A stretch of 64,000 nucleotides of DNA, taken from assembly GCF_024054565.1 (NCBI RefSeq), contig NZ_JAMXLR010000006.1, forward strand, positions 124,001-188,000. The letters run 5' to 3'. Origin of the DNA: Aeoliella straminimaris (GTDB taxonomy: Bacteria > Planctomycetota > Planctomycetia > Pirellulales > Lacipirellulaceae). Made by a program: the position numbers and the translations under genes. Shown here piece after piece: positions 1 through 64,000 of this stretch; the first letter of the stretch is position 1; every line of letters begins with the position of its first letter. A model generated the notes under the pieces. That model ran no database searches. It was not told where the DNA came from and saw nothing but the letters and a program-made list of their open reading frames with translations.

Positions 1-370
1 TGACCGGATCGTCCCACGGCTTGGACAGGTCGAGCTGAGCGAAGTAGTCGGTCTCGAGGTCGTAGAAGATAGACGGCGAGATGATCGTTCGCCAACTGTG
101 CGTGGGCGTGCCTGTTGAATCGACGAGATGCGCCGGCGGCAGAGAGCCGTGCCAATCCTGGTAACTCTGCAAGCTCAGACCGACCGATCTGAGATAGTTC
201 TTGCAGCTGTTTTTGCGAGCCTCCCGGTTTGCTTGCTCGTATCCTCGAAACAGCAGCACCAGCAGTGCCAACAGCAAGACGGGCCAAATCCATCTAGACC
301 ACCGCCGTGTCCGCGGGGCCACGTTCTGCCCGCGTGTGCTGTCCGTCGCTTCAGTCGCTGCCGGTTCCAT
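1..370 (-). CDS. DUF1559-like secreted/anchored protein, N-terminal part (runs off window)
   Basis: Reading the minus strand from the ATG at 370 gives an open frame to the window edge (about 123 codons). After a basic, Arg-rich stretch there is one hydrophobic segment (about residues 23-35, WIWPVLLLALLVLLF), then a region with CKNYLRSVGLSLQSYQDWHGSLPPA. The pattern of N-terminal membrane anchor followed by NxLKQIGLALHNYHDxxGxFPPA is typical of the planctomycete DUF1559 (pilin-like, SBP_bac_10) family. An AGGGGA ribosome-binding site lies about 8 bases upstream of the ATG. It sits 48 bases downstream of the alkaline phosphatase gene on the same strand, so the two could be co-transcribed. The C-terminal part is missing from the window, so the call rests on the N-terminus alone. 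Confidence 0.6.
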   Translation of the reverse strand, partial: MEPAATEATDSTRGQNVAPRTRRWSRWIWPVLLLALLVLLFRGYEQANREARKNSCKNYLRSVGLSLQSYQDWHGSLPPAHLVDSTGTPTHSWRTIISPSIFYDLETDYFAQLDLSKPWDDPV

Positions 371-418
371 GGACTGGATCCCCTGCTTATAGAGGAGCAA
401 GGCCGGCACGATCGCCAA

Positions 419-2086
419 CTATCGCTTCACCGAAGCGTCTTGCGGCGGGGCCAGCAGCTCGGGATGTTCGATGAACATGTAGTGGCCGTGGTCGGCGGTG
501 ACGATCATCACGCTCTCGTGCCAGTTGCTGTGCTTCTCCACCCAGGCGGTGATCACCTTCACCGCGGCGTCGCCGCTTTGCACTGCGCCGGCCGAGGCAT
601 CCAAGTTGTTGGAGTGGTTTGCCCAGTCGACGTCGCCCGCCTCGACCATTAACCAGAACGGCTTATCGTCGGCCGACAGTACGGTCAGCGCCGCCGAAGT
701 CATTTCGGCCAGCGTGGGATTCTCACGCAGATCGTCTTCGCTGTAGGCAATCTTGTCGCCCCCCACATGCGGTGCGGGGTCGTAGTTGCCATCGGCCGAG
801 GCAAATGGCAGGTTTCCGCTGGCGTTGCTTTGGTTGCCGCCAATGCCGTAAAAGCCGAACAAGCGGTGATTTTCCCTCGCAGCTTGCTGGGCGGCTTTGG
901 CAAGTTGCTCCGCGCCGTCGGTGCCCGAGGTGCGTACCGAAGTGAGGTACTTGCCGCCATGCTTGACGTCAATCTGCTTCAGGACTTTGTCGGTCAGGTA
1001 CTTATTGCCAGGTACAAAGTTCTCTCCCTGGCCGCTGTCGCTATCGACTTCCACACCATGGCCGCAGCCGATGAGCACGTCGAGGCCCGGCAACGGCTGC
1101 GAGCGACTGATCGAAGCGACGCCCAACAAGTCGCGGGTGATATCTTGATAGTCGCTGCGACTGACGTTCGTCGAGTACGTGGCCGCCGGCGTGGCGTGGC
1201 TGATGGGCACGCTCGTCACGGCCCCCACGCGATAGCCTTCGGCCTGGGCGCGATGCGCAATCGATGGCCTCGGCTCCCCGGTCGGACCGACGCCAATGGC
1301 CCCATTATACGATTTGACGCCGCAGGTCATGCTGGTGGCCGAAGTGGCCGAGTCGGTGTAGGCGTGACGCACCAGGCCGCCATCCGATTCGGCAATCAGG
1401 TACTTCAGGTCGGTTGGCACCGACCACGGGTAGGGCCCCGCCACCAGTGGGCTATAACCGCCCGACAATCCCCCGCTCGGCTTGACCGTTTGGGTATTTA
1501 CATCCACCTGGGCTTTGCTGCGCTGGGGGCTGGTAACCATCCAGCCGTACTGCGAAGTGCCATCGGCGTCGTAATCCTGGAAGTGCATGCCGACACCACG
1601 TCCTTCGGTATAGGCGACGCGGCCCAGCTTGGCGATCGACGCTGCCTGGGTGGTCTGCCAGTCCATACCATCGAAAACTACCAAAAAGATGTGCTTCTTG
1701 CCCGCTTCCAGTGCAGCCAGTTGCAGATCGAAGATGTTGGTTTGATCCAGGTACTCCGCGTCCGGGCTCACCGAGTCGTCCATGTTGCCATGGTACAGGC
1801 GGGCCAGTCGACGGGCATCGCGGTAGACGCTGTCGCGGCCGGTATAGCTCTCCAGGTCGATCCCCTGCCCTTCCCCGTCAGTGCCGAAGGTATAGACGGG
1901 AATCAGCCGGTTGGAGTGGTTGGTCCAACTGCTGTACTTCGACGCGTCGGGTCCCCAGTGCACGGCCTCGGAATGACCTGTTTTCAAGGCGCGATTCTGC
2001 ACCTCCTGCATCCAGTCTTCTGCCTGCACCACTGCGGCAAACTGCAGAACCAACACACCCCAGGCCAGAAAACAACAACGCATCAT
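419..2086 (-). CDS. alkaline phosphatase family protein (PhoA-type), exported
   Basis: About 555 residues. The sequence contains VVFDGMDWQTTQ near the N-terminus, a DSATSATSMTCG segment that matches the active-site Asp-Ser region of the alkaline phosphatase superfamily (PF00245), a late EAGDVDWANHSNN that corresponds to the metal-binding Asp/His block, and VTADHGHYMF near the C-terminus for the last metal ligands. It should hydrolyse phosphate monoesters outside the cytoplasm using a phosphoserine intermediate. The N-terminus (MMRCCFLAWGVLVLQFAAVVQA) is a signal peptide, which is why the start is placed at the ATG at 2086 (a second ATG at 2083) and not at the upstream in-frame codon at 2146. 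The gene is transcribed away from the amidohydrolase gene, leaving a shared 317-base upstream region. Confidence 0.88.
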   Translation of the reverse strand: MMRCCFLAWGVLVLQFAAVVQAEDWMQEVQNRALKTGHSEAVHWGPDASKYSSWTNHSNRLIPVYTFGTDGEGQGIDLESYTGRDSVYRDARRLARLYHGNMDDSVSPDAEYLDQTNIFDLQLAALEAGKKHIFLVVFDGMDWQTTQAASIAKLGRVAYTEGRGVGMHFQDYDADGTSQYGWMVTSPQRSKAQVDVNTQTVKPSGGLSGGYSPLVAGPYPWSVPTDLKYLIAESDGGLVRHAYTDSATSATSMTCGVKSYNGAIGVGPTGEPRPSIAHRAQAEGYRVGAVTSVPISHATPAATYSTNVSRSDYQDITRDLLGVASISRSQPLPGLDVLIGCGHGVEVDSDSGQGENFVPGNKYLTDKVLKQIDVKHGGKYLTSVRTSGTDGAEQLAKAAQQAARENHRLFGFYGIGGNQSNASGNLPFASADGNYDPAPHVGGDKIAYSEDDLRENPTLAEMTSAALTVLSADDKPFWLMVEAGDVDWANHSNNLDASAGAVQSGDAAVKVITAWVEKHSNWHESVMIVTADHGHYMFIEHPELLAPPQDASVKR

Positions 2087-2403
2087 CGTGGTATTTCGCT
2101 CCGAAAAAACCATGCGCCCCTGCACACGATGGGCGCCAGCCAACACTCTACTCTAGTTCAAGTCTACAGTGCACGCTATTGGGCGGTCAGTCCAGGGGGC
2201 CGATCACTAGGGGCCCAGCATTGTGGAGTTGGCTAGCCGAATCCGGTCACTACGGTGTTCAGCCCGCCGTCGACACCCACTGGCCCGCTCCTTGCGCGAT
2301 TCGAAGAGGAACAAACGGATCGAGGTGTACCAACCATACGATTGTCGCCGTTATCATGACCAGGGTCTCAGGCGTTTCGATTTCCTCTGGTTGCGAAAAT
2401 CCC

Positions 2404-4095
2404 ATGCTCAGATTTCAGTTTCGCCACGCAATTCTGGCCGCCATGTTGGTGAGCCTGTTCGGTTCCAGCACCTTAGCCGAGCAGCCGGCGACGCTTATCA
2501 TTGTCGGTGGCAAGGTGTGGACCGCCGAAGCTCAGCAGCCTTGGGCCGAAGCGGTCGCCGTGCACGACTCTCGCATCCTGGCCGTGGGCTCGCGCGACGA
2601 AATCGAGAAACTTGCCAACGAGGGCACCCAAGTGGTCGACGCCCAGGGCGGCCTGGTGGTGCCGGGATTCATCGACGCGCACGTACACTTCCTCGATGGC
2701 GGACTGCAGCTCAGCCGAGTGCAGCTACGTGGTGCCCGGTCGCGTGAGGAATTTGTCGATCGCCTGGCCCGGTTCGCTCGCAAGCTGCAACCCGGCGAGT
2801 GGATTCTCGGTGGCGAGTGGGACCACACCGTGTGGGGCGGCGAACTGCCCACTCGCGACTGGATCGACGAAGTGACCCCCGACAATCCGGTGTGGATCGA
2901 TCGGCTCGATGGCCACATGGCGTTGGCCAACTCGGCGGCCCTGGCCGCGGCGGGCATCGACGATTCGGTCGAAGCCCCGGCTGGTGGATCCATCGAGCGC
3001 GACGCCTCGGGCCGCATGACGGGACTGTTGCGCGACAATGCCATGTCGCTGATCGGCCCCGCGATTCCGACCCCGACGCGCTCGCGACTCGAGTCGGCAA
3101 TCGACGCCGCCACCGACTACATGTTCGCCAACGGCGTTACCTGCGTCGCTCACATGGGAAGCCTCGAACAGCTACGAGTGCTGCGTGACGTGCACGCCAA
3201 GGGCAATCTGCGCATTCGCGTGCATGCCGCCACGCCACTTTCGCAATGGCGGCAACTGCTGGACGACATCGAGCGCAACGGTCGCGGCGACGAGTGGCTT
3301 GTGGCCGGCGGGCTGAAGGGCTTTGTCGATGGTTCGTTGGGCTCGCACACGGCAGCCATGCTCGAACCGTTCGCCGACGCGCCGGACGACACCGGCCTGA
3401 TGGTCAACACGCCCGAGGATCTGTACGAATGGACCTCCCAGGCCGATGCGGCGGGGCTGTACGTGATGGTGCACGCCATTGGCGACCGGGCCATTCGTGT
3501 TCAGCTCGACATCTTCGAGCGTGTGGCCAAGGAAAATGGTGAACGGGATCGCCGATTCCGCATCGAACACTCCCAGCACATCCACCCGGACGACCTGCCC
3601 AGGTTTGCCCAACTGGGCGTGATCGCCAGCATGCAGCCGTACCACGCGATTGACGACGGCCGGTGGGCCGAAGGGTTGCTGGGGCACAAACGTTCGGAGA
3701 CCACCTACGCGTTTCGCTCGCTACTGGACTCCGGCGCCACGCTGGCCCTGGGCAGCGATTGGTCGGTGGCCCCTGCCTCGGTGATCGAGGGCATTTACGC
3801 CTGCGTGACTCGCGCCACGATCGATGGCAAGCAGCCCGATGGCTGGATTCCCGAGCAGAAAATCTCGGCCGAAGAAGCCCTGCAAGGCTACACCATGGGT
3901 TCAGCCTACGCGATGTTCGCCGAAGACGATCTTGGTTCGCTCCGCGCCGGCAAGTTGGCCGACGTGGTGGTGCTATCGACCGACGTTACCAAGTGCGAAC
4001 CCAAAGAAATCCGCGACGCCAAGGTCTTGGTGACCATTGTCGATGGGAAGGTGGTCTACCAGCACCCCACCGCCAATATCGGCAAGGGCGAGTAA
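2404..4095 (+). CDS. amidohydrolase family protein, YtcJ type (Amidohydrolase_3), exported
   Basis: 563 residues from the ATG at 2404. A signal peptide (HAILAAMLVSLFGSSTLA) is followed directly by the start of the amidohydrolase fold (LIIVGGKVWTAEAQ). Metal ligands are visible: the HxH in GFIDAHVHFLDGG, His in VMVHAIGDRAI, His in IEHSQHIHPDDLPRF, and the late Asp in LALGSDWSVAP. The order and the C-terminal GKLADVVVLS composite-domain return are typical of YtcJ-like zinc hydrolases that act on amide or ester substrates; the substrate cannot be told from sequence. The open frame extends far upstream to 1711, but that part overlaps the divergent phosphatase gene and does not look like protein, so it is left out. 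A bidirectional hairpin follows the stop codon. Confidence 0.88.
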   Translation: MLRFQFRHAILAAMLVSLFGSSTLAEQPATLIIVGGKVWTAEAQQPWAEAVAVHDSRILAVGSRDEIEKLANEGTQVVDAQGGLVVPGFIDAHVHFLDGGLQLSRVQLRGARSREEFVDRLARFARKLQPGEWILGGEWDHTVWGGELPTRDWIDEVTPDNPVWIDRLDGHMALANSAALAAAGIDDSVEAPAGGSIERDASGRMTGLLRDNAMSLIGPAIPTPTRSRLESAIDAATDYMFANGVTCVAHMGSLEQLRVLRDVHAKGNLRIRVHAATPLSQWRQLLDDIERNGRGDEWLVAGGLKGFVDGSLGSHTAAMLEPFADAPDDTGLMVNTPEDLYEWTSQADAAGLYVMVHAIGDRAIRVQLDIFERVAKENGERDRRFRIEHSQHIHPDDLPRFAQLGVIASMQPYHAIDDGRWAEGLLGHKRSETTYAFRSLLDSGATLALGSDWSVAPASVIEGIYACVTRATIDGKQPDGWIPEQKISAEEALQGYTMGSAYAMFAEDDLGSLRAGKLADVVVLSTDVTKCEPKEIRDAKVLVTIVDGKVVYQHPTANIGKGE

Positions 4096-4150
4096 ACTCG
4101 CTCGCAACAAGTTGTTGCTCCCTGCTCGATCAGGCAGCCCAGATGCACTC

Positions 4151-4191
4151 CAAGCCCGAGACCTCGGCTCAACGCCGGAGTCTCGGGCTTG
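4151..4191. terminator. hairpin between convergent genes
   Basis: An 11-12 base stem (CAAGCCCGAGAC paired with GTCTCGGGCTTG) lies between the amidohydrolase stop at 4095 and the HEAT-repeat stop at 4233. There is no long T-run on either side, only GGCTTATCTT on the plus side, so it is a likely but not textbook bidirectional terminator. Confidence 0.6.
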
Positions 4192-4232
4192 GCTTATCTT
4201 GTTTAGCAAACTGCTTGTGTGACGAATCGGGA

Positions 4233-6002
4233 CTAGTTGTCCGAATCCTTCGACACCACCAGGATGGCCAGGTTTCGCACGTCGGCGTTGGGGTCGGTCT
4301 TCGCCAGTTTCTCGACCTGCTTGTGCAGCTTCGAGCCGGCGGGGCCCAGATCCACCACGGCGGTAATCGACTCGAGGCGCTCGATTTCCGACTTGCTCTG
4401 CAGGCCTTCGCTAATCACCGGCACCACCACGGCTACCACCTGAGGATCGTCGGGCGACAGGCGGGCCAGGGTCCAGGCGGCGGCCAGTCGCTCGAACTGC
4501 GATTTCTTCTCGTCGTCCGTCGACTTCTTCAGGTGACCAAGCAAGGCCTCTTTGGCGGACGAGGCGTCCTTCCCGATTTCGCGCAGGGCATACATCGCAC
4601 TTTGACGCACGCCTTCGTCGTCCGACTTCAGCTGGTCGAGCAACTTGTCCGTGGCCTTCGAAGCATCGGGGCCGATGCGGGCCAGCAATTGGTTGATCTT
4701 CACCTTGGCCGAAGCGTCAGCGTCGTCCATGGCCGCTACCAAATCGTCAGATGCACCGGAGACCTTTGCACCCATCCGATCGAGCACGTCGAGCGCCAGG
4801 TCGCGGGTTTCGGGTTTGGCCAGCGCCTTCTTGGCGTGCGGCAACACCTCGTCGCCCAAGGTGGCCATGGCCGCTACCATGTGCTCGCGAGATTCGGGAT
4901 CGGCTGCCGCCTTCAACAGATAGGGAGCCGCCATGCCCTTGGGAATATCGAGCGTGGCCAACCCATGAGCGGCCGCGCGCGACATGTTGACGTTGTCGCT
5001 CTCGAGTCCCGCCACCAACTTTTCGATGGCGGACTTCATCAGGGCTTCGTCGCCCGAGTTCGTCTTGGCCAGCGCCCAAGCGGCCACCATGGCCACAAAC
5101 TGGTCGCTGCTCTTGGCACTCATCTCCAGCGTGTCTTGGACGTCGGTGGCACCAATGGTACCCAAGGCGTACAGGCCACTGAGCTGCACCGATTGGTCGT
5201 CCGACCACTTCTCCATAGCACCGGCCACGGCGCCGGCGGCTGCCTTGGCCTTGGGACCAATGGCGGCTACCGCCATCAGCGCCTGCGGTACCGATTCGGG
5301 ATACTCGGCCGACTTGATGTACTCGGCTAACTCGGGCACGGCACCAGCCGCGTCGGCACCGATATCGACAATTGCCACGCAGGCCCAGTAGCCGGAGTTC
5401 GGCTGCTTGAGTGCTTCTTTCAACAGCGGCACGGCCTTACCGTCGGCCTCGACGATGGCGTCCACCACGTGGATCGCCACGGCGCCGTTGTTCTCTTCCG
5501 ATAGTTCACGGTTCAACACTTTGGCGAGCTTTGCAGGCTCGATCTTCAGTTCACGCAAAGCGTTGATGGCGGCGCCAGCCACGCGCTCGTTCGGCGAGCC
5601 CACGGCCTTCATCAGGGCGTCGATCGTGGCGTCTGACTTGTCGCCCGTCTCTTCCAGGGCCGCAATCGAATGCAACTGCACAATCCAATTGTCATCGGCA
5701 ACGCCCTTCTGCAGTTTGGCCACCACGGCCGGGCTACTCAGGCCGCGCAGACCTGCCGCCCGAGCGGCTCGCCAGCGGACGGCCGGCGACGGTGCATCGA
5801 GTGCCTTTTGAATCAGAGCCTCGGCTGCTTTGGGATCGACGTCGCCGGTGAGCAGTTGATCGACCTCTGCGGCCGACTTGTCGATGGCCGGAGCCGATTG
5901 AGTTGTTTGGGCATGGGCCATGGGGAGCGACGCCACCAGCGCGGCCCCGCAAAACATGGTCGAGAGCGAATATCGTAGAGATGCCATTGTTCGAGCTTTC
6001 AT
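4233..6002 (-). CDS. exported HEAT-repeat protein
   Basis: 589 residues from the ATG at 6002. The N-terminus (MKARTMASLRYSLSTMFCGAALVASLPMAHAQ) is a signal peptide; a later ATG at 5987 is also possible, but AGG 4-7 bases upstream favours 6002. The mature part is a solenoid of about 35-40-residue helical pairs with recurring patterns such as SPAVRWRAARAAGLRGL, DDNWIVQLHSIAALEETGD, SPNERVAGAAINALRELK and DEGVRQSAMYALREIGKD, which is the HEAT / PBS-lyase-like repeat signature. Such proteins are protein-interaction scaffolds, with no enzymatic residues visible. It follows the gene at 6065-6796 by 62 bases on the same strand and probably forms a two-gene operon of exported proteins. Confidence 0.85.
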   Translation of the reverse strand: MKARTMASLRYSLSTMFCGAALVASLPMAHAQTTQSAPAIDKSAAEVDQLLTGDVDPKAAEALIQKALDAPSPAVRWRAARAAGLRGLSSPAVVAKLQKGVADDNWIVQLHSIAALEETGDKSDATIDALMKAVGSPNERVAGAAINALRELKIEPAKLAKVLNRELSEENNGAVAIHVVDAIVEADGKAVPLLKEALKQPNSGYWACVAIVDIGADAAGAVPELAEYIKSAEYPESVPQALMAVAAIGPKAKAAAGAVAGAMEKWSDDQSVQLSGLYALGTIGATDVQDTLEMSAKSSDQFVAMVAAWALAKTNSGDEALMKSAIEKLVAGLESDNVNMSRAAAHGLATLDIPKGMAAPYLLKAAADPESREHMVAAMATLGDEVLPHAKKALAKPETRDLALDVLDRMGAKVSGASDDLVAAMDDADASAKVKINQLLARIGPDASKATDKLLDQLKSDDEGVRQSAMYALREIGKDASSAKEALLGHLKKSTDDEKKSQFERLAAAWTLARLSPDDPQVVAVVVPVISEGLQSKSEIERLESITAVVDLGPAGSKLHKQVEKLAKTDPNADVRNLAILVVSKDSDN

Positions 6003-6064
6003 CGTGCCTGAATGGGATGAGTTGTTTGCCTGCCGCTGTACCTCAACGGAGCGTGCCATGCGAC

Positions 6065-6796
6065 TTAGCCAAACTGTTCGTTCAAGTCGTGGTGCATCGA
6101 CAGCAGGAACCGCAACGCCTGACTAACGGCCGCCTTGGGGTACTTCTTGCTGTCGGCAGTGATCGCCCCGCGGAAGTCCTTGATCTGCTTTTCCAGATCC
6201 ATGAACTCATCCATGCTCAGGCCGCCATACTGGGCCCGCTTGGCCAGTAGCTCATTGATCTTGTTCCGATATTGATCGTAAGCCGAATCGGAACACAACA
6301 TGGGCCAATTGACCGTGCCGGTCGTAGGATTGTATTGTTCGGTGGTCAGTGGCTTGAGCTTCTTCTTGTCCAGCCACGACGCATTCTTCGCTTTCATCGC
6401 GTCGATTTCCTGCTGCTGCCGCGCCTTGGCCGAGTCTTCCCGCCAGCGATATTGCTCGACGTGCTTCGAACGATTGTCGATATTGGCGCTGCGGGCCGCT
6501 TCGATGTTGCGGGCCGCCAAGCTGTCGTTCAGGTTCTTCGAACCCTGGGCCGAGATAGCCGAGGCCATGCCCTGCATTGCATCGCCCGCGGCCGTCGACG
6601 AGTGGTAACCACCACCATTGCCACCCCAACCACCTCCGCCATAGTAGGGCGTGTATTGCGAGGGCTCCGATCCGGCGTACGGCGGGGCCTGGGGCGGCGG
6701 CTGTGTCTGTGTCTGGCCATGCGTAGGCAAACACGGGATCAGCAGGAAGCCGAACAGGGCGGCGAAAGTAGTAGAAATAACGCTTGGCAATTTCAT
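6065..6796 (-). CDS. exported protein of unknown function, Pro/Tyr/Gly-rich N-terminus
   Basis: 243 residues from the ATG at 6796. The start is chosen because it begins a clean signal peptide (MKLPSVISTTFAALFGFLLI, then PCLPTHGQ). Next comes a low-complexity stretch rich in Gln, Pro, Tyr and Gly (residues about 28-70), then a charged helical part with RYQQQEIDAMKAKN-like composition and a C-terminal region ending SQALRFLLSMHHDLNEQFG. No enzymatic motif is visible and I do not recognise a named family; similar exported proteins with a low-complexity head and a helical tail are common in planctomycetes. It is the first gene of a likely operon with the HEAT-repeat gene. Confidence 0.7.
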   Translation of the reverse strand: MKLPSVISTTFAALFGFLLIPCLPTHGQTQTQPPPQAPPYAGSEPSQYTPYYGGGGWGGNGGGYHSSTAAGDAMQGMASAISAQGSKNLNDSLAARNIEAARSANIDNRSKHVEQYRWREDSAKARQQQEIDAMKAKNASWLDKKKLKPLTTEQYNPTTGTVNWPMLCSDSAYDQYRNKINELLAKRAQYGGLSMDEFMDLEKQIKDFRGAITADSKKYPKAAVSQALRFLLSMHHDLNEQFG

Positions 6797-7043
6797 TGCA
6801 TGCCTCGCAACGGTGATGAATGGACTAAATTTAGGAGGGTCAATGTGGGGAGGGTCTCTGCTCAGCAAACCAAGACCTCGAAAGGTGGGGAGACCCCGAG
6901 AAGCCCCCCCTCGAATCCCACACAGATCGACGGGGTGAATGCGTATCTTCCCTGAGACAACTATACTACCACCTGTTTCCGGGTGCTGTCCAGCAACTTG
7001 AATGCCACTTCCCGGGAGAATTGCGAAGCTCGTAGCGGCCGCG
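6797..7043. other. intergenic region upstream of exported-protein operon
   Basis: No convincing reading frame. It holds the presumed promoter of the minus-strand operon. A G-rich and C-rich stretch at about 6838-6920 contains repeated GGGGAG / CCCC runs but no clean hairpin-plus-T terminator for the gene to its right. Confidence 0.4.
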
Positions 7044-7077
7044 ACCGCGTACTCCGATTAACCGCGTACTCCGATTA
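7044..7077 (+). repeat. 17-bp perfect tandem duplication over a stop codon
   Basis: ACCGCGTACTCCGATTA occurs twice back to back (7044-7060 and 7061-7077). The last three bases of the second copy (TTA, 7075-7077) are the stop codon of the minus-strand glutamate-cysteine ligase gene. The duplication therefore lies exactly at the gene's 3' end. Confidence 0.9.
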
Positions 7078-8352
7078 ATTGGATACGGAGCTACAGAACG
7101 CACTGCGTGACGACTTACCCGGCGGGCAAGAACGAATTGGCCGTTGTGCCGTATTCCGCTCGAACCGCTCGGCCCAAGCGCTTAGTCCGTCCACCACCGC
7201 GGGGCTGCAGTTCGCCATCCGCGACAACCCGGCCAGCGACAGTTCCAGCAGTTGCAACGCCTGCTCCCGCACCACGCCCTCGGTTCGGGCGCCCTGCTGA
7301 CATGCTTCGAGCAACGCCCGCTCCCACTGCAGACGGTCGGCAAACCAGTCGGCGCGGTGATAGGCCTCGCACAGGCTTTGGGCGTCGTACAGCAGTCCCG
7401 TCCAAAACGCAGCCAGCGTCGGCAGGTCGTCGTCCGCCAGGCGATCGTTCACACGCACTTCAAGCAACTGTTTGCTGCGCACGGGAGTGAAGATCTCGCC
7501 GAGTCGCTCTTCGGCCAGTTCGCTGGTCGATTTGCCGTAGTTGTCTCGTTCGATCATCGGCTCGATGCCAGCCGCCCAAGCGGCATACTCGTCGATGCCG
7601 AACCGCGTGGCGAACGCCTGCCGTGGCAAGCGAGTGCGGTGCTCGTCCATGCAGTGCCAATACAGAGGTCGGCACGATTGCCAGTTGCGACCAAAACGCC
7701 GTGCCGCGCTATTAGCGAACAATGCCACCGAGGCGGGTATGGCAGAGAGAATCACGCGAAATTTTCGCATCCAGTCAACGTCCGACTCGTAGTCGTACGA
7801 CAGATGGATCGAGGCCGTGTGTTGCATGGGCACCCACGCCCGCGGCCCTTTGCTGCGATACCGCCGCTTCATGGCGTAGTATCGTTTTTTGGGAGGCCAA
7901 CTGTCGCACTCCCGTTCGCAATCGTCCAGTGCGGTGGCGTCGGCCGTCAGTCCTACGTTCCCCAGCACGGAGTCGCGCGTGGTGTTCCATTCGCGAAGGC
8001 TCTGCTCGAGCGCGTCCAGCGACTTCAAGGGAGGCGACGACCACTCCAACTGGCAGCCTGGTTCCAAGCTGATGTTGCCTTGGTCCGACTGCAGACCTAC
8101 CAGCGCGTCGTCTTCGAACACCGGTTCTGCATCGAGCTCGCGCTGCAATCGTCGGAGCACCTCGAGAATCGAATCGCTCGAGCCGGAATATTCCGCCCGG
8201 CGTCCCGATGCGGTCCGACAGAACGTTTCCACTTCCATCCCGATGCGGCGTTCACCGGCGGGAGTGCGACCTTCGCGCACTGACGTAGCAATGTCGCGGG
8301 GCCGCAGCGCATCACTACATTGCTGTTGCCGAAAGTTGGTGCGAAGGTTCAT
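7075..8352 (-). CDS. glutamate-cysteine ligase, plant/EgtA-type (GCS2 fold)
   Basis: 425 residues. It should join glutamate and cysteine using ATP, the first step to glutathione or a related low-mass thiol, in the cytoplasm. Visible signatures are IGMEVETF (ATP/Mg site at the start of the fold), ISLEPGCQLEWSSPP (substrate-binding EPGxQxE block) and MQHTASIHLSYDYESDVDWMRKFRV, which match the plant-type / actinobacterial GshA-EgtA branch. The ATG at 8352 is preferred over 8364 because GAGG stands six bases before it, inside the few codons of the longer form. The C-terminal 20 residues end in the 17-bp duplicated DNA. It is followed by no partner gene such as a glutathione synthetase in the window. 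Confidence 0.8.
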   Translation of the reverse strand: MNLRTNFRQQQCSDALRPRDIATSVREGRTPAGERRIGMEVETFCRTASGRRAEYSGSSDSILEVLRRLQRELDAEPVFEDDALVGLQSDQGNISLEPGCQLEWSSPPLKSLDALEQSLREWNTTRDSVLGNVGLTADATALDDCERECDSWPPKKRYYAMKRRYRSKGPRAWVPMQHTASIHLSYDYESDVDWMRKFRVILSAIPASVALFANSAARRFGRNWQSCRPLYWHCMDEHRTRLPRQAFATRFGIDEYAAWAAGIEPMIERDNYGKSTSELAEERLGEIFTPVRSKQLLEVRVNDRLADDDLPTLAAFWTGLLYDAQSLCEAYHRADWFADRLQWERALLEACQQGARTEGVVREQALQLLELSLAGLSRMANCSPAVVDGLSAWAERFERNTAQRPIRSCPPGKSSRSAFCSSVSN

Positions 8353-8364
8353 TGTTGGCCTCAT

Positions 8365-8867
8365 CCGATTCTCGGTTCCACTGGCTGGTTGGTGGGGGCG
8401 TCGAACGCCACGCCCCCAGCTTCGAACGCTTGCGACCTAGTGGAAAGCAAACCCTATGCCATGCCGGGCAACGCAGGTTACCGAACGCTTCCGGCGTCAT
8501 TCCCGGCACATTAGGCAACCCCGCACCCGCCAGGGCGGCAACCCTGCGATCGGGCAGCAAGCAGTCCGTCCCTCCAGCGATCAGCCCACCGGTCGCCTCA
8601 AGCCGACATACCCATCTGCAGAGGGGTATTCTATTGTTAGTTGCTTTTTCCTCGGCGGAAACAGCCAAAGCCGTCGATCAACTGGCGTTCACCGACTTGG
8701 AGGTCCGCTTAAAACTGCACAAAAATTTCGAAATTTCGCTTCCATTGTTCCTCAGTTTCCTGCAACATGGATGCTGCAGACGTATTCGGTGGGAGGGCAT
8801 ACTCTTCATTTAGCCGGCAGTCTGCGGTGGAAGTTGCGCAACACTGATCCCCACCAATTCATCACTT
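8365..8867. other. intergenic region between divergent genes
   Basis: About 500 bases with no believable gene. It should carry promoters for the ligase gene (left) and the first PEP-CTERM gene (right). A small inverted repeat (CTGCAACATGGATGCTGCAG, near 8760-8780) is visible. I see no riboswitch or tRNA. Confidence 0.4.
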
Positions 8868-8880
8868 GGAGTAGGTTCTA

Positions 8881-9678
8881 ATGACGCGGACAACTTGGTG
8901 GACCACACTGCATCTCGCTGCAGCAGTGGCCGCATGCATTTCAATTTCTTATTCTGCCTCGGCAGCTCCTATCCCGATCAGTGTCAGCGGCTTGAACGCC
9001 GACCTGGTGGTCGAGGCTTCTTCCACTGCACCGTACTCTGACGATGCAGAAGGTTTCGACATCCCCAATCAATGGGCCTATTTCGAAACCGGCCTGGAAG
9101 GTCAGGCCGCCGGCCTGCCTGTCGACGGTGAGTTCAACGCCGATGGTACGGGCACCGAGTTCGACATCGCCGACTACAGCGGCGATAACGCTCTGTTGCT
9201 CAGCAGCGCCACCCCCAGTGGTGTGTTGACCCTCGACACTCCTAGTCAATTGGCATCGCTGCACGTGTTGGCGGTCTCCACCAACGGTGGCGGCGCCGGT
9301 GCGTTGGTTGTCACCTACGACGACAACTCCACGATGATCACCGACTACGCTGCTCCTGACTGGTATGGCGACATTAGCGGGTCGACCACCTTCAGCAACG
9401 CATTCAGCCCCGCGATTCAGGGCTTGGGCCGTATCCGTCTGACCGACGATCTGATCGACACCCCCACTGGAAACCCTGATCTGTACGAGACGATCATCCC
9501 GCTCGATTCGAGCAAGGCAGTTGTTTCGCTCGAGTTCACTCGCGCCGTGACGCTGAACTCTGCCAATACATCGACCGGCATCTTCGCCCTTAGTGGCGAG
9601 GTGGTGCCCGAACCCTCGACCATGGCCCTGCTGGGTCTGGCCGGTCTGGGCCTGGTTGGCTGGAGATTCCGCCGCTAA
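8881..9678 (+). CDS. PEP-CTERM sorting domain protein
   Basis: 265 residues from the ATG at 8881, with GGAG nine bases upstream. An N-terminal signal peptide ends near SASAAP. The body is Asp/Thr/Ser-rich and beta-strand-like, with no catalytic motif seen. The C-terminus is a typical PEP-CTERM tripartite signal: VVPEPSTMALLGLAGLGLVGWRFRR, that is a PEP motif, a hydrophobic helix and a basic end. Such proteins are exported and processed by an exosortase, probably ending at the cell envelope or in exopolymer; no exosortase gene lies in this window. It is followed by its own terminator. The next two genes belong to the same class, but their bodies do not look closely alike. Confidence 0.88.
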   Translation: MTRTTWWTTLHLAAAVAACISISYSASAAPIPISVSGLNADLVVEASSTAPYSDDAEGFDIPNQWAYFETGLEGQAAGLPVDGEFNADGTGTEFDIADYSGDNALLLSSATPSGVLTLDTPSQLASLHVLAVSTNGGGAGALVVTYDDNSTMITDYAAPDWYGDISGSTTFSNAFSPAIQGLGRIRLTDDLIDTPTGNPDLYETIIPLDSSKAVVSLEFTRAVTLNSANTSTGIFALSGEVVPEPSTMALLGLAGLGLVGWRFRR

Positions 9679-9705
9679 CTCTTGGCGATAACTTAAGACA
9701 CCTCT

Positions 9706-9746
9706 AAGCGGAGCGGACGCCCAAGCGTTCGCTCCGCTTTGCTTTT
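9706..9746 (+). terminator. intrinsic terminator after first PEP-CTERM gene
   Basis: A 10-bp stem (AAGCGGAGCG at 9706-9715 with CGCTCCGCTT at 9730-9739) is followed by TGCTTTT. It lies 28 bases after the stop codon. Confidence 0.85.
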
Positions 9747-10164
9747 GTGCCGACACCGTTACACCGACTCTCGGTTATCCACCTATGCCACTGCAGTGAA
9801 CCGAAGGCTCCCCACTCTTTTAAGGCCTCAATGCGCACGGCACTCTCGCCGACGCGCACCTGCTTTCGCATGAGTTAGAGGCAGCGCGATTGGCTGCGGT
9901 AAACGGAACACAGAGCGTGCGCAAGTGCGAGACATATTCTCGCAAAAAGAGCGGGATGAAAAGGTCTTCACCGACTATAAAGAGTAGTGTGGAGCTGTAT
10001 CTGGTAGCGATGAACGCTGCGTCTTCAGTTCAACTACAGCTTCCGGTGTCGGGTTCATCGCTGAGGTTTGGGCGGCACGCTTGCCGCAGCTTGGTCGACA
10101 CCACCCATGTGAAACAGGCAGGTCTTTCGTACGTATCGTTTGTTCAACTAGAGAGGTAGATCTA
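9747..10164. other. intergenic region before second PEP-CTERM gene
   Basis: About 420 bases with no supported gene. A ribosome-binding site (GAGAGG) lies just before the start at 10165. I see no other structure in it. Confidence 0.4.
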
Positions 10165-11085
10165 ATGATGATGAACCGTGTAGCAACGCCTGTTGTACTC
10201 GGAGCCGCGCTCCTGCTGGCAGCGACCAGCACTGCTGCTACTGTGCTTGTTTCCGACGAATTCGAGGCCGACTCTTCGGCGTCGTACCTGGTTGTCGATG
10301 AGATCAACGGCGCCTCGGGCGACGGCACCCCCGACAGCGTCTCGACATTCGCTTACGACTACATTACCGCTGGTTTGCCTTTGGCTCCCAACTCCACCGC
10401 GGGCGACACGGGCGGACTCTTCTTGGCCGTCAACGAAACCGCCGATGATGAAGGCGCCGCCGACCATGTCACGGCCTTCCTCAACACTCCCGTTACGACT
10501 CCGGCCTACACCGTCCAGGTCGACATGTACATGGGCGTCGAGGCAGGTGCTTCCGGCAGCACCGAAATGGCAACCATCGGTGTCGGGTCGGATGGCACCG
10601 ACTTCAACTCGATCTTCACCCCTATCGCGGGCGTTGGTCAATTCGTTTCCATCACCGGTGAAGGTGGTTCGTCGTCGGATTATCGTCACTACATTTCCGG
10701 CACTCCGGTCAACAGTGGCGACATGAGCTACCTCAACTCCGAGATGACCACCCAATCCACGGGCGACACCTACCTGTCGATCTTCCCGGAAGAATCGAGC
10801 GATTTCGCTGGTTCGCCCGGCAACCAGTGGGCCACGGTCACCATCTCGGTGAACCCTAATCGAGTGCTCTACTCGATCAACGGTACGCCGATCATCATGG
10901 CGCCGTCGACGGCCGTATCGGGCTTGGTTGGCTTGGGCTACAACGATCCGTTCAGCTCGGTCGGACCGCATTTCGTGGTGTACGACAACCTGACCGTCAC
11001 CGAAGTCCCCGAGCCCAGCACACTGCTTCTCGGCGCTCTGGGCATGGTTGGCCTGGCTTCGCTTCGCCTGCGTCGCAACGGCTGA
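10165..11085 (+). CDS. PEP-CTERM sorting domain protein
   Basis: 306 residues from the first of three consecutive Met codons at 10165-10173; the frame is open from 10081, but GAGAGG upstream and the signal peptide (MMMNRVATPVVLGAALLLAATSTAAT) fix the start. The body is acidic, with a jelly-roll-like pattern of alternating short strands, possibly a concanavalin-like carbohydrate-binding fold (TVQVDMYMGVEAGA, WATVTISVNPNRVLYSINGTPI), but I cannot assign a family. The end is VPEPSTLLLGALGMVGLASLRLRRNG, a PEP-CTERM anchor. A strong terminator follows. It is the second of three PEP-CTERM genes in a row on the same strand. Confidence 0.87.
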   Translation: MMMNRVATPVVLGAALLLAATSTAATVLVSDEFEADSSASYLVVDEINGASGDGTPDSVSTFAYDYITAGLPLAPNSTAGDTGGLFLAVNETADDEGAADHVTAFLNTPVTTPAYTVQVDMYMGVEAGASGSTEMATIGVGSDGTDFNSIFTPIAGVGQFVSITGEGGSSSDYRHYISGTPVNSGDMSYLNSEMTTQSTGDTYLSIFPEESSDFAGSPGNQWATVTISVNPNRVLYSINGTPIIMAPSTAVSGLVGLGYNDPFSSVGPHFVVYDNLTVTEVPEPSTLLLGALGMVGLASLRLRRNG

Positions 11086-11114
11086 ATCACCACCTAGTTT
11101 TGAATGTTTCCCGC

Positions 11115-11158
11115 ACACGAGGTCATGGCGACTTGTCGCTGTGACCTCGTGTTTTTTT
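11115..11158 (+). terminator. strong intrinsic terminator after second PEP-CTERM gene
   Basis: An 11-bp perfect stem (ACACGAGGTCA at 11115-11125 with TGACCTCGTGT at 11142-11152) runs into seven T residues. Confidence 0.92.
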
Positions 11159-11842
11159 ACGCCAGTGGCGGATCCGTTTGCTTGCCAAGCGATAATTCGT
11201 CCCCTCTCTCGCCGGCCCGCCCCCCGATACAGCATCTCATTGCCGCGATCCGCAGCGCCATATCCTGCCACAATCCATACCCTTGGCGGGCGAGCGCACC
11301 CTCGCTGTGTTTGCCCGGTGAACGGCAGGTCAAATATCTAACACACCTTGCGCACCATGCTGCTTGACGCATCTTCGGTTGCAGCGATATACTCTCCGCG
11401 CTCTTCAGGACACACGCAGTTGAACGAGCCCGCCGGCGACCGTCGTTGTCGTCTGGAGTGCCGACCAGGCTGCTCGCAAAAGTGACCTTTATTCGTAGGT
11501 TTTGCAGGGCGTCGCCATGCAGGAGGCGCACTTTATTGACTCGTTGCAACGTCACAGGACGGTAAGGGAATTACAAGTGAGCTGCTGTTCGCTTGCCAGA
11601 ATTATTCGTGTGCCGGACGTTCACGTGTCGCCCCGCCTACGCTGGTGCGCATCGCCCTGAAAATCGATGGTGCGCTGCGCGAAATCGGTTCCCGCGGTTC
11701 GCCAGCAACACCGCAGCAAACGCTTCGCATTCGCTCGCCCATCCTTCTCCTCACCTGCAGGCCGCTAATGAATTATTTCGTTGCTACAGATGAGTACTAC
11801 GAGCTTCGCTAATAACCACTTTTACACGAGGAAAGATTTCTA
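11159..11842. other. long intergenic region before third PEP-CTERM gene
   Basis: 684 bases. A minus-strand frame (11157-11555) has no protein-like features and overlaps the upstream terminator, so I do not call it. The region presumably holds the promoter and a long leader for the gene at 11843. I see no conserved RNA motif. Confidence 0.4.
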
Positions 11843-12484
11843 ATGAAAACGCAACTTATTGTCACCGCTATCGTCCTCTCGTTCGCCGCGGCACCAAGCC
11901 AGGCGGACGTCATCTTCAGCAACCTGGGCGCCGGCGACACGTTCAGTGCCGCTGGTCGTATCTTTCAAGGCGAGAGCGTCGGTACGATCGGCAATGTCGA
12001 TCAAGCAGCGAGCTTCAGCGTTGGTGGCACCAGCTACCTGCTCGACAGCCTCGAACTCGGTGTGAATGTTACCTCCGCTGGACCGCTCGACGTCATTCTG
12101 GCGGCGGACAATGGTGGTGAGCCTGGTGCCGAACTCGAAGCCATCTCCCTCAACCTGGCCGTTGGCGAACAACTCGCGCTGGCATCGGCGGCTGGCACCA
12201 CCATGCTCGACGCCAATACGACCTACTGGGTGATTGCCGATGCCAAGGGCAGCATCGACGGCGGTTGGCGATTTAACACGACCGGCGACGTCGGTCTGAC
12301 CGCGGGCCGAAGTGCCGGCGTGGGATCGACCAACTATGGCGATTGGAATCTGCGTCCCGACGACGACCGCTATGCCTTTCGCGTGCAAGGCACGCCCATG
12401 GAGATTCCCGAACCCACTTCGGTCGCCTTGTTTGTGATCGCTGGCATCGGCGCCACAGCGCTGCGGCTGCGCAAGCGGGACTAG
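11843..12484 (+). CDS. PEP-CTERM sorting domain protein
   Basis: 213 residues from the ATG at 11843, with GAGGAAAG upstream. The signal peptide (MKTQLIVTAIVLSFAAAPSQA) is followed by DVIFSNLGAGDTFSAAGRIF. The central region, with LDVILAADNGGEPGAELEAISLNL and NTTYWVIADA, resembles the choice-of-anchor R domain often seen in PEP-CTERM proteins. The C-terminus is IPEPTSVALFVIAGIGATALRLRKRD: IPEP motif, hydrophobic helix, basic tail. Exported, envelope-associated by inference. It has its own terminator. Confidence 0.87.
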   Translation: MKTQLIVTAIVLSFAAAPSQADVIFSNLGAGDTFSAAGRIFQGESVGTIGNVDQAASFSVGGTSYLLDSLELGVNVTSAGPLDVILAADNGGEPGAELEAISLNLAVGEQLALASAAGTTMLDANTTYWVIADAKGSIDGGWRFNTTGDVGLTAGRSAGVGSTNYGDWNLRPDDDRYAFRVQGTPMEIPEPTSVALFVIAGIGATALRLRKRD

Positions 12485-12516
12485 GCGCACGTCGACCCAA
12501 CGCTGCAACCCACCAC

Positions 12517-12557
12517 CCGCCGCAAACAGGCACGTCCTGCTTGCGGCGGTTGTTTTT
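12517..12557 (+). terminator. intrinsic terminator after third PEP-CTERM gene
   Basis: A stem CCGCCGCAA (12517-12525) with TTGCGGCGG (12541-12549), with a further CAGG/CCTG pairing inside the loop, is followed by TTGTTTTTTG. Confidence 0.88.
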
Positions 12558-12857
12558 TGTCACGGTGACTTCGTTGGAGAAGATCGTCCAGAACGTTCAG
12601 TTACATCGATCATCGCCGTGGGCACCGGTTCGTTTTCCCGACTGCGTTGCCCCCGTTGCCGCGCGATTTGCACGTTTGGACCTTCGTGTTCACAGTGCCG
12701 TGTGGCGATGCATGGATAGCTCTATCCGATGGCCCGCTGCTAGGATAAAACCTATAGCTTGAAGCCCAGAGTTCTGACCGGCGAATGGCAACGTATCGCG
12801 TACGCAGATCCCTCAGACACACGCGGGCTGTGTGGCCGTGTGCCGGAAGTCTCTAGG

Positions 12858-14546
12858 ATGAACATGCAACGTTTGCCCAAGCTGATTGGCTGTTTGCGTA
12901 CTTACAATCGCCAGACGTTCTTGGCGGACCTGCTGGCGGGCGTAACTGTAGGAATGGTGGCCTTGCCGCTGGCGATGGCATTCGCCATTTCGTCTGGCGT
13001 GGCTCCCGAAATCGGCCTGTACTGCGCCGTGGTGGCGGGCTTCCTCATCTCCGCACTGGGTGGCTCGCGCACGCAGATCGGAGGTCCGACCGGGGCGTTT
13101 GTGGTGGTCGTGTTCGGCATTGTGGCCGACCATGGTCTCAATGGGCTGTTCCTCTGCACGATGATGGCCGGCGCGATGTTGATCGCCCTGGGCGTGACCG
13201 GCTTGGGCGCCGCCGTGCGGTTCATTCCTCGGCCCGTCGTGATTGGCTTTACCAATGGCATCGCCATCCTGATCGCCAGCACGCAGATCAAAGACTTCTT
13301 CGGTCTCCAGGTCGACAAGGTGCCAGGTGAATTTCTCGAGCGGGCTCACGTGCTCGCGGCGAACTTCCATACCTTGAGCATCACGGCCACGCTCGTGTCG
13401 ATAGCGGCCCTGGCGGTGGTGCTGCTCTGCCGCAGGTACCTGAGCCGGGTGCCCGGGGCCATCGTGGCCATGTTGCTCGGCACCTTGGTGGTGACCTTGC
13501 TGGATCTGCCGGTCGAGACCATTGGATCGCGGTTCGGTGGTATTCCTAGCGGCTGGCCGACGTTCGCCTTGCCAAAGTTCGACACCGCGGAGATTGGCCC
13601 GCTGCTGCTGCCGGCGTTCACGGTCGCCATGCTTGGAGCCATCGAATCGCTGCTGTCCGCGGTGGTGGCCGACCGCATGAGTGGCGACAAACACAATCCC
13701 AACGTCGAACTCGTGGCCCAAGGCATTGCCAACATCGCCTCGCCGCTGTTTGGCGGACTGCCAGCCACCGGCGCCATTGCCCGCACGGCCACTAACATTC
13801 GCTCCGGCGGCAAAACACCGGTGGCCGGTATGGTTCATGCCCTGGTGGTATTGGCCATCCTGCTGTTTGCAGCCCCGTTGGCGCACTACATTCCGCTATC
13901 GGTGCTGGCCGCTATCCTGCTGGTGGTCGCTTACAACATGGGCGAGTGGCGCGAGATTCCCAAGCTGCTGAAAATGTCGAAGGCCGAGATCAGCGTCTGG
14001 CTGGTCACGCTGCTACTCACCGTGTTCGCCGACCTGACGGTCGCCGTGCAGGTCGGAATGGTGCTGGCCGGTTTGCTCTTCATTCGCAAGGTCTCGATGA
14101 CCACCACTGTTACCCAGGTCACTGGCGAGTACGTCGAAGACGGCCGGCTGCACAGCTTGCAAGACAAACACATCCCCGACTACGTCACCATCGTCAGAAT
14201 CCATGGACCATTTTTGTTTGGTACGACCAATAAGCTGACCGACCTGTTCGAGCACGTCGATGCGTTCGCCCCTATCGTCATCCTACGACTGCGAAACATG
14301 ACCGCCATCGACGCCACGGGCCTGCTCACGCTGGAGGAGCTGGCCGACCAACTGCACGCCTCGGGACGCCACCTCATCCTATGTGGCGCTCGCGACCAAC
14401 CGGCCCAGCGAATTCAGCAGGCTCACGTCTTGCACCACATCGGCCAACAGAATGTGTGCCCTCATATCCATGCGGCGCTCGAGCGGGCTCTGGCGGTGCA
14501 CCAGCAGCAACAACCTCTCACCGTAGAGATCACGGCCACCACGTAA
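12858..14546 (+). CDS. SulP family anion transporter with STAS domain
   Basis: 562 residues. The ATG at 12858 is chosen (GGAAG upstream); the frame is open from 12759 but those residues are not part of the family. Residues about 20-420 carry 10 or more hydrophobic segments, starting FLADLLAGVTVGMVALPLAMAFAISSG, which is the SulP signature, plus QIGGPTGAF in the transport core. The C-terminal 100 residues form a STAS domain (VRIHGPFLFGTTNKL ... MTAIDATGLLTLEELADQL), with the usual D-x-T/S-G loop. The family moves sulfate, bicarbonate or other anions across the inner membrane; the substrate is not readable here. It stands alone and converges on the YCII gene. The 300 bases upstream of the start (12558-12857) hold no other gene. 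Confidence 0.9.
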   Translation: MNMQRLPKLIGCLRTYNRQTFLADLLAGVTVGMVALPLAMAFAISSGVAPEIGLYCAVVAGFLISALGGSRTQIGGPTGAFVVVVFGIVADHGLNGLFLCTMMAGAMLIALGVTGLGAAVRFIPRPVVIGFTNGIAILIASTQIKDFFGLQVDKVPGEFLERAHVLAANFHTLSITATLVSIAALAVVLLCRRYLSRVPGAIVAMLLGTLVVTLLDLPVETIGSRFGGIPSGWPTFALPKFDTAEIGPLLLPAFTVAMLGAIESLLSAVVADRMSGDKHNPNVELVAQGIANIASPLFGGLPATGAIARTATNIRSGGKTPVAGMVHALVVLAILLFAAPLAHYIPLSVLAAILLVVAYNMGEWREIPKLLKMSKAEISVWLVTLLLTVFADLTVAVQVGMVLAGLLFIRKVSMTTTVTQVTGEYVEDGRLHSLQDKHIPDYVTIVRIHGPFLFGTTNKLTDLFEHVDAFAPIVILRLRNMTAIDATGLLTLEELADQLHASGRHLILCGARDQPAQRIQQAHVLHHIGQQNVCPHIHAALERALAVHQQQQPLTVEITATT

Positions 14547-14576
14547 AAGCACGCGCACCACCGCGCCGTTGCAAGT

Positions 14577-15329
14577 TCACTCGCGCGCCGGCAGCGGAAA
14601 CAGCGGGCGAATCTCGGCGGTGCCGCGGCGCGAACCGGGTATCATGGCGGCCACTCGAATCGCTTCGTCCAGGTCCTTCACGTGGATCAAGAAGTAGCCG
14701 CCAAGCTGTTCCTTGGTTTCGGCGAAGGGACCTTCCGAAACCACGCGGCCACCCTGGCGAACTTGCACGCACTTGGCGGTAGCAGGCGCCTGCAACGGAG
14801 CGGCCGACAAGTACTGCCCTTGGGCGTGCAACTGGTGACACAACTCCACCGACTCGGCCAGCGCCACCGCGTGTTCCTCCGGCGGCCACGCTCCTTCGGC
14901 GGCGTACAACAGCACGATGTAATTGGTGCCCGCTTCGCTTTCGGTCGCGGCCGGTTGCGCCTGCTCGACGTCCGGCAACTCGAGCGGCTCGGGAATCGGC
15001 AGCAGCGGCCGCACCTCCACCGCCCCCTTGCTGGCCGGCGGCAATCGACTGGCGATGGCGATCGCTTCGTCCATACTGTCGACATCCAGAATATAGTAAC
15101 CGCCCAGCTGCTCGGTGGTCTCCGCAAACGGGCCGTCGGTCACCTGGCGTTTGCCCTCGCGGACGCGTACCGTCGTGGCGGTGCTAACCGAATGCAGCGG
15201 CGACGAGGCAATCCACTTGCCCTCGGCCTCCAGCTCGTCGCAAATGGCCATCGACTGCAGCATGCAATCTTTCCGCTCCTGTTCGGTCCAGCCCTCTTCG
15301 GCTCCGTAGATCAGCAACATGTATTTCAT
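14577..15329 (-). CDS. tandem YCII/DGPF domain protein
   Basis: 250 residues. Two copies of the YCII-related (DGPF) domain follow one another. The first is MKYMLLIYGAEEGW... to about residue 112 with VTDGPFAE and GGYYILDVDSMDEA. The second starts at about residue 134 (NYIVLLYAAEGAW) with VSEGPFAE and GGYFLIHVKDLDEA. Family members are small soluble proteins of unknown biochemical role, often encoded beside ECF sigma factors and PhnB-like proteins. Here a PhnB-like gene ends seven bases before its start, so the two are surely one transcript; no sigma factor is next to them. The tandem arrangement looks like an in-frame fusion of two single-domain genes. Confidence 0.85.
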   Translation of the reverse strand: MKYMLLIYGAEEGWTEQERKDCMLQSMAICDELEAEGKWIASSPLHSVSTATTVRVREGKRQVTDGPFAETTEQLGGYYILDVDSMDEAIAIASRLPPASKGAVEVRPLLPIPEPLELPDVEQAQPAATESEAGTNYIVLLYAAEGAWPPEEHAVALAESVELCHQLHAQGQYLSAAPLQAPATAKCVQVRQGGRVVSEGPFAETKEQLGGYFLIHVKDLDEAIRVAAMIPGSRRGTAEIRPLFPLPARE

Positions 15330-15336
15330 CGGTATC

Positions 15337-15804
15337 TCACCCGTCGTAAGCGGCTTGTAGTTTTGCCATGTCCAGTTTAATCATCTGCACCATCGCATCG
15401 AACACCCGCGCGGCGCGGTCGGGATCCGGGTCGCCAATCATCTGGCCAATGCTCGCGGGCACGATCTGCCAGCGGACGCCAAACTTGTCTTTCAGCCAGC
15501 CGCAGGCCACTTCCTGCCCACCGTCGGCGGTGAGCTTCGCCCACAAGTCGTCGATCTCCTCCTGCGTCTGACAACTCACCGCCAGCGAAATCGCTTCGGT
15601 GAACTCCCAATCCTGGCCGGCGTTCAGGGCGACGAAGGTCATCCCTGCCAGCTCGAACTCCACGGTGATCACGGAGCCAGTGTGGGGATGCTTGACCGTC
15701 TGCACGATCCGCGAGTCCGGCAGAACCGAGACATAGAACTCCGCGGCTTCTTCCGCCTGATCCTTGAAGCCGAAAAACGGCGTGATCTTGTTCTCGAACT
15801 GCAT
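15337..15804 (-). CDS. PhnB-like VOC family protein (3-demethylubiquinone methyltransferase-type fold)
   Basis: 155 residues from the ATG at 15804, with GAGGAG eight bases upstream. The sequence (ITPFFGFKDQAEEAAEFYVSVLPD ... FELAGMTFVALNAG ... WLKDKFGVRWQIVP) is the classic PhnB / VOC superfamily pattern, a glyoxalase-like betaalphabetabetabeta fold. These proteins are often annotated as 3-demethylubiquinone-9 methyltransferases, but that activity is not established for this branch. It is the first gene of a unit with the YCII gene downstream; a DoxX-like gene lies 31 bases upstream on the same strand, so the three may be one operon. Confidence 0.87.
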   Translation of the reverse strand: MQFENKITPFFGFKDQAEEAAEFYVSVLPDSRIVQTVKHPHTGSVITVEFELAGMTFVALNAGQDWEFTEAISLAVSCQTQEEIDDLWAKLTADGGQEVACGWLKDKFGVRWQIVPASIGQMIGDPDPDRAARVFDAMVQMIKLDMAKLQAAYDG

Positions 15805-15835
15805 GGTTTTATCTCCTCTCGATATCGTTTCGCTC

Positions 15836-16273
15836 TTACAAAGCGGTTTGGGGTTCTGTGCTGGTTGCTTCTGGCGGGCGGCACCCAGGCACGTTGCCCA
15901 GCACCAGGGAAAACACGATGGGCCTCCGCAGCGCCAGTCCGGTCCACATCAGTACGCCGATGATGACTGGAAACAGGATGCCGAACAGCTCGTCCCCGGC
16001 CCGCAGATGGGTGAAGACAGCGCCGCCCAAGTAACCAGTGGTCAGGATGGCTCCCAGGAAACTTGTCCGCGGAATCAAATACAACGCGGCTACGGCGATC
16101 TCAATCATCCCGATCGTCGGCAGCAGCCCCATGGGAATGCCCAGGTGGTCCATCATTTCCTGCTTGCCAGGCCAGTCCAGGAACTTGGGCACCCCGCTTC
16201 CGCCGATCAGGAACAAGCCGACCAGGATGCTCAAGGTCCAGCCGATGGTCCTTTTGGCTTTCGAGGTTTGCAT
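15836..16273 (-). CDS. DoxX-like family membrane protein
   Basis: 145 residues from the ATG at 16273 (AGGA eight bases upstream; the frame is open to 16336 but the extra residues are not membrane-like). Four hydrophobic segments: WTLSILVGLFLIGGSGVPKFL, GLLPTIGMIEIAVAALYLI, FLGAILTTGYLGGAVFTHL and LFGILFPVIIGVLMWTGLAL. This is the DoxX_2 / DoxX-like layout, with the G-G-V-PKF motif after the first helix. It is an inner-membrane protein of unknown function, often encoded with YCII and VOC genes as here. The last 15 residues are Pro/Glu-rich and hydrophilic. Confidence 0.85.
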   Translation of the reverse strand: MQTSKAKRTIGWTLSILVGLFLIGGSGVPKFLDWPGKQEMMDHLGIPMGLLPTIGMIEIAVAALYLIPRTSFLGAILTTGYLGGAVFTHLRAGDELFGILFPVIIGVLMWTGLALRRPIVFSLVLGNVPGCRPPEATSTEPQTAL

Positions 16274-16620
16274 GGGAATATTCCTAGGATCAATTGAAAT
16301 GTAGGTGACCTGTGGTTGGAGCCGGCCCGTGCTCATCCACGTCGACTGTTTGGCGGGAAGAACCTCCGCGTTTATAAGCTAGTCGAACCACCAAGGCCGG
16401 AATCGACCGCCGGGGAGAATCTTTTTCGAAGTTTTCGCCGCCCCGCGGGGTGGGGCCGGCTAGTTCGCCGCATGGCTCGTGTCATCGTGAAGCAGCGGCA
16501 AGCGACCAAAGGATCTCGCCGCAATTCTTTGGGAGCGTCTACCGTGACGGTTGCTACACGTGCGTTGGGAACAAAGCTTGCATGCTTATTGCTGGAACGG
16601 TTGGCCAAAGGAGCGGCGTC
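16274..16620. other. intergenic region between divergent genes
   Basis: About 350 bases, presumably holding promoters for the DoxX-like gene (left) and the membrane protein gene (right). An imperfect copy of the dispersed repeat core (AAAGGATCTCGCCGC) is seen near 16507-16521. Nothing else recognised. Confidence 0.35.
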
Positions 16621-17049
16621 ATGTTGCTTTCCTCCACCACGCCTGATGTGTTCATCGCCGGACTCGAGGCACTTTTGATGGCAATTTGCCTGCCCGGCAT
16701 CGTGTTCGGAGCGCCCATGCTCATCGCCGCCTGCTGGCCGCGAGCCAACGCCCGCCTCCGCCGCTATGTGCTGCATGGCACATGGACCTGTGCGGCCGTA
16801 TCCCTGCTGTTCAGCCTTTTGGCCGTCGCTGGGGGAGAAGGTTTTGAACTGGAGAACGTCTTCTTCACACTGCTACTGTTCGGTGCCGCCGGAGCCTTCT
16901 GGGGCGGCGTGATCGCCTTGGTGATCGAAGCCCCCGCGGAGAAGAAGCGGCTGTACTTCGTACTGCTCGGCATCCTCGCCGTCGTGCTGCTCGGGCTCTG
17001 GATATGGCTGACCCAGGTGTTCTTAGCGTTCCAAGATTGGGGCCGGTGA
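16621..17049 (+). CDS. small membrane protein, function unknown
   Basis: 142 residues from the ATG at 16621, placed there because AAAGGAG lies seven bases upstream and the sequence from this Met on is a clean membrane protein. Four hydrophobic stretches are visible (IAGLEALLMAICLPGIVFGAPMLIAAC; TCAAVSLLFSLLAVAG; VFFTLLLFGAAGAFWGGVIALVI; LYFVLLGILAVVLLGLWIWL). No motif allows a family call. It is followed at once by dispersed repeats, so it may mark the left edge of native sequence before the inserted 17-20 kb module. Confidence 0.65.
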   Translation: MLLSSTTPDVFIAGLEALLMAICLPGIVFGAPMLIAACWPRANARLRRYVLHGTWTCAAVSLLFSLLAVAGGEGFELENVFFTLLLFGAAGAFWGGVIALVIEAPAEKKRLYFVLLGILAVVLLGLWIWLTQVFLAFQDWGR

Positions 17050-17057
17050 CTTGCCGC

Positions 17058-17198
17058 TTTGTGTCATCCTGAAGGAGCCGTAGTCGTAGGCCGTAACAAG
17101 CCCTGCGCACTTACGGCACCTCAACTCTTTGTGTCATCCTGAAGGAGCGGCAATCCTTCCCGTGTCTTCCTGAAGGAGCCTAAGCGACTGAAGGATCT
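17058..17198 (+). repeat. dispersed repeat, three partial copies (left arm)
   Basis: The unit TTTGTGTCATCCTGAAGGAG occurs at about 17058-17077 and 17128-17147. A third, longer form at 17161-17198 continues into CCTAAGCGACTGAAGGATCT. The third copy has an inverted counterpart at 20241-20278, so the two-gene module between them is bracketed by inverted repeats. Confidence 0.85.
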
Positions 17199-17262
17199 CG
17201 CTGGAAGTTTGCGGGGTGGTTGGTTGTGACGGTTGGTGCTCAACGGGTGCCACACTGAGCTA

Positions 17263-18909
17263 TTAATGCGATGAGATTGAAATGACTCCATCTACGTACG
17301 GCCATTTGTTCAATTCCTGGATGCCAGTCATCAACTCAGAAAGCGATACACATGGAAAATCCGGGATGAAGTAGGATGCGTACGTTGGATACAGCGTTAC
17401 CAGTGCACCGGCAACTCGTTGTGGCTCAATTGCGGGCAAGTTCGGGATGATCGTGCGAAGGGACCGCGATATCGGTCCGATATTATTCTGCACCCAATCA
17501 AATTTGCGCCTCAACTGCTCTGCGTAACACTTATCTCCCATGGCGAATTTGGATATGTCATCACGAATCAACGATGGTTCGTGCCCTGCATCAACCATCT
17601 TGCACTCGACGACTATTATCAGTGCTTCATTTGGAAGGTATCCAAGGAAGTCTATCTCGCCAATGTCCCCAGGGATTTGAATACTTGTATCCCCGACACC
17701 AATTTTCTTCTTCAGCGATGCTCTCCCGAGTATACCCGCGCGCTGCAAGTTGCGATCGACCTCGTTCTCAAACCATTTGCCAGCGGCGTTCTGAAGTTGA
17801 CCCAGTGCTCTATTGGTAGACGAAGTTCGCCATTCGCGTGGAAAGCGCTGGAAAATTGTGCCATCACGCAACAAGAGCAAGCACTCTCGCGCCATCCTCC
17901 GGGACCAAGCTAGGTGGTGCCCAGTCTCATGTGTCAATTCAAGAAAGCCACGACGCGTTGGGCGATATTCTCTTTTGGGTTTCCAAACTTGTCTCCCTTC
18001 GGCACTAGCTCTGTCGAATAGTACCGTAAACCCATCAAGGAGCAGTTCCGCGGCCTTTGCTGTCCACCCACGCTCTATTCTCAGCCAATCGAGAACAGAC
18101 GATCGACTGGTGACGGGAACATCAAAATCGTTGGGGGCACATTGGACTCCGTCAGTTATTTCGACCAATGTATCTACAGCTGTCTGATAGGAAAATCCCA
18201 ACTCTTGTTCGCAGATGCTGTTAAGAATGCGGCTTTGAAAAGCGGTGTCCACATTGGGTTGCTTCCCAATAAGAAAATTGTCTCGAACATTCCTGTCTGC
18301 CGTGACCCGCCGTGAGAAATCTTCAAATTGCTTAGGGTGCTCTATAGCTAGGTCCCAGTAAATCTCCCCACCTTCGGGCAATATCTTAAAAGTAGTCTGG
18401 TCGGGATGAATTCCATAAGTTTGATCGCTCAAGATATATAGATGCACTAGCATCTCGCCGCATACGCATATTGTTTCCAGCCCGAGTAGCAGCGATGGTC
18501 GTGGAGTGTCCTGGTGTTTTTTTAGACCTTTCGCGGCTACAAGCTCAGCTATGTGCTTTAGGCTGCGCCGAATCAGAGGTCCTTTTTCTGACCAGTACTT
18601 CCGTTCGTCGTATGTAAGTGCGTTTGCTTTGGCCTCGAATTCGATCGCGGTGGCCTTGTCGTATTGGTCGAGAATGCAGCGGAGTAAATCTGCTGATGCG
18701 AGTTTCTCCATCTCTGTGGAAATCACAGCGTGGTAGTAGCCAAATTGGTATTGGAGAATCTCATTGATCTTGGCTCGATCAGAGTAAGTTCCAGTTGAGT
18801 ACCCTTCTCGTAAGTGTCGCTCTGCTTCATAGCGGAGTATAATTTCTGTTTCTGCTCGGGGTCGAAAAAGGATCTCTCCACCAATTTCGATGTGGAACGC
18901 GCTGTCCAT
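17263..18909 (-). CDS. putative nuclease with C-terminal PD-(D/E)XK-like domain
   Basis: 548 residues from the ATG at 18909, chosen because AAGGAG stands six bases upstream; an in-frame TTG at 19023 would add 38 residues. The first 300 residues are helical with no known motif. Near the C-terminus, GEIDFLGYLPNEALIIVVECK gives the acidic residue followed by a hydrophobic strand and E-x-K (E435/K437) of a restriction-endonuclease-like fold, after a stretch that reads KWFENEVDRNLQRAG. DNA or RNA cleavage is therefore likely but not shown. It lies 150 bases downstream of an Abi_C-type gene in an AT-richer segment flanked by inverted repeats, which suggests a transferred two-gene defence module. 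Confidence 0.6.
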   Translation of the reverse strand: MDSAFHIEIGGEILFRPRAETEIILRYEAERHLREGYSTGTYSDRAKINEILQYQFGYYHAVISTEMEKLASADLLRCILDQYDKATAIEFEAKANALTYDERKYWSEKGPLIRRSLKHIAELVAAKGLKKHQDTPRPSLLLGLETICVCGEMLVHLYILSDQTYGIHPDQTTFKILPEGGEIYWDLAIEHPKQFEDFSRRVTADRNVRDNFLIGKQPNVDTAFQSRILNSICEQELGFSYQTAVDTLVEITDGVQCAPNDFDVPVTSRSSVLDWLRIERGWTAKAAELLLDGFTVLFDRASAEGRQVWKPKREYRPTRRGFLELTHETGHHLAWSRRMARECLLLLRDGTIFQRFPREWRTSSTNRALGQLQNAAGKWFENEVDRNLQRAGILGRASLKKKIGVGDTSIQIPGDIGEIDFLGYLPNEALIIVVECKMVDAGHEPSLIRDDISKFAMGDKCYAEQLRRKFDWVQNNIGPISRSLRTIIPNLPAIEPQRVAGALVTLYPTYASYFIPDFPCVSLSELMTGIQELNKWPYVDGVISISSH

Positions 18910-19059
18910 GAGTTGCTCCTTAGCCGGTATCCATCCAAGGATTTCGATTCTGCTATCTGTTCTAATGAGCCTATAAGGTGTTTCCGGATGAATAATTGCA
19001 GAGATTTGTTGTCTCCTATTCAACTCGTTTGCATGTGCTTGGGTTCCGTCGAGGTTCTT

Positions 19060-19887
19060 CTACTTGCCGTACCTTGCTGACTCGATGGTTCTCAGATACA
19101 CAAGAATTGAATTCATTGAATTTACAACGAGGCGCGCTTCTGCTGGCTCCAGGATAGAGTTGTCATGAGCCAAGGAATGGTTGTTTCGCAAGTCGTTGAA
19201 GCTGTCGAGTAAGCCAATGAATGACTTTAGTGCCCTCGCAGTAAAGTCATGAAGTTGACGTTCTTGCTCTAGGCACTTGCGGTACTTCCCGAATCTCGAA
19301 TGAAGTGGCTCACTTTGAATGCAGTTAATGCCTCTTGATGCAAGCAAATGTGTGACTTTCTTTGTGCAGTAGGTGTGTAGATGGTCTATGGCCACCTCGG
19401 GCTTGTTGGCTGCTAGAGTTCGCTCAATGTCGTCGACCAGTTCTTCTAAGGTTCTATCCGAGGCAAATGACTCGATGCCATCTGTGGGCATGCTCGATGC
19501 ATCAGATTCTAGTCTTGTGATGACTTCCAGGAAGTTCTTGGATCGTGATCTGGCGAGTTCGGTCACCTCAGAATTTGTATCTCTTTCGAGGAGGCCCTCC
19601 CTGTGATTCCAGAGCGCTCGAAGCACTTGAAGTGCTCTGGGTGAGCTTGCCTTAGTCAGAAACGCCGTCAGGTAGTTCCGCTTCGAAGGGCCGTTACTTC
19701 GGTACTCCTCGGAGTAGATGTCAACCCCGAACTCATCTTCGAAGAACTCCGCCATGGTTGCATCCGAAAAGTCGAGAACGTAGCCGAAACCGCGGGGGTA
19801 TGCCATTGCGTCCTCGATCACCTTAATCTCCGATCGCTTTAGATTTGCCACGCCAGGAGCTCCTGTGAGATTCAGTCTTATCTGCAA
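19060..19887 (-). CDS. abortive-infection-like protein (Abi_C-type C-terminus)
   Basis: 275 residues if translation starts at the TTG at 19887 (GGAG four bases upstream); an ATG at 19806 (MAYPRGFGYVLDF) is the alternative. Residues about 30-60 (VLDFSDATMAEFFEDEFGVDIYSEEYRSNGPSKRNYLTAFL) resemble the N-terminal region common to many AbiJ/Abi-like proteins. The end, LLDSFNDLRNNHSLAHDNSILEPAEARLVVNSMNSIL, matches the Abi_C (PF14355) pattern with RNNxSLAH. Such proteins are predicted to act in phage exclusion by growth arrest, through an unknown mechanism. The gene precedes the putative nuclease on the same strand. Confidence 0.65.
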   Translation of the reverse strand: MQIRLNLTGAPGVANLKRSEIKVIEDAMAYPRGFGYVLDFSDATMAEFFEDEFGVDIYSEEYRSNGPSKRNYLTAFLTKASSPRALQVLRALWNHREGLLERDTNSEVTELARSRSKNFLEVITRLESDASSMPTDGIESFASDRTLEELVDDIERTLAANKPEVAIDHLHTYCTKKVTHLLASRGINCIQSEPLHSRFGKYRKCLEQERQLHDFTARALKSFIGLLDSFNDLRNNHSLAHDNSILEPAEARLVVNSMNSILVYLRTIESARYGK

Positions 19888-20240
19888 CGTACTCCAGTGA
19901 CAGTCAACCGAGGTATTGGGTTCTTGAGTTCATCGCCAAGAATTCAATTTCTTCGGATATACCAAATCCTCTAACACGCTGGGTCGAACTCTGATGTTGG
20001 CAGCGATTCATTCTACAGGACTGAGCTGTAGGAATGTGATGCAGTTGGCTTCTCCAAGTGTGGGTGCCTAGGGGCAGCTCCCTCCAAGTCGAAATTGAAA
20101 CGTTGCTTGCCATAAAAAGCGATATCCATGGCGAGGCCACCACCCTCCCCGGGCCTGAGAGCCCGACCCTCCCGCAAGCGGGAGGGTGAATTCTTGGGGT
20201 CGCGGTTTCTCGTGTTGCAGTGCCCTCCCTTCTCCAACCT
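19888..20240. other. intergenic region with perfect palindrome
   Basis: No supported gene. It contains a 10-bp perfect inverted repeat with a two-base centre, ACCCTCCCGC at 20166-20175 and GCGGGAGGGT at 20178-20187, which looks like a REP-type element. The rest appears to be upstream DNA of the Abi-like gene. Confidence 0.5.
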
Positions 20241-20278
20241 AGATCCTTCAGTCGCTTAAGCTCCCTCAGGATGACACG
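20241..20278 (-). repeat. dispersed repeat, right arm of inverted pair
   Basis: The reverse complement reads TGTCATCCTGAGGGAGC then TTAAGCGACTGAAGGATCT and matches 17161-17198 in all but a few positions. It lies to the right of the two-gene module, in the opposite orientation to the left arm. Confidence 0.85.
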
Positions 20279-20440
20279 CGCGCTTGCGTCTTTGGAGCAA
20301 TCGGCGGGCCACCTCGCTCGTTCGCGGAGCGAACGGCCACACTCTAACTCACCATTTTCTTGTAGTTTTCTTACACGCACTGCGGTACAACCAAAATACG
20401 GTTAACTGTACGCAAGAACACTACCAAGAAGGAGGCCAAA

Positions 20441-20983
20441 ATGGCGAGGCCGAGGGTGTTGGATGAGGAGAAGTTGGAGCTGATTCGCAGGATGGTGGCG
20501 GCCGGGATGTCGCTCGCGCGGACTGCCGAGCACGTGGGGTGCGATGTGAAAACCATCTGGCGGCACCGGCGGCAGCATCCGGAGTTCGATGCCGAGCTGC
20601 GGCGGGCGCGGGTCGCGGCGGATGCCGGGCCGCTCGAGACGGTGCGGCGGGCGGCGGCCACCAACTGGCGAGCGGCCGTCTGGTTGCTGGACCGGCAGGC
20701 CCGGCTGCAAAAGCAACAAGAACGGGCGCGCAAGCAAGGAGCCACGTCTCGAAAGCAAGCAGACCCACGCCAGCGGGCTCGGCAGCAGCGCGATCGGCAG
20801 CTGCAGGATCTGCGCCCCTTGGCGGTGGCCGTCGAGCGGTGGGTTGCCGAGTGGAACCGCCGCCATGACGAGCGGCGAATCGACTCGGTTGAGGTTTTGG
20901 TCCAACTGGCGGGCGGTGCGGAGAACAACGCGGCCAGTTGTTCCCCACCCCGCGAGCAGACGAGTCGAAAAAACAAGGGGTAA
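20441..20983 (+). CDS. helix-turn-helix DNA-binding protein
   Basis: 180 residues from the ATG at 20441, with AAGGAGG six bases upstream. Residues 8-50 (DEEKLELIRRMVAAGMSLARTAEHVGCDVKTIWRHRRQHPEF) form a homeodomain-like helix-turn-helix of the kind found in resolvases, Hin-type proteins and small terminase subunits. The rest is strongly basic and Gln/Arg-rich, probably a coiled coil (residues 75-125), followed by a Ser/Thr/Asn-rich tail. It lies 300 bases before tmRNA. Its exact role is unknown; a regulator or phage-derived DNA-binding protein is plausible. Confidence 0.65.
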   Translation: MARPRVLDEEKLELIRRMVAAGMSLARTAEHVGCDVKTIWRHRRQHPEFDAELRRARVAADAGPLETVRRAAATNWRAAVWLLDRQARLQKQQERARKQGATSRKQADPRQRARQQRDRQLQDLRPLAVAVERWVAEWNRRHDERRIDSVEVLVQLAGGAENNAASCSPPREQTSRKNKG

Positions 20984-21285
20984 ACTAACCTGGGGGGAAC
21001 CAAAACCCCCGGAGTTTTGGGCCCATGAATATAAATCCCCCACCGTTGGCCCAAAACCACGGTTGGCCCAAAACGAACAAGGCTCGGATAGCCGGTCCGC
21101 CACGCGGGCCGCGAAAGTGGTCCATCCACACCCAGGGGGCTCGCGAAAGTGCTCCGTCTGGCGACGGAAGCTACGGGGGGTCCTGCGCGACTGCGGCAAA
21201 TTGACGAAACAACAGAACCTTCACCAGCCGATAGTGGTCGCATACAATAGGGAGTCCGCCTGCGGGCGGCAGCTTCACTCTACAC
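20984..21285. other. region upstream of tmRNA with short repeats
   Basis: About 300 bases. GGCCCAAAAC occurs at about 21048-21057 and 21065-21074 and once inverted at 21014-21023; the flanking GTTGGCCCAAAAC is a 13-base direct repeat. A 7-bp stem (CCAAAAC/GTTTTGG) sits at 21000-21020. The tmRNA promoter should lie here. Confidence 0.45.
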
Positions 21286-21646
21286 GGGGGCGAACAGGGT
21301 TCGACCGGATAGGCGAAGCGTAAGTGGCGTGTCGTGGTTGATCGGTGGCCCACGTAAAAAGCCGATCAAAACCTTCAATTGCCGAAGGTAACTACGCTTT
21401 GGCTGCCTAGAACTAGGCTGCCCGTTCCCCAGCTGCTCGCCGGAAGCGGCTGACGGAACGTATAACCCCCTCCGGACCGCTGCGGTTCATTGCTGAGCAC
21501 GGCCGCGGTTAAATAAGTTCTCGGCTAGTTCATCGGTAGCCCTGCCTGAGAGGCGCCCGATGAGCGAAATCAAATCTCTCGGGACACACACGTAGAAGCT
21601 TACGTGGAGATATTACGGGACGCGGGTTCGATTCCCGCCGCCTCCA
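21286..21646 (+). ncRNA. ssrA: tmRNA (transfer-messenger RNA)
   Basis: 361 bases. The 5' end GGGGGCG pairs with the 3' acceptor strand CGCCTCC (21639-21645) with one G-T pair, followed by the discriminator A at 21646; CCA is not encoded. A T-arm (GCGGG-TTCGATT-CCCGC, 21622-21638) is intact. A reading frame in the first third ends ...AEGNYALAA then TAG, the usual hydrophobic -ALAA degradation tag. The RNA rescues stalled ribosomes by adding this tag to the unfinished protein. The first tag codon is not certain. The 3' end of the gene overlaps the integrase coding sequence. Confidence 0.93.
21600..21646. other. probable attachment site (tmRNA 3' end)
   Basis: The tyrosine recombinase gene on the minus strand ends at 21600, inside the last 47 bases of tmRNA. 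Integrases of genomic islands commonly recombine at the 3' end of tmRNA and leave the tmRNA intact. The other copy of this 3' segment, expected at the far end of the island, was not found in the rest of the window. Confidence 0.65.
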
Positions 21647-22943
21647 CTTTGTCACTTGTTGCCAACTGGCGACGATCAGCGTCAAAACCCTTGCCTCGGC
21701 AAGGGTTTACGCGTTTCTGGAGATTCTCTTCGGTGTCAGACGAAGTCATCCCATGCCCCTTGGCGCCGCAAAAAGTGCAGCGCATTTGCAGCGCGCCAGA
21801 TTTTGGCAGCGCTGCAAGAGTGGCGGGTTCTACCCTCCTTTGAGGTGTCGGCAGGTTTGCGACGGCCTTGGCCTGGTCGCTAAGGCCAATGTGCGTGTAT
21901 TTCATCGTCATGGTCACGTCAGAGTGTCGCGCCAGCTCTTTGGCCTCCGGCAGAGACACGCCATTCCGCAGAAGTTCGGTGATGTGCGTGTGGCGACCAG
22001 CGGCATGGAAGTCCGCTATTCCCTCCTCTGTCTTGTAGGCGATACCGACCCGCTCCAGGTCCTTCTTCACCATGAGCCACGTCTTCTTTCGCTCCAGTCG
22101 AGGAAATAGTTTCTCAGACGGCTTGAGTCCTTTTAGCCAGCTTTCGAGCAAATTGACGAGATCGGGGTGTAGCGGCAGGACATCTTTGCGGCGGTGTTTG
22201 GAGCACGCCGCTTCTACAGTGACTGTAGCTGGACTGACGTCTAGCACAAAGCTCCTCGGCGTCAGGCTGGAGAGCTCTTTCCTCCTTAGGCCCGTCATGT
22301 AGGAAAGCAGATATACTTTGGCCCTCTGCTCGCCCGATAGGCCCTGGATTCGCTTACTACTCGACCGAGCCGACTCGACTAGCTCATATACCTCCTCCGA
22401 GGTCAAAGCCCGACGGGGATGTCGCACGTCAGTTGCAGTGTTAAGACGCTCTAAGCGCACAAGTGGGCTCGCTAAGAGCCGTTTCGTAGTCACACACCAG
22501 TAGCAGAATGCGTCCATGGCCTGCAGATAGTGATTGTAGGTGCGATGCCCTAAATTCTCCGCTTTCCGCAGCTTGCGAAGATAGCTCTGGACCTCCTCTG
22601 CCTCGATAGCTCCAAGGGTTTCAAAGCCACATCCCTCTACTACGCGGCGGACACGAGCCATAGTGAGCTTCACGTGCTTTTCGGTATTGTCGGAGAGGCT
22701 TTCTTCGAAGGCCGACAAGTGCTCATGGATTGGGGCAGACCGATGCGTGGCTACGCGATCCTGCGACGGATCGATGAGACCCGTGGCTCGTTGCCTTGCT
22801 TCGGATTCGAGCTTTGCTGCAAGTTCCTCCGTCAATCCCTTGTCGGTAAAGCCCCGCACTGTGCGGCGTTTACCTAGGTGATCAACGTACTGGATCAGGT
22901 ACGGCTCGTTGCGTCGCTTACTGCGTTTGAAAATAGAAGCCAT
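21600..22943 (-). CDS. tyrosine recombinase / integrase
   Basis: 447 residues from the ATG at 22943, with AAGGAG seven bases upstream. The catalytic core is clear: TGLRRKELSSL (first catalytic Arg), a HAAGRHTHITELL block (second His/Arg), and LARHSDVTMTMKYTH containing the nucleophile Tyr. The N-terminal 160 residues contain the SAM-like core-binding domain (FEESLSDNTEKHVKLTMARV). It would cut and rejoin DNA at an attachment site, here most likely the 3' end of tmRNA. The last 15 residues (EAAGIEPASRNIST) are encoded by the opposite strand of tmRNA, so the present C-terminus is set by the integration site. Its partner gene sits two bases upstream. Confidence 0.92.
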   Translation of the reverse strand: MASIFKRSKRRNEPYLIQYVDHLGKRRTVRGFTDKGLTEELAAKLESEARQRATGLIDPSQDRVATHRSAPIHEHLSAFEESLSDNTEKHVKLTMARVRRVVEGCGFETLGAIEAEEVQSYLRKLRKAENLGHRTYNHYLQAMDAFCYWCVTTKRLLASPLVRLERLNTATDVRHPRRALTSEEVYELVESARSSSKRIQGLSGEQRAKVYLLSYMTGLRRKELSSLTPRSFVLDVSPATVTVEAACSKHRRKDVLPLHPDLVNLLESWLKGLKPSEKLFPRLERKKTWLMVKKDLERVGIAYKTEEGIADFHAAGRHTHITELLRNGVSLPEAKELARHSDVTMTMKYTHIGLSDQAKAVANLPTPQRRVEPATLAALPKSGALQMRCTFCGAKGHGMTSSDTEENLQKRVNPCRGKGFDADRRQLATSDKVEAAGIEPASRNIST

Positions 22944-22945
22944 GC

Positions 22946-23188
22946 TTATCTCCTTGATCGTCCATTGTCGCCGTCTTGCTGCGGCGGACAACCTTCCGCA
23001 ATCCAGTTTTTGATTTCGTCAACTCGCCATCGAACAGTTCCAGCCAAACGAACTGGCTCTGGGAGCTGTCTCGCACTTCGCATACGCCATAAAGTACGTG
23101 TAGAAATTTGCATCATGCGAGCCAGATCACCTGCCGGGATGAGCAGGGATTCTTGAGCTGTGGCTGAAGGTTCCTGGGGTATCGCCAT
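22946..23188 (-). CDS. excisionase-like / AlpA-type HTH protein
   Basis: 80 residues from the ATG at 23188 (AGGAG six bases upstream; an upstream Met at 23206 is less well placed). The sequence LIPAGDLARMMQISTRTLWRMRSARQLPEPVRLAGTVRWRVDEIKNWI is the winged-helix MerR/HTH_17 pattern of excisionases and AlpA regulators. It ends two bases before the integrase start and is co-transcribed with it. It probably sets direction of integrase recombination or regulates it. Confidence 0.85.
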   Translation of the reverse strand: MAIPQEPSATAQESLLIPAGDLARMMQISTRTLWRMRSARQLPEPVRLAGTVRWRVDEIKNWIAEGCPPQQDGDNGRSRR

Positions 23189-23401
23189 ACCTAACTCCTG
23201 TAACATCGCCCACTGAATTCGCTATCAACTGCAGTTGATCGTATCTCCGTTGCAGCTGGACAGTTTCCAACTCCATCACATATCTAGGCACGGTTTCTGC
23301 CCACTCATTGCGCTACAACACGAATTCATTACCCGATGCGGCGTCAATACTGTGCACAACTGACGGTGGAGCAGCGGTCAACAGGCCATCGGAAGATTGG
23401 T

Positions 23402-26400
23402 CTAGCGGCTTGGACTTACCCGGTCTAGTTGCCTCAAGCGATACTCTGAAAAGTAGTGCAGACGTGGCATCCCCACGTAGTAATTTGCAGTCTCGACGGA
23501 TTTTCGATAAGCCTCTTCGGCGTCCTCAATTTGACCATCAAGTTCATTTCGCTGTCCTACATAGAACCAGACGAAAGAGTCTTGTCGCTGGTTCTCTGGC
23601 TGCAGCTTCGTCCATTGGTTCACGTATTCCTCAGTACTCACCCATTGTAGAAAGTAAGCGGCAGTCCATTGGTTGCGATCGCCATTTGCCAAGTCATAGT
23701 CCGTCGTACCGCCCTTAGCAGGTTGCCCCAAGGGAGCGAGCAAGTTTCTAAACGTATGCTCAGCAGCTTCCTTGTCCCCCAGCGCATATAGTGCCCATCC
23801 AAGCGACTTCTGGTAGAAGCGTGATTTACCACCATCAGCAATGGCACGGCGAATCTGTTCAGCAGCACGTTCGTTCTGTCCGTCAAGAAGGATCAGCTCA
23901 GCGAAAATGAGTCGCTCCAGTGGTGTCCACGCGTGTTCCAGATCGATATCGTTGGCTACTTCGACTGACGCTTCCAAAGCTGGCATGCGATCGGCAATTG
24001 CCTGAAACACTGGCTCTATCCAATAACGCCCATCTCCAGGTTGAAATTCACTGGCGAACTCTTCAAGTAGCGACTTGGCATCGGCGGCACGGCTCATTCG
24101 TAGGTAAAGGCCCACGAGAGTACCCAGACACTCGGCTTCGTCGCGAGTCCTTTGCAGGCTTGTCGGGATGGCGGCAAGAACCTGTTCGAGCAGTTCGATT
24201 GCCGACTGATGCTGGTTTGTGCGTAAGTACGCGTTTGTGAGCGCACGTACTGTGTTTACGGTGTCTTTGTCATAGTTACTGGGATTCTGCTTCCAAGCAT
24301 TCAAGGCCTGCTCGTAGAGTGCAACTGCCTCGTCGAATCGACCAATGGACTCATAGGAGCGAGCTAGATTGTTCATGCTCCGGCGAGTGAGGTAGTGTTC
24401 GAGACCAAGTTGTACTTTCATGAGTGCATATGTCTGCTCTCGTAATGCCATGGCGTCATTATCGCGCCCGAGAACATCATAGCTGTTCGCTAAATCATTT
24501 TGGATTCTCAGCGTCTGGGGGTGACTTTCGCTAAGCGTAGCTCTCGTTGCCTGCAGAGTTTCTTCTTGCAGTTGTGCTGCCTTGCCAGTCTCTCCGATGT
24601 TGTAGTAGCAGTTCGCAACATTATTCATGCTATTGAGCGTATCAGGGTCATTGGAACCAAGAACTTGCCTGCGTCGTTCAAGTGTGGATTGATGAAGTTG
24701 CAGTGCATCCTTAATTCGTCCAAGGCGTAGATAATTGTTGGCGAGACCGTTCGTGCTGCGAAGTGTATCAGGGTCGTCGACACCTAGCTTTCCCTTACGC
24801 AGTTCCACGGTCTCCTCGTACAATGAGTTCGCCTTGTCATGCTGTCCAAGTGCAGTGTAGCTATTAGCTAACCCGAATAGGCTTACAAGCGAATTTATGT
24901 CTTCAGGCCCCAAGTGCTCCTCGTACAACTGTCGCGCTTCTGAATACTGTTCCAGTGCGAGCTCAGACTCGCCAAGGTAGAGAAATGAAGCGCCCAGCGT
25001 GTTGCGAAGGCGAGCTTCAACAAGCGGCTGATCGACAAATCGAATCCTTACATCTTCCATTGCCGCATTAATTGCTTGTCGCAGCGTTACTTCTCGGCCG
25101 AGGCCCCCGTCTTGTCCCTCCGGTCGTGCCGCCGCAAGCACTCTGTCTTCCAAAAAGTCCAATACCGCGACGGTCCGCTTTTCACTCGCTTGTGCCAAGT
25201 TCCTCGCGTCAATTGCATCCGCCGCCTTGCGACGGGAGTCAAGTGCAAACAACAACGATAGTGTTGCGCCTCCCACAAGGGATGCAATGGCTACAGCCGC
25301 CGCCGTTGCAACGCTCTTGTTGCGACCTGCCCAGCGGAAAGCACGCGCAAAGCGTCCCACTGGGCGCGCTACAATCGGCTCACCACGCAACAATCGGTGA
25401 AGTTCATCACTGACATCATTCGCCGTTTGATATCTTTTTCCCGGATCCTTCTCTAGACATTTCGAGGTTATCGTTTCAAGATCTTTGGGAATCGTTGCAT
25501 TCAACTTTCGAGGACTAGGAGCCTCCGCGTTAATTACTTGATGAAGAATCATGCGTACATTGCCGCGAAATGGGAGCTCGCCGGTGAGAAGTTGAAACAG
25601 AATCACCCCCAGCGAGTACACGTCGCTACGGCGATCGGCAGCATGCGATTCCCCCTGGGCTTGCTCCGGTGACATGTAGGCAGGGGTCCCGACGACTTGC
25701 CCGTCAATTGTCACCGTCACCTCGCCCACTTCGCGACGCGCCAGGCCGAAATCCATCAAGTGAGGCTCGCCGGCCCCGTCCATCATGATGTTTGCCGGCT
25801 TCAGATCGCGGTGGACAACACCTTGCTCATGGGCATGATGCAGGGCATCGGCAATCTTTGCACAGACTTCTGCAGCTTCCGGGCTGGAGAGCTGCTGTCC
25901 CGTGAGCCAGTCTCCAAGCGTAATTCCGCGAACCAAGTCGCTGACGATGAAGACGGTATCTCCCTCGCGGCCGACTTCGTGGACGCTGACTATATTCGGA
26001 TGCCGCAGTTGGGCCGAAGCTCGCGCCTCACGCAGAAACTTCTCTGTCTCGTCCGCGTCCATATCCGAACGACGCGGGATCTTCACGGCGACTGTTCGGT
26101 CGAGTTCTTTGTCACGCGCCTTCCAGACGCTGCCAAACCCTCCCATCCCCAATCGCTCGATCAATTCAAACCGCCCCATCTCCGTTAAGGAATCGGCGCT
26201 CCGCGTCGACCGCGGATTGTCAATGAGGCTAAAGTGGCTGCCGCAGCTCTCGCAGATTAAGTCGCTCAGTGGACAGTCCGCCGCCAACTCCTGCGGCGCG
26301 TGACACTGGGGACAGCGAATCCGAAGACGTCGGCCGGGCGTTGAGTCGTGTTTCAACGTCGCCGTCTCGGCTGCCTCCGCAGCAGGCCAGAGACGCTCTT

Positions 26401-26554
26401 CGTGTGCGAAGAACGACCTCAGATCTTCGGCCAACGCTGGATGTTGGGCGATTAGCTCTTCACGGTCGACGTGCACACCCTCATCGAGCTTGCGCAGGTA
26501 TTCGGCAAGAACCTGCTCGAGTTCGGAATGTGCGTGGTTGCCTGTGGGGCTCAT
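23402..26554 (-). CDS. Ser/Thr protein kinase with TPR repeats, membrane-bound
   Basis: 1050 residues from the ATG at 26554 (a TTG three codons earlier is possible). A zinc-ribbon-like pair CPQC...CESC lies at about 81-104. The kinase domain (about 128-395) has all key parts: GMGGFG glycine loop, VAVKIP lysine, HRDLKPANIM, DFGLA, GTPAYMSPEQ and DVYSLGVILFQLL. A single membrane helix at about 416-438 is followed by about 10 TPR-like units (for example EDINSLVSLFGLANSYTALGQHDKA) in the region from 530 to 900. Such kinases are abundant in planctomycetes. It is divergent to the HTH gene and the defence-like cluster, with 177 bases between, so it may be an upstream sensor or be unrelated. Confidence 0.92.
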   Translation of the reverse strand: MSPTGNHAHSELEQVLAEYLRKLDEGVHVDREELIAQHPALAEDLRSFFAHEERLWPAAEAAETATLKHDSTPGRRLRIRCPQCHAPQELAADCPLSDLICESCGSHFSLIDNPRSTRSADSLTEMGRFELIERLGMGGFGSVWKARDKELDRTVAVKIPRRSDMDADETEKFLREARASAQLRHPNIVSVHEVGREGDTVFIVSDLVRGITLGDWLTGQQLSSPEAAEVCAKIADALHHAHEQGVVHRDLKPANIMMDGAGEPHLMDFGLARREVGEVTVTIDGQVVGTPAYMSPEQAQGESHAADRRSDVYSLGVILFQLLTGELPFRGNVRMILHQVINAEAPSPRKLNATIPKDLETITSKCLEKDPGKRYQTANDVSDELHRLLRGEPIVARPVGRFARAFRWAGRNKSVATAAAVAIASLVGGATLSLLFALDSRRKAADAIDARNLAQASEKRTVAVLDFLEDRVLAAARPEGQDGGLGREVTLRQAINAAMEDVRIRFVDQPLVEARLRNTLGASFLYLGESELALEQYSEARQLYEEHLGPEDINSLVSLFGLANSYTALGQHDKANSLYEETVELRKGKLGVDDPDTLRSTNGLANNYLRLGRIKDALQLHQSTLERRRQVLGSNDPDTLNSMNNVANCYYNIGETGKAAQLQEETLQATRATLSESHPQTLRIQNDLANSYDVLGRDNDAMALREQTYALMKVQLGLEHYLTRRSMNNLARSYESIGRFDEAVALYEQALNAWKQNPSNYDKDTVNTVRALTNAYLRTNQHQSAIELLEQVLAAIPTSLQRTRDEAECLGTLVGLYLRMSRAADAKSLLEEFASEFQPGDGRYWIEPVFQAIADRMPALEASVEVANDIDLEHAWTPLERLIFAELILLDGQNERAAEQIRRAIADGGKSRFYQKSLGWALYALGDKEAAEHTFRNLLAPLGQPAKGGTTDYDLANGDRNQWTAAYFLQWVSTEEYVNQWTKLQPENQRQDSFVWFYVGQRNELDGQIEDAEEAYRKSVETANYYVGMPRLHYFSEYRLRQLDRVSPSR

Positions 26555-26731
26555 TATCCGCAAGTCGGCATGTGCCGATTTAGCTGCACGATAGTGCCTT
26601 GGAACCTCACCGCCTTAGTGCGGCGCCGATCAGAAACGTTCTGTGTACTGGGTGGTGTCATCAATTGTGCCGGTTTGGTAAGGTTAAGCAACCCTTTTGG
26701 GGAGTCCGACCGAAATCTCGGAAGAAGTGTA

Positions 26732-26950
26732 ATGTCCAAATTAGACGGCTACTTGCGGATCACAGAGGCCGCGGAGTACCTCGGCGTCTCGCCAAATACT
26801 CTGCGGAATTGGGGGCGAAGCGGCAAGCTGGCTGAGCGCCGGCATCCAATCAATGGTTACCGACTGTACTCTCGCGAAGAACTAGATCACATCCTCAGCG
26901 AGGCTCAACAACCGAAGTCAACTAGCCTGCGCAAGAAGAAACCCCGTTAG
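26732..26950 (+). CDS. MerR-type helix-turn-helix protein
   Basis: 72 residues from the ATG at 26732, with GGAAG upstream. The sequence YLRITEAAEYLGVSPNTLRNWGRSGKLAERRHPINGYRLYSREELDHIL is a complete MerR/HTH_17 winged helix, ending in a basic tail (LRKKKPR). It is the first gene of the plus-strand cluster, 78 bases before the P-loop ATPase gene. A role as regulator of the following genes is inferred from position only; it has no ligand-binding domain. Confidence 0.85.
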   Translation: MSKLDGYLRITEAAEYLGVSPNTLRNWGRSGKLAERRHPINGYRLYSREELDHILSEAQQPKSTSLRKKKPR

Positions 26951-27028
26951 AAAGTCATCCTGCAGCGGTATCTCAAGAGCAATCCAATCCCCTCGGCAGA
27001 AGACCTTAATCTGGCTGGTGGCAAACAC

Positions 27029-28867
27029 ATGGCGAACAACCCGTACCTCGACCAGTTCCTTATGTTCTACAGCCAGTCTGACGCTGGCAACGGACTGACG
27101 CGCGGCCTTGAGAATGATTTGGCACGTCGGACCTATGTGCCCACCAAGCTCGATCGTGAACTTCGAGACGCGATTCTGGATTGCACGTATCGCCTCGTGA
27201 TCCTGACTGGAAATGCCGGTGACGGCAAAACCGCTTTCATTCAGAAACTAGAGGAAGCAGCAGAAGCGACAGGGGCAACAGTATCGCGTCCTGATTCTCT
27301 GGGAAGTCACTTTGAGCTAGGCGGTCGGACGTTCCGGACGTTGTATGACGGTTCGGTTGAAGTTCCAGGCACCACAAATCAAGAAATGTTGGCGAACTTC
27401 TTCCTCGATTTACAAGGGGACGATCCACCCACAGCCAACACGTGCCTCGTCGTTGCGATGAACGAGGGCAAGCTCATTGACTTCCTGTCGCACACAACGC
27501 AGTTCAAATGGCTTAGCCAGCAACTGCTAGAGCATCTCCAGCTCGACTCCCCGCTTTCTGACGACATGGTTCTCGTGAACTTGAACTTGCGGTCAGTCGT
27601 AGACGCCGCTCGCGGTCAAACCGACAGCATCTTTGATCAGATTCTTGATCGGTACGTCGCTGAGGAGTTCTGGACGTCTTGTGACGGGTGCCCTGCCCGA
27701 CACCGATGCCCAGTCAAGTTCAATGTCGACACGTTTCGACTCCGCAGTACAAGTGGGCTCAGTGACAAAGATGCCGAAGAGGTCGAGGAAAGAAACGCCT
27801 CGGCGCGGATCGCCCGATCACGCCTAAAAAGCATATTCCAGATCCTACACTTCCGAAAACGGATTCACGTAACGGTACGCGATCTGAGATCAGTGCTCGC
27901 GTTTACATTGTTCGGCAAGCACACGTGCCAGCAGATCGAGCAAGAGATTCAAGGCGGAAACGCAGACTTCACAGATCGTTACTACTACAACGCCGTTTTT
28001 GATGCGAACGAAAAAGATCGCATCCTCGGCCTCCTACGCGACTTTGATGTCGGACTGGCTTCGTTGCCTATGACCGACAGCCGATTGAGCTTCACGAGGC
28101 CGGGCACCTCCGAGTTTCGCCAACTCTTCTTGCGATTTGACCAAGCTGGGACGCTCGGTCGAACCACCAGCGATGTCGAAGACCTCTGCCGGCTCTACGA
28201 TACCCGTCCAATGAGCCCTGAGCAGCGTACGCAAGACGCCTTAGAGACATCACGAAAGTACGTAGCATCCTTGCGTCGCAAATTGTTCTTTGAAGGCGAT
28301 CAACCGGACGAACAGGGACAACGCAAGTTTCTCTCGCATCTGCTTCCATACGACAACATTGAAAAGTTCATGCGGTTCATCGAGACCAAGACTGACCCCT
28401 CGGGTCAACTCAAGCAATGGATCGTGCTCGCGATCAGTCGAAGCGAGAGCATCTACGACGAACAACGCGGCCGTGAGAATATCTGCATCCGCACTCGCCA
28501 TGACGCAGACACGGCCGTGAAGGCCTACTTCACGTACCCAGCCGGACACTTCAACCTTGAAGTAGAGGAGCCGCCAGCGCAAGCCACGTACGTAGAATTC
28601 CTGCCGACGAGTGTCCATCTGCGGCATCACGAACGCAACATCATGCTGGAAATATCACTGGATCTCTACGAAATGTTGATGCGTATCCGCGACGGCTACG
28701 TTCCCGCGGCGGGAGAGATGAGGGCGTTTTTCTTGAACTTGCTGATGTTCAAGAAGCAGCTCATGTCTCTGCCCTCCGATCGCCTGCTCCTTTCGGGTTC
28801 CGACTACAATCTTTACCAAATGTCACGGACGCCGCAGAACGGTGTTTCCATCGGCGTGCCTTCGTGA
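27029..28867 (+). CDS. P-loop ATPase, DptF-like by size and layout
   Basis: 612 residues. A Walker A motif, GNAGDGKTA, lies at residues 61-69 (LVILTGNAGDGKTAFIQKL). A candidate Walker B strand with a polar end, TCLVVAMNEG, follows at about 137-146. A four-Cys cluster (CDGCPARHRC and a nearby Cys) sits at about 215-226. The rest is helical. The size, the Walker site close to the N-terminus, the N-E-G loop and the Cys cluster recall DndF/DptF, the first protein of the phosphorothioate-dependent restriction set, but I cannot confirm homology. The next gene starts 11 bases after its stop, so the two are co-transcribed. Confidence 0.6.
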   Translation: MANNPYLDQFLMFYSQSDAGNGLTRGLENDLARRTYVPTKLDRELRDAILDCTYRLVILTGNAGDGKTAFIQKLEEAAEATGATVSRPDSLGSHFELGGRTFRTLYDGSVEVPGTTNQEMLANFFLDLQGDDPPTANTCLVVAMNEGKLIDFLSHTTQFKWLSQQLLEHLQLDSPLSDDMVLVNLNLRSVVDAARGQTDSIFDQILDRYVAEEFWTSCDGCPARHRCPVKFNVDTFRLRSTSGLSDKDAEEVEERNASARIARSRLKSIFQILHFRKRIHVTVRDLRSVLAFTLFGKHTCQQIEQEIQGGNADFTDRYYYNAVFDANEKDRILGLLRDFDVGLASLPMTDSRLSFTRPGTSEFRQLFLRFDQAGTLGRTTSDVEDLCRLYDTRPMSPEQRTQDALETSRKYVASLRRKLFFEGDQPDEQGQRKFLSHLLPYDNIEKFMRFIETKTDPSGQLKQWIVLAISRSESIYDEQRGRENICIRTRHDADTAVKAYFTYPAGHFNLEVEEPPAQATYVEFLPTSVHLRHHERNIMLEISLDLYEMLMRIRDGYVPAAGEMRAFFLNLLMFKKQLMSLPSDRLLLSGSDYNLYQMSRTPQNGVSIGVPS

Positions 28868-28878
28868 GGTAGGTAAAC

Positions 28879-30639
28879 ATGGCAAAGAAGAAAGCGACTA
28901 GCCCGCTTACGCGGAATCAAAAACTGTTTCAAATGCCGCACCTGTACCCCGTCGACGCGAACAACCTCGACGTGGATGAGGCGATGAGCCGCTTGTTTAT
29001 CTACTTGCGTACGGGCGGGCGGCTGATTCGGCGTTCTGACAAAGTTGTCTTCGACGCCAAGCTGTGTGAAGACGCGGAAACGCCTAAAGCTGTCCTTGAG
29101 GCTGTCCTCGAAGAAAACGGTCATCTGTTTGATGGTGTTGGCGACGACCGTCGCGATCTGCTTTCTTCGTGGCTAGAGTCGCACTTCGCGATCATGTCTC
29201 GTCGCGGTAAGTCGGCCGGTGGCGCGTACCGCATGGCTGGTCTTCGACCACTGCATTTTATGGTTATCAAACTGTTCAACCCCAATGTGAAGGGGCAAGA
29301 CCGTCGTTTGAGCCAGTTCTTTTATAACGCACTCAAAGATGACCCAACGCTGACATCTGCTCCGGATTCGCTTATGCGTCAGTTCTTTGAGATTGGCGCT
29401 CGGCGACATGGGGACAATGACTATCGTGTCGACGAAAACGCACTGAAGCAGCTTGCCACGGATCACAAGCTCGACATCGAGTTGCTATTCCTTCTTCGGC
29501 TACTCCAGCCCTTTGATACCGACAAATACAGCACAAAGAAGGATGACCAGGTCGCCGACACCGAGTTTCTATGCCCTGAGCAGATTGACTTAATGAAACA
29601 GGATCTCAAGCTGCTGTTTCTCTATAAAGACTGCATCCCGCGCCGTGAACTCATCAATTACATGACCACCTTGATGGTGTTCCATGCGGCATTGTATTTC
29701 TACCAGATCGTTCGCATCGCCAACCACATGATCGAGCACGGCAAGCTGCCCGAGCCGCAAGGTGAACAGCCACAACCAGGTGACCCCCGCAGTCACGCAC
29801 CCTTCACGCTAGACATTTTTTGCGACATGGCGGGAGGTCATCACGAACAAGTCGATTCAATTGCCAAGCAACGGTTTACCGAACATTTCAAAGACGTCGA
29901 GAAGTATTTCAAGTCAGCATATCTGATGAAGAAGTTGGAGGAGTTCGCGGGTGGATACCTAACTCCCGACCAGAAAAAGGGCGGCGGAAAGGCGTACATT
30001 GAGCTGTTGCTCAAGGGCTATCTGAATCACAAGGACATCGACGGTTACTTCGCTAGAGACATTCAAGCGATTCGTCAGGCAGGCTACGACGAAGAAAGCG
30101 GTGAGTTCAATCCCGACGTTGAACGGATCATCGCCATCTGCAACGGCCGCGGGCTGAATCGTCTGCAAACCTTCGTCGAGATTCTTTACCACTTCCAGTA
30201 CAGCACGCTCCGAGAACAGCATCGCAAGCTGATTTCTGGGCTGTGCGGCAACGAGTTGGATCGAGGCTTCATGGCAGGCCGAGGGCGTGCTCGCCGGAAG
30301 TACGTGATCGGGAACGAACTGTTGGAAGTGTTGATTCAACTCGCAGCGCTGGAAAAACGCGAAAGCGACAACAAATGGCAAACGCGGCCGATGCCCATCC
30401 GCAAGTTCGTTGATTGGCTGGGTGGTCGCTACGGATTGCTAATCGACACGCTTGGTCCCAACGGAGAAGAGAGCGAGCAGAACAACCGTGCTCTGGCGGC
30501 CAACTACGAGGCACTCAAAACAAGGCTGCGGCAACTTGGATTCTTTACGGATTTGGCGGACGCCTCGAACTCCCAGGTGATTGAACCGCGGTTCCACATC
30601 GTCAGTGGTGAAATGGAAGATACGCTCTCCGGAGCTTGA
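28879..30639 (+). CDS. protein of unknown function in defence-like operon
   Basis: 586 residues from the ATG at 28879. I do not recognise a domain. The N-terminus is basic (MAKKKATSPLTRNQKLF), and most of the protein is predicted helical, with Leu- and Asp-rich stretches such as DHKLDIELLFLLRLLQPFDTDKY and LMKQDLKLLFLYKDCIPRRELINYMTTLMVF. Short patterns such as FCDMAGGHHEQVDS may mark a turn, but no catalytic motif stands out. It lies between the P-loop ATPase and the methyltransferase with 11- and 13-base gaps. By order it would take the place of DptG in a Dpt-like system; this is inference. Confidence 0.55.
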   Translation: MAKKKATSPLTRNQKLFQMPHLYPVDANNLDVDEAMSRLFIYLRTGGRLIRRSDKVVFDAKLCEDAETPKAVLEAVLEENGHLFDGVGDDRRDLLSSWLESHFAIMSRRGKSAGGAYRMAGLRPLHFMVIKLFNPNVKGQDRRLSQFFYNALKDDPTLTSAPDSLMRQFFEIGARRHGDNDYRVDENALKQLATDHKLDIELLFLLRLLQPFDTDKYSTKKDDQVADTEFLCPEQIDLMKQDLKLLFLYKDCIPRRELINYMTTLMVFHAALYFYQIVRIANHMIEHGKLPEPQGEQPQPGDPRSHAPFTLDIFCDMAGGHHEQVDSIAKQRFTEHFKDVEKYFKSAYLMKKLEEFAGGYLTPDQKKGGGKAYIELLLKGYLNHKDIDGYFARDIQAIRQAGYDEESGEFNPDVERIIAICNGRGLNRLQTFVEILYHFQYSTLREQHRKLISGLCGNELDRGFMAGRGRARRKYVIGNELLEVLIQLAALEKRESDNKWQTRPMPIRKFVDWLGGRYGLLIDTLGPNGEESEQNNRALAANYEALKTRLRQLGFFTDLADASNSQVIEPRFHIVSGEMEDTLSGA

Positions 30640-30652
30640 AAGTGATACGTCT

Positions 30653-32851
30653 ATGGCAAAGAAGAAGAAAGCAGTACGAAAGAAAAAGGGAGCGGACGCT
30701 ATCCTGACTGCCGATCCGTCCGTTGACGATGGTGATCTGCCGGAAGGGCAAGCTGTCGACAGCGTGCAACTCGACGAAGGCCAGGTCGTCGATCTTGTCA
30801 CCGGCGAGGTCGTCAAGCTCAACGATCTGGAGCTGATCATCCAAGAAGAGCAACGGAAGCTGCTTGAGGAGTTTGGCTACCCCGAAGAACAGAAGGCGGA
30901 TCTCATTCGGCGTAAGTTTCGGGTTAGGCCGAAACAACTCAAGGCGAAAGCATTTCCGCTGGTCGTCTTGCGTTCCAACGGCGGTGATTCGGACGTCGAC
31001 GATCAGGACCGCGTCTACATTCTGATGGACATCCAGAAGCCCAAGGTCAAAGCGGAAGACTCGAAGAAGGGAGCCGAGGGCCTTGCCGAGTTCCTTCGGG
31101 ACACGCCCGGTGCGGAGTACGCGGTGTGGACCAACGGCACCGATCGTGTGGTGTATTGGAAGGAAACGGGGCGCATCAAGATTCGCACGCGGTTGATCAA
31201 CGACATCCCGCGTTTCGGCCGTGGCCCCGAGGACTGTTTTGCGCCGGGCAAACAAGCGCTACGAGCTGCAAGCGGCCTTTCGCTCCGACAAGCCTTTCAG
31301 CGTTGCCACGATTATGTCTATGCCAATCGAGGCGGGTCGAACGAGACGATCTTCTGGGAGTTCCTCAAGATCGTCTTCGCCAAGATTCAAGATGAGCGTT
31401 GCATACAGAAGGCCGAATCAGAAGGAGCTGAGTACGAGCGCCGTTTTCGCATTGCCAGTCTGGAAGAACGGAACGACGCGGAGAAGTCGCAGCGAGTCAA
31501 AGATCGCGTGGAGGAACTTTACGCCGAAGTCCGGCAGCTTTATCCAGAGCTGTTTGCTCAGCAGGTTGAAGAAGTCGACCTCGCACCACGAATCCTGACT
31601 TACGTCGTTGCCCAACTGGCCGATTACGACTTCCTCAACTCGTCGGTCGATGTGAAGGGCGAAGCCTACGAAGCGATCGTGGGTAAGAACTTGCAGGGAA
31701 CGAGGGGCGAGTTTTTCACGCCGCGTAACGCGGTGAAGATGGGCATCCGGATGCTGGATCCTGAGCCGGGCATGAAGTGCATCGACCCGGCTTGTGGAAC
31801 AGGCGGATTCATCGTGGTCATACTCAATTACATGGCGGCGAAGATCGCCAGACGCATGGAGAGTGAGGGCAAAGATCCGAAAGCCAAGGACCTGAGTGAA
31901 TACAACCACGAGCTGAAGCTCGCCTCCCAGCGCATCTTCGGCCTCGACATCAACCCTAACCTCGTTCGTGTCGCCCGCATGAACATGGTGATGAACAACG
32001 ATGGTCAAGGCGGGATCACGCACTTGGGTTCGCTGGATCGGCCTGAGAGCTGGGAGTTCCCACCGGGTAAGACAAAGACTTACCAGTCGGATGGAAAATT
32101 CAAAGACGTTGATATTGCGAGTTACTTCCGTGACGAGTTGCAGGAGGGAACCTTCGACATTTGTGCGTCCAATCCTCCCTTTGGAACAAAAATCAAGATC
32201 GACTCGGAAGCGATCCTTTCCCAATACGATCTCGCCCGACGTTGGAGCTACGATGAAGAACGCGACCTTTGGTCCGCCACACCGGCACTCCAAGCAGGCG
32301 TGTCGCCGGAAATCCTATTCTTGGAGCGGTGCGTCAAGCTACTGAAGCCAGGCACAGGCCAGCTCTGCATCGTTCTTCCAGATGGACTTCTCGGCAATCC
32401 GGACGACGAGTACATCCGCGTTTGGCTGATGCGGCACTGTGAGGTACTCGCGCTGGTGGACATGCCGGTGGAACTCTTCCTTCCCAAGGTTGGGATGCAA
32501 ACGCACCTCGTGTTTCTTCGTCGCAAGACTACGGATGAGATGAACGAAGAGAGTTTGGGTGGGGAGTTGAAAGATTACCCCATCTTCATGGCAATCGCGA
32601 AGAACGTCGGCAAGGATCGTCGCGACAATCAGATTTTCAAGCGAGACCGAGAGGGACGGATACTTGATCACTTCAGGAACGCGAACGGGCAAGATCTTCA
32701 CGGAGCCTATTTGAAGGCGTCGGTTCTCGACTTTCTACCTTTCGTCGATCAATACGGACGCATGGTTGACGATGATCTGCCATTCATTGCCAAGGCGTAC
32801 CACGACTTCTTGTCGGCAAAGGAGGAGGGAACGGTTGACTATGAGCGATGA
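30653..32851 (+). CDS. hsdM: type I-like DNA adenine methyltransferase (HsdM) with HsdR-like N-terminus
   Basis: 732 residues from the ATG at 30653; the frame is open from 30581 but that part overlaps the previous gene. Residues about 55-180 resemble the N-terminal nuclease domain of type I restriction subunits (RRKFRVRPKQLKAKAFPLVVLR ... YILMDIQKP ... YAVWTNGTDRVVYWK). The usual E-I-K-K-P of the nuclease core is D-I-Q-K-P here. The rest is N6-methylase: GTRGEFFTPRNAV, DPACGTGGF (SAM-binding motif I), GLDINPNLVRVARMN, and the catalytic SNPPFG. It should methylate adenine in a target set by the specificity subunit. The next gene overlaps its last 11 bases. Confidence 0.87.
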   Translation: MAKKKKAVRKKKGADAILTADPSVDDGDLPEGQAVDSVQLDEGQVVDLVTGEVVKLNDLELIIQEEQRKLLEEFGYPEEQKADLIRRKFRVRPKQLKAKAFPLVVLRSNGGDSDVDDQDRVYILMDIQKPKVKAEDSKKGAEGLAEFLRDTPGAEYAVWTNGTDRVVYWKETGRIKIRTRLINDIPRFGRGPEDCFAPGKQALRAASGLSLRQAFQRCHDYVYANRGGSNETIFWEFLKIVFAKIQDERCIQKAESEGAEYERRFRIASLEERNDAEKSQRVKDRVEELYAEVRQLYPELFAQQVEEVDLAPRILTYVVAQLADYDFLNSSVDVKGEAYEAIVGKNLQGTRGEFFTPRNAVKMGIRMLDPEPGMKCIDPACGTGGFIVVILNYMAAKIARRMESEGKDPKAKDLSEYNHELKLASQRIFGLDINPNLVRVARMNMVMNNDGQGGITHLGSLDRPESWEFPPGKTKTYQSDGKFKDVDIASYFRDELQEGTFDICASNPPFGTKIKIDSEAILSQYDLARRWSYDEERDLWSATPALQAGVSPEILFLERCVKLLKPGTGQLCIVLPDGLLGNPDDEYIRVWLMRHCEVLALVDMPVELFLPKVGMQTHLVFLRRKTTDEMNEESLGGELKDYPIFMAIAKNVGKDRRDNQIFKRDREGRILDHFRNANGQDLHGAYLKASVLDFLPFVDQYGRMVDDDLPFIAKAYHDFLSAKEEGTVDYER

Positions 32852-34397
32852 TTGCCGGTTTCAGTCAGCGTTTGCGACAGCCGAGGAGTTCTCTTCGATT
32901 GAAGTGTTCGCAGCAGCGTCGACGGAAGTGTATTCCGGAGCACATCGTCTAGACGGCGAGTACTATGGTGACGATGGTTATCGTGCAAAGCACTCGTTGG
33001 AGCGGTCCGGATTTCCACGCGGACAACTTCAAGATACGTCTGCTGTCTTTCAGCCGGGCCTTTGCGGCCCAAACAGCGAGTCTCAGGCTCACCGAGGAAC
33101 TTCGCAGCGTTCGCCGCGAAGCCGTGGGGGTCGGACATACGTCGATGACAAGGAAACCGGCGTCCTGTTTCTTACTACCGCTGACATGCTTCAGGCCCGG
33201 TTCGATTCTCCTCGATACATCTCGCGAGTTTTGTCATCTTCCGTTTTGAGGATTCAGCCGGGGTGTATTCTCATCTCGGGTTCGGGCACCATTGGCAATA
33301 CTGTCCTTGCGACTGACGATTTTTCCGATGCGTACGTCTCGCATGATGCCTTTAGAGTTACTCCCAATGATCACAGCGATTTGGGTATGCTCTACTGCTT
33401 CTTTCAAAGTAATGCTGGCCAGTTCTTGTTGACTCGGAACAAGTCCGGAGGTGTTGTAGAACACATTTACGAGCACGATCTCAATACGCTTGTTATTCCA
33501 TTGCTGCCGCGGGCGTTTCGCAAAGAGCTTACCCGCCTGATCGACGAATCGTGTCACCTGCGAGTAAATGCTAACAAACTGATCGACGAGGCGATCGCCG
33601 ATGTTCAGCATCAGTGCTACTTGCCAGACCTGAGCCATTTCATGTCTGGTCGCACGCCAGACGCGGAGCCGCTCACGTTCATCCACTCAGCCAAAGCGAG
33701 GCTTTTTCCAGAAGACGCACAGTTCGGCGAACGCCGGCTCGATGCGACCTACCATGAGCCAGCCGCTGTCGCCCTCGCCAAATACATCCTTTCGCACGAC
33801 CGCGGTTGCCAACTCGGTCAAGTGCTGACGGCCGTACGAAACTCAACACTCCGAAAGCGGAACTATGTTGACGATCCGGAACTCGGCGTGGCGCTGATCG
33901 GTGGAAAGCAGCTCATGCAATGGCGTCCGCAGGGACTGAAATACCTTTCAAGCTCGCTCACCAGAAACCTTGAGAAAGAAACGGTAGAGAGCGGATGGAC
34001 GATTGTGTCCTGTGGCGGAACTCTGGGGCGTTGCCAGTACATTCATCGCAACTTTGAAGGCTGGGCGATGTCCCAGGACGTAATGCGAATCATTCCCGAT
34101 AAGGACAAGATCGCCCCAGGCTTCATCTATGCGTTCCTATCTTCCGCCTACGGTCAGACTCAGATTCACTGTCGAGGATATGGCTCTGTCATCCCGAGAC
34201 TTCGTGACTTTCAGTTCAACACCATTGCCATTCCTGTTCCTGACGACCGGGGAGAGTCGATCCATGAAAAGATCGTTGCGGCATACGAAGCCCGGGGAGA
34301 AGCCCACGACCGTGAAGATGAGGCGTTCAGACTTTTTGATTCGGCAATCGAACGCGGCAGGGCTTATACCGAAGCTGAATGGGGATCGGAGTACTAA
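32841..34397 (+). CDS. hsdS: type I-like specificity subunit (HsdS)
   Basis: 518 residues from the ATG at 32841, which lies inside the end of the methylase gene. Two target-recognition halves are seen. The first contains LTTADMLQ and PGCILISGSGTIGNTVLA then LYCFFQSNAGQFLL; the second contains IGGKQLMQW, SGWTIVSCGGTLGRCQYI and GFIYAFLSSAYGQTQI. Each half ends in a conserved helical spacer (TRLIDESCHLRVNANKLIDEAI and IHEKIVAAYEARGEAHD). Such proteins dictate the two-part DNA sequence that the methylase modifies. No HsdR-type translocase is encoded nearby. A patch at about residues 70-95 (CGPNSESQAHRGTSQ) is unusual for the family. Confidence 0.82.
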   Translation: MSDDCRFQSAFATAEEFSSIEVFAAASTEVYSGAHRLDGEYYGDDGYRAKHSLERSGFPRGQLQDTSAVFQPGLCGPNSESQAHRGTSQRSPRSRGGRTYVDDKETGVLFLTTADMLQARFDSPRYISRVLSSSVLRIQPGCILISGSGTIGNTVLATDDFSDAYVSHDAFRVTPNDHSDLGMLYCFFQSNAGQFLLTRNKSGGVVEHIYEHDLNTLVIPLLPRAFRKELTRLIDESCHLRVNANKLIDEAIADVQHQCYLPDLSHFMSGRTPDAEPLTFIHSAKARLFPEDAQFGERRLDATYHEPAAVALAKYILSHDRGCQLGQVLTAVRNSTLRKRNYVDDPELGVALIGGKQLMQWRPQGLKYLSSSLTRNLEKETVESGWTIVSCGGTLGRCQYIHRNFEGWAMSQDVMRIIPDKDKIAPGFIYAFLSSAYGQTQIHCRGYGSVIPRLRDFQFNTIAIPVPDDRGESIHEKIVAAYEARGEAHDREDEAFRLFDSAIERGRAYTEAEWGSEY

Positions 34398-34400
34398 CAA

Positions 34401-37400
34401 ATGAGCACATCCACAGAGCTATTCCGACTCGACGATGCCGTCGTTGTTGACGAATACGTCGACGCCTTGTTCGGTGAACTGAAGTCGTTTCTCCAAGCGA
34501 AGAACCCTGGCCACTGCCAGCGGATCGACTACCTCCCGTGCGATGTGATGAATCGACTGGGACAGCGATTGGCCGACGACCCCGACTTGCAGTCCGCAAA
34601 GGTGGTCTGCCGTGTTGTGACCGACAAACCCGATCACGCGGACCATGAGCCGTGGGAAACGAGTGGCAGCGGTGCGGTCGCATTTCGAGAAGATGCAACC
34701 TATGGGCGTATCCGCGTGTTCTGCGCGCTGTTCCCGGCTGGAATCCGTCTGGCCGAGGAAGACTCGCTGAATATCGCCACCTTCAAGACCGACGACGCGG
34801 TTAGCTTCAACGTCCGCAAGTGCTTGGACACGCACGTTCGAGCGAAGGTCAATATGTTGCCGGAGGATGAGCGTAAGATCCTGGACGCCATTCTGAAGGA
34901 AGAGTCGGTCAGACAGTTGGACGTGCGACTGAAACTTCGCTACATCCTGTCCGTTCTCGGGCAGAAGGAAGCCAGCAATCAGCCCGTCAACTGGGAAACT
35001 GCTGGAGGGTACCTGTACGAACTACGCATGATTCCCGACTTCAAACTGGAATCGGAGAATCTTCCGGTGCAGCTTACACGCAACCAGATGTGTGCTGCGA
35101 TCTTGAGTGACGGCGATAAGAGCTTGACCCAGAATCTGGATCGACTGGTCGCCGAAAAGGGGCTCGACGACGAAGAGCGGCGTCGGGACCTGGCTGTTTT
35201 TCTGTCTGACAAGGACACGATGCAACCGGACCAGTGGTTGCCGGATATCTGCCACGATGACACTGCTCGTGAAAAGTTGTCTTTCGACGAGTGGCATTTC
35301 AGCGAGCCGACAACTGGCGTCAGCATTGAGCTGAGCCCACTACAAAATCCCAATACGTCCAAGGTCGCCAAAGGCCTGATTTATCAAAACGGTGCGTTGG
35401 TCAATGACGGCAAGAAACCCATTCAGATTCGATGGACCGTCAAGCCGGTTGGCACAAAAGACGTCGGCGGCTATCGCATCTATGTTGTGCGCAACACGGA
35501 AGACGAAGGCGAGGTAGACGTTGTCACGCCCCAGGCACTGTCGGGCAAGCGCAAGTCGTTCATGGTGCCGATCGCCGACAACAATCTGGACGACGACGAG
35601 AAGTGCGTCGTGCGCCTCCGCATCCAGGCTCTGAACAAGAACGGGGTTCCGCTGCAAGATGCCAGTGACGAATCAGAAGAGTTCTGGATCGAGAACGGCG
35701 AGGAGATCACACCCCCACCGCCTGACCGCGGAAAACGCCTTCGTCATTTGAAAGAGGTGTCTTTCCGAGCGACTCACAAAACGGGCAAGGCTTACGATGT
35801 GCGCAGTCGTGGATGGGATGCCAAACGTGACTATATCTATGCCCTTCGACTCACCAACAACGACCGCGGTGATTTGGCACTGAATCCGCTGCTGCGAGAC
35901 CTCGAACGCGAGATCCTGCTCAATCCAAACAACCTTGGCGTCTACGAGGCAAACATTGTTGGGAAGCGAACGGCGCAGCTTGCTGATTTCCACGAAATCG
36001 AACTGCCTGACTCGGTCAACACGATGGCGAACGACTTCTTCGAGGCAAGAAGTGCGTTCTTCACGGCCGTTCGCGAGCTGGAAGATGGAACGGGCGTCGT
36101 GGAGATTGCCGATCTCCACACGGTCATGGATGAGTCGTTGATCTACATTCAGAAGTATGTCGAACTGCTCAAAAAAGTTGCCGAAAAGGTTGGGAACGCC
36201 ACGGGCCCGGGACAAATCAACAACATCCTGCACGATTACTCGGCAGTCATGCGGATCGACACCGTATTGATGAGGATTGGCCCCACAGAGTCCCCAATGC
36301 AGGTTCTCTTGCTCAGCCCCACACATCCCCTGCGGATTCTGTGGCTGTATCAGTACGAGACTTTCGTGGATCAGTGGATTCAGAAGATGACGGGCCGAAA
36401 GCCCGACGAGATCCAGCGGCTGATTTCCGAGGACAGCATCGACAAACTGATCAACCTGAACATCCCCAACGCGATCTCCTGGGAGCAAGGCCAGACTTTC
36501 ATCAACACGGACAACCTGGATCTGTTCTGGAGTGTGTTGCCGAATGGAAACGTGAAGGACTTGCGGACGGCGGTGAACGCAGCCCGGCAAGCTGTGGGGG
36601 CCAGCCGACAAGAGGTCGTCGTTTCAACCGTCACGCCGAAGCAGATTGCCGACAAGATTGAGCGGTATCTCTGTCATCATCCCTACGTACGGTCGCTCAA
36701 GGTCAATGTGATCAATCCAGGCGACGGCGCGTTGTTGTTGGAAGCAATCAAGAGCTTGCTCGGCAAGCCGCTCTACGAGAACCTCAACTTTGACGTGAAG
36801 TTCTTCGCACCAAAGGATACACGGCACGAACTTGTTGGTGATGCGTTCGACGACTTTATGACACAGCGGCGTCCTGAAGAATGGACGTATGGTGGAACCT
36901 TGTCGGAGACGGAAGAGCGACTGCTGCAACCGAATGAAAACCCATTGTTTCCCAAGTTGGTTTACGCGAAACACTCCATCGCAGAGTTGTTGAACGACAA
37001 TGGGGGGCGATTTGAGTCGCACTTGACATTCCTGATCGACTACTTTGGGACCAGTATCGCCACCCGACCTCACACGGAACTGATGGGAAGTTCCTCGCTG
37101 CACAACCTCCTCGCCGAGTATGTCACCGACTACTCGGCCGGTGCGGCAACGGCAACATGGTCACGCCTGATCGCACCCAACGAGTGCCCTGAGTTGGCGA
37201 GCGACGGAAACACAAAGCGATTGTTTCAATCGCACGACACGTTGTCCCATCTATCTGCGTGCTTCTACGACTGGGCGGACAGCCTTGAGAAGTACACCAC
37301 GGTTCAGCTTGAGCTGACAGATTCTGGTGGAAGGCATCACCTCAAGTTGCTTCGGCAGGTTCATTTGATTTCGGACTGGGTCTTCACGATAGATCGCAAC

Positions 37401-40400
37401 TTCGGCATCGAATACTACGACGATCCGAAGCGGCCAGCTGGCGGGGAATCGAAGGGCTATTTGATCGACTATACGCCAGAGTTCCTGGATGCCGTCGCTC
37501 ATCGCCTAATCATCTCGACCTATCACCAGCAGGAGATTGAAAGCATATTGCGACACGGTTTTGCCAATCTGCTAACCACAGCGGACGGCGAGGAGCCGGT
37601 TATTGCCAGTCACACGATTGGACGCATCCTTCAAATCCTGAAGTCCGTCTCCGGGAAGCTCGCGCTGAAGTTGATCAACAACCCAAACCAGGCCCAAGAA
37701 GTCATCGGCTTGGCACTAACGAGACTGTCTCTTGAACGCGACGACCGACTTCGTGGTCGGGTTTTGATTCCGGTAGACAGCCACATTGACCTTTTCTACC
37801 AGAACAAAAAGGAACTTGAAAACAGCGAACTCACGCTGAAACGCAATGATCTAATGCTGGTCGAACTTGCGGGATCGAAAATGACCGTTGATCTGATCGA
37901 GGTCAAGAATCGCAAGCACTCCAGCCCGCAAGAGCTGCTCGATCTTCAAACGCAGATTTGCGAAAAGAACTCCAACACCGAACAGCATTTTCGCGCACAC
38001 TTCGTGGGCTCTGGTGAAACGAAGCGTTTCGATTCCGACATCAAGAACAAAGAACTGGCGAATATCTTGCTGTTCTACTTCGATCGTGCCCGGCGATATG
38101 GTTTGTTTGAGACATCCGAGTTGGATGAAACGAGTAGCTCCACTCGAATCCAGGCTTTCTACAAGGGCATTGAGGCCGTCGAGGCTGGAGCGTGTGAAGT
38201 CTCATTTCGCCATGAAGGATTCATTTTCAATGGCTCCGCTCTGACGAACCAAGAAGATCGCGACATCAACAACAATGACATACACATCGTAGGCAGGGCT
38301 GGGATCAGCGAGTTCTTGGGTCTGGTTATCGACGAAGAAGAAGGGACGACGGATACATCAGGAGATGAACCTGGCGGCGATCCAGGAGACGGGACGGGAC
38401 CTGGACCTGAGCCGGAACCGTCCCCCGGGGGAATCGGGGGGCAAACGGGTTCACCCGAACCCAGCCCTTCCGAAACTGACACGTCGGGTGATCCTGAAGT
38501 TGCCGTAGTGACAGAAGAAACCGGCACAGTGCCACCTGACGAACCAGCGGTCTCTGGGGAGACCAAAGCAACATCAGAAGAACCCACGCCTTCTACTGAG
38601 GGCAAGAAGGGTGTTAGCACTCCAGAAAATCCGAAGGACACTTTTGTTGCTTCCGGTGATCTTGGAGCCGCAGAGGTCAACATTCAACTCGGCAAGAACT
38701 GTGTCACCGGCCAGGAAGTCTATTGGAATCCGCAGACGAAGAAGCCGCGTCGTCTGACCAACCAGCATCTGCTCGTAGTAGGCAAGAGCGGGTCGGGTAA
38801 GAGCGAAACGACCAAAGCGCTCATCTGGGAACTCGATCGGCTTGGCGTCCCTTCGATCATCCTTGATTATCAGGGCGAGTACGCTTTTGGCGAGTTCGCC
38901 GAAGCTGTTGAACCACAGAAGTTCGACGTTATGAATGGCCTGCCGGTCAATCCGTTTGAACTTCCCTTTGATCCGATCGCCAATCGAAAACGTCCTCCGA
39001 TCGAGATGATCTTTGGACTCGCGGACACATTGAACACCGTCTTCAGTGGTTCCGGGGATATCCAGCTTGGCATCCTTCGTGAGGCGATCGAAGCCTGTTA
39101 CGTCCAAGCAGGGTTTGATTTTCACAATCCCGCGACGTGGGAACTTGAACCGCCCACGTTGGAAATGCTTGAGGCCGTACTTGATCACATGGCACAAGAC
39201 CACGGCACGCAAGTTCGCAATCTTCAAATCCGCCTCCAACCGCTCTTCAAGAGTGGCATCTTCAAGCAACAGAACGCGGGTTACAGCTTCGACGAACTGT
39301 TTCAACGTACCAGCGTGATCCTTATGACATCGGGCATCAAAGACCTAATGCTCGCCGCCAGTAGGTTCATCCTGGAGAAGGTCTATTCCACGATGCTGAT
39401 GCAAGGCGTCACCAAACAGCTTCGCGTGATGGTCGTCATCGACGAGGCACACAAGCTGTGTGGCGATGAGACGATTATCAGCTTGGTGAAGGAAGCGAGA
39501 AAATACGGCCTTGGGTTGATCCTTTCGTCTCAGGAAACACGTGACTTTCATGGCTCTGTCTTCGCGAATACGGGTACGCTCATCGCACTTGGACTGGAAG
39601 ATGCCGACGCCACAGTGATGGCAAAGCACCTCGGGTTGACCGACAAGAAGCAGCAGACGGGTGCCAAGGAACTAATACTGAGCCAGTCGAGCGGCCAAGC
39701 TCTCGTCCGATCCCAGCATTTTCTGCCATACGCACAGGTGCAGATTCGGTCGTTTGAAGACCGGGTTGAAGATGCCGAGCCCGTTCCGAAGAAAAAACCG
39801 ACAGGGCTGGGAACTCCATCGGGGAGCGATCCGAATCCGAATCCTCCTAAATCTTTTCATGGTTACAGGCTAGTCAAACCCCTCGATGTTGCAGGGATGT
39901 CAGAGGCGTATATCGCCGAAAAGACCGGAGATGGAAGCCAAGTCTTCCTAAAGCGAGTCCGCACACACTCAGCGGATAAAGCCGCCCTGGAACGCGAGGT
40001 GAGGATTTATGAGAAGTTGTTACGACTGCAACCCAAGTATGTCGCGTCCGTTCTGGACTACTTACGTGACGATGACTATGTAGCGATCGTGACCGAGTGT
40101 GCAGACGGCGGCGACCTTCAGACGTTTATCGAAAGCCAAACGCATGGACGCGGTCTCAGTCCGAGCGATGCTAAGGCCATCGCTCTCAACCTAGCGATGG
40201 CCTTGCAGGAGCTTCACGATAACGAAGTTGTCCACCGTGACTTGAAGCCTCGCAATGTGCTGTGCTTCGGTGGTACGTGGAAACTAGCTGACTTTGGCAT
40301 CGCCAAAAACCTCGGTCGGCTTGGTACTCTCAAGACGTTTCAGCAGCATGGTACCCGCGGCTATGCCGCACCAGAACAGTTCCAGGGGGTGGCCGCTCAT

Positions 40401-40583
40401 CCTAGTGCTGACGTGTATTCTTTTGGAAAGATACTTATTTTCTTGCTAACCGGGCAAACTGATGTAGATTTTGTCCCCTACAGTGATTGGAGCCGAATCG
40501 CCAAGTTATGCATATCGGCGAGCCCGCAGAATCGACTTTCGATTGAAGCCGTCGTTGACGAGCTTAATTCGATTGTTACCTAG
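34401..40583 (+). CDS. giant HerA/FtsK-like ATPase fused to a Ser/Thr kinase
   Basis: 2060 residues, three bases after the specificity gene. Residues 1 to about 1300 are mostly unrecognised and include VDLIEVKNRK at about 1162-1171, which has the D...E-x-K pattern of a nuclease core. A Gly/Pro/Ser/Glu-rich linker runs from about 1310 to 1415. Next is a HerA/FtsK-type ATPase: VGKSGSGKSETT at about 1460 (Walker A), ILDYQGEY, VVIDEAHK at about 1677 (Walker B) and ILSSQETRDF. The C-terminal 240 residues form a Ser/Thr kinase with HRDLKPRNVL, DFGIAK and GTRGYAAPEQ. The kinase glycine loop is weak (VAGMSEAY), but a LKR lysine is present. The size and the HerA part recall DptH, which has no kinase. 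Confidence 0.78.
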   Translation: MSTSTELFRLDDAVVVDEYVDALFGELKSFLQAKNPGHCQRIDYLPCDVMNRLGQRLADDPDLQSAKVVCRVVTDKPDHADHEPWETSGSGAVAFREDATYGRIRVFCALFPAGIRLAEEDSLNIATFKTDDAVSFNVRKCLDTHVRAKVNMLPEDERKILDAILKEESVRQLDVRLKLRYILSVLGQKEASNQPVNWETAGGYLYELRMIPDFKLESENLPVQLTRNQMCAAILSDGDKSLTQNLDRLVAEKGLDDEERRRDLAVFLSDKDTMQPDQWLPDICHDDTAREKLSFDEWHFSEPTTGVSIELSPLQNPNTSKVAKGLIYQNGALVNDGKKPIQIRWTVKPVGTKDVGGYRIYVVRNTEDEGEVDVVTPQALSGKRKSFMVPIADNNLDDDEKCVVRLRIQALNKNGVPLQDASDESEEFWIENGEEITPPPPDRGKRLRHLKEVSFRATHKTGKAYDVRSRGWDAKRDYIYALRLTNNDRGDLALNPLLRDLEREILLNPNNLGVYEANIVGKRTAQLADFHEIELPDSVNTMANDFFEARSAFFTAVRELEDGTGVVEIADLHTVMDESLIYIQKYVELLKKVAEKVGNATGPGQINNILHDYSAVMRIDTVLMRIGPTESPMQVLLLSPTHPLRILWLYQYETFVDQWIQKMTGRKPDEIQRLISEDSIDKLINLNIPNAISWEQGQTFINTDNLDLFWSVLPNGNVKDLRTAVNAARQAVGASRQEVVVSTVTPKQIADKIERYLCHHPYVRSLKVNVINPGDGALLLEAIKSLLGKPLYENLNFDVKFFAPKDTRHELVGDAFDDFMTQRRPEEWTYGGTLSETEERLLQPNENPLFPKLVYAKHSIAELLNDNGGRFESHLTFLIDYFGTSIATRPHTELMGSSSLHNLLAEYVTDYSAGAATATWSRLIAPNECPELASDGNTKRLFQSHDTLSHLSACFYDWADSLEKYTTVQLELTDSGGRHHLKLLRQVHLISDWVFTIDRNFGIEYYDDPKRPAGGESKGYLIDYTPEFLDAVAHRLIISTYHQQEIESILRHGFANLLTTADGEEPVIASHTIGRILQILKSVSGKLALKLINNPNQAQEVIGLALTRLSLERDDRLRGRVLIPVDSHIDLFYQNKKELENSELTLKRNDLMLVELAGSKMTVDLIEVKNRKHSSPQELLDLQTQICEKNSNTEQHFRAHFVGSGETKRFDSDIKNKELANILLFYFDRARRYGLFETSELDETSSSTRIQAFYKGIEAVEAGACEVSFRHEGFIFNGSALTNQEDRDINNNDIHIVGRAGISEFLGLVIDEEEGTTDTSGDEPGGDPGDGTGPGPEPEPSPGGIGGQTGSPEPSPSETDTSGDPEVAVVTEETGTVPPDEPAVSGETKATSEEPTPSTEGKKGVSTPENPKDTFVASGDLGAAEVNIQLGKNCVTGQEVYWNPQTKKPRRLTNQHLLVVGKSGSGKSETTKALIWELDRLGVPSIILDYQGEYAFGEFAEAVEPQKFDVMNGLPVNPFELPFDPIANRKRPPIEMIFGLADTLNTVFSGSGDIQLGILREAIEACYVQAGFDFHNPATWELEPPTLEMLEAVLDHMAQDHGTQVRNLQIRLQPLFKSGIFKQQNAGYSFDELFQRTSVILMTSGIKDLMLAASRFILEKVYSTMLMQGVTKQLRVMVVIDEAHKLCGDETIISLVKEARKYGLGLILSSQETRDFHGSVFANTGTLIALGLEDADATVMAKHLGLTDKKQQTGAKELILSQSSGQALVRSQHFLPYAQVQIRSFEDRVEDAEPVPKKKPTGLGTPSGSDPNPNPPKSFHGYRLVKPLDVAGMSEAYIAEKTGDGSQVFLKRVRTHSADKAALEREVRIYEKLLRLQPKYVASVLDYLRDDDYVAIVTECADGGDLQTFIESQTHGRGLSPSDAKAIALNLAMALQELHDNEVVHRDLKPRNVLCFGGTWKLADFGIAKNLGRLGTLKTFQQHGTRGYAAPEQFQGVAAHPSADVYSFGKILIFLLTGQTDVDFVPYSDWSRIAKLCISASPQNRLSIEAVVDELNSIVT

Positions 40584-40831
40584 TAGTCTAGTAAAGATAG
40601 GATCATGTCCAGAATAGTCCTGCCGTGCATGGGAATTCGGAGTTGGCCGAGCTGAGTACATTAAGTGTGACTCGTAGAGGACTTGCAGGACGGAACCGGA
40701 GTCGTCGTTACGCTGACAGACGGACCGTCACCGACGCGCGGTCTGCCGTGGTTGCCGTGTAACACCTGGCACGAAGAGGGGGCGTAGAGCGTGGCGGTTC
40801 GAGAAACTCGCTCGCCAATCGCACAATCTGC

Positions 40832-43800
40832 TCATCTTGCATATCTGACCGGACAAACCACCCCCGCCAGCGGAAAATGCACCACCGTCCCCGCGACACA
40901 AACGCCCAACTCGCCCAGAATCTCTGCGTACGCTTGAAGTTGTCCGCTGTAGGTTTGCGCCTTGGCAGCGCACTGCTCGCGACGAATGGGAGCGCTCTTG
41001 TGATCGACGACAATCGCCTCGCCATTGGTCGTTTCCAGCACGAGGTCGATGGCGCCGACCCACTGTCCTCCGTCAGCACGTGGCGCTGACACCGGCATCT
41101 CACTGTGCCAGGTTGCCCCGGGATACTGCGCCTCAACCCAATCAGAGAACGCGTCGCCCTGCTTAACCAGTGCGTCCGCTGTCAAAAGATGGCTTACCCC
41201 AAAACCTGCGAGACAACGCGTTGCGACCGTCATCTTGACTTCATGGCTCGCCTCGATGAGCGAAGGCAACGCGGCGAAGTACGTGTGGACTGCCTCTCCG
41301 ATTGCTGCGAAATAATTCTCTGAGGCTCCCAACGGGAAACTTGGATGCTCAGAAATCACCACCGCATCAAACATCGCCGCCGTCGCTGGCGCCGCTTCGC
41401 TCGGCCAATGGTATCGCTCAACGTGTTCGGTTGCATTCACCTCTGGTGCCGCTGCGAACCACCGCTCCTGCTCCTTGCGCGATACCTTGCACGCACCGAC
41501 TAGACTGGCGTCGAGCGTACGCACCAGCAGCGTCGTATCGACGCCATCGATGGGGTGTTCGCCCGCGGCTAGCCCAGGAGGCAAGAGCCGGTCGACGTCG
41601 GGAAGCTGGTCGAGCCATCCGCACTTCCCATCACGGTGCGCGAGCACCAGCTTGTTGCGGGCCCTGCTGAAGCCCACGTACAGCAGGCGCAACGATTCGT
41701 CGGCCTCGGACCTGCTTTTGGACGCCCCCTCGGCGGAAGCGAGTGCGCCTTGCTGCAAGCCACTGCCCGACACCCGTTTACCGTAGGGTCCGTCGGAGAC
41801 GCCGAACGGCCAACTCCAATACCGTACCGACCGTCCGTGCAGCGGATCGTCTGGGTCGATGCCGTCGGCAACGACGGATGGCGACCACATGTCCGCGTCT
41901 CGGGAGTAATCGAGCCCGGTTAGCACCACCGCGGGCCACTCCAGCCCCTTGGCCGTGTGATAGGTCAACAGCGTCACCGCATCATGACCCAAGGGAGCAT
42001 GACGCAAGTCGGCCCCGTCCGCAGCAAGGCCTTCTAAGTAAAGAATCAAACCCGTCAGCGTTGCCGCCCGACCCTCGTCGACCGCCAAGCGTTCATACTC
42101 CGTCGCATGCGCCAGCAGCGAATCGAGGTGGCCGCTGCGTCGGGATGGATCGCCCCATTTTGCGATGCGCTCCGCAGCCCCAACCGCCTCGATGACGCGC
42201 TGCATGGTTACCGTGGGCGGTAGCGTTCTGGCGTCGATGTACTCTAAGGGCTGCAAGCGAGCATCCTCGTCCCAAGGCGGACGATACGCATCTTTATTGC
42301 CACTTGCCTTGTTGTTTTGCACCTCGGTCAAACGCTCGCTGAACCACTGCGGCGTTTCAACATCGGGATCTTCCAGCAGGTGCAATAGCGTGGCGGCCGC
42401 CAATGAGTCACCCCGGTCGGCAACCAGCCGCAGTCCGGCAAGCACCATCGCTCCCTCGCGAGTAGCCAACAAGCCAGGGCTTTCCAGCAGGTAAGGAATT
42501 CCCAATTCATCAAGGGCTGCCGCTAATTGGCTGACTTGCAGATTGGTGCGAGCCAGGACCGCGATATCGCGATAAGCGATGCCCTCGGTGTGGAGTTGGG
42601 CAATCCCGCAGCCAACCGCGAGCGCTTCGTCCGTGACATTCCCCGCGTCGACCAACCACCGCTCGATGCCCTTCGGCTCCGCGCTTCGCTGGGGTTCTTG
42701 TCGTGCATCCTCTCCCAGCACGGGCCCGAAGATGTCGCCAATCAATTGCACCAAACCGCATTGGGCTCGATAGTTGTTGGGCAGGCTTTCCCGCTTGGAG
42801 TCCTCGGCGCTGTCCCACACGGTGTTGACCAAGGCGGGGTCGGCATGGCGGAATCCGTAAATCGCCTGCTTCGGATCACCCACCCATCGACTGCGCGGGG
42901 TGACCTCGCGCAAGCGTTGGAAAATCGCCAACTGCAGTGGGTTGGTGTCTTGAAATTCGTCGACCAACACCAAGTCGTAGTCCGACTGCAAGCTCGCTGC
43001 GAGCTGCTCGTTTTCGAGCAGGTCCAGCAGGAGCACCTCCAGATCGGTAAAGTCAACTAGGCCCCGCTCCTGCTTGTAACGGAGGTACCGCTCGCCAAGC
43101 TCTATTGTTTTTGCTCCGAGCTGCGCCGCCAGCGACTTGACGTCAACGTGCAGCTCTGGGTTGGCTCGCACGCGCGACGTTTCCGTGCGAAGGTTGTCCA
43201 ATAATCCGTCCGACTTTTTCGCTGCTTCAATTTTGCCAGCAAGAAGGTGACTCTGCCATGCTTGCGCTCGCCGCGCGACCAGCCGCTGGAGTTTGCGGAC
43301 CGCCTCCTGCGTCTTCTTGGTCGTATCGTCACCAGCGCCTTCGATTTGTCGCAAAGCGTCATCGACCAGATTATACAATTGGTCGAAACTCACGCCTGTC
43401 GCCTCTGGCGTTGCCGCTAGCAACTGACAGAGCCTGCCGGCGCTCGCGGCGAGCTGCTTCTGGAAGTCGGCGTTGCTGATGCGATTTCCCCGCTGCAGGG
43501 CAAGCAGCGACAGGATGAGTTTCGGTATGTCCTGCATCGCGAGTCGGTCGGCCACTTCGTAAACGTCGTCCCAGCCTTCGGCCGCTTCGCCCAGCAAGTT
43601 GTTGAGTGCTCGATCGCTACCCTCGTCGTCGAGCACGGTCAGCTGGGGCGACAGGCCCATGGCGATGGCCTGCCGCGTAATCAGTTGGTGCGCGACGCTA
43701 TGCACCGTGCCGATGGCGGCTAGCTCCAAGCGGTCGGCCCAGGCATGAGCGGTCTGCGGATCGACGCCGTCGCTTTCCAGCAACCGCGCCTGCACCCGCC

Positions 43801-43954
43801 CTTTCAGCTGCACCGCTGCTTTCCGCGTGAAAGTGGTTGCCAGAATGCGTGCCGGATCGAGCCCCGCTTTCACCGCCTCGGCAACGACTTGGCAGAGGTC
43901 GGTCGTCTTGCCCGAACCTGCCCCTGCCCGCACGACTTCCAGAGCGCCACTCAT
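40832..43954 (-). CDS. addA: UvrD-family helicase with nuclease domain (AddA-like)
   Basis: 1040 residues from the ATG at 43954, which overlaps the stop of the addB-like gene (ATGA), with AGGAGG six bases upstream. Helicase motifs are complete: RAGAGSGKTTDL (Walker A), LVLVDEFQDTNPLQL (Walker B), TYHTAKGLEWPAVVLTGL, and RLLYVGFSRARNKLVL. The C-terminus has a RecB-type nuclease core, GAIDLVLE ... AIVVDHKS ... QLQAYAE. AddAB processes double-strand DNA ends for recombination and destroys foreign DNA. The protein is somewhat shorter than typical AddA (about 1200 residues). It faces the giant kinase-ATPase gene, 248 bases away, and forms an operon with the addB-like gene. Confidence 0.85.
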   Translation of the reverse strand: MSGALEVVRAGAGSGKTTDLCQVVAEAVKAGLDPARILATTFTRKAAVQLKGRVQARLLESDGVDPQTAHAWADRLELAAIGTVHSVAHQLITRQAIAMGLSPQLTVLDDEGSDRALNNLLGEAAEGWDDVYEVADRLAMQDIPKLILSLLALQRGNRISNADFQKQLAASAGRLCQLLAATPEATGVSFDQLYNLVDDALRQIEGAGDDTTKKTQEAVRKLQRLVARRAQAWQSHLLAGKIEAAKKSDGLLDNLRTETSRVRANPELHVDVKSLAAQLGAKTIELGERYLRYKQERGLVDFTDLEVLLLDLLENEQLAASLQSDYDLVLVDEFQDTNPLQLAIFQRLREVTPRSRWVGDPKQAIYGFRHADPALVNTVWDSAEDSKRESLPNNYRAQCGLVQLIGDIFGPVLGEDARQEPQRSAEPKGIERWLVDAGNVTDEALAVGCGIAQLHTEGIAYRDIAVLARTNLQVSQLAAALDELGIPYLLESPGLLATREGAMVLAGLRLVADRGDSLAAATLLHLLEDPDVETPQWFSERLTEVQNNKASGNKDAYRPPWDEDARLQPLEYIDARTLPPTVTMQRVIEAVGAAERIAKWGDPSRRSGHLDSLLAHATEYERLAVDEGRAATLTGLILYLEGLAADGADLRHAPLGHDAVTLLTYHTAKGLEWPAVVLTGLDYSRDADMWSPSVVADGIDPDDPLHGRSVRYWSWPFGVSDGPYGKRVSGSGLQQGALASAEGASKSRSEADESLRLLYVGFSRARNKLVLAHRDGKCGWLDQLPDVDRLLPPGLAAGEHPIDGVDTTLLVRTLDASLVGACKVSRKEQERWFAAAPEVNATEHVERYHWPSEAAPATAAMFDAVVISEHPSFPLGASENYFAAIGEAVHTYFAALPSLIEASHEVKMTVATRCLAGFGVSHLLTADALVKQGDAFSDWVEAQYPGATWHSEMPVSAPRADGGQWVGAIDLVLETTNGEAIVVDHKSAPIRREQCAAKAQTYSGQLQAYAEILGELGVCVAGTVVHFPLAGVVCPVRYAR

Positions 43955-46626
43955 GTCAGCCTCCTGACTCCGCACAGCGCCTGGTAGTCACAGTAGCGGC
44001 AGACCTCTTGCAGGTCGCCCACTTTCAGATTCCTGGCTAGCACCAGGTCCGTTCCGTCCGGCCAATCTTCTTGCGATTGCAGCGGGCGAGCCGGTATCGA
44101 GTTCGCACCGGAAAGCCAATCCTCCGCCTGGTTCATGGCAGCGACCAGCTGATCCCAAACAGCCTGAATCGCTGGACCGGGCACTTCCGTGCAGGAGGTG
44201 TGATTGGTGAGCGCACTGCCGCTGGGCGTGAACAGCTGTCCGTCGGCCAGGATGAGGTACGCCACCGCGGGGTACCTGCCGCCCGCTTGCTGAGACCGAG
44301 CGTGGGCGTAGGTCGCCAGCTGCACGGCGCGGCCGTCCGCGAGCAAGCTGCGATATTTTTCCCGACCCGCGTACTTGAAATCGACCACCGCCTCTTCGCC
44401 GTCTTGCCGCTCCGCCAGGCAATCGATCCAACCACTGAGGTCTTTGCCCGTGGCGGTTGCCTCTACCTCCGCTTCAATACCAACGATGCGATAGCCGCCT
44501 GCAGTTAACGCCGCAACCAACGTCCGTGCCGCACTCGAAAGCTCCTCCTGCAAACGCCGCCGCTGGCTTGCCATTCTTGGTTGCGCCAGCGGCGCAGCGT
44601 CAAGCGGCAGCCGCTCGTCAAACGCCGCGCGCACCCGCCTGACCGCTATCGTCTCCGAGGGGAGTTCGCCTCCGTCGCCAAACACCCGCTCCAACACGCT
44701 GTGGCAGAACGACCCCTTGAGCAGGAAGTTGCTCGGCAAATCCGCGATCGCGCTGTGCTTAAGGTTACCCTGGTAACGCAGCGTCCACTTCAACGGACAA
44801 GCTAGTCGAGTCTGCATCTCTGTCGCCGACGTGCGTGTGCGATCTTCAAGAGCGCCCCCCGCCTGCCACAACGGCCGCTCGCTGGGAGCAGCCTCCACCG
44901 CGTGTTGCGTGAGCTCTACATCAAACGGTTGTAAGGCCTGAAGACTCCCCAACGCCACCAGATCCTCTAATCTCTGTGGTTCCGGGTCTGGTCGCAGGGC
45001 GTTGCGAATCGCCAGCCAAACGGGGTGCCATCGACGCGTTGTGTCAGCCGGGACCAATACCGCAAGCAGGTTTTCCTTCACGCAGCAAAGCCCATTCACT
45101 TCCGCCAGTCGCGTGGCGGTCACTCGACGGCTGCCGTCGTCCAGAGCCACGCCGCATTCCGTGAGCGCTGCGCGGTCCGCCTGAGACCAGTGCGGCGACG
45201 GAGCGTCCGCCGTTCCCAGGCCCAACCACACGAGCCGCTGACACGCTGCATCGATCTCGGCTAAAGAACGGACGCGGACCGGCCCCATCGCCGTTTCCTC
45301 AGCCACGGCCGCTGGCACGCCGCCGCCCAATGTCTCTTCAAACAGGCGGCCCAACTGCGGCTCGCTGACTTCGACCCCTTGCGCCTCGACCAATTCGCCC
45401 AAAAGCGCCGCGTGGCCGGCAGCCGCGTCTAACCCGGCGACCAATTCGACCTGCTGTTCATCTTCGCGCAACTTGGCTGCTAAGCCGCTGGCCCATTGCG
45501 CCACCAAACTACAACACATGCGCACCTCCGCCGTTGGGGCAGACTGACCTCGCGCTGTCCGTGGCGCGAGCAGCCAGGCGTCCAGTCGCTCGCGGAGTTT
45601 CCCGTCCGGATCGCGCTGGGCGCTGGTCACCTCCGCCAGCGTACGCTCCCAGGCGTCACTCCCCAGGCCCGGCTGCTGCGCGAGACTCTCCGCCAATCGG
45701 TAGGCCGCCCGCCGCGGGATCGGCCCAATCGGCAAAGTGAGCAAGTCGAGCAGCACCTGTGGATCGACCGGTTCCCACAAGAGCGCCAACTGCAATGGCA
45801 ACAGCTGCATCACCGGGTGCGCAGGCGTCGTCGATGTCGCGCCCATGGTCGGAAGTCCATACCGCATCAAGCATGCATCCAGCCGCAGAGCGAGCGCGTC
45901 GTCTTCACAGTAGATGAACGTCTCGGGCAACCGCTCCGGCTCCTTCGCCAACACACGGACAACCCATTCGCAGGCCGCCGTTTCGCTTCGTGTGGAGACG
46001 AACCGCAACGACTCGTCGGGGGTTATGTCTGCGTGCCCGCTGCCACGAACGATCTCTTGCGCAATGCGAAGCGCTGTTTTCTGCTCAGCCTGCGGCAAGG
46101 TCGCCGCGGCGGATTCACATGACAGTCGTTTTAACACTGCCTGCCAAGCCGCCGGCCAGTCTTCCACGGGATCAGCCAGGCAGCACTGATGCAGAGGGAG
46201 CTTTTGACCGGCGTCGAGCGCGTGCTCAATCCGCGCGAGTCGTTCCGCTTCTCCCAGGTTAGACCATGCATCGACACGCGCTGCGGCCAAGTCTGCGACC
46301 AGCTGCGGAAGCCCTGTCGAGTGCTCTTCGTTCCAGCCAGCCAGTCGCAACTCGTCGCGGAGCTCAAGCAATCGGGTCGCGGTCGCCCAGCGATCCGAGC
46401 TTAAGCTCTCCTCGAAGAGTCCGCCTCCGCACTGGTCTAGCGCGGCGACGTACTGCGTCACGCGTGCCGACCTGTTGACCGGCGCACGTCGCAAACCGAG
46501 CTGGGTCTCCAGCCAAGCCAACAGCGTTTCTGGTCCGCCGTAGAGCTTGTTGAGACGTTGTGCGCCCACACGCGGCCGCAGCAAGCCGGGTACCAGTCGA
46601 ATGAAAAGTTGCGTAGCGGAAAGCAT
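43951..46626 (-). CDS. addB: AddB-like nuclease subunit
   Basis: 891 residues. The C-terminal nuclease domain is clear: LSGWIDCLAERQDGEEAVVDFKYAG gives the D...D-x-K of a PD-(D/E)XK (RecB/Cas4-type) nuclease, followed by QLATYAHA. Cysteines in TRLACPLKW and CRYCDYQALC fit the iron-sulfur cluster typical of AddB. No Walker A motif is visible at the N-terminus, and the protein is shorter than typical AddB (about 1150), so the inactive helicase part is reduced or diverged. It is translated just before the AddA-like protein (four-base overlap). Together they would form a DNA-end helicase-nuclease. Confidence 0.75.
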   Translation of the reverse strand: MLSATQLFIRLVPGLLRPRVGAQRLNKLYGGPETLLAWLETQLGLRRAPVNRSARVTQYVAALDQCGGGLFEESLSSDRWATATRLLELRDELRLAGWNEEHSTGLPQLVADLAAARVDAWSNLGEAERLARIEHALDAGQKLPLHQCCLADPVEDWPAAWQAVLKRLSCESAAATLPQAEQKTALRIAQEIVRGSGHADITPDESLRFVSTRSETAACEWVVRVLAKEPERLPETFIYCEDDALALRLDACLMRYGLPTMGATSTTPAHPVMQLLPLQLALLWEPVDPQVLLDLLTLPIGPIPRRAAYRLAESLAQQPGLGSDAWERTLAEVTSAQRDPDGKLRERLDAWLLAPRTARGQSAPTAEVRMCCSLVAQWASGLAAKLREDEQQVELVAGLDAAAGHAALLGELVEAQGVEVSEPQLGRLFEETLGGGVPAAVAEETAMGPVRVRSLAEIDAACQRLVWLGLGTADAPSPHWSQADRAALTECGVALDDGSRRVTATRLAEVNGLCCVKENLLAVLVPADTTRRWHPVWLAIRNALRPDPEPQRLEDLVALGSLQALQPFDVELTQHAVEAAPSERPLWQAGGALEDRTRTSATEMQTRLACPLKWTLRYQGNLKHSAIADLPSNFLLKGSFCHSVLERVFGDGGELPSETIAVRRVRAAFDERLPLDAAPLAQPRMASQRRRLQEELSSAARTLVAALTAGGYRIVGIEAEVEATATGKDLSGWIDCLAERQDGEEAVVDFKYAGREKYRSLLADGRAVQLATYAHARSQQAGGRYPAVAYLILADGQLFTPSGSALTNHTSCTEVPGPAIQAVWDQLVAAMNQAEDWLSGANSIPARPLQSQEDWPDGTDLVLARNLKVGDLQEVCRYCDYQALCGVRRLT

Positions 46627-46710
46627 CTTATTCTCCAGTGTGGCGGTCGATTATCGCAGATCGAGCCACCAGCGAGAAGCGCGCGCTTGGACGCCGCTTG
46701 CAATGAGTAA

Positions 46711-47517
46711 CTACACCCTCGCCGACAGTCCGTGCTCCGGGCAAAACCTGGCGGCGAATGCCAAGATGCTACTGCGCTTCCCCTCAAAAGAATCACGCGT
46801 AGCGTAAAAAGAGTTCTTAGGAAGGGTTTCTTTCTTTTCGTTCCGGTTTTGGGAAGCCGCTGTTCCGGAATTTGGCATACGCACACTCGGAGTACTCGCC
46901 CTTGAGCGTTCCGGTGCATGGTAGTTCACCGAGATCTTCGATCCATCGACGAACATTCTCCCGTAACGCGAGGTTTCAACCATGGGGCGCCACACCAAAG
47001 CAATCAGCTTCTGATTCCTGAGAAGTCGTAGAGAAGCGACAATCACATCATGACAGAGGCCTGTCAGCTTGCGAACAGTTCGTACCGACAGTCGGCAGTA
47101 TCGTTCGCTTCGCACCAGGCACTTGCGCCGCGAACGCTGGGGCATCCTCCGCAGGAAGTAACACAGGGCGGTTACCATCTCAGAGACCTCTAAAGCGCCC
47201 CTGGCCGCTGACCTGACGAACTTCCTGGGAAGTTTCACACGGTAGGCCTCCTTCTGCGGCTGATGCTCAGCAAGCGCCTTCACAAGCCGCTCGTTGGCGG
47301 CGTCTTGCTGACCAATGGTCATGCGCTTCTTCTGTTTGCGATGCTTGTTCAGCACCACGTCGACTGGCGCCATGCCCCGGCTTTCGCGGTGTTCTAGCTT
47401 CGCAAAGAACAGCCGCAACTCGTTCTTGCCGATCGCCCGCTGCTTTCTTGCCTCAATAAGTGCAGGTACGTCGTTAGTGCGGCAGTAGCCGCCGTCGAAT
47501 TCTCGCTTGGTTTTCAT
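46711..47517 (-). CDS. protein of unknown function, possible plasmid replication or DNA-binding type
   Basis: 268 residues from the ATG at 47517, with GAGGAGG five bases upstream. The protein is strongly basic (Arg/Lys-rich). The central part (RYCRLSVRTVRKLTGLCHDVIVASLRLLRNQKLIALVWRPM) looks like a winged helix that could bind DNA; the first 90 residues are charged and helical. The organisation recalls small replication-initiator-like proteins of mobile elements, but no family is certain. It stands alone between the AddB-like gene and a 440-base gene-poor stretch. Confidence 0.5.
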   Translation of the reverse strand: MKTKREFDGGYCRTNDVPALIEARKQRAIGKNELRLFFAKLEHRESRGMAPVDVVLNKHRKQKKRMTIGQQDAANERLVKALAEHQPQKEAYRVKLPRKFVRSAARGALEVSEMVTALCYFLRRMPQRSRRKCLVRSERYCRLSVRTVRKLTGLCHDVIVASLRLLRNQKLIALVWRPMVETSRYGRMFVDGSKISVNYHAPERSRASTPSVRMPNSGTAASQNRNEKKETLPKNSFYATRDSFEGKRSSILAFAARFCPEHGLSARV

Positions 47518-47959
47518 AAGCCTCCTCGCTTAGTTAGCGCGTACGCTCTGCCTAACATTGGGCAAACCCGTCCTGTGCGACCTGGATCGTTTGACAGTTG
47601 ACTATGCGTGAAGAATCCTGCTACTGTCGGCTTGGGGAAACCAGAACAGCCGGTTCTAACGCATCAGCCCGTCGGGCCTGCTTGTTTGATCGGCGGCGAG
47701 CGCTGTTAATTCATCATTCACTCCCTCCCAGGGCGACGATGGAAATCGCCTCCGCTGGTAAGATACTCTGAATCACCGTAGCAAGGATTGCCGGGGCCTG
47801 TCACCAACAGAAATCAATGACTGGCTCGCAGCCTGGACCAAGCATTGTTTCCAGCGGTTAGCATCTACGCCACAGTGGGGCAACAATGAACAACCGCCTG
47901 CTGGAATACAGATTCGAATTTCGAGATACAGAACGTGCTGAGTGCTGTGGGCGAATAAA
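47518..47959. other. gene-poor stretch in mobile region
   Basis: About 440 bases with no supported gene. It would hold the promoter of the gene ending at 46711. No repeat or RNA was recognised apart from the hairpin just to the right. Confidence 0.4.
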
Positions 47960-47986
47960 GCTGATCGCCGCCGAGCGGCGATCAGC
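47960..47986 (-). terminator. terminator after DUF6573-like gene
   Basis: A 12-bp perfect stem, GCTGATCGCCGC (47960-47971) with GCGGCGATCAGC (47975-47986). On the minus strand it is followed by TTTATT and comes eight bases after the stop of the gene at 47994. Confidence 0.8.
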
Positions 47987-47993
47987 GGAACCT

Positions 47994-48446
47994 TTACGCG
48001 AGAGCCAGTTGCTCCGCGAAACCTATTAGAACCACGGGCCGACCCGACTCGCAGGTAGAGTATTCTACGCGGAGCGTGCAAAACGCCTCTTCCTGGTCAT
48101 CGGTTGGCAAGAAAGCTTGGAACGTGTACGCGTTGCGGCCCGACGTGCGGGCCTGCTGCAGGGCGTAGCTCGCCATCCAGAGTATGTCTCGGCCGCGACT
48201 GGTGACGGTTTGCCACCGCTTGGCCCATGGCGAAATGCGAACCAGCACCCGCCACAGGTCGGCGGTCAGCATGGCGTTGACGCGGCCGGTTGACTGGCTG
48301 AAGCCCATCTCGGCTCGCACCCAACTGGTGACATTGACCAGTTCTCCCTGGTCCGCCAATTGGCGGTAGGCATCGGCGTACACGTTAGGGGTGAAGGATG
48401 TTTGTTCGAGCTGGATGTCGGCTGATGTCTTCGGCGTAAGTTTCAT
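47994..48446 (-). CDS. DUF6573-like protein
   Basis: 150 residues from the ATG at 48446 (GGAGG nine bases upstream). The sequence DAYRQLADQGELVNVTSWVRAEMGF, with MLTADLWRVLVRI and GRDILWMASYALQQARTSGRNAYTF, matches the pattern of DUF6573 proteins found on plasmids and phages (YTRAQAIEDGVLVDVSxxAREAGF). Function unknown. It ends just before its own terminator. On its right lies a 587-base region full of hairpins, from which it is transcribed leftwards while the DUF932 gene is transcribed rightwards. Confidence 0.6.
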   Translation of the reverse strand: MKLTPKTSADIQLEQTSFTPNVYADAYRQLADQGELVNVTSWVRAEMGFSQSTGRVNAMLTADLWRVLVRISPWAKRWQTVTSRGRDILWMASYALQQARTSGRNAYTFQAFLPTDDQEEAFCTLRVEYSTCESGRPVVLIGFAEQLALA

Positions 48447-49033
48447 GGCGTCGTGCCTCCGTTTGAGTCTCTTCGCTCATCGGGAATCGGCCCCAGTGGG
48501 CCGCCGCCAAGGCGAGGAGTGGTTTGCGTTCGCCCTCCGGCCTCACGCAAACCGCTCCGATGTTGGCGGCAGGATGCTGGCGGCAGACCGCCTGTGGGTG
48601 TAGACCCCTCGGAGGCTCGCGACCAACAAAGGCGAGTGGGGCGAAGCGACCGCAGCGATGCGAATAGCAAGCTCCCTCCGGTTGCTTCGCCGTCCGCTCG
48701 CTCGCCGGGGTAGAAGGCCTGCGGCCCGCTGGAGCGACCCCGACGAGCGACCGGCCGACGAAGGCGAACTCAGCCAAGCCACAGGCTGCTATGCAACAGC
48801 AGGGCGACGGGCTGCATAACGCTTGGTGACTCCAGAGGCCGTGGATTGCCCGCTGGCATCCCGGCCGTTCTTTCTCACTCGCGGCTTGAGCAGAAGCGTG
48901 CCCCGAGCCTGGTTGCGTGCTGCACCGCAGCTCGCGACGAGGTTCGGCGGCGTACCCTACCTCGCATAAAGGTTTTTTGTGCACCTGCCCGTCGGGCAGT
49001 CTTCTTTCACCCCTTCCGAAAGGATGTTCTTCC
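48447..49033. other. hairpin-dense non-coding stretch upstream of DUF932 gene
   Basis: No supported gene. Strong inverted repeats are visible: a 13-bp stem at 48516-48528 / 48546-48558 (GGAGTGGTTTGCG with CGCAAACCGCTCC, one G-T pair), a 14-bp stem with one mismatch at 48698-48711 / 48737-48750, and CTGCCC/GGGCAG at 48985-48999. It separates the DUF6573-like gene from the DUF932 gene. It could be a structured leader RNA or a DNA-structure element of the mobile part. Confidence 0.6.
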
Positions 49034-50056
49034 ATGACCAACTTGATGGCCGCGAGCACGGAACTATTCCATCGCTCGCCGGACGAACGGTTTGACTCCC
49101 TGGAATCTTTGGCCGCTCACGTCAAACATGAGCAGGCCGTTTCCCGCGAGCACTGGGAACAGCACGTGGAGCCCGAGTCCATCGACGGAGAGACCCTTGG
49201 ACTTCGCCTGGAAGACGGTTCCCTGCAGTACCTCAATGACTGGAGCTTTGGGCAGCTCTGTCGGCATTGCCGACTGCCCAAGGACACCATCAATCGGCTC
49301 TCGCCCGCGACTGCCACGCAGGTGGTTCGCGAGACGTTGCCACGCAGCGGCCGCAAGCCGCTGCAAATCTACAGCGTCGGCCACCAGGCCCATGCTATCC
49401 ACGGCACGAGTTACACCCGGCTCTACAACGCTGAGTTACTCGACGCCGTGCGTGATTCGGCCTGCGGATTCACTCCGCCGCCAGTCGGCTTTAACGGAGC
49501 CACCGGGCTCTACGCAGGAGAGCAGGACATGTTCTGCTTTCTCATCGACGACGACGGCTGGATTGATATTCGCGGGGAGCAATTCGCTCCTGGCTTTTTT
49601 GTGTGGAACTCGGAGGTCGGCCGCCGCTCGGTCGGCCTCACCACGTTCTGGTTCCAGGCGGTGTGTCAGAATCACATCGTTTGGGACACGACCGACGTGG
49701 TCGAGTTCACGCGAAAGCACACGGCGAACGTCCACGAATCACTCGCCGTGGTTCGCCGGATGATTGGCGACTTGGCCCGCAGGCGTGACGAACGTCGCGA
49801 TGGCTTCGCCAAGATGGTGAGCCAAGCGATGGACGCCCGCGTCGGCGACACCGACGAGGCGACCACACTGCTTGCCAAGCACGGCTTTGCTGGGAAGCTC
49901 GCCCAACAGGCGGTCGAGCTGGCAGAGCTGCGGGACTCGATGAACGTGTTCGGGCTCGTGGACGCCCTGACGCGTATCGCTGGCAAACTAGAGTTTGCCG
50001 GTGACCGGTTGGAGCTGGACACGAAAGCGGCAGGGCTATTAGCCCTGGCCGCTTGA
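49034..50056 (+). CDS. DUF932 domain protein
   Basis: 340 residues from the ATG at 49034; the frame is open from 48917 but the leader part belongs to the hairpin tract. The sequence (LQYLNDWSFGQLCRHCRLPKDTINRLSPATATQVV ... HQAHAIHGTSYTRLYNAELLDAV ... FCFLIDDDGWI ... PGFFVWNSEVGRRSVGLTTFWFQAVCQNHIVW) is typical of DUF932 (phage/plasmid-like, TIGR03299-related). Function unknown; members are encoded on mobile elements, often in phages and integrative elements. The small gene at 50116 follows 59 bases later on the same strand. Confidence 0.8.
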   Translation: MTNLMAASTELFHRSPDERFDSLESLAAHVKHEQAVSREHWEQHVEPESIDGETLGLRLEDGSLQYLNDWSFGQLCRHCRLPKDTINRLSPATATQVVRETLPRSGRKPLQIYSVGHQAHAIHGTSYTRLYNAELLDAVRDSACGFTPPPVGFNGATGLYAGEQDMFCFLIDDDGWIDIRGEQFAPGFFVWNSEVGRRSVGLTTFWFQAVCQNHIVWDTTDVVEFTRKHTANVHESLAVVRRMIGDLARRRDERRDGFAKMVSQAMDARVGDTDEATTLLAKHGFAGKLAQQAVELAELRDSMNVFGLVDALTRIAGKLEFAGDRLELDTKAAGLLALAA

Positions 50057-50115
50057 TGCGTTCGGTTCGATTGTTTTTCTGTTTGGTTTACTAGCTCTTG
50101 AAAGGAGCAACTATC

Positions 50116-50337
50116 ATGGCTAAGCAACCAGTCTTTGAAGTTCGTTTGGGCCGCATCAAGGCGGTCGTGTGGGAGAACGAGACCGAGAAAGGGACGCGTC
50201 ACAACGTCCAGGTCTCGCGGCTCTACAAGGAAGGCGACGAGTGGAAGAGTTCGTCCAGTTTTGGGCGGGACGATTTGCCGCTGGTGGGCAAGGTCTGCGA
50301 CCTGGCCCATAGTCGCCTTTACGGCGAAGCGGCCTAG
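50116..50337 (+). CDS. small conserved protein, paralogue of the 55461 gene
   Basis: 73 residues from the ATG at 50116, with AAAGGAG eight bases upstream. The protein (VRLGRIKAVVWENETEKGTRHNV, then QVSRLYKEGDEWKSSSSFGRDDLPLVGKV and AHSRLYGEAA) can be lined up along its length with the 91-residue protein at 55461: VW-N, G-x-HNV, R-YK, EW-S-SF, DLP and AHS are shared. Function unknown; the pattern suggests a compact beta-rich protein. It may be translated with the DUF932 gene. Confidence 0.7.
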   Translation: MAKQPVFEVRLGRIKAVVWENETEKGTRHNVQVSRLYKEGDEWKSSSSFGRDDLPLVGKVCDLAHSRLYGEAA

Positions 50338-50520
50338 CGGTTCTTCAATCGGCCGCTAAGGTTCCCTGCGAGGTTGTCCGGTACGCCGTCAATCTCGCAT
50401 TTGAAAAGAGCGACAGCGCTATCATTCTTGGCGTTTCGTGCCTCATGATGAGAGACGAGCCGTTTGTTCGGCGACGCCACTCCGCACCGACGCATTTTAC
50501 ACCCAGGAGCCATCCATTCG

Positions 50521-51315
50521 ATGCAGGATGTATTGGTTGACTACGAACACTTGGAGAATTTGCTCGTGGGCTATCCCTACCCACTCCTGTACGTCTCCGC
50601 GTGCGGACCTCATCAACAAGGATTCGGCCCCGCCGATTCACGCGTTGAATTACGTGGTGTGCACTCCGTGCCACATAGCCAGATTTCACCGGACGGCTCG
50701 TTCGAGGAACTAATTCACCGCTCCATCTACTACAAGAATGGCAGGGTCGACATAGTAACCCTGGATATTGAAGTTTTTAACCGCATGCTGCTTGGAGGTG
50801 ACAGTCGGGCCTTAGAAGATTTATACTCCCCGTTGATTGTTGTTACCTCTGCCGTCCATTCACTACTGAAAGCGGCTGCCACGCACTACGTCTCTTGCAC
50901 TCATTTCGACGATTACCAAAAGCGTGTGCAGCACTGGAAAGGTGTATGCTTTGCCGACGGAGCGGCAGCACCGACTCACGCACTGCTACAAGTGTACCGA
51001 ATCCTGCTGACAGCCGTTCGCTTTCTCAGAACAGGGGACGTGGAAACGAATCTCCTTGCTCTCGTCCGAACGGCAAATCTTAGCCATTTAGAAAGCATGC
51101 TAGATGGTGATCGCTTTGAGAAGGAATTCGGTCGGCATCCTGTATGCGACCCGGGATTTCACAAACACCAAATCAGCCAGCTCGAAGCAGAACTTGAGTC
51201 CGCAATGTCGAATGCGACCTTATCGGAGTCGCAGTCCGACGAAGGGGTGTTCGGCCAGATGTTAACCTTCTCAAGATTCTATCTTCCCTCTTCCTCGAAC
51301 GGTACTGACCAATGA
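50521..51315 (+). CDS. RlaP/YcgL-like nucleotidyltransferase, degenerate active site
   Basis: 264 residues from the ATG at 50521 (AGGAG upstream at about 11 bases). The N-terminal part YVSACGPHQQGFGPADSRVELRGVHSVPHS corresponds to the SGSHxYGFxxPDSDxDLRGV core of the DNA polymerase beta-like nucleotidyltransferase family (RlaP, PF10127), and VTLDIEVFNRMLLGGDSRALEDLYSPLIVV matches the following helix. The core Ser is Pro and the catalytic D-x-D is R-V-E, so transfer activity is doubtful. It converges on a methionyl-tRNA synthetase gene. It may act as a binding protein only; no ligase partner is nearby. Confidence 0.55.
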   Translation: MQDVLVDYEHLENLLVGYPYPLLYVSACGPHQQGFGPADSRVELRGVHSVPHSQISPDGSFEELIHRSIYYKNGRVDIVTLDIEVFNRMLLGGDSRALEDLYSPLIVVTSAVHSLLKAAATHYVSCTHFDDYQKRVQHWKGVCFADGAAAPTHALLQVYRILLTAVRFLRTGDVETNLLALVRTANLSHLESMLDGDRFEKEFGRHPVCDPGFHKHQISQLEAELESAMSNATLSESQSDEGVFGQMLTFSRFYLPSSSNGTDQ

Positions 51316-51408
51316 GGCCGTCCGCATCGATGGTAGATCGCAATCGCAGCAGAGCATTCATTCACTCAAACAATCAATTGGTCGCTGCTATATCGACCAC
51401 GTTCTGCA

Positions 51409-53022
51409 CTAGTTTGGACGTGGGTCGACCAGATAGCGAGGGAAGAGTGAATGGCCTTTCTGGACTCTCGCCCCTGGGACCAGTTGTCCCCATCTTGACC
51501 ATGATTGGAGGTCGCCCACTCCGGTATCTGCCAATGCTTCTGTGTAGTGCGAGCAGTCAAGCCATCTCCAGAACCGTTCACAAGCATCTGGGATAAATGG
51601 CCACAGCATGACGGATGCAATTCTAAGTGCTTCTGCGCTCTCGTAAAGAACCGAACCAACCTGCGGTAGTAAGGAGGCGTCCTTCGCCATACGGAACGGT
51701 TGCGTCCGTTCAATGTGGGCATCTACTTCCCTTATGCCAAACAACGCTGCTTCACCTGCTCGTCCCAGCTCAAGGTCATTAAACTGGCGGATGTAGTCCG
51801 CCACCCACTCCGACGCCGCAAAGGTAGGTTTCTCCGTGTGGACGTTCACCAAACATTCCGGCAAATGGCCATCGAAATACTTCAAGATCATGTTGACGAC
51901 CCGGGAGCAGGAGTTACCGAATGTATTCGCCAAGTCCGTGTTATAGACCTCCATGAAGAGACTAGGGCTGAAAGCGCTGTCGGAGACCCCAAGCGGACCG
52001 CGGGTGGCTAGAAAATAGCGGAGTGCGTCCAGGCCAAACTCATTGACATAGCCGTGGAGCGCTTCTGGATCGAGAAAATTGGCAAGCGACTTGCTCATTT
52101 TTTGCCCCGACGCGCTAACCCAATAGCTGTGGGCATACACTTGTTGCGGTAGATTGACCCATTCGTATCCGGGGCATTTTCTAAGTGCCAGCAAGAGGGC
52201 AGGCCAAATCGCTGCGTGGAACCATAGAATATCTTTCGCAATGAAATGCACCGCCCCAGCCTGCCAGTAGTGACGACGATCATTTGTATCAACATAAGTG
52301 AGGTAGTTGAACAGCGCATCGATCCACACGTAGATCGTTTGCGCTGGGTCACCAGGAACAGGTATCCCCCAACCGCCAGACCCTGTGCGGCTAATGGGGA
52401 TGTCCTCCATCTCCTTTATGCGGTTTACCACCTCGTTTTGGCGTGCCTGGGGTTGGACGAAGGGACGTTGCCTTCGGATGCGGTCGTCATAAAACCCAAG
52501 TAACGGTTCGCGGTAGGACGCGAGCTTGAAGAAGTAGTTTCTTTCGGCCTTGCGAACCAGCGGTTTCCCGTTCACTTCGGATTTGTAGTCGTTTTGGTGA
52601 GCCTTGCTTTCGGTGACGTACTCCTCCTGCCCCGTGTCGTACCAACCTTCATACTCCCCCTGGTAAACATCGCCAGATTCAAGCAGTGCCTCCACATACT
52701 GTGACACTCGCTGCTTGTGCCTCGCGCCGCTCGTGCGGACAAAGTCGTTGTTCGTCATCTCAAGGCGGTCAAACACTTCACAAAATGCACCGGCATTCTG
52801 ATCAGCCCACTGCTGTGCTGACAGTCCTCGCTCCGCTGCCCGGTCTGCTACTTTCGACGCGTGCTCATCGACGCCAGTAAGAAAGAAGGTATCGGTGCCC
52901 TTCAAGCGGTAATAGCGCGCAACCACGTCGGCGAGCATCGTGGTGTAAACGTGCCCCAAATGTGGCCGATCATTCACGTAATAGATCGGAGTTGTGACGT
53001 AGAACGGAGTTGCGCTGGCCAT
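51409..53022 (-). CDS. metG: methionyl-tRNA synthetase, short form
   Basis: 537 residues. The ATG at 53022 begins MASATPFYVTTPIYYVNDRPHLGHVY, the normal family N-terminus; the frame is open to 53085. The signature motifs are intact: HLGH for HIGH and KMSKS in GQKMSKSLANFLDPEAL, plus VWIDALFNYLTYV and the class Ia anticodon-binding helices. It attaches methionine to its tRNA. The form lacks the C-terminal tRNA-binding (EMAP) domain and the usual zinc Cys cluster (the position reads GWYDTGQEEYVTES). It lies in the plasmid-like part of the island, so it is probably an additional copy. Confidence 0.93.
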   Translation of the reverse strand: MASATPFYVTTPIYYVNDRPHLGHVYTTMLADVVARYYRLKGTDTFFLTGVDEHASKVADRAAERGLSAQQWADQNAGAFCEVFDRLEMTNNDFVRTSGARHKQRVSQYVEALLESGDVYQGEYEGWYDTGQEEYVTESKAHQNDYKSEVNGKPLVRKAERNYFFKLASYREPLLGFYDDRIRRQRPFVQPQARQNEVVNRIKEMEDIPISRTGSGGWGIPVPGDPAQTIYVWIDALFNYLTYVDTNDRRHYWQAGAVHFIAKDILWFHAAIWPALLLALRKCPGYEWVNLPQQVYAHSYWVSASGQKMSKSLANFLDPEALHGYVNEFGLDALRYFLATRGPLGVSDSAFSPSLFMEVYNTDLANTFGNSCSRVVNMILKYFDGHLPECLVNVHTEKPTFAASEWVADYIRQFNDLELGRAGEAALFGIREVDAHIERTQPFRMAKDASLLPQVGSVLYESAEALRIASVMLWPFIPDACERFWRWLDCSHYTEALADTGVGDLQSWSRWGQLVPGARVQKGHSLFPRYLVDPRPN

Positions 53023-53159
53023 GTCGAAATTGTACCGAGAAGTGCCCTCGGACTCAAAGTCTGATGATGACCCCCAGGAAGTCATCCGTGAAACAACAAG
53101 ACGCCCCCGAATTTCGCACTCTCGGCTGCCGATAAATCCGATTGCGATCTGCTAGTTGG

Positions 53160-53840
53160 TCAGGTCGAGAAAACCTTTACGATTTTCCGCCGATGCCGCA
53201 CGACACGTTTCGCGTCCAGCGGCCTGCGGCCCCGCTGCCGCCGCACGCGATTGACCACTCGGACGATATTGAGCACCTGCTTTCGTACCGGAGCGTAGGG
53301 CTCGTAGGGGAACTGGTAGAGCTGGGCAGCCAGTCGCTCAGCAGTCGAACGCTGAGCGAACTCCTCGAAGTAAGCCAGCCAATCGAGATAGACTGGCCGA
53401 GTCACCTGCACGCGACTCCGAAAGCGACTATCGCGAAGGGCTTGCTTGCCCATTTCCTTGCGTAGGTAATCACCATGCTTGCAGCCAATCGAATATCCGG
53501 CGAACTGAATCGCCACTTCGCGAGCGTCGCGAACTTGCTGTCCCTCATCGGCGAAAAAGTGATGCTTACCATGCGTGGCAAGCAGTACGAAGTAGTACTC
53601 GTGTCGCAGGTAGTGCATGCTGGCTGTACCTGTTTTCTTGCGTCGGCAACGCGTTGCACGCGACACAGCGATGTCGTACTTGTCGATAAGCTTGGCGTCG
53701 ACGTCGCGTGGATCTTTGTCGGGCGGAATCTGGCCGGTGACGTAGAACCAGTACCCGTGGGGCAAGTAATTGCAGGCAAGCTGCTGCACGAATCCAATTT
53801 CGGAACTTGCTTCACAGCGGTATTTGGCTTTGCTTCGCAC
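53160..53840 (-). CDS. basic protein of unknown function
   Basis: 226 residues from the codon at 53840 (MRSKAKYRC). I do not recognise a family. The first half has GYWFYVTGQIPPDKDPRDVDAKLIDKYDI and HYLRHEYYFVLLATHGKHHFFADEG, which resemble short beta-strand segments with clustered His and Tyr; the second half is Arg-rich and helical (YEPYAPVRKQVLNIVRVVNRVRRQRGRRPLD). The high basic content suggests nucleic-acid binding. It borders a 1.6-kb stretch with no gene. A REP-type transposase was considered because of the GYWFYVTGQI start, but no catalytic His-His pair was found. Confidence 0.5.
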   Translation of the reverse strand: MRSKAKYRCEASSEIGFVQQLACNYLPHGYWFYVTGQIPPDKDPRDVDAKLIDKYDIAVSRATRCRRKKTGTASMHYLRHEYYFVLLATHGKHHFFADEGQQVRDAREVAIQFAGYSIGCKHGDYLRKEMGKQALRDSRFRSRVQVTRPVYLDWLAYFEEFAQRSTAERLAAQLYQFPYEPYAPVRKQVLNIVRVVNRVRRQRGRRPLDAKRVVRHRRKIVKVFST

Positions 53841-54154
53841 TACAGCCTAGAAATAAAATGGGGCCAGTTTTAAAGGGTCGACCCCGGACCCCGGATTTGC
53901 GGAGGGGTAGTGAGGTTAGTTGGATACGGCCCAATTGCTACCCGCCCACGATGAGCATCAGACACTATTCGCAATTAGCGGGAAGTATGCTTCAGAAGAA
54001 ATGAGGGCGTACGATGCCCGCCCTCAAGGCATCTGCATTCGCGGCAAACCTTCGCTGCTTGGGTATCATCGCTTCGTGCGACGACGCCCGGCAGCAAAGT
54101 CCAATCAAAAACCAGGAGAACCTTCGGTAAAACCTTCAGTTCGAACCTAGTTGC
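53841..54154. other. gene-free stretch left of hairpin tract
   Basis: About 310 bases. GGGTCGACCCCGGACCCCGG at about 53876-53895 is a small imperfect palindrome. Nothing else supported. Confidence 0.35.
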
Positions 54155-55347
54155 AGGAAGCGACGCCTGGCGACGTTGCTATCTGTTTTCCAGATAGCAC
54201 GTCGCCAATTCCATTGGCGTTCCGCTTCCTACGGATGCCGCCCGGCTGGGACGTTGCTCCCGCAACGCCCAGTCGGACCGCATCCCGTCAAATCAATGAA
54301 ACGCCCTGAGCTGTGAGCGTCAGGACGTTCGACGCTTTCAGTCGAAAAGCCAGTCGGCCCTTTCGTCCTGCAATGTGCCCGGCACCACCCGTTAGCACGC
54401 AGACGGCGTCGTGACTGCCTTGCCACGACTCCGCCGACCGAGCGAATCCTCGCTCGGTCGCTCCTACTCAGGCCCCACTCCCCCACTGCGGCGTTTGAAT
54501 CACCCAGGCGACCAGGCCCAGGCACCGGGAACCAATCCGGCGGCCACAGTGGTTCCTGCGTTAGTTCGACATGTCACTACCAAGTTCACGTGGCTAGTGG
54601 GCTGATGGGCCCACGCTCCATTGGTCGTATGTCCAGCCTCCCGGCACGGCATACTTTCCGTACGCAACAAATGCGTACGATTTCAGAGGACAGAAAACAG
54701 AAGCTTCCTCTTACCGACCAACCAACGGACTTCACCGGCGAGCGACTCCAACCGTCGCCCGCACATTTCGGCATCGTCTCCTTGGCAGCTTACCGACAAG
54801 CCCTCGCGGGCCTTTCATGGTTGAGCTTTTCACGTTCGCAGACTTGCTGCGATACCCGGATGCGGTCGGCATCCGGCTCGGCCTGTCGCCAGGCACGAGG
54901 CTCCCCACGTCGGCCAGAGTTGAACGGAGTCGCCTGAGGCGACTCGCGAACCCCTCGGGAGGATTTGGTCGCTTTGCGACCTCACCTGCTTCACATCGAA
55001 CGGCTCTGATTGCAGCCAGCGCAAACAGAGTCTGTCCGCATCGCCCGGATTCCTACCGGAACGAACTATCGAGTCGAACGACGGGATTACTCAGTACAAA
55101 CTCACAACTGCGATACAAAGGCAGCAGTGAGCACAAACAACTGGATTACTCCGCCGAGCCCTCGTTGAGCTGGACAAGCCATTCTCATGGCATCCAGCTC
55201 GACCGGCACAACTCTTAGCGGGCGGTTAACTCCGCTCCCTTGGTCGAATGGTGAGTTCGACGTAAATGGGTGAGCTGCTCGACTGAAAGCGTCGCCTGGG
55301 ATGCGTTGGCATCGCACGCGACGAGCACGGGAATCCTTCCCGTGCTC
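54155..55347. other. 1.2-kb hairpin-dense non-coding tract
   Basis: At least nine strong hairpins in a row and no believable gene. Examples: 54155-54230 (stems of 8, 5, 7 and 8 bp stacked on one another), 54233-54285 (6, 9 and 6 bp), 54436-54459 (10 bp, loop ATCC), 54659-54679 (8 bp), 54856-54876 (8 bp), 54927-54945 (8 bp, loop TGA), 54967-54981 (6 bp), 55167-55200 (7 and 5 bp) and 55323-55347 (11 bp, loop TCC). It lies immediately upstream of a small gene at 55461. A structured RNA or a DNA-level element are both possible. Confidence 0.7.
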
Positions 55348-55460
55348 TCGTTCTCTAGTCGAGTTGCTTCGGCGGGCTGCTCCCGCTGGGCAAAAAATCT
55401 GAAGACTGCTGCGGCTCGCTGGCATCCTATCCGGCAGGAACTCAAAAGGAGGACATATCC

Positions 55461-55736
55461 ATGAACCAACCTGTCCAACGTTATCGCTACGGCGCCGTAT
55501 CGGTCGCTGTCTGGCTCAACCAGTCGCGAACCGGCATCCATTACAACGTCACGGCCAAGCGGTCGTACAAAGATAAAGAAACCGACGAGTGGCACGACTC
55601 CGAATCGTTTTCCGACTCAGACTTGCCGGCGCTCGCCAAGGCGGCCTTCGATGCTCACAGCTGGATCCAAGAGCAGAAACGGCAAGCAACGACCACGGTC
55701 GTCGGCGAGGATGCTGAGCCCGACGACATCGATTAG
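55461..55736 (+). CDS. small conserved protein, paralogue of the 50116 gene
   Basis: 91 residues from the ATG at 55461, preceded by AAAAGGAGG. Protein patterns (GAVSVAVWLNQSRTGIHYNV, then TAKRSYKDKETDEWHDSESFSDSDLPALAKAAFDAHSW) line up with the 73-residue protein at 50116. The C-terminal end is acidic. Function unknown. Both copies follow hairpin-dense tracts: here the tract directly precedes the gene; at 50116 the tract precedes the DUF932 gene. Confidence 0.7.
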   Translation: MNQPVQRYRYGAVSVAVWLNQSRTGIHYNVTAKRSYKDKETDEWHDSESFSDSDLPALAKAAFDAHSWIQEQKRQATTTVVGEDAEPDDID

Positions 55737-55741
55737 GCGTG

Positions 55742-56224
55742 TCACCGCACCTGCGCCAGCCGCTCCCATAGCAGCGAAAGGACGCGCTGGTTGGGGTCGT
55801 AATCGCCGCCGAGAAACGGCTCGGCGTCCAACCCAAGCGACTGAGCCACCGCAGCCGCCACTGCCGACGAGCGACTGACGCCCTCTTCGCAATGCACCAT
55901 CACGACGCGAGCACGCCGGCAGTTGGCTGCCACGAAATCAAGGATGTCGGCCGCGTCACTGTCTGAAAACAGCCGCCCTTGGGGATGCTCTTTGGTGATG
56001 TCGTCGAACGACAGCTCCAGCAAATCGACCCGATTCTCTTCACTCATCTCCGGACGCTCATCGCCCAGCGAGACGATACTGATGCACGCCCACGGCACGC
56101 TACACTCAAACTCCTCGGCATGCTCCCGGGAGCAGACAATGACTTCGGTAACTTCTCGCAACCGATAGAACCCTTGGTAATTCGCGTGGCGGACGTCCCG
56201 CACCACACAGTCAGACTTATTCAC
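55742..56224 (-). CDS. dual-specificity / tyrosine phosphatase-like protein
   Basis: 160 residues from the ATG at 56224. The signature HCEEGVSRSSAVAAA gives the H-C-x5-R active-site loop of the cysteine phosphatases, and an Asp in FSDSDAADILDFVAANCRRARVVMVHC lies before it. The first half includes EVTEVIVCSREHAEEF and SIVSLGDERPE. It is shorter than most dual-specificity phosphatases and matches bacterial small forms often found in mobile elements. Substrate not readable. It converges on the small gene at 55461, five bases away. Confidence 0.75.
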   Translation of the reverse strand: MNKSDCVVRDVRHANYQGFYRLREVTEVIVCSREHAEEFECSVPWACISIVSLGDERPEMSEENRVDLLELSFDDITKEHPQGRLFSDSDAADILDFVAANCRRARVVMVHCEEGVSRSSAVAAAVAQSLGLDAEPFLGGDYDPNQRVLSLLWERLAQVR

Positions 56225-56556
56225 GTAGGGCGGCCCTTAAGCCCAGCGCCCAGCACTTCGCAGGGCCCACGTTTCGCAGTTCGACTGGACCACAGCGCTG
56301 TTCACCCCAATCGCCGTCCGCAGCGTTGGCAGACTATTATTCGCCCCGCATCAACTTCGGCAAGATCGAAAACAATAAGCGCGAACCACGACGTCCATCG
56401 TGAAACTAATGCGCGACGTTGCCTGCTGCAATGGCGCTCGCCAAGACTGCAATGAATCGGCTATAATGGTGACCAACCGATTCTTTTCACCAAAGTCGCC
56501 AGCTATCCGCCTTCACCCATGGAATCCGCCGGGGGCTTGTTGTTGGAGCGTGTTCG
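56225..56556. other. intergenic region between divergent genes
   Basis: About 330 bases between the phosphatase gene (left) and sigma factor gene (right), presumably with both promoters. No repeat or RNA recognised. Confidence 0.4.
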
Positions 56557-57165
56557 ATGCCGGACGGCAGTTTGTCCATTGCGCAACTCATAGCGGACGC
56601 CAAGTCTGGCGATGCTGTTGCACTGGAGCAACTGCTCACGCAATATCGCCCTTTCTTGCGCATCATCGCCGAGCAGAAGATTGGACCCGCGCTGCGGCGT
56701 CGCCACGACGGTTCGGACATCGTGCAACAAACTTGCGTCGAGGCGGTCACCGCTTTCCCTGCATTCCGAGGAGCAACCGAGCCGGAACTCTCGGCATGGC
56801 TCAAGCAGATCCTCCGTCGCAATGTCGCCAACCTAGTCCGCGACAATCGGGCCGCCAAACGCGATTTGAGACGCGAGACTGAACTTGACCGCCGCGGCAA
56901 CGAGTCAGCGACGCTCCAGTGGTTTGAACCAGCGGGGGAGCAATCCTCACCGAGCCAGCGAGCGGTCCGAGGAGAAGACGCGATTGAACTCGCTCAGGCG
57001 ATAGAAAGTCTGCCAGACGACCAGCGTCGCGCCGTCCAATTACGATATCTGGAGGCCCGATCCTTGGATGAGATCGGTGAAGCGCTGGACCGCAGTTCTT
57101 CGGCCGTCGCCGGCCTACTGCATCGAGGGATGCGGTCGCTGAAGTCAAAGCTCGAACCGACTTGA
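56557..57165 (+). CDS. ECF-type RNA polymerase sigma factor (planctomycete type)
   Basis: 202 residues from the ATG at 56557. Region 2 is visible in AVALEQLLTQYRPFLRIIAEQKIGPALRRRHDGSDIVQQTCVEAV and SAWLKQILRRNVANLVRD. Region 4 is visible in LPDDQRRAVQLRYLEARSLDEIGEALDRSSSAVAGLLHRGM, a complete helix-turn-helix. The R-R-D-G-S-D-I-V-Q-Q-T stretch is typical of the large planctomycete ECF group. It should direct RNA polymerase to a special promoter set. No anti-sigma factor is next to it. The 691-residue gene lies convergent, 32 bases away. Confidence 0.88.
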   Translation: MPDGSLSIAQLIADAKSGDAVALEQLLTQYRPFLRIIAEQKIGPALRRRHDGSDIVQQTCVEAVTAFPAFRGATEPELSAWLKQILRRNVANLVRDNRAAKRDLRRETELDRRGNESATLQWFEPAGEQSSPSQRAVRGEDAIELAQAIESLPDDQRRAVQLRYLEARSLDEIGEALDRSSSAVAGLLHRGMRSLKSKLEPT

Positions 57166-57197
57166 CGAAGCGCACGCTGCGTCGTTGGTAATCGTTA

Positions 57198-59273
57198 CTA
57201 AAAGTCCGGCTCAAAATCGACGTCGCGTTTTTTGGGCTCCTTCTCGTGGGCCTGGCTCGAAATTCTCGACTGGTCGTGACTAGTAGGTTCGTTGGCAGGT
57301 AGCTCAGGTTGCCCTGCCGACCACTCGTCAGACCTGACCGCCGCCCGTTCCGCTGACCATGGCAGGGTTGCCGCGCGGAGATTCGTATTCCGGGCGTACT
57401 CCGCGTCAATGTTGGGTTCTGCAGCCCACGCTGCCTCTTCTGGTAAGTTTCGAACAGCGATCACTCGTCGTGTCTCCCGATCGATGACGGCATACTTTGG
57501 GCGCGCCTCCAGTTGCTCCGGACCAAGGCCAGCAACCGCCACATAACCGACCCGCTCACCATGCGGATCATGACCGATCATGATGTAGTCACCCTCTTTC
57601 AAGTCGACTGTGGATTGAACGCGAACGATATCAACCGCGGGCGAAGTTGACTGTAGCGTGAGAGGATTCTCGGGAACGGGATATTGCTGAGCTATTTCTG
57701 CATCTAAGTTAAACGGAATTGGCCGTCCCAGTTCCCGAGACGAACCGACGGCGATCGTGCGTGGCGGAAGTTCGCGTTGGGCTGGCCACGATGTTACGCT
57801 CAGCTCAGGTAAACGGCCATGTTCGATGCGATCAGCCAGCGCCAACTCAACGGCCCGTTCTCTGGCGGCATGCGGATCCAGCTCATATCCGCGGCGCCGG
57901 AGCGTCCCGTCGCCTCGCGTCTCCCAGATCAGGTAGTGTGGCGGTTCTCCCTCGACTTGAGGCTCTGGCTCGGAGTCCCTTGAACTACGGACTTCAAGCA
58001 CTTCCTGCTCACTGACCAATCGTCCCAGACTGTGGACTGCGAACTCCGTAGGTTCTCCTGGCTCGTCCCATCGCTCTAGCGCGATCTCAAGGGGAAGCTC
58101 GCCAGGCTCATTCCATTCGGTGACAATTACAGCTGGAAGAGGTTGGTTGCACTCAGCTAGCTCCTTCTCATACCGGGAGCTGACGTCGACCACCCTCGCC
58201 AGTTCTGTAGCGCTCGTGTACTGCTCGGCGCGGCCCTGCTCGTCGACGACCCACATCACGAACAGTCTGTCTCTCGCCGCAACGGCTCCATACCCCTGAC
58301 AATCTTGCTTTACCTCCAACCGCTCCGGCCCTAGTCCGTAGTCCAGCGTTTTGGCGGCAATGGCTACCGCCTGCCGCTCGTCGCGAGCCTGGACCAAGCC
58401 CAGCAATGCCTCCGCCGCTGACGAGTGCAAGTCTCCACGGCGCACAATCGGCCACCACGCAGCGAGTTGCTCGTCGGCAGTATGTTCTGCAGAGTTCCGT
58501 TGGGGCAGCGGAGTCTCCTTGAGTAACACTGCTTGCGGTTGTTGCTCCTGGCTGCTTACCCAGTCTCTCGCTGCACGGAGCGCCTGCTGAACGCCGTTGT
58601 GGCTGGCGTCAACAACCGTGGGTAACTCACCCAACGGATTGAAGAAAGAAATGACGTGAGCGCTGCCGTCGTTGAGTCCCGCCGCCAGAGAAATGCGGCA
58701 TTCTAGCTCGCGATGGATGGCCATCACGTGCGCCGTCTCCAGGTCGACTCGTTCGAGCGGTCGATTGCGCAGTTCAATCTTTGCCGAGGGGTACAACGAC
58801 GCCGACTCCCACGGCTCGAAAACACCCACCCATTCGGTCGAGTACAGTTGGGACTCGGTGGTATGCTGAGCGCCTTGCTCTACCCCCACAGCATCCTGCT
58901 CAACCTTCTCTTGATCGTGCGAGTGAGGGTCCAGCAGCAGCAGATCCTCCTCGCGAAGCCTTGGGCGATTATCCTGGGCCGTAGGACCAGAGCTCTCATG
59001 CTGCCAACGCTCGTCGACCCAAGCAGCCGCCTGCGCGGCGGCTACCGCCAGATCCGCAGCGTCGATGTTCGAAGTCCGGGTGAGTCGCTCGGCGTAGCAC
59101 GAGTGGCTAGGCAGCTCCCCGAACGTCAATTCGTACCAGCGGTAAAGATCGTTTAAATCGCGTTCCTCATCGAGCAGTTCACTCCGCTCCCATAGGAAAC
59201 AGTGTTGAGCACCGGGCATCTGAAAGCGGGCGGCAAGTTGCGCGTCGGCGCGATCCGTAGGATTATGCGACAT
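57198..59273 (-). CDS. large acidic protein of unknown function
   Basis: 691 residues from the ATG at 59273. I recognise no family. The protein is acidic and rich in Glu, Gln, Arg and Leu. Several stretches of similar build recur (for example VQQALRAARDWVSSQEQQPQAVLLKET, ERQAVAIAAKTLDYGLGPERLEVKQDCQ and ARERAVELALADRIEHGRLPELSVTSW), suggesting repeated alpha/beta units of about 100 residues. The end (EKEPKKRDVDFEPDF) is charged. It lies 62 bases upstream of no other minus-strand gene start except the NYN gene's end at 59336, so it may follow that gene in one transcript. Confidence 0.6.
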   Translation of the reverse strand: MSHNPTDRADAQLAARFQMPGAQHCFLWERSELLDEERDLNDLYRWYELTFGELPSHSCYAERLTRTSNIDAADLAVAAAQAAAWVDERWQHESSGPTAQDNRPRLREEDLLLLDPHSHDQEKVEQDAVGVEQGAQHTTESQLYSTEWVGVFEPWESASLYPSAKIELRNRPLERVDLETAHVMAIHRELECRISLAAGLNDGSAHVISFFNPLGELPTVVDASHNGVQQALRAARDWVSSQEQQPQAVLLKETPLPQRNSAEHTADEQLAAWWPIVRRGDLHSSAAEALLGLVQARDERQAVAIAAKTLDYGLGPERLEVKQDCQGYGAVAARDRLFVMWVVDEQGRAEQYTSATELARVVDVSSRYEKELAECNQPLPAVIVTEWNEPGELPLEIALERWDEPGEPTEFAVHSLGRLVSEQEVLEVRSSRDSEPEPQVEGEPPHYLIWETRGDGTLRRRGYELDPHAARERAVELALADRIEHGRLPELSVTSWPAQRELPPRTIAVGSSRELGRPIPFNLDAEIAQQYPVPENPLTLQSTSPAVDIVRVQSTVDLKEGDYIMIGHDPHGERVGYVAVAGLGPEQLEARPKYAVIDRETRRVIAVRNLPEEAAWAAEPNIDAEYARNTNLRAATLPWSAERAAVRSDEWSAGQPELPANEPTSHDQSRISSQAHEKEPKKRDVDFEPDF

Positions 59274-59335
59274 GATAGGGGTTTCCGTTGGTGACCAGGT
59301 GCGACACTGCCCGATGCGATTCCAAGTGTGCTCGG

Positions 59336-59974
59336 CTACGGTCTAGGGAACCACCCGCGTTGTCGGCCAGTGGTGAGCTTCTCTACGCAGTCCAGGCCCA
59401 CTTCAAGATTGGCGTCGATGAAAGGATTGTGCTCGGCGTTCAGGCGCTCCGCCGTGCAACCCGCGACGCTAAGCGTGACGACGGATTTCGCCGCGTCGCG
59501 ACGAACAATCTCCCGCGCTAAATCGCACCCCAGGTCTCCATCTCCACTTCCAATCACAACAACGTCGATCGACTCTCGGCCGGTCAGATACCCCGACCAA
59601 AACAGCATCACGTTGTCGCTATTCGCGCGCCGCACCAGTTTCCCGCGACGACGCACGGTTTGGATTTCATTGGGATGCGGCGTCCAACCCGCTTCGCGAC
59701 AACGGGCAGCTTGCCCCTGGTCGCCCGCGCGACACGAGAAAAAGGCGTGCAACTCGACCGACTTGAATTGCCGCTGGAGGAGCTTGGCCAACTGGTCGAA
59801 CTGCAGGCTTAGTTCCCACTCCCTGACGCTACAGTAGAGGTTCTCAATGTCCGCGAGCACCAACACGTGGCGTCCTCTAAGTCCGTCAAGCGGCCCAGTT
59901 GTTTTAGCGATCGCAGGCAAGTAAGCGGCCTTCCAGTTTCCGTCGTCGTGCGCGCCATTTAGTGTCGTGAGCAT
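59336..59974 (-). CDS. NYN-domain (PIN-like) nuclease
   Basis: 212 residues from the ATG at 59974 (GAGGAA upstream; the frame is open to 60028). The NYN pattern is clear: HVLVLADIENLYCSVREW with the first acidic residues, RRANSDNVMLFWSGYL in the middle, and VVVIGSGDGDLGCDLA for the last Asp pair. These are PIN-superfamily RNA/DNA nucleases with a metal-binding acidic cluster. A free-standing copy in a mobile element could be a toxin-like or RNA-processing enzyme. No antitoxin is recognised next to it, but the small gene at 60080 lies 105 bases upstream. Confidence 0.78.
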   Translation of the reverse strand: MLTTLNGAHDDGNWKAAYLPAIAKTTGPLDGLRGRHVLVLADIENLYCSVREWELSLQFDQLAKLLQRQFKSVELHAFFSCRAGDQGQAARCREAGWTPHPNEIQTVRRRGKLVRRANSDNVMLFWSGYLTGRESIDVVVIGSGDGDLGCDLAREIVRRDAAKSVVTLSVAGCTAERLNAEHNPFIDANLEVGLDCVEKLTTGRQRGWFPRP

Positions 59975-60079
59975 CGATTGTTCCTCGCGAATTGGGGATG
60001 GATAGTCATTGTCTCGTTGCCGGCACACGGCGTATTGATGTAAGACTCGCTAGCGCGAGAACATTGCCGCTAGTAAGAT

Positions 60080-60358
60080 TCAGCTCTGCTTGCCTTTGCG
60101 CTGTCGCCGGCCTCCCCAGAGTCGTTTGGGTTGGCCTTTTTTCTCGACCCAACCTTCCCGCCAATCGCATCCTTGGAACGGGCACGCGTAAATCGCCATG
60201 GGTTGACCTTGTCGACTAGTGCTCTGCCCAATGCATTTCATTTTCACTGGGAGCGGGTGCTTGCCGAGCTGGCAGCACAGCACGTGCAATTGAGTTGTTC
60301 GGTGCTTCGGCTGTTTGCGCGGCCGCTGTTTGCTATCAGAATTCAGAAACAAAGCCAT
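60080..60358 (-). CDS. small basic Cys-containing protein
   Basis: 92 residues from the ATG at 60358, with GAGGAGG seven bases upstream. The protein is strongly basic (KQRPRKQPKHR, GRRQRKGKQS) with five Cys, including a LHVLCCQLGKHPLPVKMKCIG block and YACPFQGCDW. These could form a zinc ribbon (C-C ... C ... C-x4-C). Function unknown. It lies between the vWA gene and the NYN gene, all on the minus strand (gaps 38 and 105 bases). Confidence 0.6.
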   Translation of the reverse strand: MALFLNSDSKQRPRKQPKHRTTQLHVLCCQLGKHPLPVKMKCIGQSTSRQGQPMAIYACPFQGCDWREGWVEKKGQPKRLWGGRRQRKGKQS

Positions 60359-60396
60359 GAGTATGCCTCCTCGAATGTGATGTTGGTGAGTTGGGG

Positions 60397-61086
60397 TTAG
60401 GAAAAGCACTGCTGTTTGTAATGCAGCAGCTGCATCAAAACGTCTTGCACGACCTCGATCTTTGGCCGGCCCTCCATCGGGTCCAGCATGCTGTAACTGA
60501 GGTCGATTGCCAGGACTGTGGTTTCCGACCGACGGCTGCCACGGCGCCGCGGTGGACCGCCGCTGCTCTGGACGAGAGCCGCGGTAAGCTCCCGCATGGT
60601 TCGCACCGGAATGAACTTGCCGTTATGCGTGCCGCCGCTAATCCGTCGCAGTAGACGTTCGTCGTACTCGTCCCCAAAACCGATTGTGTTGACGTTCACC
60701 CGTGCCTGGCGCGCCGCCGCCACGGCGTCGTCGATGCCGCTTTCCTCCCGATTGGGGTAACCGTCCGAGAGGAGCCAGATCCGCCGCAAGATACCCGGCG
60801 GCGTCTTTTCGCAGATGCGGACCGCCGTGCGGAGCCCATCGGTAAGGTTCGTGGCCGCCCCGACCTTCGCGGGTAACTGTTGAATTCGAGACTGCAGCCA
60901 ATCGGCGTGCGGGGCCGCCGGCCGAGCAATCACAAACCCTTTGCCGTGGAAACCGACCAGCGCGATGCGGTCCGGGCCGAATTTGTTGACTCGCCGCGGG
61001 CCGGGCGGGCGTTTGGGTCGCTTGACCGCACTCGCGCTGGGGCGCTGCGTTGCTCCTCCGAAGAATCGCTGAAATAGGCTGGGCAT
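60397..61086 (-). CDS. circularly permuted von Willebrand A-like protein
   Basis: 229 residues from the ATG at 61086 (GAGGTG upstream; the frame is open to 61350). The vWA parts appear in an unusual order. First come GPDRIALVGFHGKGF (strand 2), then ATNLTDGLRTA with the MIDAS Thr, then RRIWLLSDGYPN with the MIDAS Asp, then VNTIGFGDEYDERLLRRISGGTHNG and the final helix. Only after that, at the C-terminus, comes VLAIDLSYSMLDPMEG, the D-x-S-x-S strand 1 and helix 1. All MIDAS residues are present, so a permuted but metal-binding vWA is likely. It is co-linear with the small Cys gene (38 bases). Confidence 0.72.
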   Translation of the reverse strand: MPSLFQRFFGGATQRPSASAVKRPKRPPGPRRVNKFGPDRIALVGFHGKGFVIARPAAPHADWLQSRIQQLPAKVGAATNLTDGLRTAVRICEKTPPGILRRIWLLSDGYPNREESGIDDAVAAARQARVNVNTIGFGDEYDERLLRRISGGTHNGKFIPVRTMRELTAALVQSSGGPPRRRGSRRSETTVLAIDLSYSMLDPMEGRPKIEVVQDVLMQLLHYKQQCFS

Positions 61087-61312
61087 CTCACACCTCGCTG
61101 GGAATGTGCTGTTGTTGGCGACGGCCTGCAACGCAGCGCCGACTGGCAGTCGCCAGGAATCTCGTCGCGTTGCGTACCTATTCAGGCACGTCTGGCAAGG
61201 AAACTGTGCGCGCAACCTGAAACTTTTTTGGGCCTTGGCGGACAAGGCTCCACTGCTATCGTCTTGCCCTCTCCCCGCAAGATCAGCCTTGGTCGCTACG
61301 CGACAGCGGGGA

Positions 61313-61359
61313 TGGAAATGGTTGTCCTTCAACACAAGGTGTAAGGACAACCATTTCCA
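61313..61359 (+). promoter_or_regulatory. leader hairpin A with conserved loop
   Basis: A 17-bp perfect stem: 61313-61329 pairs with 61343-61359, with the 13-base loop CAACACAAGGTGT between. It ends one base before the ribosome-binding site (GGAGGAG) of the small gene at 61369. The loop and inner stem are the same as in hairpin B (62079-62125), but the outer stem sequences differ. An alternative inner pairing, CCTT with AAGG inside the loop, is possible. Confidence 0.85.
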
Positions 61360-61368
61360 GGAGGAGTG

Positions 61369-61449
61369 ATGAATTACGACCTACTTGAAACTAACTTGCA
61401 ACGACTTCGTGCAGCGTGTGGCGAACGATTCGCTGGGAGGGCCAGCTAA
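61369..61449 (+). CDS. 26-residue leader peptide
   Basis: The frame is ATG at 61369, ending with TAA at 61447-61449 (product starts MNYDLLETNLQRL and ends RFAGRAS). CAGGAGGAG stands directly before the ATG, an unusually strong ribosome-binding site for a short frame. The TAA overlaps the next ATG by one base (TAATG), so it is a plausible translational coupler for the DUF1281 gene. Function unknown; it may be only a leader. Confidence 0.65.
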   Translation: MNYDLLETNLQRLRAACGERFAGRAS

Positions 61450-62045
61450 TGCCTAATCATGTTCAACAGAGTCTTACCTGCGTGGGTCAGCACGTCGCCG
61501 ACCTGATCAATCACGTCAAGGGGGACCAGTCGCCCTTCGACTTCAACCAGGTCATCCCGATGCCCGCCGCGCTCGACATCGAAGCTGGGACCACTGGTGA
61601 GATGGGCGTCGCTGTCTTGAACGATCGATGCCATCCATTCCTTACCTACCCGTGGGTGAAGCGGAAGGGGATCAGAACGGCACAGCAGTTCAGGCAATAC
61701 GTGGAGCGTGAACGGCCGGAAGCGATCGAGTTGGGAAAGCAGTACCTCGACAACCAACGGCAGTACGGACACACGACCTGGTACAGTTGGCGCCTCGAAC
61801 ACTGGGGCACGAAGTGGAATGCTTACAACGTGAGTGTGCAGGAAGAGAGCCCCTTGGAAGCGATCATCCGTTTCGAGACCGCATGGAGCCCAGCCATCCC
61901 AGTGGTCGCTCGGCTGTCGGAGTTGTATCCAAACGTGCGGTTCACGCTCGATTACGTCGACGAATGTCTCAACTTTGCCGGCACGGCTTGGATAGTCGCC
62001 GGGCAGGTTGTCGACACCCCCTGCGACCCCTGCGCCCAGCACTAG
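61449..62045 (+). CDS. DUF1281 / Api92-like protein
   Basis: 198 residues from the ATG at 61449 (the frame is open from 61416). Start MPNHVQQSLTCVG, followed by FDFNQVIPMPAALDI, and later RLEHWGTKWNAYNVSVQE, FETAWSPAIPVVARLSELYPNVRFTLDYVDE and FAGTAWIV. This is the pattern of the ferredoxin-like Api92 protein family (DUF1281) known from phages and plasmids. Function unknown. It is coupled to the short leader frame and preceded by hairpin A. Confidence 0.83.
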   Translation: MPNHVQQSLTCVGQHVADLINHVKGDQSPFDFNQVIPMPAALDIEAGTTGEMGVAVLNDRCHPFLTYPWVKRKGIRTAQQFRQYVERERPEAIELGKQYLDNQRQYGHTTWYSWRLEHWGTKWNAYNVSVQEESPLEAIIRFETAWSPAIPVVARLSELYPNVRFTLDYVDECLNFAGTAWIVAGQVVDTPCDPCAQH

Positions 62046-62078
62046 CGGTCGCTCAGGGTTAGGGGCAGTGGATTCTCC

Positions 62079-62125
62079 CATGTGAGTTTGTCCTTCAACA
62101 CAAGGTGAAAGGACAAACTCACATG
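62079..62125 (+). promoter_or_regulatory. leader hairpin B with conserved loop
   Basis: A 17-bp perfect stem: 62079-62095 pairs with 62109-62125, with the 13-base loop CAACACAAGGTGA. It ends just before AGGAGGAC, the ribosome-binding site of the gene at 62136. Loop, loop length and inner stem (TGTCCTT/AAGGACA) equal those of hairpin A; the outer ten stem pairs are largely different in sequence yet still pair. Confidence 0.87.
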
Positions 62126-62135
62126 AGGAGGACAC

Positions 62136-63128
62136 ATGCAGCCAGCGACAAACCAAGCAAAACCATCGCGACTCGCTCTCTTTCCTAGCGGCGACCCCAA
62201 TACGGCATTCGGCCATCTATCGCCAGCAGAGATCCTGAAAACGTACGGCCATCCGCGCTACCTGCTCAGTTCCTCGGCCAAGGCCAAGAAATGCCTGCTG
62301 GTCCGGGTGCTCACGCGGATTCTGTACCTGACATCTGGGCTGTTTTGTTCGCACGCCGACTCGTGCCTCTACAGTTGCCTGGCCCACACGTCCGGAAGAA
62401 TGCCGATGGCCGACTGCGTTCGTACGCGGGACCAACGCACGGCCTTGTACCTAGAGTCGCCGGAGCTTTTCATCAAACGACTGCATGCGGAAATCGCCTT
62501 GCATGAAGTCGAAGCCAATCGCCGCGGGCTGCAATCTGCGGTGCGACTCAACGGCGGTAGCGACCTTCTCTGGGAACGTCGTCACCGCGAATTATTCTTC
62601 GCCGCGCCCGATACGCAGTTCTTCGACTACACCAAAATTCCCGTCCGCATGAATCGTTTTCTGGCGGGCGAGATGCCGGACAATTACCACCTGACGTTTT
62701 CGGCAGGAGACGCCAACCACGACCAGGCTAAGCGAGTCTTGGACAAGGGTGGCAACGTGGCGGTCGTATTCTGGCCGGAGCTGCCAATTAACTGGTGGGG
62801 CTTTCCGGTGCTGGACGGTGACACGCACGACGCCCGATTCTTGGACCCGGCCGGCTCGATCGTCGGCCTCCGCGCCAAGGGGGTGGCACGCGTCGACCTG
62901 GCGGGCTTCGTCGTGCGGCCCTGTCCGGAGTGCAACGACGGCAGCGAACTCGTCTTGGAATCGATGCACGAGGATACGCACCGACACACTTGCCATCGGT
63001 GCCGACGCTGTCGCTACCAACTACGTTCTCGCTGGATGGCGCCGCGACGACGACACAAAGACCAGCTCGTTCAGTCAAAACGCCGCGAGGTTGTAGTAGC
63101 TCAATGCAGCAATGCGAAAGCCGCTTAA
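62136..63128 (+). CDS. gp88-like protein of mobile elements
   Basis: 330 residues from the ATG at 62136 (GGAGGACAC upstream). The segment SGLFCSHADSCLYSCLAHTSGRM ... DCVRTRDQRTALYLESPELFIKRL ... QSAVRLNGGSDLLWE resembles the phage gp88 family, where three or four Cys precede an R-x-x-R block and VRxNGxSDxxWE. A late Cys set (CPECNDG ... CHRCRRCRYQL) could form a zinc site. The C-terminus is very basic. Enzymatic role unknown. It is preceded by hairpin B. Confidence 0.68.
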   Translation: MQPATNQAKPSRLALFPSGDPNTAFGHLSPAEILKTYGHPRYLLSSSAKAKKCLLVRVLTRILYLTSGLFCSHADSCLYSCLAHTSGRMPMADCVRTRDQRTALYLESPELFIKRLHAEIALHEVEANRRGLQSAVRLNGGSDLLWERRHRELFFAAPDTQFFDYTKIPVRMNRFLAGEMPDNYHLTFSAGDANHDQAKRVLDKGGNVAVVFWPELPINWWGFPVLDGDTHDARFLDPAGSIVGLRAKGVARVDLAGFVVRPCPECNDGSELVLESMHEDTHRHTCHRCRRCRYQLRSRWMAPRRRHKDQLVQSKRREVVVAQCSNAKAA

Positions 63129-63161
63129 AGAGTTTATTAAACGTTACATGGAGGAACCAAC

Positions 63162-63875
63162 ATGCCAACAATCAACGTCCCACTTGCCATTCCCGAGACA
63201 ACCAGTCCAGTCCCGACGCTCGCGAGCGTGCATGTCGAAGGGGGCCGCGGCGATTACGGCGACCCCAACTACCGCGGCAACTGCTCGGGCCTGCTGATTC
63301 GTGACCTGGTGGCGTACTTTCGCCCGCGAAACCTGCTCGATCCGATGCAGGGCGGCGGCACTGCCGGCGACGTCGCCCGGTCGCTCGGCATTGACTATCA
63401 GGGTTTCGACCTCAAAACCGGCTTCGACGCGGCCGACGCCCGTAGCTTTGACGGCCTTGGCGGGTTCGACATGGTGTGGCTGCACCCACCCTATCACGAC
63501 CTGATTCGTTACAGCGACGACCCGCGGTGTCTATCGCGGTCCAGTTCGCTCACCGAATTCTGTGACAAACTCGCCGGTGTCCTGGCCAACTGCCGCGACG
63601 TCTTGACCCAGCGAGGACACTTGGTCGTGCTGATGGGCGATATCACCCGTCGCGGCAACTACTATGCCTTGCCGTTTCATGCTTGGCGGCTGGCCACTGA
63701 ACTTGGGATGGAACTCGCCTGCCCGGAGATAGTCCGCCTCAGCCATGGGGCGACGTCGACCGCTAGGACGTACCGGTTCTCGTTCATCCCCCGGGTCCAC
63801 GACGTTTGTCTCGTGTTACGGCGAAGAGCTTCGAAAACAGCTCCAGTCGCTCAGCAGCAAGGAGGTGCGATATGA
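63162..63875 (+). CDS. DNA methyltransferase-like protein
   Basis: 237 residues from the ATG at 63162 (GGAGG upstream). Motif I is LLDPMQGGGTAGDVARSLG (SAM-binding), followed by YQGFDLKTGFDAADAR. The catalytic motif IV is VWLHPPYHDLIRYS, with H in place of the usual first D of D-P-P-Y. It is a compact N4-cytosine/N6-adenine type methylase. No restriction partner is seen. Its last four bases overlap the start of the next gene (ATGA). Confidence 0.75.
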   Translation: MPTINVPLAIPETTSPVPTLASVHVEGGRGDYGDPNYRGNCSGLLIRDLVAYFRPRNLLDPMQGGGTAGDVARSLGIDYQGFDLKTGFDAADARSFDGLGGFDMVWLHPPYHDLIRYSDDPRCLSRSSSLTEFCDKLAGVLANCRDVLTQRGHLVVLMGDITRRGNYYALPFHAWRLATELGMELACPEIVRLSHGATSTARTYRFSFIPRVHDVCLVLRRRASKTAPVAQQQGGAI

Positions 63876-64000
63876 CACGGTCGGACGATACAACTGAGAA
63901 CCGCATCTGCTACAAGGTATGGCTTGAGATTGAGCGACACGACGAACTCACCGACGCGAGCGAGACCCTAGACGCACCGGGAGGCGCCCTGGCGAAGTTT
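63872..64000 (+). CDS. protein of unknown function, N-terminal part (runs off window)
   Basis: ATG at 63872, overlapping the methylase stop (ATGA), with AAGGAGG upstream. The 43 visible residues (MTRSDDTTENRICYKVWLEIERHDELTDASETL...) are acidic and beta-like; the K-V-W-L-E-I-E start resembles small proteins in plasmid operons. Too short to name. Confidence 0.7.
   Translation, partial: MTRSDDTTENRICYKVWLEIERHDELTDASETLDAPGGALAKF

What the first reader, a model, noticed from the sequence alone, without database searches (positions are those of the whole stretch)
26732..40583. Composite methylation-linked defence-like operon without HsdR
Six plus-strand genes, the last five tightly packed (gaps of 11, 13 and 3 bases and one overlap), encode an HTH protein, a P-loop ATPase with a Cys cluster, an unrecognised 586-residue protein, HsdM, HsdS and a HerA/FtsK-kinase giant. 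A type I-like modification pair with no HsdR, surrounded by ATPases and a kinase, is not a normal restriction-modification locus. The contents (methylase, ATPase, kinase, possible nuclease) fit the published outline of MADS (methylation-associated defence system). Sizes and order of the ATPase, middle protein and HerA protein recall DndF/G/H (DptF/G/H) with HsdM/S inserted. It could be a new variant that restricts by sensing missing methylation.
Basis: partly seen in the sequence, partly recalled or inferred. Interest (0 to 1): 0.82.

Follow-up and report, generated by a model that had tools for sequence, protein, structure and literature searches.

The report
Kinase-shuffled variant of MADS phage defence
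This six-gene operon on a mobile island belongs to a previously unlabelled sister branch of the MADS anti-phage system: it pairs a DNA-methylating enzyme with a Dnd-type restriction complex, and this copy alone has a protein kinase attached to the end of its giant nuclease subunit.

Summary
The operon is real and as described. It is not a type I restriction system. It is a rearranged relative of MADS. MAD7 passes NCBI's curated cut-off, MAD2 misses its cut-off by 6 bits, MAD5, MAD8 and the MAD1-like HTH are related but below cut-off, and MAD3/MAD4 are absent. In canonical MADS the order is 1-2-(3-4)-5-6-7-8, and MAD6 is NERD-kinase-kinase-DndF. Here the order is 1-6C-7-2-5-8: only the DndF-like end of MAD6 survives as a free gene. 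MAD8 carries a different, DndH-type HerA domain. Thirteen other loci from at least seven phyla share this order, and trees of all five core proteins put the 14 copies on one side of one branch. None of the 13 relatives has a kinase in this protein; only the window copy has one, fused in frame to MAD8's C-terminus. MAD7 has the DndG fold (Z 19.1). MAD8 keeps a D...ExK nuclease motif in all 45 homologues checked. Most likely it restricts DNA lacking the operon's own m6A mark. That step, and any anti-phage effect, is inferred.

The parts
26732..26950 (+). MAD1-like HTH/excisionase-type regulator (72 aa)
   Evidence: PADLOC mad1 E 5.8e-12; HTH_17 45 bits; NCBIfam MAD1 only 12.9/80 bits
27029..28867 (+). 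DndF/SspF-like P-loop protein with Cys (Zn-type) insert; equals the C-terminal ~600 aa of canonical MAD6, here free of NERD and kinases
   Evidence: 33% identity to residues 806-1380 of Piscinibacter MAD6, E 8e-87; SspF 5.4e-31; invariant GNAGDGKT
28879..30639 (+). MAD7, DndG-like DNA-binding subunit
   Evidence: NCBIfam MAD7 446.7 bits over cut-off 410; AlphaFold model pLDDT 79.7 matches DndG 7exx Z 19.1, 395 aligned
30653..32851 (+). MAD2, N6-adenine DNA methyltransferase with HsdR-N-like N-terminal domain lacking an intact nuclease motif
   Evidence: NCBIfam MAD2 713.8/720; DPACGTGGF and NPPF intact
32841..34397 (+). MAD5, HsdS-like specificity subunit
   Evidence: NCBIfam MAD5 333.8/400, two matched stretches
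34401..40583 (+). MAD8, DndH-like giant protein (2060 aa) with C-terminal kinase
   Evidence: 25% identity over 1296 columns to Piscinibacter MAD8, E 1e-78; single open frame
36615..37496 (+). methyltransferase-like (Rossmann) domain of MAD8, approx. residues 739-1032, predicted inactive
   Evidence: low-confidence model (mean pLDDT 51), best matches are methyltransferases Z about 9
37563..38327 (+). PD-(D/E)XK nuclease domain of MAD8, approx. residues 1055-1309; D1150, E1167, K1169
   Evidence: motif in all 45 homologues covering it; model segment matches McrC Z about 7
38679..39779 (+). HerA/FtsK ATPase of DndH type, residues 1427-1793; P-loop GKSGSGKS, K1467
   Evidence: 7es4 DptH E 3.6e-16; DndH 141 bits; unlike canonical MAD8 HerA
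39858..40580 (+). Ser/Thr protein kinase domain, residues 1820-2060, unique to this copy; K1851, HRD D1947, DFG D1964
   Evidence: Pkinase 121.7 bits; absent from all 13 relatives
21625..21650 (.). left attachment repeat at the 3' end of tmRNA (right copy 99,181 bases downstream, contig C66:244806-244831)
   Evidence: exact 26-base repeat
21600..22991 (-). tyrosine integrase of the island
   Evidence: Phage_integrase 62.8 bits

Best explanation
A variant MADS locus on a mobilizable island inserted at tmRNA. MAD2 with MAD5 writes an N6-methyladenine mark at a two-part target in host DNA (inferred from family). The other three core proteins form a DndFGH-type restriction complex: MAD7 (DndG fold, shown by model) reads DNA, the DndF-like protein binds nucleotide and gates the complex, and MAD8 translocates DNA with its HerA motor and cuts it with its PD-(D/E)XK domain. 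DNA lacking the mark is attacked, marked host DNA is spared (inferred). The C-terminal kinase is an added accessory of this copy, probably a regulator of the complex or a back-up effector that phosphorylates host or phage proteins (inferred, least certain).
For: MAD family hits beside a yardstick locus that passes all eight NCBIfam MAD cut-offs. MAD6C, MAD7, MAD2, MAD5 and MAD8 homology gene by gene. 13 relatives with identical gene order. Five separate gene trees put the 14 variant copies on one side of one branch, SH-aLRT 99, 99, 100, 91, 100. DndG fold for MAD7, SspF/DndF profile hits, DptH structure hit for HerA. Nuclease motif conserved in all 45, methylase motifs intact. Relatives end after HerA without a kinase.
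Against: MAD2, MAD5 and MAD8 score under the curated MADS cut-offs, so homology is certain but equal function is not. No experiment exists for this variant. A published review says how MADS restricts is unknown (PMC12904381), so the cutting step rests on the Dnd comparison. The kinase's role has no support beyond fusion, and its gene neighbourhood is unique.
Confidence: 0.72

Rival explanations
1. A stand-alone DndFGH system that merely sits beside an unrelated HsdM/HsdS pair; the two do not work together.
For: DndFGH is often decoupled from its modification genes (PMC10853773), and a Rhizobium plasmid carries a related NERD-kinase-F, G, H set without adjacent HsdM/S.
Against: MAD2 and MAD5 lie between MAD7 and MAD8 in every variant locus that could be read through and their trees split variant from canonical exactly as the trees of the other three do.
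Confidence: 0.08
2. A regulatory or decayed methylation locus that methylates DNA but no longer restricts.
For: No phenotype is known; genome context is an island where genes decay.
Against: All six reading frames are intact, and nuclease, HerA, P-loop, methylase and kinase motifs are all complete.
Confidence: 0.1
3. The kinase is the MAD6 kinase relocated to MAD8, so the locus is simply a domain-shuffled MADS with the same parts.
For: Canonical MADS always carries kinases in MAD6, and here a kinase sits elsewhere in the same operon.
Against: 12 variant relatives lack any detectable kinase in the gene and flanks read, and a 13th (L119) has none in its MAD8 homologue, so loss came first. In the kinase tree the window domain's nearest rows are two kinases of its own genome, not MAD6 kinases, though on a long branch.
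Confidence: 0.12
4. The kinase tail is an accidental gene fusion with no role in the system.
For: Seen in one copy only; the host genome has about 60 similar kinase domains.
Against: The frame is open through a proline-rich linker and the kinase motifs K, HRD and DFG are intact. Another relative has a different C-terminal extension at the same place, which suggests that this end accepts add-on domains.
Confidence: 0.3

Closest known systems
Canonical MADS (MAD1 to MAD8; Maestri et al. 2024, Cell Host Microbe, cited in PMC12904381; primary paper not held)
   Same: Homologues of MAD2, MAD5, MAD7, MAD8, the C-terminal half of MAD6 and a MAD1-like HTH, in one operon
   Different: Order 6C-7-2-5-8 instead of 2-5-6-7-8; no NERD and no tandem kinases in MAD6; no MAD3/MAD4; different HerA domain in MAD8; kinase at the C-terminus of MAD8
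DndFGH / SspFGH (DptFGH) restriction module
   Same: F, G, H order of homologues, DndG fold of MAD7, DndH-like layout of methyltransferase-like domain, PD-(D/E)XK nuclease, HerA
   Different: Modification partner is an N6-adenine methylase with HsdS, not phosphorothioation; HsdM/S lie between G and H; sequence similarity to Dnd/Ssp is remote
Type I restriction-modification
   Same: HsdM-like methylase and two-part HsdS
   Different: No HsdR in the operon; MAD2 best matches MADS and type II models, and RM.BsaXI among solved structures
BREX type 2 (PglW)
   Same: Canonical MAD6 shares PglW's NERD-kinase-kinase head
   Different: That head is exactly what this variant lacks; no PglZ or PglX-type gene in the operon

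Membership tests
MADS | MAD7 at NCBIfam cut-off | tested here: met
   446.7 bits, cut-off 410
MADS | MAD2 at NCBIfam cut-off | tested here: inconclusive
   713.8 bits, cut-off 720, E 1.8e-214
MADS | MAD5 at NCBIfam cut-off | tested here: not met
   333.8 bits, cut-off 400, though E 1.7e-99
MADS | MAD8 at NCBIfam cut-off | tested here: not met
   58.9 bits, cut-off 175, though homologous over 1296 columns
MADS | MAD6 as NERD-kinase-kinase-DndF fusion | tested here: not met
   only the DndF part, as a free 612-aa gene
MADS | MAD3 and MAD4 present | tested here: not met
   no homologue in the operon; they are also missing from many canonical loci, so optional
MADS | gene order 2-5-6-7-8 | tested here: not met
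   order 6C-7-2-5-8 here and in 13 relatives
MADS | methylation-dependent phage defence | not testable with these tools
   needs phage challenge and methylome
DndFGH | DndF-like P-loop protein | tested here: met
   SspF E 5.4e-31, DndF E 2.3e-6
DndFGH | DndG-like fold | tested here: met
   7exx Z 19.1, rmsd 5.9, 395 aligned, next match 2.7
DndFGH | DndH-like REase plus HerA | tested here: met
   HerA 7es4 E 3.6e-16, DndH 141 bits; nuclease motif D1150/E1167/K1169; McrC-like fold Z about 7 in a weak model
DndFGH | partner DndABCDE or SspABCD phosphorothioation genes | tested here: not met
   none among the nine proteins scanned from 23.4 to 46.6 kb; rest of genome not tested
Type I RM | HsdR subunit | tested here: not met
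   absent from the operon; rest of genome not tested

The most novel reading that the evidence does not exclude
MADS as a whole is a DndFGH-type restriction machine that reads N6-methyladenine instead of phosphorothioate. A second, kinase-free MADS lineage with a swapped HerA motor exists across bacteria, which would show that the NERD/kinase head is a dispensable, replaceable accessory; this window caught a copy that regained a kinase at a new place.
Probability: 0.55. Interest if true: 0.72.

Novelty: new variant of a known kind. Interest (0 to 1): 0.62.

Why it matters
How MADS stops phages is listed as unknown (PMC12904381). Mapping MAD6C-7-8 onto DndF-G-H, with one conserved nuclease motif in MAD8, gives a concrete and testable cutting step. 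The kinase-free lineage provides a natural minimal system of five core genes for reconstitution, and the window copy is a natural test of what adding a kinase does. It also means that defence finders built on canonical MAD6 and MAD8 models may miss or mislabel this lineage.

Tried and rejected
Ordinary type I restriction system: rejected, no HsdR and wrong best matches. Nuclease in MAD2's HsdR-N-like head: its catalytic residues are not conserved across 40 homologues. Relocation of the MAD6 kinase: not favoured by the kinase tree, though the branch is long. Direct Foldseek of the MAD7 model gave no match with E under 0.001; the DndG match appeared only with the second aligner. Search of viral contigs with MAD7 alone found nothing; with the DndF-like alignment it found one variant locus, L119. 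MAD7 matches in 398 genomes of the host's class were only the window, one canonical locus and one remote Dnd-type locus. PDB sequence search with P0002 gave only chance hits. The model of MAD8 residues 560-1400 is weak overall (pLDDT 51), so only its better nuclease part is used, with caution. The primary MADS paper is not in the library, so I could not check whether its authors saw this variant. Empty-site comparison with a same-genus genome failed: that genome has its own insert at the tmRNA and its right flank is not alike.
Full report
Observation. The likely ATG starts of the methylase and specificity genes are 30653 and 32841. The operon is 54.2% GC against 59.3% upstream of the tmRNA, in keeping with foreign origin.

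Identity. Against NCBIfam the 586-aa protein is MAD7 above its curated cut-off (446.7/410). The methylase is MAD2 at 713.8 against 720, the specificity protein MAD5 at 333.8 against 400, and the N-terminus of the giant protein matches MAD8 at 58.9 against 175. PADLOC adds mad1 for the HTH and SspF/DndF for the 612-aa protein. As a yardstick, a plasmid locus of Piscinibacter gummiphilus with eight consecutive genes (L004) passes all eight MAD cut-offs. Protein by protein, the 612-aa gene equals residues 806-1380 of that locus's 1,411-aa MAD6 (33%, E 8e-87), and the giant protein aligns with MAD8 over 1,296 columns at 25%. Canonical MAD6 starts with a NERD domain and two kinases, which the window's gene lacks.

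A second lineage. A scan of 84,980 species genomes with the DndF-like protein gave 80 loci. Twelve of them show, as far as their contigs allow, the window's order 6C-7-2-5-8 with a free 591-643-aa 6C gene: Phycisphaerales, Geobacteraceae, Herbaspirillum, Halochromatium, Magnetococcales, Terriglobia, Chloroflexi, Ignavibacteriae, three Bacteroidota and an Atribacteria bin. In two of these (Halochromatium L012, Terriglobia L014) the operon is split over two contigs, and in one (L020) the end of MAD8 lies on another contig. A viral-collection contig, L119, is a thirteenth. The other loci that could be read have the canonical order with the kinase head fused to 6C. Gene order, absence of the kinase head and HerA type go together without exception in this set. 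Trees of 6C, MAD7, MAD2, MAD5 and MAD8 each put the 14 variant copies on one side of a single branch (SH-aLRT 99, 99, 100, 91, 100), while host phyla are mixed, so the module appears to travel as a unit by horizontal transfer. Two subclades exist: the window's group at 54-65% identity and a second at 36-41%.

HerA swap. The HerA domain of the window's MAD8 is 40-69% identical to those of its variant relatives and finds a Rhizobium DndH-like HerA at E 3e-31, but canonical MAD8 HerA only at E 0.004 over 60 residues or less. PADLOC agrees: variant MAD8 HerA scores 136-167 bits with DndH models, whereas canonical MAD8 scores with mad8 and shows no DndH match in its HerA. Repeated capture of different HerA domains is described for DndH (PMC10853773); this looks like the same process within MADS.

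Kinase. The window's MAD8 homologue continues in frame after HerA through a proline-rich linker into a protein kinase with its lysine, HRD and DFG motifs (K1851, D1947, D1964). In the 13 relatives, MAD8 was followed to its end: twelve stop within a few residues of the HerA end and one, L020 (C-terminal part on another contig, L103), carries an unrelated extension of about 170 residues. No kinase was detected in the flanks read of the twelve genome loci. Thus the kinase is not a standard part of this lineage but was gained by this copy. The kinase tree places it nearest two kinases of its own genome rather than MAD6 kinases, but the branch is long and support is weak. The genome holds about 60 comparable kinase domains.

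Dnd link. The AlphaFold model of MAD7 (pLDDT 79.7) matches the solved structure of DndG (7exx) at Z 19.1 over 395 residues, while the next match is Z 2.7. The HerA domain matches DptH 7es4 at E 3.6e-16. A weak model of MAD8 residues 560-1400 shows a methyltransferase-like fold followed by an McrC-like nuclease fold, the order described for DndH (PMC10853773). D1150, E1167 and K1169 form a D...ExK motif kept in all 45 homologues covering it. So MAD6C, MAD7 and MAD8 correspond to DndF, DndG and DndH. By homology this should hold for canonical MADS too.

Mechanism. Shown: intact frames and motifs, homologies, DndG fold, conserved order. Known from families: N6-adenine methylases with HsdS write two-part m6A motifs (own knowledge of type I systems); DndFGH restricts DNA and has nickase and translocase activity (abstract of PMC11662687). 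Inferred: MAD2/MAD5 mark self DNA, and the MAD6C-7-8 complex translocates on and cuts unmarked DNA. Least certain: the kinase regulates the complex or acts as a back-up effector.

Context. The operon sits on an island inserted at the 3' end of tmRNA. An exact 26-base repeat flanks 99,181 bases; an integrase lies next to the tmRNA, and a TrwC relaxase and TrwB coupling protein lie further in.

Limits. The primary MADS paper was not readable, so priority cannot be settled. No experiment was possible.

Noticed in passing
window 21286-21650 and contig C66:244806-244831: A 99-kb mobilizable island is inserted at the tmRNA 3' end, with relaxase, coupling protein, RND efflux pump and P-type ATPase genes. 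Several related genomes carry extra copies of the same tmRNA end, so this looks like an insertion hotspot.
   Followed up: partly
window 40832-46626, minus strand: An AddA-like helicase-nuclease and a PD-(D/E)XK AddB-like partner lie convergent to the operon on the island; the AddA-like gene has no close second copy in the genome.
   Followed up: partly
window 23402-26563, minus strand: Large Ser/Thr kinase with TPR repeats divergent from the operon; one of about 60 kinase domains in the genome.
   Followed up: no
L022, L026, L028, L032, L034, L037-L040, L044, L045, L049, L051, L058, L059, L063, L065, L067, L117: Many canonical MADS loci carry two MAD2-type methylase genes in tandem, which may be a further MADS subtype.
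   Followed up: no
L103:1-1515: The MAD8 homologue of L020 has a different C-terminal extension of about 170 residues with no family match over cut-off, at the same place where the window has its kinase.
   Followed up: partly
window 51409-53085, minus strand: A methionyl-tRNA synthetase-like gene inside the island.
   Followed up: no
window 19060-19887, minus strand: A protein with an Abi_C abortive-infection domain just outside the island.
   Followed up: no

Follow-up and report, generated by a model that had tools for sequence, protein, structure and literature searches.

The window analysed here, a stretch of 64,000 nucleotides from the planctomycete Aeoliella straminimaris, covers part of an integrative element of ~99 kb that is inserted in the tmRNA gene (ssrA). 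The tmRNA gene (21286-21649), which is the sole Rfam match in the window, adjoins an integrase gene on the minus strand (21888-22406), and its last ~26 bp are directly repeated about 99 kb downstream, near C66:244806. The element also encodes a MobF relaxase of the TrwC type, along with a coupling protein that resembles TrwB. Thus, what the first-pass annotation had called the mobile part of this sequence is an ssrA-integrated MobF element.

Two hairpins lie on the plus strand of this element. Copy 1 (61313..61359) has the stem arms TGGAAATGGTTGTCCTT and AAGGACAACCATTTCCA around the loop CAACACAAGGTGT, and copy 2 (62079..62125) has the arms CATGTGAGTTTGTCCTT and AAGGACAAACTCACATG around the loop CAACACAAGGTGA. 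Both have perfect stems of 17 bp and near-identical loops of 13 nt, and their outer arms differ in sequence while being fully paired, as had been described at first reading. The strong ribosome-binding sites reported to follow are also present and abut the hairpins: the Shine-Dalgarno sequence (SD) GGAGGAG comes directly after copy 1 (61360..61366, +; ATG at 61369), and GGAGGA, predicted to be sequestered, comes after copy 2 (62127..62132, +; ATG at 62136). No terminator-like site (a G+C-rich stem followed by a T-run) was detected in 61090-62150.

The hairpins had been attributed to two genes, and this holds for copy 2, which directly precedes a GP88-family gene with phage homologues (62136..63128, +; PF17338, E = 4.2e-36). 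Copy 1 does not directly precede the second gene, which contains a DUF1281_C (Api92-like) domain (61449..62045, +; PF18406, E = 4.6e-12); between them is a 26-codon ORF (MNYDLLETNLQRLRAACGERFAGRAS; 61369..61449, +) with its own strong SD. The stop codon of this ORF overlaps the next start at 61449 (TAATG), an arrangement by which translation of the DUF1281-type gene may be coupled to that of the ORF. Downstream of the GP88-family gene and in the same direction is a putative DNA methyltransferase gene (63162..63875, +), which matches PADLOC MTase_II (E = 9.5e-18) and falls below the cut-off for Pfam N6_N4_Mtase.

Stems of this kind are not expected by chance. Counting perfect stems only, with loops of up to 30, in the 138,828 bases around the hairpins, we observed two of at least 17 bp where dinucleotide shuffles gave none, and four of at least 13 bp where shuffles gave 0.15. 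The core CCTTCAACACAAGGTGNAAGG has two matches in the window at up to three mismatches (0.00 expected), and the exact 12-nt loop core is confined to copies 1 and 2 across the 7.8-Mb genome.

A scan of the contig for long perfect stems recovered a third copy in the same element, 1.6 kb beyond the end of the window (C66:189640-189678 = L026:9640-9678, window-equivalent 65640-65678), with the stem arms AGGATTGCTCCTT and AAGGAGCAATCCT and the loop CAGCCGGAGGTGA. The first-pass annotation had proposed a covariance-model search for additional copies, and further copies do exist. With a model of the three copies we searched 396 related genomes and obtained two clear new matches, both in one planctomycete of another family of the same order (G062), with E-values of about 1e-5 per genome or about 0.004 over the whole search; copy 1 itself scores 56.5 bits under the covariance model, by construction. 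The G062a copy (L264) has the loop CAGCGCAGGGTGA and one bulged base, and the G062b copy (L261, minus strand) has the loop CAGCGCCGGGTGA and one C.A mismatch; in both an SD and an ATG are directly downstream. The two are paralogues whose small proteins are 82% identical.

The family is rare, with one other genome represented among several hundred relatives. A five-sequence model gave no convincing match when run against 392 genomes from the phylum, a set that partly overlaps the earlier one, and no additional copy within the family of G062. Among viral contigs the exact loop core had 0 matches; looser loop patterns had 54, 23, 8, and 25 matches, none of which combined a leader position with a long matching stem, and because these loci were chosen by motif, their covariance-model scores are biased. 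A pattern scan of the genome contigs yielded no good stem among the matches listed, and nucleotide searches of plasmids and phages returned nothing relevant. Two loci were considered and discarded: L200, which has a 13-bp stem yet looks coding, and L065, which matches the loop but is apparently coding DNA without a stem. Comparison with 4,227 Rfam families gave no match to the hairpin at gathering score, and the leaders gave only sub-threshold chance matches to microRNA and scaRNA families.

One weaker match, in G021 (L262/L311), has a loop identical to that of copy 3 and lies outside a leader position, with a GP88 homologue and an integrase nearby. It is the kind of match expected if the hairpins were dispersed palindromic DNA elements (REP- or MITE-like) that came to lie before genes by accident. 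However, at E = 5.9e-4 per genome about 0.2 such matches are expected over 396 genomes, so that it is compatible with chance. The three copies in the Aeoliella genome are also not scattered genome-wide, as would be expected of such elements, but are confined to one element, where about 4.4 kb spans them all, and each of the five good copies occupies a leader position, with a single orientation on the strand of the gene that follows and 0-10 nt from its SD. We therefore regard a dispersed repeat as quite improbable.

The covariation first noticed between two hairpins extends to all five. In an alignment that was fitted to the model, and thereby favours the covariation score, and that includes the two paralogous G062 copies, 8 of the 13 stem pairs have changed on both sides, 64 of the 65 cells are paired (98.5%), and the covariation score is 0.677; shuffles reach 0.18 +/- 0.07 and slid structures no more than 0.14. 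Copies 1-3 were already perfect stems ahead of any model building. The loop behaves in the opposite manner: its consensus across the five copies is CARCNSNRGGTGW (RNA: CARCNSNRGGUGW), with RGGTGW at one fixed position and a purine before GGTG in every copy. Perfect inverted repeats close to where a gene begins could also be operators that a dimeric repressor binds as double-stranded DNA; such operators, however, should keep their arms and leave the spacer free, whereas these hairpins have variable arms and a constant spacer, which makes this explanation very improbable. That the 13-nt loop is the constant part points instead to the loop as a recognition site, possibly one bound by a protein.

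The hairpins had been proposed to form a cis-acting RNA element that perhaps switches between CCTT-AAGG pairings. The covariation across five copies supports the general part of this proposal, a leader that folds; the specific switch is not supported, since AAGG is limited to the loops of copies 1 and 2, and the corresponding loop sequence is GGAGG in copy 3 and AGGG or CGGG in the others. Each loop also matches the anti-SD sequence over 5-8 nt (-6.5 to -14.9 kcal/mol; shuffle p 0.002-0.18), with the canonical anti-SD used because the 3' end of the host 16S rRNA was not found in the assembly. The RGGUGW motif could thus mimic an SD by pairing with 16S rRNA, in a standby or decoy role, or the resemblance could be coincidental; for the G062 loops the SD-mimic reading is weak (shuffle p 0.12-0.18).

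In place of the CCTT-AAGG alternative, the second pairing that recurs is between an upstream CU-rich strand and the SD, which close around the hairpin in copies 2, 3, G062a, and G062b. In copy 2 the upstream strand is TTCTCC (62073..62078, +; from folding), and the outer pairing is longest in G062a, at up to 10 bp. Partition-function folding predicts a mean unpaired SD of 0.17 for copy 2, 0.00 for copy 3, 0.02 for G062a, and 0.12 for G062b, and without the upstream 70 nt the SD of these four copies is freed (0.64-0.78; copy 2, 0.64). Shuffled upstream DNA masked the SD equally well in 9/100 cases for copy 2, 0/100 for copy 3, 0/100 for G062a, and 3/100 for G062b. The SD of copy 1 also has a low mean unpaired value (0.12), but 31 of 100 upstream shuffles were as low and it depends little on the upstream DNA. 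For copies 1 and 3 the ATG positions used in this calculation were slightly off, with the scored SD sites lying within the true ones. Since SD pairing depends on the upstream strand in four of the five copies, with copy 1 not distinguishable from shuffles, these four support an SD-masking leader.

The hairpins are very stable (-25 to -29 kcal/mol) and adjoin the SD, and a stable 5' leader hairpin in this position is a known means of protecting an mRNA. They could therefore be stability or processing stem-loops, that is, an RNase E shield or an RNase III site, in which the loop is not regulatory. This explanation gives no reason why the 13-nt loop should stay constant from one family to another as the stem changes, and we consider it unlikely.

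The gene behind copy 3 encodes 104 aa and starts at L026:9699; behind the G062 copies is a homologue of 79 aa that is 32% identical to it over 57 aa (pairwise E = 4e-8). Thus, the hairpin has been retained before homologous small genes that are only about 30% identical. In the intact G062 locus the small gene is followed by ardA (PF07275, E = 2.8e-41); the other (L266:9900-11840) has a short ardA-like frame with a gene for a Mutator-family transposase immediately after it. No hairpin of the leader type was found before the GP88 homologues of seven other genomes or before the small-gene homologues that were checked, including that in G008, so these genes do not generally require one. The protein of the small gene behind copy 3 has relatives in several planctomycetes, the members tested having no Pfam family above cut-off, and two more paralogues are encoded in the window (50113-50337 and 55461-55736), neither with such a hairpin upstream.

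Within the Aeoliella element, the relaxase operon is preceded by a 510-nt stretch in which no clear gene is apparent (L026:10380-10890), a candidate oriT region; the hairpin genes are situated on its left and are directed toward it. The leading regions of R388 and F provide the basis for comparing the orientation of these genes. By this analogy, the hairpin genes appear to be arranged like the establishment genes of a leading region, facing the side where oriT probably lies; neither oriT nor nic was located, and we therefore infer both the leading-region assignment and the direction of transfer. Leading regions house anti-restriction and methyltransferase genes and typically also carry single-stranded DNA promoters (PMC11541004; PMC7736820).

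This context bears on the main rival to an RNA leader, in which the hairpin would fold in the single-stranded DNA of the transferred strand during conjugation and act as an Frpo/ssi-type promoter or primer start, turning on anti-defence genes before second-strand synthesis. The MobF relaxase and coupling protein, the position and direction of the hairpin genes relative to the non-coding stretch, and the downstream methyltransferase gene all fit such a role, as does ardA, a classic leading-region gene to which the G062 copies lead. Promoter-like sites upstream of the hairpins are no better than chance, which also counts in favour of this rival. However, known Frpo-type promoters have recognisable -35 and -10 elements in the folded stem, whereas here either strand is no better than shuffles, and a stem of 13-17 bp is short for such a pair of elements. 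The outer helix, moreover, lands on the SD, which is needless for a DNA element. Single mismatches point both ways: the U.G pair in the outer helix of copy 2 is acceptable in the sense RNA and would be A.C on the other strand, whereas the stem mismatch of G062b is C.A in the sense strand and G.T on the opposite one. Gene context thus favours the single-stranded DNA explanation, and the missing -35/-10 elements, together with the connection to the SD, disfavour it; overall, we consider it rather unlikely.

About 80 nt before the hairpin, copy 3 and the two G062 copies have a further block in common, CGTGCC(M)G...GCC(Y)GTCACT..(Y)TGC, which is an imperfect palindrome (L026:9551-9580; L264:1395-1445; L261, minus strand). 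It is absent elsewhere in the DNA examined and keeps no common reading frame. In copy 3 the block lies inside a strong hairpin followed by TTTTGTTTT, an arrangement that resembles a terminator; no such tail follows the block in the G062 copies.

Taken together, we favour a cis-acting translational leader, with the loop as its recognition site, before establishment-type genes of planctomycete conjugative or mobilisable elements. This reading draws on two genomes and few copies, and we judge it about evenly balanced between right and wrong. The long stem, free in sequence and kept in pairing, would fold first in the transcript and set the upstream CU-rich strand beside the downstream SD, so that the SD would be paired and translation would start poorly. 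A trans-acting factor at the loop (a protein, an antisense RNA, or the 30S subunit) would then set the level of translation; in the case of the 30S subunit, pairing of RGGUGW with the anti-SD could serve as a standby site. The analysis shows the hairpins, their covariation, the constancy of the loop, the placement of all five copies in leaders, and the gene context, whereas we infer transcription through the hairpin, masking of the SD in vivo, what the trigger is, and which way the effect goes.

A bolder and doubtful extension is that these hairpins represent a new family of leader RNAs, used repeatedly by mobile elements, that gates their establishment genes (anti-restriction, methyltransferase, and small conserved proteins), with the loop as an SD mimic or factor site that would permit translation conditionally, for example just after cell entry. 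What is known of early gene control in conjugative elements comes mainly from plasmids of proteobacteria and from single-stranded DNA promoters, and, if true, the leader would add a second, RNA-level control of establishment beside those promoters. The hairpin would also serve as a sequence tag for leading regions outside the well-studied phyla, and the leader is small and readily testable by reporter. In titles and abstracts of the open-access literature, we found no leader of this kind described in planctomycetes or before ardA. Thus, the type of device, a leader hairpin that controls an SD, is known, whereas the family, its loop, and its context are undescribed in the literature searched.

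Among known systems, the coat-protein operators of MS2-type phages are likewise hairpins near a start codon with a constant loop and a free stem. The size and sequence of the loop are unrelated here, and a binding protein for the present hairpin is hypothetical. Leader hairpins bound by CsrA/RsmA are also short, with a purine-rich loop beside the SD, but their defining loop GGA is present in copy 3 only and absent from the loops of copies 1, 2, G062a, and G062b. The Frpo/ssi single-stranded DNA promoters (PMC11541004) are similarly folded repeats upstream of anti-restriction and establishment genes that point to the relaxase side; by comparison, the hairpin described here has a much shorter perfect stem, lacks -35/-10 elements, and abuts the SD. 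Relative to SD-sequestering leaders and ribosome standby sites such as that of tisB (PMC7708055), with which no sequence relation is known, the hairpins differ in that one loop carrying an SD-like motif is reused before several unrelated genes and their function is predicted; what they have in common with these leaders is a structured leader, a paired SD, and an upstream feature that possibly receives the 30S subunit first.
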